DNA of 32,013 bases from Burkholderiaceae bacterium (lineage in GTDB: Bacteria > Pseudomonadota > Gammaproteobacteria > Burkholderiales > Burkholderiaceae_C), in the NCBI GenBank assembly GCA_004299095.1, contig SCQQ01000077.1, forward strand, positions 1 through 32,013, written 5' to 3'. The notes beneath the pieces were generated by a model that saw only the letters and a program-made list of their open reading frames with translations, was not told where the DNA came from and made no database searches. This document shows positions 1 through 32,013 of this stretch, in pieces. Numbering within the stretch: the first letter of the stretch is position 1; every line of letters starts with the position of its first letter. The position numbers were made by a program, and so were the translations under genes.

Positions 1-4
1 CGCC

Positions 5-1885
5 ATGAATGCCACTCTTGCCGCTGGAACTGGCGTTGCCCTGAACGTCCCCGCCACCGTCAAACACAAGCGCCTTGTGGCCTGGGTAGGCGCCATGGCG
101 GCGCTGTGCAAGCCCGAGCGCGTGCACTGGTGCGACGGCAGCGATGCCGAATACGACCGGCTGTGCCAGCAACTGGTCGACGCCGGCACCTTCAAGCGCC
201 TGAACCCGGCCAAGCGCCCCAACTCCTACCTGGCCTGTTCCGATCCATCCGACGTGGCGCGCGTCGAAGGGCGCACCTTCATCTGCTCGGAGAAGAAGGA
301 CGACGCCGGACCTACCAACAACTGGATGGCGCCCGCGGAAATGCGCGCCAGGCTGCAGCCGCTGTTCGACGGCTGCATGCGCGGGCGCACGATGTACGTG
401 ATCCCGTTCAGCATGGGGCCGCTCGGCAGCCCGATCGCGCACCTCGGCGTCGAGCTCACCGACAGCGCCTACGTCGCCGTCAACATGAAGCTGATGACGC
501 GCATGGGGCAACGCGCATTGCACGTGCTGGGTGCCGATGGCGAATTCGTGCCGTGCGTGCACAGCGTGGGCGTGCCGCTTGTGCCGGGTGAAAAAGACAA
601 GACGCACTGGCCCTGCAATCCGGAGCAGAAATACATCGTGCACTTCCCCGAGACACGCGAAATCTGGAGCCACGGCTCGGGCTACGGCGGCAACGCGCTG
701 CTGGGCAAGAAGTGTTTTGCGCTGCGCATCGCTTCCACCATGGGGCGGCGCGAAGGCTGGCTGGCCGAGCACATGCTGGTGCTGGGCGTGACCGATCCCA
801 AGGGCAAAAAGCGCCACGTCGCGGCCGCTTTCCCGAGCGCTTGCGGCAAGACCAACTTCTCCATGCTGGTGCCGCCCACGGGCTTCGAAGGCTGGAAAGT
901 GACCACGGTGGGCGACGACATTGCCTGGATCAAGCCCGACGCGCAAGGCCGCCTGCGCGCCATCAACCCGGAAGCGGGCTATTTCGGCGTGGCGCCCGGC
1001 ACCAACACGCAGACCAACCCGAACTGCATGCTGAGCCTGAAGCGCGACGCCATCTTCACCAACGTGGCGCTCACCGACGACGGCGACGTGTGGTGGGAAG
1101 GCATGGAAAAAGACCACGGCGACCAACTCCCCGCGCACCTGATCGACTGGACTGGCAAGGATTGGACGCCCGCCGACGGCGCAGCCGGCCGCAAGGCCGC
1201 GCACCCGAACGCGCGCTTCACCGTGTCGGCCACCAACAATCCGGTGCTCGACCCCGCTTGGGACGATCCGGCAGGCGTCACGATCGACGCCTTCATTTTC
1301 GGCGGCCGCCGCTCCACCACCGTGCCGCTGGTGACCGAGGCGCGCGACTGGACCGAAGGCGTCTACATGGCGGCCACCATGGGCAGCGAGACCACCGCCG
1401 CGGCCACCGGCCAGCAAGGCGTGGTGCGGCGCGACCCGTTCGCCATGCTGCCCTTCTGCGGCTACAACATGGCCGACTACTTCGACCACTGGCTGAAGCT
1501 GGGCGCGAAACTGAAGGCCGCCGGCGCCACGCTGCCGCGCATCTACTGCGTCAACTGGTTCCGCAAGGACGCCGCGGGCCGCTTCGTCTGGCCGGGCTTT
1601 GGCGAAAACATGCGCGTGCTGAAATGGATCCTGGATCGCCAGCAAGGCGCCGCCGGCGGCACGGAAACGATGTTCGGCGTCGTGCCAGCCTATGACGACA
1701 TCCACTGGACCGGCACCGATTTCACCCGTGACCAGTTCGCCATCGTGAGCACCATCGACCGCGCCGCGTGGCAGGATGAATTCCGCCTGCACGACGCGCA
1801 CTTCGCGCGCTTTGGCGACCGCTTGCCGAAGGCGCTGGCGCACACGCGGCGGGCGCTCGAAAAGCGCTTGGACGCCGCGGCCTGA
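5..1885 (+). CDS. pckG: Phosphoenolpyruvate carboxykinase (GTP)
   Basis: The 626-residue product matches the GTP-dependent PEP carboxykinase family in length and motifs. This cytoplasmic enzyme interconverts oxaloacetate and phosphoenolpyruvate using GTP/GDP, the entry step of gluconeogenesis. Visible signatures are the conserved [18 protein letters not shown] stretch at about residue 138, the kinase P-loop FPSACGKTN at about residues 277-285 (the GTP-family form with the reactive Cys beside the Lys), and the [14 protein letters not shown] and [14 protein letters not shown] blocks further on. The start is the ATG at position 5; only four bases precede it, so its ribosome site and promoter are outside the view. 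The next genes are on the opposite strand, so it ends its transcription unit here. Assignment is firm. Confidence 0.97.
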
Positions 1886-1897
1886 GGGCGCTTCGGT

Positions 1898-2095
1898 TCA
1901 ATCCGGCCGGTCGAGCTTGCGCACTGCGGCGAGTTGCAGCGCGGTATCCCACTGCGCTTCCAGCCGGGTGATGCGCCGGTCGTGATCGCGCAGCTCGTGC
2001 GAGATGCTCTTCAGCGTGTCGCCGGCGCGCTTGACGTCGTCGGTCAGGCGCAACACCTCGCGGATGGCTTTGGTGGCGTCCGAGAGCGCACTCAC
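1898..2095 (-). CDS. Small coiled-coil protein, 65 aa, unknown function
   Basis: This is a short protein of 65 residues with a GTG start preceded by a good GGAAGG site seven bases upstream, which supports it as real. The sequence is charged and almost entirely helical, with heptad-like spacing of Leu/Ile in LRLTDDVKRAGDTLKSI and in the region ending RRITRLEAQWDTALQLAAV, so a coiled coil is likely. There is no signal peptide or membrane segment. It lies 58 bases downstream of the ribbon-helix-helix-like gene and is probably co-transcribed with it. I do not recognise a family; no toxin-like residues stand out. Confidence 0.6.
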   Translation of the reverse strand: MSALSDATKAIREVLRLTDDVKRAGDTLKSISHELRDHDRRITRLEAQWDTALQLAAVRKLDRPD

Positions 2096-2153
2096 GGGAT
2101 TGCCTTCCGCGCCACGCGCTGCGGGATTCGCACTTGGGAGCGGCCCGTCGTGC

Positions 2154-2417
2154 TCATGCGGTTTGCAATTCCTGCAAGACCTGGTCGGCTTCGGCCAGGC
2201 CCTCGCGCAAGGCGCGGCGCGCGTCGGGCAGCGCGCGCTGCAACTCGGCCACCAGCGCCATCAGCTCAAGCGCCTCGGGGCTGGCTTCCTCGTTGGCCGG
2301 ATGCTCGAAGCGCGCGCGGATCAGCGCGCCCACGCTGGTGTTCTGCTGGATGGCCAGGCGGTTCAAGTCGGACTTGAACTCGGGCGTGGCCAGAAAGGTG
2401 ATGCGTTCGCTTTTCAT
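2154..2417 (-). CDS. Small ribbon-helix-helix-like protein, 87 aa
   Basis: The 87-residue product begins MKSERITFLATPEFKSDLNR, a short strand followed by two helices as in CopG/Arc-type ribbon-helix-helix DNA-binding proteins (ITFLATPEFKSDLNRLA, then TSVGALIRARFEH). The C-terminal half is a charged Ala/Leu/Glu-rich helix that could form a coiled coil. I chose the inner ATG because RHH proteins begin right at the strand; an upstream in-frame start would add 22 residues that run through the likely promoter. The Shine-Dalgarno match is weak. It reads into the small coiled-coil gene downstream. A regulatory or partition-accessory role is inferred from the fold only. Confidence 0.6.
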   Translation of the reverse strand: MKSERITFLATPEFKSDLNRLAIQQNTSVGALIRARFEHPANEEASPEALELMALVAELQRALPDARRALREGLAEADQVLQELQTA

Positions 2418-2460
2418 TCCATGGATTCCGTCATGAAGATCACGGCCGTATATTAGCATG

Positions 2461-2474
2461 CACATACTCATGTG
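2461..2474. promoter_or_regulatory. Inverted repeat, candidate operator
   Basis: CACAT-ACTC-ATGTG is a perfect 5-4-5 inverted repeat about 45 bases upstream of the RHH-like gene. A TAATAT-like -10 candidate for the minus strand lies between the repeat and that gene. It could be an autoregulatory site, and it also lies about 270 bases upstream of cydA. No binding data are implied. Confidence 0.3.
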
Positions 2475-2739
2475 TTGCCACAATCAACGCCGGAAACCTC
2501 ACGGCGAGGAAGTTACAACGGCGGGCCGGCCGAGGCACGGCACACCTGTACCGGCCCATCAAAGCGCTTCGACCAGAACGCCCGCATCCACGGACGGATT
2601 GGCCGCGCCGGCTGAAATTTCGGCGGCAGCGCGCGAGCGGATAAGGAGAAGGCAAACTTTTTATTCGGAATCGCCACCAACGCCTCATGTGATCTGCGGT
2701 GCGACGTTTTGCCGAGCCACCGGTCAAAGGACGCTCCGC

Positions 2740-4125
2740 ATGACTGAAACCCTCTTCCTTTCCCGCCTGCAATTCGGCTGGGTGATTTCGTTCCACATCC
2801 TGTTTCCGGCGTTCACCATCGGCTTGGCGAGCTGGATCGTCTTTCTGGAAGCGTGGTGGCTGAAGACGCGTGACGACCAGGTGCGCGACCTGGTGTTTTT
2901 CTGGATGAAGGTGTTTGCCGTGTCGTTTGGCGTCGGCGTGGTCTCGGGCATCGTCATGAGCTTCCAGTTCGGCACCAACTGGGCGGTGTTTTCCGCCGAT
3001 GCCGGCAACATCATCGGGCCGCTCTTGAATTACGAAGTGCTCACCGCGTTCTTCGTCGAGGCGTCGTTCCTCGGCATCATGCTGTTCGGCTGGGATCGCG
3101 TGGGCCACAAGACGCACTTCGCCTGCACCGTGATGGTGGCGGCCGGCACGCTGGCCTCCACGTTCTGGATCATGTCGGCCAACAGCTGGATGCAGACACC
3201 CACCGGCTACACGCTGAAGGACGGCGTCTTCTACCCGGCCGATTGGTGGCAGATCGTTTTCAACCCATCGTTTCCGGTGCGCCTCGTGCACATGGCGCTG
3301 GCGGCGTTTTTGTGCACGGCGTTCATGATCGGCGGCATCTCGGCCTACTACCTGCTGCGTGGACGCTTCGTGCACAAGGCGCAGTTCTGCATGAAGTGCG
3401 CGATTGCCTTTGCCGCCATCGTGGCGCCGCTGCAGATCCTGGTGGGCGACATGAACGGACAAGAAGTGCACCGCGACCAGCCGGCCAAGCTGGCCGCCAT
3501 CGAAGGCCACTGGAGCGCCACGGAAAACGGCGTGCCACTGGTGCTTTTTGGCGTGCCGAACGAACAGACCGAGCGCAACGATTACGCCATTGATGTGCCG
3601 CACCTGGGCAGCCTGATCCTCGACCACTCTTGGAGCGGCCAGATCGCGCCGCTGAAAAGTTTCGCGCCGGACGACCGGCCGCCGGTGGCGATTCCGTTCT
3701 ACGCCTTCCGCATCATGGTGGCGCTCGGTGTGCTGATGCTGCTGGTGGCGTGGTGGGGCCTGCTGAAATGGAAGCGCGGCAGCGCCTTCCGCTCGCGCGG
3801 CTACTTGCACACTTGGATCTGGATGATGCCGTCGGGCTTCGTTGCGCTGCTCGCCGGCTGGTGGGTGGCCGAGGTCGGGCGCCAGCCATGGGTGGTGTAC
3901 GGCCTGCTGCGCACCGCCGATGCGGTCAGTCCGGTGCCCGCCGGCAGCGTGCTCGCATCGCTCATCGTTTACGTGGCGGTGTACGTGGCGCTGTTCGGCT
4001 TCGTCGGCTGGTATTTGCTGAAGATGCTGCGCGTGGGGCCGATCAAGGCGCCCGAGCGCAAGCAGGTGCGCACCGCGGCGCGGCCGCTCTCGCTCGCCGA
4101 CCAGACACCGGGAGCCGCAGCATGA
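2740..4125 (+). CDS. cydA: Cytochrome bd ubiquinol oxidase subunit I (CioA/CydA type)
   Basis: This 461-residue inner-membrane protein is subunit I of a bd-type terminal oxidase, which oxidises ubiquinol and reduces oxygen to water without pumping protons. The start ATG at 2740 has an AAAGGA site nine bases upstream and places the haem-ligand His at residue 19 (FHILFPAF), as in the family. Other landmarks are the RLVHM block, which carries the second haem-ligand His, and the GWWVAEVGRQPW signature in the C-terminal third. The length is that of the short-Q-loop cyanide-insensitive (Cio) branch rather than the long E. coli form. The stop overlaps the cydB start (ATGA). About 260 bases of leader precede it, in which I see no certain promoter. 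Confidence 0.96.
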   Translation: MTETLFLSRLQFGWVISFHILFPAFTIGLASWIVFLEAWWLKTRDDQVRDLVFFWMKVFAVSFGVGVVSGIVMSFQFGTNWAVFSADAGNIIGPLLNYEVLTAFFVEASFLGIMLFGWDRVGHKTHFACTVMVAAGTLASTFWIMSANSWMQTPTGYTLKDGVFYPADWWQIVFNPSFPVRLVHMALAAFLCTAFMIGGISAYYLLRGRFVHKAQFCMKCAIAFAAIVAPLQILVGDMNGQEVHRDQPAKLAAIEGHWSATENGVPLVLFGVPNEQTERNDYAIDVPHLGSLILDHSWSGQIAPLKSFAPDDRPPVAIPFYAFRIMVALGVLMLLVAWWGLLKWKRGSAFRSRGYLHTWIWMMPSGFVALLAGWWVAEVGRQPWVVYGLLRTADAVSPVPAGSVLASLIVYVAVYVALFGFVGWYLLKMLRVGPIKAPERKQVRTAARPLSLADQTPGAAA

Positions 4126-5135
4126 CCGCCGCCACCGTACTGCCCGTGGTCTGGTTCTTCATCATCGGCTTTGCCGTGCTGATGTACGTGCTGCTCGACG
4201 GCTTCGTGCTCGGCATCGGCATCCTCACGCTGTTTGCCGACGATGACCGCCAGCGCGACCAGATGATGAACACCGCCGCGCCCATCTGGGACGGCAACGA
4301 AACCTGGCTGGTGATGGGCGGCGCCGGACTGATGGCGGCGTTTCCCAAGGCCTACGCGGTGGTGCTGTCGACGCTCTACCTGCCGGTGCTGTTCATGCTG
4401 ATCGCGCTCATCCTGCGCGGCGTGTCGTTCGAGTTCCGCTTCAAGGCGAACCGCTCGCGCTGGGTCTGGGGCTTTGCGTTTGCCGCGGGCTCCATCGTTT
4501 GCGCGTTCATGCAGGGACTGATCCTGGGTGCGCTGGTGGAAGGCATGCCGCTCGCGGGCGGCAAATACGTGCACAACGCGGCGTTTGCCTGGTTCAGCCC
4601 GTTTTCGATGTTGACGGGCGTGGCCGTGGTGTTCGGCTACGCCCTCCTGGGCGCCACCTGGCTCATCCTGAAAACCGACGGACGCGTGCAGGAAATCGCG
4701 TTCCACCTGGCGCGCCTGCTGATGTTGGCGGTGATTGCCTTCATGGGCCTGGTGAGCGCCTGGCTGCCGTTCCTCGATACCGGCCTGATGGCGCGATGGT
4801 TCACCTGGCCCAACCTGCTGTATCTGTCGCCGGTGCCGATCCTGGCCGCCCTCGACGCCGCGGCGCTCTGGTTGGCGGTCAACCGGAACCACGAGGTGGC
4901 GCCGTTCGTGCTGTCGCTGTGCTTCTTCCTGCTGGGTTTCATCGGCCTCGTGGTCGGCATCTGGCCGAACATCGTGCCGCCTTCGCTCACCATCTGGGAC
5001 GCCGCCTCGCCGGTGCAATCGCAAGGCTTCGTGCTGGTGGGCGTGATCATCATGATCCCGGCGGTGCTGGCGTACACCGGCTACTCCTACCACGTGTTTC
5101 GCGGCAAGGTGGCAGCGGACGCCAGCTATTACTGA
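4122..5135 (+). CDS. cydB: Cytochrome bd ubiquinol oxidase subunit II (CioB/CydB type)
   Basis: The 337-residue, largely hydrophobic protein is subunit II of the bd oxidase. It starts inside the stop of cydA (4-base ATGA overlap), so the two are translationally coupled. The N-terminal segment through VLLDGFVLGIGIL and the following PIWDGNETWLVMGG motif are diagnostic of CydB. Several more membrane segments follow, in keeping with the family's eight or so. No CydX- or CydH-like small membrane peptide follows: the next 240 bases hold only inverted repeats and then the lipase gene. Confidence 0.96.
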   Translation: MTAATVLPVVWFFIIGFAVLMYVLLDGFVLGIGILTLFADDDRQRDQMMNTAAPIWDGNETWLVMGGAGLMAAFPKAYAVVLSTLYLPVLFMLIALILRGVSFEFRFKANRSRWVWGFAFAAGSIVCAFMQGLILGALVEGMPLAGGKYVHNAAFAWFSPFSMLTGVAVVFGYALLGATWLILKTDGRVQEIAFHLARLLMLAVIAFMGLVSAWLPFLDTGLMARWFTWPNLLYLSPVPILAALDAAALWLAVNRNHEVAPFVLSLCFFLLGFIGLVVGIWPNIVPPSLTIWDAASPVQSQGFVLVGVIIMIPAVLAYTGYSYHVFRGKVAADASYY

Positions 5136-5173
5136 GCCACGCGACCCGCCGGCGCGGCGCGGCCGTGCCATGA

Positions 5174-5280
5174 AAGATGACGTCGCTGCTCCGCGACCCC
5201 ATGACGGGTCATGGCCGCGCGAGCGGCCGTCACCTGCGCGCGGCGAGGTCATGCCGCAGCGCGGCGCAGGCAGTCATCTT
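5174..5280. repeat. Nested inverted repeats after cydB
   Basis: The gap after cydB contains a long-range pair AAGATGAC (5174-5181) and GTCATCTT (5273-5280), enclosing a perfect CATGAC-GG-GTCATG palindrome and GGCCG/CGGCC arms. There is no T-run, so it is not a classic intrinsic terminator; it may stabilise or end the cydAB transcript. Confidence 0.4.
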
Positions 5281-5375
5281 GCCAGCGGCTTGACGCAAAA
5301 CGTTTTCGCGAAAGCCGTGCGTTCGCGGGCGCAATAATCATTCCGTTGCCACCCACACGACAAGGAGACACCCTC

Positions 5376-6644
5376 ATGGCCCATCCGCTTTCATTTCCGG
5401 CCGCATGCCGCAAACGCCATTGGACCGGCGCGGTCGCCGTGATCGCCGCCGCCGGCGCGCTGTTGTCCGCCTGCGCCACCGGGAGCACAGGTGTCGAATC
5501 GGCCGCGGTCGACCACGGCCCGGCGTTCTACCGCTACGACGCCGCGGTTCCGGCCCAGCCCGGAAAATTGTTGCGGCAGGAGCCGCTGCCCGCAGCCTTC
5601 GGCCTCGCATCCGCGAGCCAGGAATGGCGCATCCTCTACACCTCGACCGACGGCAACACCGGCCACGGCCAGCTCGTCGCCTCGGGCGCCGTGTTCTACC
5701 CGAACGGTCCGGCGCCGCAAGGCGGTTGGCCGGTGATTGCGTGGGCGCACGGCACGGTCGGCATCGCCGATCGCTGCGCGCCCTCGCGCACGCCGCGCAG
5801 CGCGCGCGACGCGCGTTACCTCGACGCCTGGCTGAACCAGGGCTTCGCCGTGGTGGCTACCGACTACCAGGGCCTGGGCACAGCCGGCCCGCACCTGTAC
5901 CTGGACACGCGCGCCGAAGCCTACGCGGTGCTCGACGCCGTGCGCGCGGCGCTCGGCGGCATGAAGGATTTGTCCAATCGCGTCGTCCTGGTGGGGCAGT
6001 CGCAAGGCGGCGGCGCGGCGTTTGCCACGGCCGCCTTCGCGCCCGACTACGCGCCCGATGTGCACGTACTGGGCACCGTTGCCACCGGAACGCCGTATCT
6101 GCAATACATCCTGCGCTCGGGCAAGTCGCCGTTCAAGCCCGATCAGCCGAATCCGACGCTGGCCTACAACCTGTACCTGGGCCACACCGTGCAGGCGCTG
6201 GATCCCGCGGTACGGCCGGCGCAGCTGTACAAGGCGCGCGCGCTGCCGCTCTACGACAGGGCGGCTGAATCCTGCGTCGACGAAATGGAAAAAGACGTGG
6301 TGCTGGGCGGCCTGACCAACGCCAACACACTGCAACCCGAAGGCACCAAAGTCATGGCGCACGCGCTGGGCGCGCGCATTTTCTATCCCACGCTCAAGCT
6401 CGCGCACCCGCTCTTCATGGGCACCGGCGGCAAGGACAAGGACGTCCCGACCGACGGGCAGCTTCAGCTTGCCAAGGACGCGTGCGCGGCCGGCACGCTG
6501 GTGCAGCAACACGTGTACGAAAGCCTGGACCACAGCGGCACGGTGAACGCGTCGCTCGCGGATTCGGTGCCGTTCGTCCGCCAGCTCCTCGCGGGTCAAG
6601 CGGTGGCCTCGACGTGTGCGAGCGGACCGCAACGCACGCCTTGA
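5376..6644 (+). CDS. Secreted lipase-like alpha/beta hydrolase, lipoprotein
   Basis: The ATG at 5376 follows an AAGGAGA site and begins a lipoprotein signal sequence with lipobox LSAC (Cys33), so the mature 390-residue enzyme should be anchored to a membrane by lipid. The body resembles the secretory-lipase (LIP) family of alpha/beta hydrolases: WAHGTVGIADRCAPS near residue 126, the nucleophile elbow GQSQG with Ser209, a TGGKDKDVPTDG block that can supply the acidic residue, and DHSGTVNAS near the end that can supply His. Substrate is unknown; esters or lipids are likely. An upstream in-frame start would add 55 residues but would bury the signal peptide. It is convergent with kup, 16 bases away. 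Confidence 0.85.
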   Translation: MAHPLSFPAACRKRHWTGAVAVIAAAGALLSACATGSTGVESAAVDHGPAFYRYDAAVPAQPGKLLRQEPLPAAFGLASASQEWRILYTSTDGNTGHGQLVASGAVFYPNGPAPQGGWPVIAWAHGTVGIADRCAPSRTPRSARDARYLDAWLNQGFAVVATDYQGLGTAGPHLYLDTRAEAYAVLDAVRAALGGMKDLSNRVVLVGQSQGGGAAFATAAFAPDYAPDVHVLGTVATGTPYLQYILRSGKSPFKPDQPNPTLAYNLYLGHTVQALDPAVRPAQLYKARALPLYDRAAESCVDEMEKDVVLGGLTNANTLQPEGTKVMAHALGARIFYPTLKLAHPLFMGTGGKDKDVPTDGQLQLAKDACAAGTLVQQHVYESLDHSGTVNASLADSVPFVRQLLAGQAVASTCASGPQRTP

Positions 6645-6660
6645 GCCGCGCTGCCGGGAC

Positions 6661-8568
6661 TCACAACTCCACCGAAGCGCCAATTTCCACCAACTGCTCC
6701 GACGGAATGCCGTAGTACACGGTTGCGCTGGTGGCGTTGCGCGCCAGGAACGAGAACAACCCCACGCGCCAGCGCGACATGCCGATGCCCTTGCCGGAGC
6801 GCACGCGCTCGCGGCTTTCGAACCAGACGATCTCGGCGGGATCGATGCGCGGCTCCACCGGCAACTGGCGCATGCGGCCGGGCACGTGCATGCGCTCGGC
6901 AAAGCCGAAGTTCAGTTGCACGCGCCAGAAGCCGAAGCCCAGATCCTCAACCTGGTTGCGCTCCTCGAAATCGGCGCGCGGCTGGTCCAGCACGGACACG
7001 GTCAGCACCAGATTGCGGTCGTGCAGCACGTGGTTGTGCTGCACGTTGAGGCGCAGCGCGCGCGGCGCCCATTCCGGGTCGCCGGTGAGGAACACGGCGG
7101 TGCCCGGCACGCGCAGGATGGGTTCTTCCTGCAAGTGCGCGATGAAGTCCTCCAGCTTTTCGCCGCCCGCGCGCACGCGCCACGACAGCAGCGTGGCACC
7201 GCGCCGCCAGACGATCATCATGATCAGCATGGCCGCGGCCAGCGCCAGCGGGAACCAGCCGCCCTGATCGATCTTGAGCAAATTGGCGCCGAACAGCGCC
7301 ACGTCGATGACCACGTAGACCAGCGCAAACGCGCCTAGCCGGAGCCAGCCCCACTTCCAGCGCTCGCGCGCCACCAGCAAGATGAGCAGCGTGGTCAGCA
7401 CCATGGTGCCGCTCACGGCAATGCCGTAGGCGCCCGCCAGCCGCTCCGAGGCGCCGAAGCCGATCGCCGCCGCCAGCACGGCGGCCAGCAGCAGGTAATT
7501 CACCGTGGGCAGGTAAATCTGCCCTTCCATGTGGCCCGAGGTGTGGCGCACGCGCGTGCGCGGCAGGTAGCCCAGTTGAATCGCTTGGCGCACCATGGAA
7601 AACGTGCCGGAAATGACCGCCTGCGAGGCGATCACCGTGGCCAGCGTGGCCAGCGCGATGAGCGGATACAGCAGGGCATCCGGCGCCAGCAGATAAAACG
7701 GCTGGCTCACGGCGTAGCCGTGCCGCATGAGCAGCGCGCCCTGGCCAAAGTAGTTCAGCACCAGCGCCGGAAAGGCAAAGCCGAACCAGGCGTAGCGAAT
7801 GGGCGGCACGCCGAAATGGCCGATGTCGGCATACAGCGCTTCGGCGCCGGTCATCACCAGCACGACGGCGCCCAGCGAGGCAAAACCGGCAAAGCCGTTG
7901 TGCTGCATGTAATGCACGGCCCAGCGCGGATCGAGTGCGCGCAGCACGTGCGGATAGTCGATCAGCCCGGCCACGCCCAGCGCCGCGATGGTCACCATCC
8001 ACAGCGCCATGATGGGACCGAACAGCACGCCCACCAACCCGCTGCCGCTTTTCTGCATCAAGAAAAGCAGCACGATGATGACCACGCCGAGCGGCAGGAC
8101 CCAGTGCGACAGCGCCGGCACGCGCAGCTTCAGCCCTTCGACGGCCGACAGCACCGAAATGGCCGGCGTGATGACGCTGTCGCCAAAGAACAGCGCAGCG
8201 CCGGCGAGCCCCACCATCATGACGACGCGCGCCGTGCGCCGGTGCTGGCGCACGGTGCTGTGCGCCAAGGCGGAGAGCGCGATCATGCCGCCCTCACCCT
8301 GGTTATCGGCGCGCATCACGAACACCACGTACTTCACGCCCACCACCAGCACCAGCGCCCAGAACACCAGGGACAGCAGCCCCAGGATGTTGTCGTGGCT
8401 GGGCGCGATCTGGCCGCTGCGAAAGGCTTCCTGGAAGGCGTACAGCGGACTGGTCGCGATGTCGCCAAACACCACGCCAATCGCGCCCAGCATCAGCTTG
8501 GAGAGCGGCGGCGTGAGCGCTGCCGTGCTCGATTCAGCCGGATCGGTGGTCGGATCCGTTGGCATCAT
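6661..8568 (-). CDS. kup: Kup-type low-affinity potassium transporter
   Basis: The 635-residue product is a KUP/HAK/KT-type potassium uptake protein of the inner membrane. The N-terminal motif GVVFGDIATSPLYAFQEAF is the family signature (GDIGTSPLY in most members; here Ala replaces Gly). About twelve hydrophobic segments follow over the first 440 residues, and then the soluble C-terminal domain ending FLARNATSATVYYGIPSEQ, also typical. Two adjacent ATG codons start the gene; AAGGG lies three bases from the first and six from the second, so Met2 may be the true start. The gene stands alone between convergent and same-strand neighbours. Confidence 0.95.
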   Translation of the reverse strand: MMPTDPTTDPAESSTAALTPPLSKLMLGAIGVVFGDIATSPLYAFQEAFRSGQIAPSHDNILGLLSLVFWALVLVVGVKYVVFVMRADNQGEGGMIALSALAHSTVRQHRRTARVVMMVGLAGAALFFGDSVITPAISVLSAVEGLKLRVPALSHWVLPLGVVIIVLLFLMQKSGSGLVGVLFGPIMALWMVTIAALGVAGLIDYPHVLRALDPRWAVHYMQHNGFAGFASLGAVVLVMTGAEALYADIGHFGVPPIRYAWFGFAFPALVLNYFGQGALLMRHGYAVSQPFYLLAPDALLYPLIALATLATVIASQAVISGTFSMVRQAIQLGYLPRTRVRHTSGHMEGQIYLPTVNYLLLAAVLAAAIGFGASERLAGAYGIAVSGTMVLTTLLILLVARERWKWGWLRLGAFALVYVVIDVALFGANLLKIDQGGWFPLALAAAMLIMMIVWRRGATLLSWRVRAGGEKLEDFIAHLQEEPILRVPGTAVFLTGDPEWAPRALRLNVQHNHVLHDRNLVLTVSVLDQPRADFEERNQVEDLGFGFWRVQLNFGFAERMHVPGRMRQLPVEPRIDPAEIVWFESRERVRSGKGIGMSRWRVGLFSFLARNATSATVYYGIPSEQLVEIGASVEL

Positions 8569-8741
8569 TGTCCCTTGGCCCCGCCCGCCTCAGCCGTGTG
8601 CGCGACGTCGCCGCAGCCGCTCCGGGCGCGCATCCGCGCGACTGCCCTGCGGCAGGACGCCATCCACGTCCGATTCCACCCCGACCGCGCGGCGACTCGG
8701 CCGACGGACAAACCGGACTGGTTCTCGCTTTCGGCAGCCAC

Positions 8742-9956
8742 TCAGCGCATGTTGCCGGTGTGGCCGAGCGAATAGCGGCCGGGCTGCGGCCACACCGCCA
8801 AGCCATGCGGTTCCATGCCCACCGGGATCTTGCGCACCGCGCCCGTGTCGGTGTCGATGGCATAGACCACGTCGTCGAAGCGCCCCGAGAGCCAGAGTGT
8901 CTTGCCATCGGCGCTGACGCCGCCCATGTCGGGGCTGCCGCCGCCCGGGATGGGCCAGTTGGCGATCACCTTGTTGGTCGCAAAGTCGACCACCGACACG
9001 CTGCCCGGGCCGTTGCGCGTGCCGTGCACCTTGTGCGTGCCGCGGTTGGTGACATAGAGCTTGCTGCCGTCGCGGCTCGGATAAAGCCCGTGCGTGCCGA
9101 TGCCCGTGTGAATGAAACCGACCCTGGTGAGGCTGTCGCCATCGACCAGCCAGACGCCATCGGCCATCATGTCCGCCACGTAGAACAGCTTGCCGTCGGG
9201 CGCGATGCGGACATCCTGCGGCATGCCGTTCTTGGATAGCTGCAGGTAGCCCAGCACCTTGCGGTTGCGCCAGTCGACCTTGACCATCTCGCCGCCGAAT
9301 TCACAGGTGAACAGCGCGTACTGGCCGTCGATCGAGAAGTCGGCGTGGTTCACGCCCTTGCACTGCGGCACCTCGACGCTGGCGATGAGTTTCATCGTGT
9401 GGGCATCGCGGAAATCAAGGCGTTTGCGCGCTTCGGCCACGACGATGGCCTCCTTGCCATCGGGCGTGAAGTACATGTTGTACGGATCGTCCACCGCCAC
9501 CGGTGCGCCGCGCTTGCCGGTCTTGGGATCGACGGGAATCAGGTCGCCGTCGGTATGCCCTTCGGCGTTGTCGGTGACCCAGAGCGTTTGCAAATCGTAC
9601 GACGGCACCACGTGCTGCGGGCTGCGGCCCACCTTGAACCTGTCCACCACCTTGTACGTGTCGGGATCGATCACGTAAACATCATCCGAGCGCAGGTTGG
9701 GAACGTAAATGCGCTTGAGCTGGCCGGCAACCGCCGGGCTCAGGTCGCCCGCTGCGGTCTGGCTGTAGACGTTGCCGCCAATCACCGGCGGCATGCCGGG
9801 AACGGTCTGAATGCCGGAGGCCGCTGCGCCTGCGGGGACGACAGCGGCCTTGGCATCGGCTGCGGCGGGCGCGCTCCAGGCCGTGGTGCCCAGGAGCGCA
9901 AGCGCACCCGCTGCCAGCAGCGTGCGGCAGAAACCATGGGACAAACGAAAACGCAT
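8742..9956 (-). CDS. Exported YVTN-type beta-propeller protein
   Basis: This protein of about 404 residues has a Sec signal peptide (LLAAGALALLGTTAWSAPA) and then about seven repeats of the cytochrome-cd1/YVTN-like propeller type, for example RIYVPNLRSDDVYVIDPDTY, TLWVTDNAEG, KLFYVADMMADGVWLVD, KLYVTNRGTHKV and TLWLSGRFDDVVYAIDTDTG. It should fold as a periplasmic beta-propeller. A GTG codon directly before the chosen ATG could also start it; TGGAG lies five or eight bases away. It follows the creatininase-like gene by 66 bases and is probably in the same unit. No catalytic residues can be assigned; a substrate-binding or scaffold role is an inference. Confidence 0.8.
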   Translation of the reverse strand: MRFRLSHGFCRTLLAAGALALLGTTAWSAPAAADAKAAVVPAGAAASGIQTVPGMPPVIGGNVYSQTAAGDLSPAVAGQLKRIYVPNLRSDDVYVIDPDTYKVVDRFKVGRSPQHVVPSYDLQTLWVTDNAEGHTDGDLIPVDPKTGKRGAPVAVDDPYNMYFTPDGKEAIVVAEARKRLDFRDAHTMKLIASVEVPQCKGVNHADFSIDGQYALFTCEFGGEMVKVDWRNRKVLGYLQLSKNGMPQDVRIAPDGKLFYVADMMADGVWLVDGDSLTRVGFIHTGIGTHGLYPSRDGSKLYVTNRGTHKVHGTRNGPGSVSVVDFATNKVIANWPIPGGGSPDMGGVSADGKTLWLSGRFDDVVYAIDTDTGAVRKIPVGMEPHGLAVWPQPGRYSLGHTGNMR

Positions 9957-10022
9957 CACTTGAACTCCAGAAAGAATTTCCTGACAGAACCCGCCTGCCT
10001 CAACGGCAGCGCATCACCCTCG

Positions 10023-10838
10023 TCAGCGGCCCGCCGTATCCCGGCGAATCGCACCCACCGTGGCTTGCACGATGGCATCCACCCCCAACTGCCCGAGCGC
10101 TGCCGTGGCGCCGCGCGGATCGCCGCCGTAGATGCCCTCTGCGGCCGTCGGCGCGGGCGCATGCGCCAGTTCCGCGCTGCGCACCATCCGCGGCGCCACC
10201 GCCAGTTCCAGCGCCGTGTCGGCCAGGCCCGCGTGCGTGCCGATGTCCTTCTCGGGCACGCCGTGCTGGCGCAACAGCGCGGCGTAGCCGGTGGAACTGG
10301 TTTCATAGTATTCCGGCGGCACGAAGGCGCGCGCGGACCCCTTGGCCCAGGACTTGTTCAAGCGCGCCACGACGTTGCGCACCGCGCCCTGGTAGCCGCC
10401 ATGGTCGCCCAGGAAAACCACGTTCCTGAAGCCCGCCGCCTTCAGGCTCTCGGCGGCCGATTCCAGCGTCTTCTCGAACACCGCAGCCGGCACCGTGAGC
10501 GTCCCGGGGAAGCGCATGTGCGAAGTCGGCGGCGCGATATTGCCCTCCGGCACGTAGGCAATCACCGGCGCCACCAGCGCGTTGCCCAGCTTTTCCGCGA
10601 TGCGTTGCGTCAGCACGAAGACGCGCGCGTTGTGCTTGCCCAGCGCGACGTACGGGCCGCTCTGCTCGGTGCCGCCAATGGGAATGATGGCCGTGGTCTT
10701 GCCGGCGTGGATTTCGGTCCGCAACTCGGTCCAGGTCAAATCTTCCAGCAGCGTGGTGCGCGGCGTTTGTGCACTGGCGGTCGCCATGGCGGCGGTCAAC
10801 AGCAGCGGGATGAGCGCGCGAAAAGCGTGAAACAGCAT
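10023..10838 (-). CDS. Exported creatininase-family protein with altered metal ligands
   Basis: The 271-residue product starts with a signal peptide (MLFHAFRALIPLLLTAAMATASAQ) and continues with a creatininase/MftE-type amidohydrolase fold. Family blocks are IIPIGGTEQSGPYVALGKHN, PEGNIAPPTSHMRFPGTLTV, FRNVVFLGDHGGYQ and GTHAGLADTALEL. In the first block the usual EQHG metal-binding His is Ser and the Asp nine residues later is His; the usual NGHGGN block is GDHGG. So either the metal site is rearranged, as may be normal in this periplasmic branch, or activity is changed. The start is set by the signal peptide; upstream in-frame sequence runs over the DUF3141 gene. The ribosome site is weak. 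Confidence 0.82.
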   Translation of the reverse strand: MLFHAFRALIPLLLTAAMATASAQTPRTTLLEDLTWTELRTEIHAGKTTAIIPIGGTEQSGPYVALGKHNARVFVLTQRIAEKLGNALVAPVIAYVPEGNIAPPTSHMRFPGTLTVPAAVFEKTLESAAESLKAAGFRNVVFLGDHGGYQGAVRNVVARLNKSWAKGSARAFVPPEYYETSSTGYAALLRQHGVPEKDIGTHAGLADTALELAVAPRMVRSAELAHAPAPTAAEGIYGGDPRGATAALGQLGVDAIVQATVGAIRRDTAGR

Positions 10839-10941
10839 GAAAAGCAAATCGGCCCCGAAAGGCGGGACCGAGTGACAGGTGCGCATTTTAATTGGCGCGC
10901 GGTCCGACGTCCCCGATGGGCACGCGGCGCAAGCCGGCGCT

Positions 10942-13215
10942 TCAAGCGCGGCGCTTGTGCGTCGCCTTCCGGTGGGTGGTGGTTGGCGCGGCCGCGTGCT
11001 CGGACCGGGGCGCGGCAACCGAGCGCGCCAGCGCCGCCGAGAACAGCGCATGCACGTGCTGCCGGCGGGTTTCCTCTTCAGGCGCCAGACTGGCCGACTG
11101 GGCCACCAATTCGTCGATGGCGCCCAGGCCCCAGCGTATGTCCTCAGCCGACGATTGCGCGAGCAAATGCGGAATCGCGCCAATGGCGGCGTCGGGATGG
11201 CGCCAGGCCAGCAGCGCCTGGGTGCGCACCAGATCGCGGAACGCCGCTTCATCCGGCAATTCACCGCCCAGGCGGTCGTACAAAATGCACCACACGCGCC
11301 GGAAATGGCGGCCGTCGGCCTCACCGCGCGCCTGCGCGATGTGGAACAGCGCGCGCAACACGGCTTCGTACACGCCGCCTTCATCGACGCTGGCCTCGCG
11401 CCGCTCCCACTCCCGCTCCAGATAGCGCAGATGCTCGGGCGCCTCGCCCGGGTGTGGCCGCGGCGGCGCGTCATCGCGCAGGCTTTGCCCGGCCAGCGCC
11501 TGCATGAAGGGCGAACCGTAAATCGAGCTGAACAGCAGCGCCTGCAGGTTGTCGCGCGCGTCGCGCCAGGCATCCAGCGTGCGCACGACGGCATCCGACA
11601 CGGCGTTCTGCCATTGCCACAATGGATTGTCGGGCGCCACCTTGGTCCGGTGCGCACGCACCGCCTTGGCCGCGACCGCAACGCCCTGCGCCCACGGGTT
11701 GCGGTCCGACCACCACTCGAACCCGAGCCGGACCGGCTGCAGCAGCTGCAGCCAGTGTGCGGTTTGCACGTTCGACAGCGCCCGCATCCACGGCTGCCAG
11801 ATGTTGCGGTACAGCGCCAGGTTGATTTCCGACACGCGCGCCGCGGCGGCAAAGCGGCGTTCGCTCGCCGGGTCGGGCTGCACGATGCTGCGCATCTCGT
11901 CGATACCGCTGCCGCGCAGCGTCATCAGGTACTTGCCGTCGAGCAAATCCTGCGCCGAGACGTTCGGCGGGCAATCGGCCACCTCGGCGCGGTAAATGCC
12001 GGCGGGCAGCAAGTCGATCAGGTCCATGTTGGCGGTGAACTCGCGATGTTCCTTGCGGCCCACGCTGCCCGACACGAAGATCCCGAGGTGCCCGATGCTC
12101 TTGTGCGTGGCAAAAACGATGGTCTGGTCGTGCGCATCGATTTCCGCGTCGTTGCGATACAGGTCGGTGATCCACCCGAGCGCCTGCGCCGGCGGCGTGA
12201 TGTTGTCGCCGTACGAGCAAAACACGATGATGGGCGAGCGGATGTTGCGCAAATCGATGCGCACGCCGTCCGAGGTGGTGAGTTCGGCCGTCGCCAGCTT
12301 GTTGCCGACGAACAGGTTGTCCACCAGGTACTGCATTTCCTCGGCGCCCAGAAACACGTGGCCGCCCCAATATTTTTCAAATTCGAGATAGCGCGGGCCT
12401 TCGGTGTCAACGTCGCGGTACACGTTGTATTGCTTGCTCCAGAGCGTGTTGGCCGGGTTCAGGCTTTCGAAGTTCTGCACCAGCCAGGCACCGTCGAAGC
12501 GCCCCGCACCCAGGTCGCTGGCAAGCGCCGTGCCCCAGCTGCCGCCCATGAGTCCGCCCAGGTAGCGCATTGGGTTGTCGCCGGCCCAGTACGACAGCGG
12601 TGAGCCGGCCACGAGGATCGGGCCGAACAGCTCGGGCCAGACCGCTGCGGTCATCAGGACTTGCCAGCCGGCCTGGCAGTTGCCGATGACGGCCGGTTTG
12701 CCCCATCTTTCCGGGTGCAGCTCGGCCACCTTGCGCACGAACGCCGCTTCGGCGCGCATCACGTCTTCGATCGTTTGTCCCGGCACCGGATCGGGCAGAA
12801 AGCCGACGAAATAGCACGGATGGCCGGCTTTCAGAATCTCGCCCACTTCGCTGTCGCGCTTGAAGCCACCGATGCCCGGGCCATGGCCGGCGCGCGGATC
12901 CACCACGATGAATGGCCGCTTGGTGGGATCGGCCTCGGCGCCTTCGGGCGGAACGATGCGCACCAGCCCGTAATTCACGGGCCGCGGCAGGTCGGCGCCC
13001 GACAGCACCAGCTCAGCCGGGAAGTTGAGCACGTTGGGCACGGCCTCTTGCAGATGCGCGCGGTACTGGTTGCCGCGCTGGCGCCGGATGTCGGCATAAA
13101 GCAGCGTGCGCTGTGCGGCATCCTGCACGTAACTGGCGGCCGCGCGCCACCCGGCGATCGGATCGAGCAGTGCGCTCATTCCGTTGAAATCATTCGCCCC
13201 AATCGCCTTGACCAC
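10942..13215 (-). CDS. DUF3141 alpha/beta hydrolase (PHA-synthase-like)
   Basis: This 757-residue protein belongs to the DUF3141 family, large proteins distantly related to polyhydroxyalkanoate synthases. The start is GTG with AAGGAG seven bases upstream. The alpha/beta core includes FIVVDPRAGHGPGIGGF, GHPCYFVGFLPDPVPGQT and the nucleophile-type element GNCQAGW with Cys180, similar to the G-x-C-x-G box of PHA synthases. Candidate Asp and His lie in FCSYGDNITPP and in HKSIGHLGIFVSG. The C-terminal 300 residues are helical, with a basic tail rich in His, Lys and Arg. It follows the patatin gene by 42 bases, which points to joint work on lipid or PHA metabolism. The reaction is not established. 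Confidence 0.85.
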   Translation of the reverse strand: MVKAIGANDFNGMSALLDPIAGWRAAASYVQDAAQRTLLYADIRRQRGNQYRAHLQEAVPNVLNFPAELVLSGADLPRPVNYGLVRIVPPEGAEADPTKRPFIVVDPRAGHGPGIGGFKRDSEVGEILKAGHPCYFVGFLPDPVPGQTIEDVMRAEAAFVRKVAELHPERWGKPAVIGNCQAGWQVLMTAAVWPELFGPILVAGSPLSYWAGDNPMRYLGGLMGGSWGTALASDLGAGRFDGAWLVQNFESLNPANTLWSKQYNVYRDVDTEGPRYLEFEKYWGGHVFLGAEEMQYLVDNLFVGNKLATAELTTSDGVRIDLRNIRSPIIVFCSYGDNITPPAQALGWITDLYRNDAEIDAHDQTIVFATHKSIGHLGIFVSGSVGRKEHREFTANMDLIDLLPAGIYRAEVADCPPNVSAQDLLDGKYLMTLRGSGIDEMRSIVQPDPASERRFAAAARVSEINLALYRNIWQPWMRALSNVQTAHWLQLLQPVRLGFEWWSDRNPWAQGVAVAAKAVRAHRTKVAPDNPLWQWQNAVSDAVVRTLDAWRDARDNLQALLFSSIYGSPFMQALAGQSLRDDAPPRPHPGEAPEHLRYLEREWERREASVDEGGVYEAVLRALFHIAQARGEADGRHFRRVWCILYDRLGGELPDEAAFRDLVRTQALLAWRHPDAAIGAIPHLLAQSSAEDIRWGLGAIDELVAQSASLAPEEETRRQHVHALFSAALARSVAAPRSEHAAAPTTTHRKATHKRRA

Positions 13216-13257
13216 GATTCAACTCCTTGCAGGCCGCCCCAGCGCCGCGCCCGCGCA

Positions 13258-14526
13258 TCAGGTTTTCGCTCCATGCCGACGCCGTGCCGCGGCGATGCGG
13301 TGCACGTCGTGCGTGGCGACGCCGACGTCGCGCGGCGGCTTCTCGAAAAATTTCGGGTGTTCCAGCGTTTGCGCCATGTCGGCAAAACCGCTGTCCCAAT
13401 GTTCGTGCTGCGTGCCAATGCCGAACGCGAAGTCCTTGTACTGGGCCTCGTGCGACTTGGCCTGGTAAATCAGGTGCACCACGTTGAAAACCGAGCGCGA
13501 CATCCAGGGCTTGAGCGTCTCTTTCAGGCGGGCATCCAGCGCGCCTTCCGGCACTTTGCTCACGAGTTCGCTGATGGCGTGACGCAAGCGCTCGAACTGA
13601 GCCTCGGTATCGGTGCCGCGCCGCGTGCGGCTGGAGTATTGGATGTCCTTGCGCCGCTCCAGCACGTCCATCATGGTGTGCGGCACATCGCCGCGGGCGC
13701 TCCACAAATCGACTTGCAGCGCCAGCGTGTCGTGCAGCGGCGCCTCGGCCCAGACGCGCTCCAGCGGCGTGTTCGACACCAGTCCGCTGTCCCAGAAGTG
13801 CTTGCCGTCCACTTCGACCGACGGGAAGCCCGGCGGCAGCGCGCCCGACGCCATGATGTGCTCGGCGCAAATCGCTTCATGGGCCGAATCGAAATAGCGC
13901 ACGTTGGCGTTTTCGACGCACACCGCGCCCACCGAAAGCCGCGCCCCATCCGGCGCATTGATGCGATCGAAATCGACGAAGCGCTCGAGCGTGCCCTTGA
14001 GCGCCGAGGTGTCGTAGAAGCTGGTGGCCGCCGGGCTGCCGTCGCTGAAAGCGAACGGCGGGAACTGGCGCAGCTTGAAAAACCCTTCCTGGCCAAAAAA
14101 GAGCGCGCCCAGCGCACCCAGCGAATTGGCCCATGCGCCCATCACGTCGCTGGTCGGGAAAAACGAGAGCAGCGCGCGCACACCGGAACCAACGGCGCTG
14201 GCGCCGCCGATCGGCTCGCAAATCAAATCCCAGAACTCGTGCAGGCGCTCGACCCGGTGCTCGGGCGCGTTGCCCGCCAGGATGGCGGCGTTGATCGCGC
14301 CGATCGAGGTGCCGACGAACCAGTTGGGCCGTATATCCGCCTCGTGCAACGCTTCATAGACCCCGCACTGATAGGCCCCCAGCGCGCCGCCGCCCTGCAG
14401 CACCAGGGCCACGGTTTGATATTGCCCGGCGAGCGCGGCCGGCGTTTGATCGACCGCGTTGCGCACGACCCTGGGCGCCGCTGGTTTTGTTGCGGGTTGA
14501 CGTGATTTTGAGGTTTTTGTTGCCAT
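13258..14526 (-). CDS. Patatin-like phospholipase with DUF3734 domain
   Basis: The 422-residue product is a bacterial patatin-like acyl hydrolase using a Ser-Asp dyad. The oxyanion loop GGGALG is at residues 45-50, the nucleophile elbow GTSIG has Ser74, and the Asp is in FWDSGLVSNTPLE at about residue 245. The C-terminal part (DLWSARGDVPHTMMDVLERRKDIQYSSRT and following) resembles the DUF3734 extension found in PHB-related patatins. The N-terminal 30 residues are basic and low in complexity, with no signal peptide, so it is cytoplasmic. ATG is preceded by AGGAA. It is the first gene of a likely operon with DUF3141, creatininase-like and propeller genes. Confidence 0.9.
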   Translation of the reverse strand: MATKTSKSRQPATKPAAPRVVRNAVDQTPAALAGQYQTVALVLQGGGALGAYQCGVYEALHEADIRPNWFVGTSIGAINAAILAGNAPEHRVERLHEFWDLICEPIGGASAVGSGVRALLSFFPTSDVMGAWANSLGALGALFFGQEGFFKLRQFPPFAFSDGSPAATSFYDTSALKGTLERFVDFDRINAPDGARLSVGAVCVENANVRYFDSAHEAICAEHIMASGALPPGFPSVEVDGKHFWDSGLVSNTPLERVWAEAPLHDTLALQVDLWSARGDVPHTMMDVLERRKDIQYSSRTRRGTDTEAQFERLRHAISELVSKVPEGALDARLKETLKPWMSRSVFNVVHLIYQAKSHEAQYKDFAFGIGTQHEHWDSGFADMAQTLEHPKFFEKPPRDVGVATHDVHRIAAARRRHGAKT

Positions 14527-14824
14527 TTTCCTGAACCTTGTCCGGTACGTAGGGGCGGCTTGCGGCTGCCCACATCACTGTTGGGATCGTCGATCGCGCT
14601 GCGAGTTTCAAAACGACCTGCTGACCGCGCGCCCGAGTGATCCACCGATCCGAGTGTGCGACGAAACGTGAATCCAGGCTCGCGGCGCGAACACCGCACA
14701 TCGCGCGCAAGGCTTCGCTGCCGCACGGGCATTGCCGGCGCGCAGGCCGAAACCGTCCATGACAACGATCAGAAGCGGTTCAGCCCAAAATCGCTGGCGT
14801 CGCCGATCACTTGCAGAGAACACC
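14527..14824. other. Divergent intergenic region
   Basis: About 300 bases separate the patatin gene (minus) from the acetyltransferase (plus). It should hold promoters for both. I see no convincing -35/-10 pair, operator palindrome or small gene here; the in-frame extension of the acetyltransferase into it is basic and looks non-coding. Confidence 0.4.
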
Positions 14825-15628
14825 GTGCCCGATTCCTTCGACCTCACCCGCTATCTGGAGCGCATCCGCCACAGCGGCAGCACGGCAGCCACGCTCAGCA
14901 CCTTGAACGCACTCACGGAAGCGCACGCCGAGTCCGTGCCGTTCGAAAACGTCGACGTGTTGCTGCGCCGGGCCATCCACCTCGAACCGGCGGCGTTGTA
15001 CGAGAAGATCGTCACCCACCAGCGCGGCGGCTATTGCTTCGAACTGAACGGCCTGTTCCTCGAACTGCTGCAACGCCTTGGCTTCGACGCCCGCCCGATC
15101 GGTGCGCGCGTGCGCTTGGGCGAGCCTGATCGGTCGGTGCTGCCGCGCCGCACCCACCTGTTGATCGAGGTTCGGATCGACGGCGCGACCTGGATCACCG
15201 ACGTGGGCGTGGGCGCGGCCTCACTCACCCATGCGCTGCGGCTGCAGCCCGACGTGGAGCAACCCACGCCGCATGAGCCGCGCCGCCTGCAGCAGCAGGG
15301 CGACCGCTGGTTCCATCAGATCCGGCGCGACGGCATCTGGAGCGACGTGTACGAATTCACGCGCGACGATTTCCCGCTGGTCGACCGCCAGTTGGCCAAC
15401 TGGTACACCAGCACTTGCCCGGACTCGCCTTTCCTCACCGACCTGAGCGTGGCGCTGGCGCAGCCACAGGGCGAACGCATCACGCTGAAAAACCGCGAAT
15501 TCACGCGGCGCGCGCCGGACGGAACGACCCGGCGGCACGTGCTGGAAAGCGAGGCGCAACGGCTGCGCGTTCTGGAGCGCTCGTTCGGTATCCAATTGCC
15601 GGCAAGAACGCAGTTGCCGCCTAAATAA
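14825..15628 (+). CDS. nat: Arylamine N-acetyltransferase
   Basis: The product is a NAT-family enzyme that moves acetyl from acetyl-CoA to arylamines, arylhydrazines or similar amines, or a related acyltransferase. With the GTG start at 14825 the protein has 267 residues and the catalytic triad falls at Cys71 (RGGYCFELN), His111 (RTHLLIEV) and Asp126 (ITDVGVG), close to the usual 69/107/122 of the family. The PFENVDVLL block is also typical. An ATG 93 bases upstream would add 31 basic residues not seen in the family, so I prefer GTG, though its Shine-Dalgarno match is weak. It is convergent with the histidine kinase gene. Confidence 0.9.
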   Translation: MPDSFDLTRYLERIRHSGSTAATLSTLNALTEAHAESVPFENVDVLLRRAIHLEPAALYEKIVTHQRGGYCFELNGLFLELLQRLGFDARPIGARVRLGEPDRSVLPRRTHLLIEVRIDGATWITDVGVGAASLTHALRLQPDVEQPTPHEPRRLQQQGDRWFHQIRRDGIWSDVYEFTRDDFPLVDRQLANWYTSTCPDSPFLTDLSVALAQPQGERITLKNREFTRRAPDGTTRRHVLESEAQRLRVLERSFGIQLPARTQLPPK

Positions 15629-15656
15629 CGCGCCGCGCGCGCCCCGCGGCAGGTCG

Positions 15657-16886
15657 TCAATCGGGCGCCCGCACCGGTGCCCAGAGCGTGATCCGTGTGC
15701 CCGAGCCTGCCGACGCCGCTTCAATCGTCAGGCGGCCGCCCAGCAAGCGCGCCCGCTCGTGCATGCCACGCACGCCTTTGCCGTAGGCGTGCGCCTGCCC
15801 GCGCCCAGCCCGGGCTTTCCCGCACCATGCGATCCCGTTGTCGACGACCTCCAGCTCTACCGCGTCCTGGCTTTCCAGGTACGAACAATGAACCATGAGG
15901 CGACTCGCTTGCGAATGCTGTACGACGTTGGCAAACGCCTCTTGCGCAATGCGCAGAATGTGGCGCGCGCGCTCGCCGCGCACCGTGTCGAGCCGCGCGT
16001 GAGGAATCACGTCCCACTCGACCCGGGTGCCGACCGCTGCAAACAGCGGCCCCATCCGATAGCGCAAGCTCGCAAGCAACGCCAGCACCGGCAAATCCTC
16101 GGCTTCGCCATCCACCAGCAGTTTCAGTTCGAGCAGACATTCCTGCAAACGCGCCACGACGGTGCGCTCGTGCGCGGTATCCTTTTTCAAGGCCGAAATG
16201 ATGCTCGACAGATGACCACCGACCCCATCGTGCAAGTCTTGGGCCATGCGCGCGCGCGCATGACGGGCGGTGCTGGCGGAACCAATATGCATCTTGACGC
16301 GGCGCGTGGCAACGAGCCAGATCAAGGCCAGCAGCGGCGTGTAAAAAACCTGCCCCCAGGACACGCCCACGGGCTGCCCCACCGCGTCCAGCAGATCATC
16401 AATCATGACGCCCACCGCCGGCACGGCAGTGAGCAACAACAGCCACCCGCGCGTGCCGCCGCGGCGCCACAAGGCATGCGCCAGCATCAGCACAAAAGTC
16501 AGCGTCATGGTGACATTGAACGCGGCCCACAACGGGAGACGCAGAACCCGCGCATCCGCAAGCGGCAGCAGAGCAAAACCGAAACCCAGAACCGCCTGTC
16601 CCACGAACATCCACTTGCGCAACGCGAGCGGGTCCCGGACCAGCGCCATGATCAGCGCCGTGACGCCCAGGATCATGCATTGGTAAGTCACCCGCGAGGC
16701 GGTGATCATGGGCACCCCGCTCAGGGCGCCAGCCGCCCCCAGCAAATCGAGCAGCGCGAGCACGGCAAACGGAAAGGTCGCGCAGAAATAGAGCGTATCG
16801 AGCCGGGCCGCCCCGCGGCGCCGGCCGACCCACGCGCACCCGGCGAGGAAGGATGCCGCAAGCAGAGCGATCCATTGCATGGCCAT
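15657..16886 (-). CDS. NarL-family sensor histidine kinase, seven-TM
   Basis: The 409-residue protein has about seven hydrophobic segments in residues 1-195, with no large periplasmic domain, then a HisKA_3 dimerisation helix ARMAQDLHDGVGGHLSSI with phospho-His219, and a HATPase domain: N-box QEAFANVVQHSQASR, G1-type EVVDNGIAWCG and G2-type GKGVRGMHERARLLGG. The G1 box reads DNGIA where DNGxG is usual. ATG has GGAGAG four bases before GACG. It lies 64 bases downstream of the response regulator stop and should be its cognate partner. The signal is probably sensed in or through the membrane. Given the divergent fibre genes, control of that locus is likely (inference). Confidence 0.9.
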   Translation of the reverse strand: MAMQWIALLAASFLAGCAWVGRRRGAARLDTLYFCATFPFAVLALLDLLGAAGALSGVPMITASRVTYQCMILGVTALIMALVRDPLALRKWMFVGQAVLGFGFALLPLADARVLRLPLWAAFNVTMTLTFVLMLAHALWRRGGTRGWLLLLTAVPAVGVMIDDLLDAVGQPVGVSWGQVFYTPLLALIWLVATRRVKMHIGSASTARHARARMAQDLHDGVGGHLSSIISALKKDTAHERTVVARLQECLLELKLLVDGEAEDLPVLALLASLRYRMGPLFAAVGTRVEWDVIPHARLDTVRGERARHILRIAQEAFANVVQHSQASRLMVHCSYLESQDAVELEVVDNGIAWCGKARAGRGQAHAYGKGVRGMHERARLLGGRLTIEAASAGSGTRITLWAPVRAPD

Positions 16887-16950
16887 CGTCGCTCTCCGCC
16901 GCAGTGCTCAGCCACTTGCCGCCGCGCGCAAGCGCGATCCGGACGCCCGG

Positions 16951-17748
16951 TCACTCATAGAGCACCCCCCAGTCGGTCGCACGGTGCACCGCTTGCGCGC
17001 GCGAGCGCACTTCAAGCTTGCGGAAAACGTTTTTCAGGTGGGTGTCGACGGTCTGGTTGCTGATCACCAAGCGCTTGCCGATTTCGCAACTGGTGTAGCC
17101 AGTCGCGACCAGTTGCAGGATTTCGCGCTCGCGGGCTGAAAGCCTGCCCCCCGAGGCCCGGCCAGACCGTGCCTTTTTGCTGCTGGGTGCAGCGCTGCCG
17201 TCGAGGCGCTTGAGAAGGCGCCGCGCCAGCGTTGGGGTAATGGCCGCGCCGCCATTCACGACCTGCAGAACGGCTTGTGCGAAGTTGCCAAACCAAGAAC
17301 TTTTGATCAGATAGCCCGTTGCGCCCAGTTCAAACGCCTGCAGCGCCGATTCATCGTCCTCCATCACGGTGACGACCACGGCTTCCGCGTTGGGTCGCGC
17401 GCGCTTCACGTACTCGATCAGCTCGAATCCGGAACCATCGCGCAGCCTGAGATCAACCAGCAGCACGTCAAACGCGTGCGCAGCAATCGCGCGCTTGCCG
17501 TCGCGCGCCGAGCCTGCCTGAGCGACGAGGTCGATGCGCTGGTCGGCTTCCAGCTCACGCGCGATCTCGTCACGCATGTGCGGGTCGTCGTCAACCACCA
17601 CGACGCGCACGGGATGTTGATGCTGGCCCATCAGGAACGGCGGCCAGAGCGGCGCTTGGTATGGCCCCTGCACCGCGGGGCCCAAGCGACCGTTGCCGGT
17701 TTTGGTACCGTGCACCAAAGTGCCGGTTCGCTCTTCAGCGGACTTCAT
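16951..17748 (-). CDS. NarL/FixJ-type response regulator
   Basis: This 265-residue regulator has a receiver domain from about residue 47 (VRVVVVDDDPHMRDE, phospho-acceptor Asp99 in VLLVDLRLRD, Thr127, Lys149) and a LuxR-type helix-turn-helix near the C terminus (LSAREREILQLVATGYTSC, then IGKRLVISNQTVDTHLKNVF). The start ATG at 17748 has a very strong AAGGAGG eight bases upstream, so an unusual 46-residue N-terminal extension rich in Gly, Pro and basic residues is probably translated; the inner Met40 lacks a ribosome site. It is first in a two-gene unit with the kinase and transcribed away from the fibre genes, whose upstream region carries a NarL-like palindrome. Confidence 0.92.
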   Translation of the reverse strand: MKSAEERTGTLVHGTKTGNGRLGPAVQGPYQAPLWPPFLMGQHQHPVRVVVVDDDPHMRDEIARELEADQRIDLVAQAGSARDGKRAIAAHAFDVLLVDLRLRDGSGFELIEYVKRARPNAEAVVVTVMEDDESALQAFELGATGYLIKSSWFGNFAQAVLQVVNGGAAITPTLARRLLKRLDGSAAPSSKKARSGRASGGRLSAREREILQLVATGYTSCEIGKRLVISNQTVDTHLKNVFRKLEVRSRAQAVHRATDWGVLYE

Positions 17749-18022
17749 GGCTGCTTCCTCCTTCGGCCCCCTGGTGTCAGGGAACCTTCCACTCCACAGT
17801 CACTCCACCGGCTAATGCCGGATGTCGCGTCACTCGCGCGATCCGCGCTCAGAATCCATTGCAAGCGCAATGAGATGAAGCGTTTTCGGTGCGCAATTTC
17901 CGCAGCGACTACCTGATTCTTTTGCTCCCCCCTCCGGTGCTTTTTCACCGCCGTTAGCGCGTGTCCCACCAACGTGCTAGGGGTCTTTCAGAATAGCAGA
18001 GCCGCGCGCAGTTGGTACTGCC

Positions 18023-18038
18023 TACCCAATCCTGGGTA
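18023..18038. promoter_or_regulatory. NarL-type 7-2-7 palindrome
   Basis: TACCCAA-TC-CTGGGTA fits the NarL heptamer pair (TACYYMT, two bases, AKRRGTA) except for the innermost base of each arm. It lies about 190 bases before the fibre subunit start and 275 before the regulator start. As the divergent regulator has a NarL-type helix-turn-helix, this is a good candidate binding site (inference). Confidence 0.5.
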
Positions 18039-18048
18039 CGCCAACGCA

Positions 18049-18063
18049 TCCCCGTTCCGGGGA
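18049..18063. promoter_or_regulatory. Inverted repeat TCCCCG-TTC-CGGGGA
   Basis: A perfect 6-3-6 inverted repeat eleven bases after the NarL-type palindrome. It may be a second protein site or a hairpin in the fibre gene leader. Confidence 0.35.
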
Positions 18064-18081
18064 ATTCACACCGCTTCCCCG

Positions 18082-18095
18082 TCACTGCACAGTGA
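18082..18095. promoter_or_regulatory. Inverted repeat TCACTG-CA-CAGTGA
   Basis: A perfect 6-2-6 palindrome, suited to a dimeric DNA-binding protein, 133 bases before the fibre subunit start. Its regulator is unknown. Confidence 0.4.
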
Positions 18096-18227
18096 ACCCC
18101 GGCGCAACCCCAGCGGCGACTTCACCAACCACAAACCGCGAGGGCAGCGTCAAAGGGCCGGTTTCATCGGGCAATCCGAAGGCGCCGGAATGAGGAAAAA
18201 CATCTCATGCAAATCAGGAGAAATATC

Positions 18228-18749
18228 ATGAAAGTTAAAAAACTCGCGATCCTCGCGACCATGGCCTTCGCTTCGGTCGCATTCGCCGGCAAAGGACATG
18301 GTGGCGGCACAACCCCACCTCCGCCTACGCCGTCTGATCCGGTCTGCTCGATCTGTTCGTGGCAAGGCGTGTATGTGGGCGCGGCGCTGAACCAGGCGTT
18401 GACCATGAACGGCAGCAATGCCAAGGCCATCGCCAACGGCAGCAACACGACCGCCAACAACAACGTCGCGAGCAACACGTTCGGCGTGAAGATCGGCGCC
18501 GCGACGAACCAGGCCGCCACGTTCAATGGGTCGAATCTGCTGGCCGTCGCGGACGGTAGCAGCACCTCGGCTCAAAACAACGTGGCGAGCAACATCGGCG
18601 CGGTGTACGTAGGCGCGGCGCTGAACCAAGTGGCAACCGTCAACGGCAGCAATATCGTGGCGGTCGCCAAGGGTTCCAACACCCGCGCGGTGCAGAACCT
18701 GGCGAGCAACAACGCTTGCCAGACCTGCTCCAGCAACATGGGCAAGTAA
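18228..18749 (+). CDS. Secreted repeat protein, candidate curli-like fibre subunit
   Basis: The ATG at 18228 follows AGGAGA six bases upstream and gives a 173-residue protein with a Sec signal cut after AFA (residue 20). A Gly/Pro/Thr linker leads to CSIC (Cys40, Cys43), then three repeats of exactly 39 residues starting at 47, 86 and 125, then CQTC (Cys164, Cys167). Each repeat has the frame GxxxGAAxNQxxTxNGSN, then AxAxGSNT and NNVASN. Asn recurs every 9-11 residues (55, 64, 73, 83 and so on), as in a strand-turn solenoid. Composition (Asn, Gly, Ser, Ala, Gln) recalls CsgA, though the repeat sequence is not the curlin repeat. With the CsgG-like gene downstream, an exported amyloid-type fibre subunit is the best reading. 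Not proven. Confidence 0.75.
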   Translation: MKVKKLAILATMAFASVAFAGKGHGGGTTPPPPTPSDPVCSICSWQGVYVGAALNQALTMNGSNAKAIANGSNTTANNNVASNTFGVKIGAATNQAATFNGSNLLAVADGSSTSAQNNVASNIGAVYVGAALNQVATVNGSNIVAVAKGSNTRAVQNLASNNACQTCSSNMGK

Positions 18750-18767
18750 GTACGGTAGGTTGAGCGT

Positions 18768-18814
18768 GCAGCAGGATCGACTGTCTTCCGTGGACAGCCT
18801 GCTGCCGCTCTTTT
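18768..18814 (+). terminator. Hairpin with T-tract, terminator or attenuator
   Basis: GCAGCAGG (18768-18775) pairs with CCTGCTGC (18798-18805), and inside it CTGTC pairs with GACAG around a seven-base loop; CGCTCTTTT follows. It lies 18 bases after the repeat-protein stop and just before the next gene's ribosome site. Partial termination here would make the subunit in excess over the downstream genes. Confidence 0.7.
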
Positions 18815-18835
18815 GCGGATAACCGGGAGGTCGCC

Positions 18836-19357
18836 ATGAACAGCCGCTCATCCAATGCGCTGCTCGCACTCGTCATCTCGATAAACGTACTGATCGCGTT
18901 TGTCATCGCGGGTTTCAGCCCACGCGCACATGCGCAGAACGCACCGGGCACCGATCCGATCGTGATCTCTGGAAAAATAAGCTTCGAAGGACTCCCGATG
19001 GGACAGCCCAGCGTGTCAGAGCCGCTTGACCGGCGCTCTGAATTGCCTTCCTGGCTGCAAGCCAAGATCGTGCGCCTGGAAGCCAAAGCCTACGCCGCCC
19101 TGGGTGGCGGCGACGGCACCATTTACACCGAGCAAGACGTGGTGAGCCGCCAAACCGGCAACGCGCTGCAGAAAACGTGCACCACCAACGTCGCGAGCAA
19201 CGCGGGTACGCCGACCACGACCGGTCCGGTCAGCCCCAGCGGCAATCCGATCGGTCCCAACGCCGGTGCTGCCGGCCCCGGGGGCAGATTCGGGCCTGGA
19301 GCGACCACGAATCAAATCGCCGTTCTGCGCGGCAATCTGGTCACGATCTGCAAGTAG
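18836..19357 (+). CDS. Exported protein with degenerate fibre repeat, candidate nucleator
   Basis: This 173-residue protein starts at an ATG with GGGAGG five bases upstream and has an N-terminal hydrophobic signal (residues 9-26, likely cut after AHA at residue 33). The middle is not recognised. The C-terminal part holds NVASN (118-122) after Cys115, a Gly/Pro/Thr-rich stretch, then GATTNQIAVLRGNLVTIC (155-172). These match, in order, the NVASN and GAATNQAATFNGSNLL elements of the upstream repeat protein, including a nearby Cys at each end. That suggests a minor subunit able to template or cap the fibre, by analogy with CsgB. The start of the next gene is 145 bases away. Confidence 0.65.
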   Translation: MNSRSSNALLALVISINVLIAFVIAGFSPRAHAQNAPGTDPIVISGKISFEGLPMGQPSVSEPLDRRSELPSWLQAKIVRLEAKAYAALGGGDGTIYTEQDVVSRQTGNALQKTCTTNVASNAGTPTTTGPVSPSGNPIGPNAGAAGPGGRFGPGATTNQIAVLRGNLVTICK

Positions 19358-19502
19358 CGATCGCCGGATTTCAAGCGTCTTGAATGACCTGTCCGCAACA
19401 CAGGTCCCCGAACGAACAGACCACGAATGGATACGGGGCCAGCCGCCCCGTTGCCGCGGGAAAAACCCAACCAACACCGCGGCATCACTGGAGGAGATCA
19501 TC

Positions 19503-21161
19503 ATGCGACGCACCCGACCGAGCGCTCCAAAGCGCGCTTCATCTCTTGGCCTTCGCGCGCAGATTAGCTGCGCGGCGGTCAGCCTTTTGATGCTGGCGGG
19601 CTGCAGCACGCCGATATCACCCAAGGACGACGCGCTGTTCCAGTCCTACGCGAGCGGCTCGGATCGGCCGGCGACCCGGCCGGTACGCTCGATCACGAGT
19701 TTCACCGGGGCGCTGTCGTGCATGGATCACATGATGCGCGACGCCGGAACGACCACCACGCTCATTTCGAGCACCTTTTTCCCGGATTATTCGGGGCGCG
19801 TGCCGGTGAACACCAAGGACATGGTGATCACGGCACTGTCGCAAATGTCGCGCGTCTCCAACGCGTTCCGCTATGTCGATTTCGAAGTCGACATCGCGCG
19901 TCAGGACACGGTGCAGAACCTGACCACGATCCTGCTCAACACCAACCAGATGCAACTGCAGCGCCCGGCGCTGTATATCTCCGGCGGAATCTCGTTCGTC
20001 GATCAGGGCGTCCTGTCGGCCAACCACAGCGCCGGTATTTCCGGTCCGAACGTCGAGGCTGGCTACAACCGGGATCGCTCGGCCACCGTGATCGGCCTGG
20101 AGATGCATCTGGGTGATTTCCGCACGCGCACCTTCATCCCGGGCATGGACTCCGCCAACGAAGTGGTGATCGGCACCTCCGGCCAGGGGCTGGATCTGGC
20201 CGGTCGAATCGGCGTTTATGGACTGCAATTCAACATCGGACGCAACCTGACGCAAGGCTCCGGCGCCGCGGTGCGCGCCTTGGCGGAACTGGCCTCCATC
20301 GAGCTTGCGGGCAAGTACACCAAGCTGCCCTATTGGCGTTGCCTGATGCAGGACGACACCAACCCCGAATTCCAGCGGCAACTGCGGGAGTGGTACGACT
20401 CGGAAAGCGCCGCCACCCACGCCCGCCTGATCGAGCGCTACCTGGCGAGCCAAGGCTACCTGTCGCCAGCGGCCACGCCCACCACGACGCAGAACGCCGC
20501 GGCGCTGCGCGACGCCATCGCGCGCTTCCAGGCCGACCACGGCATGGTGGTCACCGGTATCGTCGATTTCACCCTCTACGAGCGCGCCATGCGCGACTTC
20601 GTGGCGCAGGATGAAAACGGCCACCTGACGCGGATCGGCTGGCCCAGCACCGGCGCAATTCCGGAACCCGCGCCACTGGCGATCGACATGCAAATCGAAA
20701 ACCCGGTGCGCGATCGCTCGAAGTTCGCGCCCGGAACCCAGATCTTCGCGTCGGCCACGCTGTCGCGCTCGGCGTACCTGTTCTGCTACCTGCGCGACGC
20801 CAACGGCAACGTGGTCCGCATCCAGCCCAACATGGCCAATCCGTCGGCCTTGGTATCGGCCAACCAATCGGTGCGCCTGCCCGACTGGATGGTTCCCTAC
20901 CCGGCGTACGTGCTCGAAGCCGGACGTCAGGGCAGCGAATCGTTGCTCTGCATTGCCACCACCGAGGACCCGACGGCACGGCTGCCCGAAGCGCTGCGCG
21001 CACCCGCGCTCACGCCGGTCAAGGGTTACGCCGATCTGGATCAAGTCAGGGAAGCGTATGTCACAGCCACGCAAGGTCACGACATCGCCACCCGTGCCCT
21101 GACATGGACCATCACAGCGCCGCCCAACGGAACCGCCGTGGCCAAGCCGAAAGCGCAGTGA
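19503..21161 (+). CDS. CsgG/HfaB-like outer-membrane lipoprotein fused to PG-binding and DUF4384 domains
   Basis: The ATG at 19503 follows GAGGAG. The 552-residue product has a lipoprotein signal with lipobox LAGC (Cys34; Ser at +2, so sorted to the outer membrane). Residues 60-285 resemble CsgG/HfaB: a LYISGGISFVDQG strand, a long strand region RSATVIGLEMHLGDFRTRTF, then VYGLQFNIGRNLTQGSGAAVRALAELASIELAGKY split into helix and LPYWRCL end, matching the order in the curli pore. Residues about 305-365 look like a PG_binding_1 domain (RYLASQGYLSP, RFQADHGMVVTGIVDFTLYERAM). Residues about 395-490 fit DUF4384 (AYLFCYLRDANGNVVRIQPN, VRLPDW, ESLLCIATTEDP). The likely role is export channel for the upstream repeat proteins, anchored to the cell wall. 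CsgE and CsgF are not present nearby. Confidence 0.78.
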   Translation: MRRTRPSAPKRASSLGLRAQISCAAVSLLMLAGCSTPISPKDDALFQSYASGSDRPATRPVRSITSFTGALSCMDHMMRDAGTTTTLISSTFFPDYSGRVPVNTKDMVITALSQMSRVSNAFRYVDFEVDIARQDTVQNLTTILLNTNQMQLQRPALYISGGISFVDQGVLSANHSAGISGPNVEAGYNRDRSATVIGLEMHLGDFRTRTFIPGMDSANEVVIGTSGQGLDLAGRIGVYGLQFNIGRNLTQGSGAAVRALAELASIELAGKYTKLPYWRCLMQDDTNPEFQRQLREWYDSESAATHARLIERYLASQGYLSPAATPTTTQNAAALRDAIARFQADHGMVVTGIVDFTLYERAMRDFVAQDENGHLTRIGWPSTGAIPEPAPLAIDMQIENPVRDRSKFAPGTQIFASATLSRSAYLFCYLRDANGNVVRIQPNMANPSALVSANQSVRLPDWMVPYPAYVLEAGRQGSESLLCIATTEDPTARLPEALRAPALTPVKGYADLDQVREAYVTATQGHDIATRALTWTITAPPNGTAVAKPKAQ

Positions 21162-21173
21162 TTTCCACGCGAT

Positions 21174-21200
21174 GCGGAGCCGCCACGAAAGCGGCTCCGC
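21174..21200 (+). terminator. Ten-base-pair hairpin without T-run
   Basis: GCGGAGCCGC and GCGGCTCCGC form a perfect stem around CACGAAA, twelve bases after the CsgG-like stop and 30 before the Sel1 gene. No T-tract follows, so it may be an RNA processing or stability element or a weak terminator. Confidence 0.45.
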
Positions 21201-21230
21201 CTTGACCACCGCACTTCAGCGAGGCCCTCG

Positions 21231-22445
21231 ATGGACCATTCCACCCGTTCCACCAAGCGCCGGCCCGATGGCATCCAAGCGAAAGGCATGGGCGGCGCGC
21301 CATCCCCGCCGCTCCTGCTGGGCGTGCTGCTGGCGCTGCTGACGCAATCGGCCGCCGCACAGCCCGGCCCGCACATCGATCTGCAATCGCAACGCGTGCC
21401 GGATATCCGCGTCACTCCGGAAAACGCACCGCCGGTTCAAGTGAATCCACAGCGACCTGAAACCAGCGTGCGCTCCGGGAGCCCGAATGATTCGCGCGCC
21501 AGCCAGCCGGCGGCAACCGTCACACGCGAACTCGATCAACTGCGGCGCAGCGCGACGCCAGCTTCCGGTTTTGGCTCGACGCAATCCGCGGCGCACGCCG
21601 CCTGGGTCCTCGGTCTCCTGAGCCTGCACGGCATTGCCGTGCCGTTCGACCCGCAGCAAGCAGTCGTGTGGTTCCGGCGCGCGACCGGCGCCAATCACGA
21701 ACCGCTCGCCTGGGCCGGCATGGCGTGGTGCGCGATCGACGGCTGCGACGGCCCGCCCAACCCGCCGGAGGCGCAAGCCGCCATCGACAAACTCAAGCGG
21801 GTTCAGCGCAGTCGTGCGCTCTACCTGCAATGGCTGCTGGATGTCGCGCACAAGCCCATCACCCTGGCCGAAGCCGACGCGGATTCAGGCTCGATGTCAA
21901 GGAAACTGCCGCAAGCGGCGTTGTTGCAGCAAGCCGCCAAAGCCGGTGACGCGCCGGCACAGGTCGAACTGGGCGTCGCAGCAGCGGCACGTGGTGATTT
22001 TGCGTTGGCGCGCCAGTATTTCCGCAGCGCCGCCAGTCGCTCACCGGCCGCACGGGCCAACTTGCGCTTGCTCGACGAACGCGAGGCCAGCAGCCACCCC
22101 CGCAAAGGGAGCGAAGCCGACCAGGTGCTCGCGCAGGCGCAGCGCTTTCACCGCGGCGACGGCGTTCCGCTGAATTACGCGGAAGCCATCCGGCTGTACC
22201 AAAAGGCGGCAAGCCTCGGGAGCCTGCCGGCACGGCGCATGCTGGAGCTCATCCTGTCGCACCCCACGCCCCAAGGTTCGATCAACATCGGCTGGATGGC
22301 TCGACTGGCGCAACTGGACCCCACGTCCAACCTGCCCGCGCTCGACAGTCGGCGCTTCGCCGGCATCATGGAGCGCGATCCCACGCCGCTGGTCGACCTG
22401 ATTCCGGCGCCCTGGCGGCAGCGCATGGGAACCGAACTTCGCTGA
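21231..22445 (+). CDS. Exported Sel1/TPR repeat protein
   Basis: The 404-residue protein has a long basic N-terminal region, then a hydrophobic signal (PLLLGVLLALLTQSAAAQ), so it should enter the periplasm. A Pro/Gln/Asn linker follows. The rest is made of helix pairs of the Sel1 type, seen at AAWVLGLLSLHGIAVPFDPQ, AALLQQAAKAGDAPAQVELG, ARQYFRSAASRSP and best at FHRGDGVPLNYAEAIRLYQK. Met1 is chosen because GAGG lies six bases upstream; Met20 has a poorer site. As last gene of the fibre locus it may scaffold the export complex or check subunits, but this is by position only. Confidence 0.75.
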   Translation: MDHSTRSTKRRPDGIQAKGMGGAPSPPLLLGVLLALLTQSAAAQPGPHIDLQSQRVPDIRVTPENAPPVQVNPQRPETSVRSGSPNDSRASQPAATVTRELDQLRRSATPASGFGSTQSAAHAAWVLGLLSLHGIAVPFDPQQAVVWFRRATGANHEPLAWAGMAWCAIDGCDGPPNPPEAQAAIDKLKRVQRSRALYLQWLLDVAHKPITLAEADADSGSMSRKLPQAALLQQAAKAGDAPAQVELGVAAAARGDFALARQYFRSAASRSPAARANLRLLDEREASSHPRKGSEADQVLAQAQRFHRGDGVPLNYAEAIRLYQKAASLGSLPARRMLELILSHPTPQGSINIGWMARLAQLDPTSNLPALDSRRFAGIMERDPTPLVDLIPAPWRQRMGTELR

Positions 22446-22803
22446 CGATGGGGTGCGCAGCGGCGGTCATTCAACGCGTGAAATCGCTGTTGAGCCCGCC
22501 GCGGATGTGGTTGGACGATCCCGGGACAGGCAACGCCGGGCATGCGGCCAAGTCCGATCGCACCGCAAGAATGCGATGCGACCGCCCAGCTATCCCGCTC
22601 CCGATTTGAATTGATAATGATTCTCACATATATTCAGCATCGTGAAATCGATCGCGAACGTTGGGGTGGCGCCGAATCCGGCACCGGTGTGTCGCGGGGC
22701 CAGCCGCGCGTGCAGCAGCGCGTCGACCGACATGCAGCGGTCCAGCAGAACGGGCCCAGCCGCCAACCACCGCACCCGCGATTGACATCATCGGTTTCAA
22801 TTC
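22446..22803. other. Intergenic region and leader of the iron-uptake unit
   Basis: This 358-base gap contains a Fur-type promoter (listed separately) and about 170 bases of leader before the permease start. I see no intrinsic terminator for the fibre locus and no credible small gene. Confidence 0.5.
22606..22634 (+). promoter_or_regulatory. Fur-controlled promoter of the iron permease
   Basis: TTGAAT (-35, 22606-22611) and TATATT (-10, 22629-22634) are 17 bases apart. The spacer holds TGATAAT-G-ATTCTCA (22612-22626), one base off the 7-1-7 Fur consensus. Iron-replete Fur would block this promoter (established for Fur; applied here by inference). Confidence 0.7.
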
Positions 22804-24438
22804 ATGCCGCCCGCCATCCGCTCCGCCATCGCGGCCGACACGCTCACACAGCGCGCCGGCAGATGGCCGCTGCGCGCGCCCAAGCCGCGTAGCGCAGCCA
22901 CACCGGTCCGCCACCGCCTCCACACGCTGCGCCACCCCTGGCTGCTGGCCGCGGCGTTGGTTCCGCTGGCACTGGTTGCGCTGCCTATCGTCTACGCGGT
23001 GCTGCGCGCGATGCAAGCGGGCTGGACGGGCGTTCGCACCGAACTGCTGCGCGCCTACACATTCGAGCTGCTGGCCAACACGCTGATCCTCGCGACGGGC
23101 GTGATGCTGCTCTCGGCCTTCATCGGCTTGAGCGTGGCGTGGTGCATCGAGCGCACCGACTTGCCATTCCGACGCTTTTGGCGCGTGGCCGCCGGCCTGC
23201 CGTACGTGATTCCGGCGTTCGTGTCCAGCTATGCGTGGTCTTCCATCAGCGTGTATTTCCAGAGCATGGCGGGCGCCATCCTGATCCTGTCGCTCGCGGT
23301 CTATCCGCTGGTCTACTTGCCCGTGGCGGCCGCGCTGCGGAGCACCGATCCGGGGTTCGAAGACGTCTCGCGCGCGCTGGGCTACGGTCCGTGGAGAACA
23401 TTCGCCCGTGCGCTCATGCCACAACTCCTGCCGGCCCTTGGGGGCGGGGCGCTGCTGGTACTCACGCACATGTTCGCCGAGTTCGGCGGCCTCGCCATGC
23501 TGCGCGTGCAGACCTTCACCACGGCGATTTTCGAAGCCTACGAATTGCAGTTCGACAGCGCCTCGGCCGCGCTGCAGGCCATCGTGCTGATGCTGCTGTG
23601 CATCCCCGCTGCCTGGGGCGAGATGCACTTGCGCATCGGCCGCCGTTTTGCCCGCGTGGGCGGCGGCAGCGCGCGCGCGGCCACGCCGGTGCGCCTCGGG
23701 CGGCGCACCTGGCCGGTGCTGGGCGCGTTCGGCGTGCTCGGCGTGCTGTCGCTGGGCGTGCCGCTGACGACGCTCGCCTACTGGCTGTTCACCGGCCACT
23801 CGGCCGGCCGCGGCTACGACCAGATCTGGCCCGCGATCGAAGGCACCGTCACCCTTGCCGGTTCCGGCGCGGTGCTCACCAGCCTGATCGCCATTCCGCT
23901 GGTGCTGCTGGCGGTGCGCGAGCGCGGACGCCTGGCGCAACTGGCCGAGCGCCTGCCGTACATCGTGCACGGGTTGCCTGGCGTGGTGATCGCGCTCGCG
24001 CTGGTCTTTCTGTCGATTCGCGGCGTGCCGGGGCTGTATCAGACCGCCGCGCTGCTGCTGGTGGCGTACGCGGTGCTGTTCCTGCCGCTGGCGCAATCGT
24101 CGCTGCGCGCCTCGGCCGAACTGCTGCCGCCCCAGCTCGAAAACATCGCACGCAGCCTGGGCAAGCGGCCGCTCGGAGCGTTCATCTCGGTGATCCTGCC
24201 CAACATCGCGCCTGGCATCGGCGCCGCGCTGGCCCTCATGACGCTGGAAATCGGCCGCGAGTTGACCGCCACGCTGATGCTGGCGCCCACCGGCACCACG
24301 ACGCTGGCCACGCAAGTCTGGTCGTACACGGCCGATGGCGAATACGCCGCCGCGGCGCCGTTTGCGGCGCTGCTGATCGCCATTTCGATCATCCCGGTCT
24401 GGGTCTTCACGCGGCGCTCGCTGCGCCATGGGCGCTAG
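22804..24438 (+). CDS. fbpB: Ferric iron ABC transporter permease (FbpB type)
   Basis: The 544-residue inner-membrane protein is a fused two-domain permease like FbpB/SfuB, with about twelve membrane segments. Each half has the EAA-type cytoplasmic loop that docks the ATPase: DPGFEDVSRALGYGPWRTFARAL at about residue 182 and PPQLENIARSLGKRPLGAFISV in the second half. The N-terminal 45 residues are basic and cytoplasmic. The first ATG is used; the ribosome site is not evident, so the start could be elsewhere. It lies under a Fur-type promoter. The ATPase follows after a palindromic element; the binding protein is further downstream in its own unit. Confidence 0.88.
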   Translation: MPPAIRSAIAADTLTQRAGRWPLRAPKPRSAATPVRHRLHTLRHPWLLAAALVPLALVALPIVYAVLRAMQAGWTGVRTELLRAYTFELLANTLILATGVMLLSAFIGLSVAWCIERTDLPFRRFWRVAAGLPYVIPAFVSSYAWSSISVYFQSMAGAILILSLAVYPLVYLPVAAALRSTDPGFEDVSRALGYGPWRTFARALMPQLLPALGGGALLVLTHMFAEFGGLAMLRVQTFTTAIFEAYELQFDSASAALQAIVLMLLCIPAAWGEMHLRIGRRFARVGGGSARAATPVRLGRRTWPVLGAFGVLGVLSLGVPLTTLAYWLFTGHSAGRGYDQIWPAIEGTVTLAGSGAVLTSLIAIPLVLLAVRERGRLAQLAERLPYIVHGLPGVVIALALVFLSIRGVPGLYQTAALLLVAYAVLFLPLAQSSLRASAELLPPQLENIARSLGKRPLGAFISVILPNIAPGIGAALALMTLEIGRELTATLMLAPTGTTTLATQVWSYTADGEYAAAAPFAALLIAISIIPVWVFTRRSLRHGR

Positions 24439-24442
24439 CCCG

Positions 24443-24593
24443 CTGAGCCATTGAAATGCCGCCCGAGGACCGCATGAGACGAGATGCGATACAAGGCGCA
24501 AAGCGCAGCGATAGCCGGCGCTATCGCGAGCATTTGCAACGCCGCAGCGCGCCCGTATCGCGTGGGCAGCGGGAGGCGATTTCAGTGGTTCAG
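24443..24593. repeat. 151-bp palindromic MITE-like element
   Basis: The ends CTGAGCCATTGAAAT (24443-24457) and ATTTCAGTGGTTCAG (24579-24593) are inverted repeats with two mismatches. Inside are GCGATAC/GTATCGC (24486-24492, 24555-24561), GGCG/CGCC, and a central GCGATAGC-CGGC-GCTATCGC (24508-24527). The whole can fold as one long stem. It starts four bases after the permease stop and ends just before the ATPase start. It has no coding capacity. It could be a non-autonomous mobile element or an mRNA processing structure. Confidence 0.6.
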
Positions 24594-24607
24594 TGGGCTC
24601 CACCGCA

Positions 24608-25711
24608 ATGAGCGACATCGAGGTCAAGGGGTTGTGCAAGTCGTTCGGCGCCGTGCAGGCGCTGCGCGGCATCGACCTGACGATCCGGGCCGGCTCGGTG
24701 CTCGCGCTGCTCGGGCCTTCGGGCTGCGGCAAGACCACGCTGCTGCGGCTGATTGCGGGTTTCGACGTGCCGGATGACGGCGAGATCCGCTTTGCCAGGC
24801 AGGTCATGGCCTCGCCTGCGCGATTCGTGCCGCCGGAGCGCCGCGGCATCGGCTACGTGCCCCAGGAAGGCACATTGTTTCCGCACCTCACGGCTGCCGG
24901 CAATATCCGTTTCGGTCTGCCGCGCGGCGCGGCGCGCGACCAGCGCATCCGCGAAGTGCTGGCGCTCACCAGCCTGGATGGCTTGGGCAGCCGCTACCCG
25001 GACGAACTCTCGGGCGGCCAGCAACAGCGCGTGGCGCTGGCGCGCGCGCTGGCGCCCAAGCCGCGCCTGGTGCTGCTGGACGAACCTTTCAACGCCCTCG
25101 ATCTGGATTTGCGCCGCAGCATTTGCGAAGAAGTGGTGGGCGTGCTGCGCGGCACCGGAACCACCGCGGTCCTGGTCACGCACGACCCGGGTGAAGCTTT
25201 CGCCGCGGCCGACGAGATCGCCGTCATGCAGGACGGCCACATCATGCAGTGCGATCGCCCCGAGACCGTGTATTGGCAGCCTGCCAACCCGGCGGTCGCG
25301 CGCCTCACGGGTTCCGCGCTGTTCCTGCCCGGCCAGTTCAGACATCAGGGCGTCGAATGCTGCCTGGGCGCTCTGTGCCTGCCGCAGGGCATGCGTACAC
25401 CTTCCGCCGGACCGGCCACCGTGATGGTGCGGCCCGAGCAAGTCCGCTGGAGCCCGAGCGGACCGGGCGTGGCCACGCGCGTCACGCAGCGTTCGTTCCG
25501 CGGCAGCCACACGCTGGTCGAACTGGATCTGGGCGGAACGCGGCTCAACTTGCGCATGCCTTCGCTCTCCGCGCCAGCCACCCAGTGCGCCGGTTTCGTT
25601 ACCGTGACGGGCTGTTGCATGGCCTACCCGGCAGACAACATGCCCCATGAAAGCATGGCACGGCCAGCGGGCGAGACGGCCGTCGCCGGCGTGGACGAAA
25701 TGGAGCTGTAG
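24608..25711 (+). CDS. fbpC: Ferric iron ABC transporter ATPase (FbpC type)
   Basis: The 367-residue product is an importer ATPase. Walker A GPSGCGKT is at residues 36-43, the Q-loop YVPQEGTLFPHLT follows, the signature LSGGQQQR is at about 136, Walker B LVLLDEPFNALD at about 158, and the switch His in VTHDPGEAF. A TOBE-type domain fills the last 120 residues (VMVRPEQVRWSPSG). It powers iron uptake with the upstream permease. ATG at 24608 is preferred to a GTG five codons earlier; neither has a strong ribosome site, perhaps because the palindromic element ends 14 bases upstream. Confidence 0.9.
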   Translation: MSDIEVKGLCKSFGAVQALRGIDLTIRAGSVLALLGPSGCGKTTLLRLIAGFDVPDDGEIRFARQVMASPARFVPPERRGIGYVPQEGTLFPHLTAAGNIRFGLPRGAARDQRIREVLALTSLDGLGSRYPDELSGGQQQRVALARALAPKPRLVLLDEPFNALDLDLRRSICEEVVGVLRGTGTTAVLVTHDPGEAFAAADEIAVMQDGHIMQCDRPETVYWQPANPAVARLTGSALFLPGQFRHQGVECCLGALCLPQGMRTPSAGPATVMVRPEQVRWSPSGPGVATRVTQRSFRGSHTLVELDLGGTRLNLRMPSLSAPATQCAGFVTVTGCCMAYPADNMPHESMARPAGETAVAGVDEMEL

Positions 25712-25730
25712 CGCGCTTCGGCTTCCGCAC

Positions 25731-25793
25731 CATCGCGCCATCGCGCCATCGCGCCACCGCGCCATCGCGCCATCGCGCCACCGCGCCACCGCC
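25731..25793. repeat. Octamer tandem repeat, about eight copies
   Basis: The unit CATCGCGC, with CACCGCGC as a variant, is repeated head to tail nearly eight times, ending in a partial copy. It begins 20 bases after the ATPase stop. The unit is not a multiple of three and no gene crosses it. Such arrays often vary in copy number between strains. Confidence 0.85.
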
Positions 25794-25953
25794 GGCGCTG
25801 GCACGGCGAACGCGCCGGGAATGAAGTCGGCCCTCGAAATGGAAGCGCGCCGCAAGTGCGGCGCCGCCCGACACCATGATCCTGGCCGAGAACCGCACAC
25901 CAACCGACCGGACTGAAGTTGAGCGCAGAACTCAGCCTTCGATCGCGTCACAT

Positions 25954-25989
25954 TTGACTTTTCAACACGAATGCGAATAATTCGCATTC
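25954..25989 (+). promoter_or_regulatory. Promoter with Fur-type palindrome before fbpA
   Basis: TTGACT (-35, 25954-25959) and AATAAT (-10, 25976-25981) are 16 bases apart. A perfect palindrome with arms GAATGCGAAT and ATTCGCATTC around one base (25969-25989) covers the -10. Its core TGCGAAT-A-ATTCGCA has the 7-1-7 form of a Fur box with a GC variant in each arm. Confidence 0.7.
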
Positions 25990-26027
25990 TTTAAATATCC
26001 CTCCCTTTTCGGATAGAAAGAAACCTC

Positions 26028-27071
26028 ATGGAAAAACTTCGTCGCCGCTCGGTGCTGCAGCAGGGGCTGGCTTTGGGCGCCGCGCTCGCGGGACCCGGTG
26101 CGCTCGGCCTGGCACGGGCGGCCGATGCCCCGCGCGTGGTGCTTTACAACGGACAGCACAAGAACACCACCGAAGCGCTGGTCAAGGCGTTCACCAAAGC
26201 CACCGGGATCACGGTCGAGATCCGCAAGGGCGGCAGCGCGCAACTGGCGAACCAGATCATCGAGGAAGGCGAACGCTCCCCGGCCGACGTGTTCTATTCC
26301 GAAGAAAGCCCGCCCGTCTTCGCCCTGGCCGAACGCAACCTGCTGGCGCAACTGCCCAAGAGCACGCTGGATCAGGTCGCCGCGCGCTACGCGTCGCGTG
26401 ATGGCACATGGGCCGGGATCACGGCGCGCACCCGCGTCACCGTCTACAACAAGAAAATGGTGCAGAAGCCGGAATTGCCGGCGTCCGTGTTGGAAATGGC
26501 GACCGCCGCGTGGAAAGGGCGCGTCGGCTTCGTCCCCACCAGCGGCGCCTTCCAGGAGCAAATCATCGCGATCAAGCTGCTCAAGGGGCGCGAGGCAGCC
26601 CTCAACTGGCTCAAGGGCCTGAAGGAATACGGGCGGATCTACAACGGCAACATGGCTGCCATGCGCGCCGTCGAGCGCGGTGAAATCGCCACCGCGCTGA
26701 TCAACGATTACTACTGGTTCGTGGTCGCGCAGGAAATCGGCGTGGACAAGATGCAATCGGCGCTGCACTATTCCGCCCACGACGATCCGGGCGCGCTGAT
26801 GACGGTGTCCGCGGCCGGCGTGATGAAAACTGCGCGGGACCCGGACGCCGCGCAAAAACTGCTGGCGTTCATGGTGAGCCAGCTCGGGCAGGAAACGATT
26901 GCCGCAACCGTCGCCGAATATCCGCTCCGACCCGGCGTGACGTCGCCGTTCGAAAAGCCTCCGTACAACCTCAGGCCGCTGAGCCAGATCGACCCGCCCA
27001 ACGTCAGCCCGGCCGACATGGGCGACGCGGCCGACGCCATCACGCTGCGACGCGAAGCCGGCCTGGCCTGA
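26028..27071 (+). CDS. fbpA: Ferric iron ABC transporter substrate-binding protein (FbpA type)
   Basis: The 347-residue product is a periplasmic ferric-binding protein. It opens with LRRRSVLQQG, a twin-arginine-like signal, cut after ARAADA. Iron ligands of the family are visible: His44 in YNGQHKN, a Glu in YSEESP, and the Tyr228-Tyr229 pair in NDYYWF. The ribosome site is weak (GAAAG). It has its own Fur-type promoter and stands downstream of permease and ATPase, the reverse of the usual A-B-C order, which would let the cell make the binding protein in higher amount. Confidence 0.92.
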   Translation: MEKLRRRSVLQQGLALGAALAGPGALGLARAADAPRVVLYNGQHKNTTEALVKAFTKATGITVEIRKGGSAQLANQIIEEGERSPADVFYSEESPPVFALAERNLLAQLPKSTLDQVAARYASRDGTWAGITARTRVTVYNKKMVQKPELPASVLEMATAAWKGRVGFVPTSGAFQEQIIAIKLLKGREAALNWLKGLKEYGRIYNGNMAAMRAVERGEIATALINDYYWFVVAQEIGVDKMQSALHYSAHDDPGALMTVSAAGVMKTARDPDAAQKLLAFMVSQLGQETIAATVAEYPLRPGVTSPFEKPPYNLRPLSQIDPPNVSPADMGDAADAITLRREAGLA

Positions 27072-27551
27072 CGAAACGCGGCACCGTTGCTCCTGAAAAT
27101 TCGCGGCGCCGCGGCCCCGTTTCAAAGCACTGGGAAAAAGAGCCGTGGCGCGGTTTGCCACGTGCCCAATGAACAGAACTCGCCCGTCAATCCGACCCGA
27201 TGCTCACGGGTTTTGATTTTGGAGAAGCCGAAACGAAACGGGTTTTGTTTGTCGCGCCGACTTCAGGGTTTGCGGCGGCCGCCGCGGCGCAATCGTCAGT
27301 CACGCCGTATGGCGTGGCCGGTGCCGCCGTCGGCCAGATCAGGTCGCCGGCGCGGAGTAACCGCACGGCAACCGCACGGCGCAGGTGCAGTTGCCGAACA
27401 GCCGCCTGAATGACGACACCCTGAAAACGGGCGCCCAGGGGGGGAATATTCACCGCTGCGCGCCGGCCGACTTTTGATTTACCCTGAGCGTTCGTCGGCG
27501 CGCAGCGCGCACTGCCGGACGTCAAACCGATCTTTTCAAAGGAGCGTTTCC
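27072..27551. other. Non-coding gap before bacterioferritin
   Basis: In these 480 bases I see a CACGCC-GTAT-GGCGTG palindrome (27301-27316), a direct repeat CCGCACGGC-AA-CCGCACGGC (27360-27379), and paired GAAACG/CGTTTC near the fbpA stop that could be part of a terminator. Open frames here have no family resemblance and no ribosome sites, so I call no gene. No clear bfr promoter was seen. Confidence 0.45.
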
Positions 27552-28028
27552 ATGCAAGGCGACAAAACCGTCATCAAACACCTGCAGGCGCAGCTCAAGA
27601 ACGAGCTCACGGCAACCAACCAGTATTTCCTGCACTACCGTCTATACGACCACTGGGGTCTGGCCAAGCTGGCGGCCAAGGAGCGCGAGGAATCGCTCGG
27701 TGAAATGAAGCACGCCGACCTGCTGATCACGCGCATCCTGATGCTGGGCGGCCTGCCCAATTTGCAAGACTTGGGCAAGCTCATGGTGGGCGAAGACGCC
27801 CCGGAAATCCTGCGTTGCGACCTGAAGCTGGAGCAGGCGGCGCAACAAACCGTGAAAGAAGGCATGGCGCATTGCGAAAAAGTGCAGGACTACGTCTCGC
27901 GCGACCTGCTGCGCGTGATCCTGGACGAGACCGAGCAGCACATCGACTTTCTGGAAACCCAGATCGAACTGCTCGACAAGGTCGGCCTGCAGAACTACCT
28001 GCAAACCCAGATGGCGCCCGCCGCCTGA
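27552..28028 (+). CDS. bfr: Bacterioferritin
   Basis: At 158 residues this matches haem-containing bacterioferritin, the 24-mer cytoplasmic iron store. AAGGAGC precedes the ATG. Aligned by number with the E. coli protein, Glu18, Glu51, His54, Glu94 and His130 of the ferroxidase site are present, as is haem-ligand Met52. Position 127, Glu in E. coli, is Thr here, with Glu on both sides (ETEQH). This may be a feature of the subgroup or a change in ferroxidase chemistry. It is followed by bfd, which has its own iron-controlled promoter. Confidence 0.95.
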   Translation: MQGDKTVIKHLQAQLKNELTATNQYFLHYRLYDHWGLAKLAAKEREESLGEMKHADLLITRILMLGGLPNLQDLGKLMVGEDAPEILRCDLKLEQAAQQTVKEGMAHCEKVQDYVSRDLLRVILDETEQHIDFLETQIELLDKVGLQNYLQTQMAPAA

Positions 28029-28137
28029 CGCTTGCGCGTGGCCTCGCGTCGCACAACCTTGCAGAAAGGGTGGCAGGCCGGATGGGCGATTGCCCTCCAT
28101 CCCATCCCTGGTCGGGCACGAGCTTTACACCGCGTAT

Positions 28138-28166
28138 TTGCAAACGCGATTCATTCTCATTATAAT
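28138..28166 (+). promoter_or_regulatory. Fur-controlled promoter of bfd
   Basis: TTGCAA (-35, 28138-28143) and a perfect TATAAT (-10, 28161-28166) are exactly 17 bases apart. A Fur-type site (28146-28164; on the minus strand TATAATGAGAATGAATCGC, 13 of 19 to consensus) overlaps spacer and -10. Transcription should begin near 28173. Confidence 0.7.
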
Positions 28167-28197
28167 CCGTGCATCGTTTTACTCGACCTGCCCATCC

Positions 28198-28413
28198 ATG
28201 ATCGTTTGTGTTTGCAATCGAATTTCCGACCGCGAAATCGCACGGCACGTTCAGGCCGGCATGGACTTCAGCGACATCCAGCTCGAGCTCGGCGTGGGCA
28301 CCTGTTGCGGCTGTTGCGAAACCTGCGCGCGCGAATTGGTGGCGGCTTGCGGACAGACAGACACGGCGCCGCGCAAGGTTGACATGCGCGGCGCGCTGCA
28401 CGCCACGGCGTGA
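28198..28413 (+). CDS. bfd: Bacterioferritin-associated ferredoxin
   Basis: This 71-residue protein is Bfd, the [2Fe-2S] ferredoxin that reduces iron in bacterioferritin to release it. The start of the sequence, MIVCVCNRISDREI, and the GVGTCCGCCETC block give the four cluster cysteines in the CxC and CxxC arrangement of the BFD-like domain. There is no Shine-Dalgarno match and the leader is only about 25 bases. Its Fur-type promoter means it is made when iron is short, fitting release from the adjacent bfr product. Confidence 0.93.
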   Translation: MIVCVCNRISDREIARHVQAGMDFSDIQLELGVGTCCGCCETCARELVAACGQTDTAPRKVDMRGALHATA

Positions 28414-28483
28414 TACCGGCACAAGCGATACCGCGGCGGTGGCGCCGGCGCTTGTCAGATCGGCGGTGCCTCGACCACAATAA

Positions 28484-28516
28484 GGCGTAGCGCGCGCGGC
28501 AAACGCGCGGTACGCC
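28484..28516. repeat. Strong hairpin before the stress-protein gene
   Basis: GGCGTA-G-CGCGCG pairs with CGCGCG-G-TACGCC around CGGCAAA, with one G-G mismatch. It lies between bfd and the universal stress gene, 22 bases before the latter's ribosome site. It may end the bfd transcript or sit in the next leader; there is no T-run. Confidence 0.45.
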
Positions 28517-28549
28517 TCGCTTTCATTCCATCTCTCCCGAGGAGGTCAC

Positions 28550-29353
28550 ATGTACCAGCGCATCCTGGCAACGCTCGACGGGTCACGTTTCTCCGAAGAA
28601 ATCCTGCCTTGGGCAACCGGCCTGGCCGCGGCGCAAGGGGCCACGCTCGAACTGCTGCGCGTGGTGGAAAAGGAGGCGGCCAGCGCCGAAGCGACGGCAT
28701 ACGTCAACCGTTTGGCCCAGGAGCACAACGCCCGCGGCCAGTGCCGGCCCACCAGCGGCAACGTGGCCGAAGCCATCCTGACGGAGGCGCACGCCGCGCC
28801 CGACACGCTGGTGGCGATGACATCGCGCGGCCACTCGGGCCTGATGGAGGCCCTCTTGGGCAGCGTGGCGCTGCAGGTGGTGCGCGCCAGCAAGGGCGCG
28901 CCGGTGCTGGTCTACCACCCGAGCGGCGCCAGCAACGCGGCCGCCGCGCCCGTCCGGATCAAGCACGTGATGCTGCCGCTCGAAGGGACCGCGCTGTCCG
29001 AAGACTTTGCGCCGCAAGTGGCGGAATTCGCCCGCTCGCTCGGCGCCGATCTGACGGTTCTGGCGGCGGCGCCATCGGACGACGTGGCGGACGCCGGCGA
29101 CGCCATCATCGGACAGGGCTATGTGCGCGGGCAAGCACAAGAGCTGGCGCAGCGCTTTGGCATCCAGGCCAACTGGGACGTGCTGCACGGCGAGCCGGTG
29201 GATGCCATCGTCGGCTACTCGAAGGGGCGGCGCGACACCGTCCTGGCCATGACCACGCGCGGCCTCGGGGCGCTGGAATCGGCATTCGTCGGCAGCGTCA
29301 CCGCCGGTTGCCTGCGCAAGGCCGGTGTCCCGGTGCTGATGCGGGCGCCCTAG
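28550..29353 (+). CDS. Tandem universal stress protein (UspA family)
   Basis: The 267-residue protein consists of two Usp domains in tandem. Each ends with the ATP-binding pattern G-x2-G-x9-G-S: TSRGHSGLMEALLGSVA in the first and TTRGLGALESAFVGSVTA in the second, so both halves may bind ATP. A GAGGAGG site four bases before the ATG sets the start. It is cytoplasmic and has no linked partner; a role in stress endurance is by family only. Confidence 0.92.
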   Translation: MYQRILATLDGSRFSEEILPWATGLAAAQGATLELLRVVEKEAASAEATAYVNRLAQEHNARGQCRPTSGNVAEAILTEAHAAPDTLVAMTSRGHSGLMEALLGSVALQVVRASKGAPVLVYHPSGASNAAAAPVRIKHVMLPLEGTALSEDFAPQVAEFARSLGADLTVLAAAPSDDVADAGDAIIGQGYVRGQAQELAQRFGIQANWDVLHGEPVDAIVGYSKGRRDTVLAMTTRGLGALESAFVGSVTAGCLRKAGVPVLMRAP

Positions 29354-29422
29354 CGCGCCGACTCGATACGGCACCCGTTGCCGCGCCGCAGGCTCTCTGC
29401 AAACCCGCGTCAATCGAGGCGC

Positions 29423-29447
29423 GTGGCGCATCTGCGCCACCTACAAT
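29423..29447 (+). promoter_or_regulatory. Inverted repeat next to TACAAT, aldolase promoter candidate
   Basis: GTGGCGC-ATCT-GCGCCAC (29423-29440) is a perfect 7-4-7 inverted repeat that ends one base before TACAAT (29442-29447), a good -10. No -35 is recognisable, so an activator or repressor may bind the repeat. Confidence 0.45.
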
Positions 29448-29493
29448 AAGCAGCCATCCCCCGAGATTTTTCGCGCACCGCTCTCAACGCCTG

Positions 29494-29509
29494 TTTTTGA
29501 GCCCAAAAA
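29494..29509 (+). promoter_or_regulatory. Small hairpin at the aldolase ribosome site
   Basis: TTTTTG-AGCC-CAAAAA is a perfect 6-4-6 inverted repeat whose 3' arm runs into the AAGGA site (29508-29512) of the aldolase gene. It could limit access of ribosomes or mark weak termination of upstream transcription. Confidence 0.35.
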
Positions 29510-29520
29510 GGAAACCGTAC

Positions 29521-30408
29521 GTGAATCAAGAGCAGTTCAATCAGATCGCCAGCGGCCAGGGTTTCATTGCCGCACTGGACCAAAGCGGCGGCAGCACGCC
29601 CAAGGCGCTCAAGCTCTACGGCATTGCCGAAACCGACTACAGCGGCGACGCACAAATGTTCGACCAGGTGCACGCGATGCGGACCCGCATCGTCACCAGC
29701 CCCGCGTTCGACGGCAAGAGAGTCTTGGGCGCCATCCTGTTCGAGAACACCATGGATCGCCAGTTCGAGGGGCAAGACGCGGCGACCTACCTGTGGCAGA
29801 AGAAGAAAGTGGTGCCGTTCCTCAAAGTGGACAAGGGGCTGGCAGCCGAAATCAACGGCGTGCAACTCATGAAACCCATGCCGGGGTTGCACGCGCTGCT
29901 GGAGCGGGCCGTGGGCAAAGGCATTTTCGGCACCAAGATGCGCTCGGTCATCAACGGCGCCAACGCTGCCGGTATCGAAGAAGCGGTGGAGCAGCAATTT
30001 GCCGTCGCCAGCCTCATCCTGAGCGCCGGCTTGGTACCGATCATCGAGCCGGAAGTCAACATCAAGGCCGCCGACAAACAGCAGGCGGAAGTGCTGCTCA
30101 AGGCCAGTATCGGCAAACACCTGGACGCGCTTGCGTCAAAGCAAAAAGTCATGCTGAAACTCACGCTGCCGAGCGCCGATGGTCTCTACACCGACTTCAC
30201 GCGCCATTCCAACGTGGCGCGCGTGGTGGCGCTCTCAGGCGGCTACTCGCGCGAACAAGCCAATGCACTGCTGCGCAAAAACCCCGGCGTGATCGCGAGC
30301 TTCAGCCGCGCGCTGACCGAAGGGCTGACCGCGCAGCAAAGCGAGGCCGAATTCAACGCCGCGCTGGATCAATCCATCGAATCCATCGCGCAGGCATCCC
30401 GCACCTGA
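29521..30408 (+). CDS. Class I fructose-bisphosphate aldolase
   Basis: The start is GTG at 29521, eight bases after AAGGA, giving 295 residues, the length of the bacterial class I aldolases such as the staphylococcal enzyme. It splits or forms fructose 1,6-bisphosphate through a Schiff base without metal. ALDQSGGSTPKAL at the N terminus is diagnostic; the base-forming Lys is Lys213 (VMLKLTLPSADG) and the acid/base Glu is in PIIEPEVNI at about 176. An in-frame extension upstream overlaps the stress-protein gene and is not used. Transaldolase follows after 64 bases. Confidence 0.93.
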   Translation: MNQEQFNQIASGQGFIAALDQSGGSTPKALKLYGIAETDYSGDAQMFDQVHAMRTRIVTSPAFDGKRVLGAILFENTMDRQFEGQDAATYLWQKKKVVPFLKVDKGLAAEINGVQLMKPMPGLHALLERAVGKGIFGTKMRSVINGANAAGIEEAVEQQFAVASLILSAGLVPIIEPEVNIKAADKQQAEVLLKASIGKHLDALASKQKVMLKLTLPSADGLYTDFTRHSNVARVVALSGGYSREQANALLRKNPGVIASFSRALTEGLTAQQSEAEFNAALDQSIESIAQASRT

Positions 30409-30472
30409 TTGCCGGCGTCCGGCCGCCCGCGCGGCGGCCTCTTGCACGCCCAGTCCGAACCAGAGCAACTTC

Positions 30473-31534
30473 ATGAACCCGACGACAGCACTTCACGACC
30501 TGGGCCAAAGCCTGTGGCTGGACAACATCACGCGCACGCTGCTGGACGACGGGACGCTGGCGCGCTATATCCGCGACTATGCCGTCACCGGCCTGACCTC
30601 CAACCCGAGCATCTTTGAAAAAGCGCTGGCGCACGGCGACGCGTATGACGTGCAAATCCAGGCCGCACCCGCCAGCTTGGGCACCGAAGACCTGTTCAGC
30701 CAATTGGCGCTGGCCGACCTGGCGCGCGCGGCCGACCTGTTCCGCCCCGCGCACGCGGCAAGCGGCGGCACCGACGGCTGGGTTTCCATGGAAGTCTCGC
30801 CGCTGCTGGCCGACGACGCCCAAGCCACGGTGGCCGCCGCCCAGCGCCTGCACCAGCAAGGTGCGCGCGACAACCTGTTCATCAAGATTCCGGGCACGCC
30901 CGCTGGCGCCAAGGCCATCGAAAACGCCATCTTCGCCGGCATCCCGATCAACGTCACGCTGCTGTTCTCGCCCGATCAATACCTCACCGCCGCGCAAGCG
31001 TGGGCGAGTGGCATCGAGCGCCGCCTGGCCGCGGGCCTGAGCCCGGTGGTCCATTCGGTGGCCTCGCTGTTCGTGAGCCGCTGGGACGTCGCCGTAAAAG
31101 ACAAGGTCCCGGCCGAATTGCACAACCGGCTCGGCATCGCCATCGCCCAAGCCACGTACCGCGGCTATCGCGAACTCCTGCACAGCCCGCGCTGGCGCAA
31201 GCTGAAAGAGGCTGGCGCGCCGCTGCAGCGCCTGCTCTGGGCCAGCACCGGCACCAAGGATCCGGCGGCATCCGACGTGCTTTATATCGAAGCGCTGGCG
31301 GCACCCGAGACGATCAATACGATTCCCGACAAGACGCTGGCGGCGTTCGCGGAGCATGGCAGGGCGCACGTCGCGCTCGCTGCGGATGGCGGGGATTGCG
31401 AGCACGTTTTGGGACGCTATCGCCAGGCCGGAATCGACCTGGACCAGCTCGCGCTGCAGCTCCAGCGCGAGGGCGCCGAAGCCTTCGTGACGTCCTGGAA
31501 AAAGCTCATGGCAGGAATTGAGGCCAAGCGCTGA
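30473..31534 (+). CDS. tal: Transaldolase
   Basis: The 353-residue product is a transaldolase of the longer bacterial type. It moves a dihydroxyacetone unit between sugar phosphates in the non-oxidative pentose phosphate pathway. Family marks are LWLDNITR with Asp17, VTGLTSNPSIFEKAL, and NLFIKIPGTPAG with the Schiff-base Lys138, then INVTLLFSPDQY and LWASTGTKDP. The ribosome site is weak (GAGCAAC). The 64-base gap from the aldolase gene and the linked pathway suggest one transcription unit. Confidence 0.95.
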   Translation: MNPTTALHDLGQSLWLDNITRTLLDDGTLARYIRDYAVTGLTSNPSIFEKALAHGDAYDVQIQAAPASLGTEDLFSQLALADLARAADLFRPAHAASGGTDGWVSMEVSPLLADDAQATVAAAQRLHQQGARDNLFIKIPGTPAGAKAIENAIFAGIPINVTLLFSPDQYLTAAQAWASGIERRLAAGLSPVVHSVASLFVSRWDVAVKDKVPAELHNRLGIAIAQATYRGYRELLHSPRWRKLKEAGAPLQRLLWASTGTKDPAASDVLYIEALAAPETINTIPDKTLAAFAEHGRAHVALAADGGDCEHVLGRYRQAGIDLDQLALQLQREGAEAFVTSWKKLMAGIEAKR

Positions 31535-31588
31535 CCTGGGAAAAGAGCCCAGCCCTTATCAGAAGGCCCCGCACACCCGGAACTCATC

Positions 31589-32013
31589 ATGCGACAAGCG
31601 CTGATCCTGGTTGACATCCAGAACGACTACTTCTCCAACGGCCACATGGCGCTGGTCGGCATGGAGCAGGCCGCAAGCAACGCCGCCACGGTGCTGCAGA
31701 AATTTCGGGAACAGCGGCTGCCGCTATTCCACATCCAGCACGTGTCGACGCGGCCGGGCGCGCACTATTTCGTGCCGGGCACCCCGGGTGTCGAAATCCA
31801 TGCAGCGGTCGCGCCGCTTGCGGGCGAGCCGATCGCGCAAAAGCACTTCCCCAACGCGTTCCGCGAAACGCCGCTGCTCGGTTGGCTGAAAGACGCCAAG
31901 GTGGAAGAAGTCGTGATCTGCGGCGCCATGACCCACATGTGCATCGACGCCACCACCCGCGCGGCGTTCGACTTCGGGTTCCATTGCCAGGTCGTCGAAG
32001 ACGCCTGTGCCAC
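31589..32013 (+). CDS. Isochorismatase-like cysteine hydrolase, partial
   Basis: The reading frame from ATG 31589 stays open to the window end, giving the first 141 residues. It has the triad of the cysteine hydrolase family: Asp9 in LILVDIQNDYF, Lys85 in IAQKHFPNAF and Cys118 in GAMTHMCIDAT, the last preceded by the usual cis-peptide region. Members act on isochorismate, nicotinamide, ureas or related amides; the substrate cannot be told here. It starts 54 bases after transaldolase and may be read through from it. The 3' end is outside the window. Confidence 0.9.
   Translation, partial: MRQALILVDIQNDYFSNGHMALVGMEQAASNAATVLQKFREQRLPLFHIQHVSTRPGAHYFVPGTPGVEIHAAVAPLAGEPIAQKHFPNAFRETPLLGWLKDAKVEEVVICGAMTHMCIDATTRAAFDFGFHCQVVEDACA

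Follow-up and report, generated by a model that had tools for sequence, protein, structure and literature searches.

To our knowledge, few routes of bacterial amyloid export are known, and the locus described here raises the question of whether it encodes another one. It lies in a 32,013-nt stretch of DNA from a Burkholderiaceae bacterium (the window), and an initial annotation had read it as a non-canonical curli-like fibre locus with its own two-component system. All of the named genes were found to be present (Table 1), among them the divergent NarL-type regulator, P0005 (Pfam Response_reg 1e-18, GerE 6e-20), and an exported Sel1 protein, P0004. The kinase, P0006, is likewise there (Pfam HATPase_c 3e-7; HisKA_3 4e-4, slightly short of the cut-off), although outside the interval 16951-22445 that had been assigned to the locus.

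Table 1 Genes, domains and sequence elements of the locus, in positions of the window.
Feature	Position	Strand	Remarks
Sensor histidine kinase P0006	15657..16886	-	HisKA_3/HATPase_c type by Pfam; N-terminal membrane part judged by eye
NarL/LuxR-type response regulator P0005	16951..17748	-	Pfam Response_reg and GerE; start codon uncertain
Candidate conserved regulatory element	18089..18114	+	Starts 139 bases upstream of the repeat-gene start
Repeat protein P0001	18228..18749 (alternative start 18207)	+	Predicted beta-solenoid fibre subunit
P0001 repeat 1 (residues 53-91)	18363..18479	+	
P0001 repeat 2 (residues 92-130)	18480..18596	+	
P0001 repeat 3 (residues 131-169)	18597..18713	+	
P0001 C-terminal CxxC (residues 171-174)	18717..18728	+	
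Small exported protein P0002	18836..19357	+	Recurrent partner of the pore
Putative outer-membrane pore lipoprotein P0003	19503..21161	+	Lipobox, CsgG/HfaB-like domain, PG_binding_1, DUF4384
CsgG/HfaB-like pore domain of P0003 (about residues 62-281)	19686..20345	+	hhalign, phrog_20175
PG_binding_1 domain of P0003	20424..20573	+	Pfam E 2e-9
DUF4384 domain of P0003	20724..20966	+	Pfam E 5e-11
Exported Sel1/TPR protein P0004	21231..22445	+	Pfam Sel1 E 4e-12

The locus is a real and single conserved unit, as had been proposed: the kinase and NarL-type regulator, divergent from the P0001-P0002-P0003-P0004 genes, occurred together with them in all 27 related loci on contigs that extend sufficiently to either side. 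A 28th locus (L021) ends 120 bases past the pore gene and has the other five genes. Three of these 28 loci are contigs from one assembly. Locus L028, in which both the pore frame and the Sel1 frame are split in two, was excluded from alignment A1. The repeat protein was found in 29 of 250 family genomes, in each case (29/29) with the pore within ~2 kb, and in none of the 213 family genomes lacking a pore match; a repeat protein without its pore gene was thus never seen. A second copy of the cassette, with one pore locus (L065), exists in the window's own genome, and no kinase was found beside it.

P0001, annotated as a secreted three-repeat protein, indeed comprises a signal peptide (judged by eye, as were all signal peptides at the locus, including that of P0002), a Gly/Pro-rich linker, three tandem 39-residue repeats without linkers between them, and a CxxC tail. 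At a period of exactly 39 residues, 48 of 91 positions repeat; 5000 shuffles, scanned over periods 10-59, never exceeded 31. Both cysteines of the CxxC are invariant in a 22-row alignment, and the motif lies close to the C-terminus in 27 of 32 family members, the window's included. Structure prediction yielded a beta-solenoid with ten-residue pLDDT means of 77-95 across the repeats, whose best PDB match was FapC, a functional amyloid (Foldseek E 1.1e-3). Alignment to the Greek-key fold of FapC (9u4u) gave a middling Z of 4.9 (rmsd 3.9, 108 residues aligned), and Foldseek's own superposition on FapC was poor (TM 0.14, rmsd 16.8); the E. coli CsgA fibril ranked fourth in both structure-match lists. 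Searching PDB sequences with P0001 returned no match up to E 10. Four rows obtained there with the A2 profile (E 0.12-0.51) were regarded as chance. NCBIfam gave no match up to E 1 for P0001 or P0002, and by sequence neither protein appears to match any described family among those testable here. As judged from its model, P0001 is probably an amyloid-like beta-solenoid fibre subunit.

P0003 had been annotated as an outer-membrane lipoprotein with a CsgG/HfaB-like region. Its lipobox, LAGC, stands, with the cysteine (C34) invariant in 31 of 31 aligned rows. The pore region was borne out by profile-profile comparison and by divergent relatives, yet not by Pfam CsgG (PF03783), which had no match in P0003 or anywhere in the genome. 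Comparison with a CsgG-family profile by hhalign (CsgG set of 31 rows, one of which, L098, is a 7-residue fragment) gave 97.5% for the pore superfamily, 98.2% for 11 divergent pores alone and 80% for the 31 Comamonadaceae-type rows alone, as against 0.1-0.5% in four reversed comparisons (superfamily reversed, 0.3%) and 0.1-1.1% for seven other profiles, including FapF (0.2%) and seven ORFs chosen by length and tail pattern. Against subsets, the Comamonadaceae alignment alone was weaker, at 57% (curli CsgGs) and 33% (the other CsgG set). In addition, phrog_20175 matched P0003 residues 91-279 (E 7e-6). PDB sequences gave no match to P0003 itself up to E 1; with the A3 pore profile, CsgG came up at E 0.39-0.96 and was outscored by 2w7q, a lipoprotein-carrier chain matching part of the same region (E 0.029), and the peptidoglycan-binding part of the profile drew matches as well. 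An AF2 monomer model built with 31 close relatives had pLDDT below 50 at residues 82-257, i.e. the pore region, and the 50 of 1235 Foldseek matches listed were GlgE, sulfite oxidase, antibody-type and similar beta proteins, with no CsgG among them; we therefore make no structural claim on the pore. On the strength of profile comparisons, P0003 is a distant CsgG/HfaB relative with added PG_binding_1 and DUF4384 domains.

Among curated models, the pore relatives scored higher with HfaB than with CsgG: the HfaB model NF037935 listed seven of eight divergent relatives tested (E 2.6e-6 to 0.13, up to 26.8 bits) and P0003 at E 0.093 (11.9 bits), all far from its cut-off of 300 bits. This is one of two points in favour of a complex resembling a holdfast anchor, in which P0003, acting as HfaB, would export P0001 and P0002 as short anchors for polysaccharide or an S-layer, like HfaA and HfaD, rather than as long fibres. 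The other is that HfaA and HfaD likewise need a CsgG-like protein, according to PMC6707917. In the HfaABD system of Caulobacter crescentus, too, small surface proteins, of which one is amyloid-like, depend on a CsgG-like outer-membrane protein for their placement. Unlike that system, the locus has its own two-component system and Sel1 gene, and its pore carries the extra PG_binding_1 and DUF4384 domains; no polysaccharide or holdfast gene was found in the four flanking genes scanned, and the failure of P0001 and P0002 to match NCBIfam also counts against the anchor, in a library not known to include HfaA or HfaD models. We consider such an anchor unlikely, if the best placed of the alternatives.

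The divergent pores elsewhere in Pseudomonadota have company of their own. An exported tandem-repeat protein lay within 4.5 kb in 12 of 24 pore loci (11 of 23 without L065, the window's own second copy), compared with 0 of 20 controls. These repeat proteins are N/Q-rich and bear signal peptides. The strict detector misses degenerate repeats visible by eye at L073-L076, L176, L180, L182 and L183; inspection by eye revealed none beside L072, L181 or L185, and the detector gave none beside L187, a match of only 65 residues. Moreover, 20 of 28 divergent pores had a P0002-like protein encoded no more than 2.5 kb away, compared with none of 20 control stretches; among the 22 pores not used for model training, 14 had one. 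Some of the loci are close kin (L069/L184, L216/L217, L003/L024/L028), so these counts are not all independent. With an N/Q-rich repeat protein and a P0002 relative so often beside a divergent pore, these three proteins seem to make up the core of a wider system.

P0002 itself has two cysteines in its C-terminal part and ends in ...NQIAVLRGNLVTICK. Compared with six divergent small proteins it scored 96.8%, a value that fell to 59% once the one from L176, close to P0002, was left out. It had been described as a second exported protein with a motif related to the P0001 repeat; the protein is there, but the motif is not significant, as the P0001-repeat HMM, run against ~4,700 ORFs, scores P0002 at E 9.1 and three P0002 homologues at E 4.6-8.9. 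P0004, which matched NCBIfam AlgK at E 0.0015, far under that model's cut-off, is likely a periplasmic scaffold.

Given the FapC match, P0001 might instead be a true FapB/FapC homologue in a Fap system whose FapF pore was exchanged for a CsgG-like one. The three 39-residue repeats and the CxxC tail fit this: FapC repeats are given as 38-39 residues long, with three copies in 94% of FapC (PMC12392863), and a conserved CxxC is reported (PMC6173800). The sequence profiles, however, do not find each other's families. The 25 best non-Fap matches of an HMM built from 31 FapC repeats of 11 fap loci, which reach down to E 28, include no member of the P0001 family, and neither do its matches up to E 1 in a larger run; P0001-repeat HMMs against Fap ORFs reached E 4.2 at best, and a second HMM version found none up to E 100. 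No FapC repeat was found in the window's own genome. Instead, the best matches of the P0001-repeat HMM outside its own family (8520 ORFs) were repeat proteins beside the pores L186, L176 and L213, which argues for common ancestry with those. Single-repeat hhalign stayed below 5% throughout, even when P0001 was paired with the repeats of other proteins linked to pores, and is too insensitive to support or refute homology. FapD, FapE and FapF are absent among the six genes, the P0001 repeats lack linkers, and FapF is a trimeric barrel, in contrast to the CsgG/HfaB-like pore here. An exchanged Fap pore is thus quite improbable.

The repeats had also been said to differ from curlin and CsgE and CsgF to be missing, and both observations hold. 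There is no curlin repeat (PF07012) in the whole genome, a home-made curlin HMM gave the P0001 family E 31 at best, and none of P0001-P0006 had a Pfam match to CsgE or CsgF; P0001 is not curlin. A divergent branch of canonical curli would account for the CsgG-superfamily pore, for a subunit predicted as a stacked beta-solenoid, and for the weak curlin-HMM scores of some repeat proteins by divergent pores (L178, E 0.009; L045, the place of L068, E 0.02). As family membership it is largely refuted already, and we give it very little credence: the repeats measure 39 rather than about 22 residues, P0003 differs in domain architecture from the curli pore and PF03783 is missing from the genome, the P0002 profile compared by hhalign with the E. 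coli CsgE and CsgF single sequences scored below 1%, and the likeness of P0005 to CsgD is generic (56.5 bits; cut-off 250). The curli label was therefore wrong, with pore relatives nearer HfaB and subunit features nearer FapC.

If the locus instead encoded an envelope-sensing or cell-wall system, with nothing exported and the lipoprotein, Sel1 protein and repeat protein all kept in the periplasm, the PG_binding_1 and Sel1 domains and the neighbouring two-component system would fit. We find this hardly plausible, since the aligned domain of P0003 covers the CsgG segment with both transmembrane hairpins and such pores recur with N/Q-rich repeat proteins bearing signal peptides.

In all 28 loci having enough upstream DNA, the regulator was divergent from the repeat gene and the kinase adjoined the regulator; from this conserved linkage, the two-component system probably controls the operon. 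Of 27 upstream regions, 17 contain, within 6 mismatches, a candidate regulatory element with the seed ACACTGAACCCCGACAGCGC, in every case 119-147 bases ahead of the start; the window copy differs from the seed at 6 of 20 positions, and 30 rounds of shuffling gave 3 of 27 at most. The count of 17 is inflated, as the seed was drawn from these very regions and certain loci are almost identical. A scan by 12-mers with the window copy as seed showed no excess (7 vs 7 in the control). No promoter was found in a search at the locus, and terminator-like sites numbered two, compared with 2.1 in shuffles.

Taken together, we lean towards the cassette being a dedicated surface-fibre system under two-component control. 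P0001 and P0002 would exit the cytoplasm via Sec, and P0003, once lipidated, would reach the outer membrane and oligomerize into a CsgG/HfaB-type pore, with its peptidoglycan-binding domain as the tether to the cell wall. P0001 would pass this pore unfolded and fold on the surface into stacked 39-residue beta layers, three per molecule, yielding an amyloid-like fibre that its CxxC tail may cross-link to others. P0002 would be the likeliest pore-side adaptor or nucleator, P0004 would serve as a scaffold in the periplasm, and the divergent kinase and regulator would switch the operon.

Whether this surface-fibre system is one branch of an undescribed export class spread across Pseudomonadota, defined by a CsgG/HfaB-type pore with a wall-binding tail, a small partner with two cysteines and an N/Q-rich beta-repeat subunit that can be exchanged, we regard as evenly balanced. 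In the branch described here, the subunit would use a CsgG-like pore to build fibres of the FapC-like kind, and a two-component system of its own would be in charge; neither curli nor Fap nor the holdfast is known to combine these traits. Among the matches listed in freely available journal papers, we found no published description of the locus, or of any CsgG-like pore that bears DUF4384 and is accompanied by repeat proteins. CsgG is in use as a nanopore. If a pore family retains its small partner while its repeat cargo changes, the subunit features recognised by a CsgG-type pore would become directly testable, as would the question of whether FapC-like layers arose more than once. Comamonadaceae are common in biofilms of water and sludge and, if the reading is true, would gain a candidate matrix fibre together with a candidate regulator.

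When the lipoprotein P0003, the putative pore of the locus, was used in a pattern scan over 84,980 species genomes, 34 loci emerged, of which 32 are named as Burkholderiales or genera thereof (we take the named genera to belong to this order), the other two being unplaced MAGs. The repeat protein P0001 was present in 31 of these loci, the small exported protein P0002 in 32, the exported Sel1 protein P0004 in 33, and the regulator and the kinase in 28 each. By coordinates, missing genes coincided with contig ends: regulator and kinase are absent from six (L005, L008, L009, L015, L027, L031), all of which start near contig ends, the three lacking P0001 (L008, L027, L031) start at, or just 5′ of, the pore gene, and the sole locus devoid of the Sel1 gene (L021) ends 120 bases past the pore gene. 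Thus, the complete six-gene set was found in 27 of 27 loci extending far enough on both sides, a count that includes three contigs of one assembly (L003, L024, L028). This linkage bears out the initial annotation in its claim that the locus is a real, coherent unit.

Features of the locus and its downstream flank (window positions)
Feature	Position	Strand or context
Histidine kinase P0006	15657-16886	minus
NarL-type regulator P0005	16951-17748	minus
Repeat protein P0001	18228-18749	plus, divergent from regulator and kinase
Small exported protein P0002	18836-19357	plus
Lipoprotein P0003	19503-21161	plus
Exported Sel1 protein P0004	21231-22445	plus
GATAATGATTCTC	22613-22625	
ABC-transporter permease	22804-24438	downstream of GATAATGATTCTC
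ATPase with TOBE domain	24593-25711	downstream of GATAATGATTCTC
CGCGCCAT	25726-25792	directly past ABC ATPase gene

Of 250 family genomes, 37 contained the pore (E up to 1e-30) and 29 contained P0001 (E up to 1e-5). All 29 belong to the 37 and have both genes on one contig, ~2 kb or less apart; greater divergence was seen in the eight pores without P0001 (E 1.4e-151 to 1.5e-31). The source genome harbors a second cassette copy (L065, contig C87), comprising a 73% identical pore, P0001, P0002, the Sel1 protein and the regulator; a kinase was not found beside it within the 14 kb covered. By eye, genes adjoining this copy resemble those for cold-shock, ClpS and ClpA proteins. Two adjacent P0001 copies, possibly a fibre-subunit pair, occur at one pore each in G782 C16 and G983 C67. 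In the window itself, an exact GATAATGATTCTC, a Fur-box-like sequence (a copy with up to two mismatches arose in 13 of 100 shuffles), lies upstream of the permease and ATPase genes, which perhaps form an iron-regulated uptake operon. The 8-base tandem repeat CGCGCCAT comprises 8.4 copies.

P0001 consists of a signal peptide (assigned by eye), a Gly/Pro-rich stretch, three exact 39-residue repeats and a CxxC tail. At period 39, 48 of 91 positions repeat, as compared to 31 in the best of 5000 shuffles. Motif counting across 32 family members gave three repeats in 25, four in two and five in five, with CxxC close to the C-terminal end in 27. Confidence of the AF2 model is high in the repeat region (means of 77-95 per ten-residue block), where it predicts four strands in each repeat. 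The PDB structure that matched it best was that of FapC, a functional amyloid (E 1.1e-3 in Foldseek, with a TM of only 0.14; upon realignment Z 4.9, rmsd 3.9, 108 aligned, the next rows having Z 3.3 or lower), with the CsgA fibril at rank 4 (E 0.21; Z 2.8). FapC is described as having three 38-39-residue repeats, one cross-beta layer apiece (PMC12392863), and a conserved CxxC that is lacking from CsgA (PMC6173800). P0001 thus appears to resemble FapC in repeat number and length, CxxC tail and best fold match, but HMMs showed no link either way (one of 31 FapC repeats had no P0001 relative among its 25 best non-Fap matches, and P0001-repeat HMMs reached at best E 4.2 against Fap ORFs), arguing for a likeness in build without demonstrable kinship. 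With a curlin HMM, P0001 relatives scored E 31 or worse.

P0003 itself had no Pfam CsgG match; it carries PG_binding_1 (Pfam E 2e-9) and DUF4384 (Pfam E 5e-11), and the HfaB model reached only E 0.093. A P0003 alignment matched divergent relatives with E down to 1.7e-71, and a match was present in 15 out of 300 Burkholderiales genomes, close relatives counted in. HfaB was listed for seven of eight divergent pores (best E 2.6e-6, 7.6e-5 and 2e-4), and Pfam CsgG appeared below cut-off in three of nine (E 0.02-0.17). In profile-profile comparison to a CsgG-family alignment, the P0003 superfamily gave 97.5%, its 11 divergent members alone 98.2% and the Comamonadaceae alignment (31 close P0003-type rows) alone 80%, as against 0.1-0.5% for reversed CsgG and 0.1-1.1% for seven other profiles; with the two halves of the CsgG set, the Comamonadaceae alignment gave only 57% and 33%. 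Also against a kinship with CsgG, the predicted P0003 structure is poor across the pore region, CsgG was absent among the 50 Foldseek matches listed for it, and a PDB profile search ranked CsgG (E 0.39) below a lipoprotein-carrier chain (E 0.029). Phage family phrog_20175, function unknown, matches P0003 residues 91-279 (window ~19773-20339; E 6.8e-6). A paper about a marine methylophage mentions CsgG often (PMC9004378).

P0001 is missing beside most divergent pores, both in Burkholderiales and in same-phylum genomes outside the class. With a strict detector, 12 of the 24 pore loci proved to have an exported protein with tandem repeats no more than 4.5 kb away (11 of 23 minus the source genome's second copy), compared with 0 of 20 similar-span stretches drawn from pore-carrying genomes, and outside the class a repeat protein was seen by eye at five of five further loci (L213-L217). 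Repeat types vary (~30-39 residues, N/Q/G-rich; one detected period, 63, is a double unit). A model built on 32 P0002 homologues and six divergent small proteins detected a P0002-like protein no more than 2.5 kb away from 20 of 28 pores, versus 0 of 20 controls; for pores outside the training set the figure was 14 of 22. A model from the six alone, of which L176 is itself close to P0002, recovered Comamonadaceae P0002s (E 2e-7 to 5e-3; ~4,700 ORFs). The best matches of a P0001-repeat HMM outside the P0001 family were pore-adjacent repeat proteins (L186, 1e-13; L176, 3e-5; L213, 4e-4) among 8520 ORFs, a set enriched in pore loci. Since a wider pore profile (E up to 1e-8) matched 19 of 299 phylum genomes, 14 of these outside the class, the system is scattered rather than common.

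Further genes were noted around these pores. In L071, one pore gene is flanked by two distinct repeat proteins (6023-6649 and 9826-10998) with ~30-32-residue units (QNQSGLLNKQ...), perhaps major and minor subunits. Exported proteins resembling DUF2807/GIN-domain beta-helices by eye recur 3′ of the pore (L068, L073, L176, L186), with weak matches to the P0001-repeat HMM (L176, E 0.011; L186, E 0.034). Also by eye, caspase-like (peptidase C14-like) proteins lie upstream of the pore in L177 and L182, and OmpA-like proteins near four divergent pores (L066, L067, L073, L177).

A conserved element ~139 bases 5′ of the repeat gene, a candidate regulator site, occurred in 17 of 27 loci, whereas 30 shuffles yielded no more than 3 of 27, its seed having been chosen out of the same related loci; a scan seeded on the window's own copy was not above control. 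Known superfamily members are tied to surface placement of CsgA or of HfaA and HfaD (PMC3521004, PMC6707917). What is observed comprises the genes and their linkage, the repeats and the profile similarities, and the P0001 fold is a prediction. Most simply, P0003 would export P0001, which would build a fibre of stacked beta structure; P0002 would serve as an adaptor or nucleator, and the kinase and regulator together as a switch. Secretion, fibre formation, regulation and the parts played by P0002 and P0004 are inferred. The initial annotation was right to suspect an undescribed branch, but its curli label does not hold; the locus is best filed under CsgG/HfaB-type surface-protein export, as a new variant.
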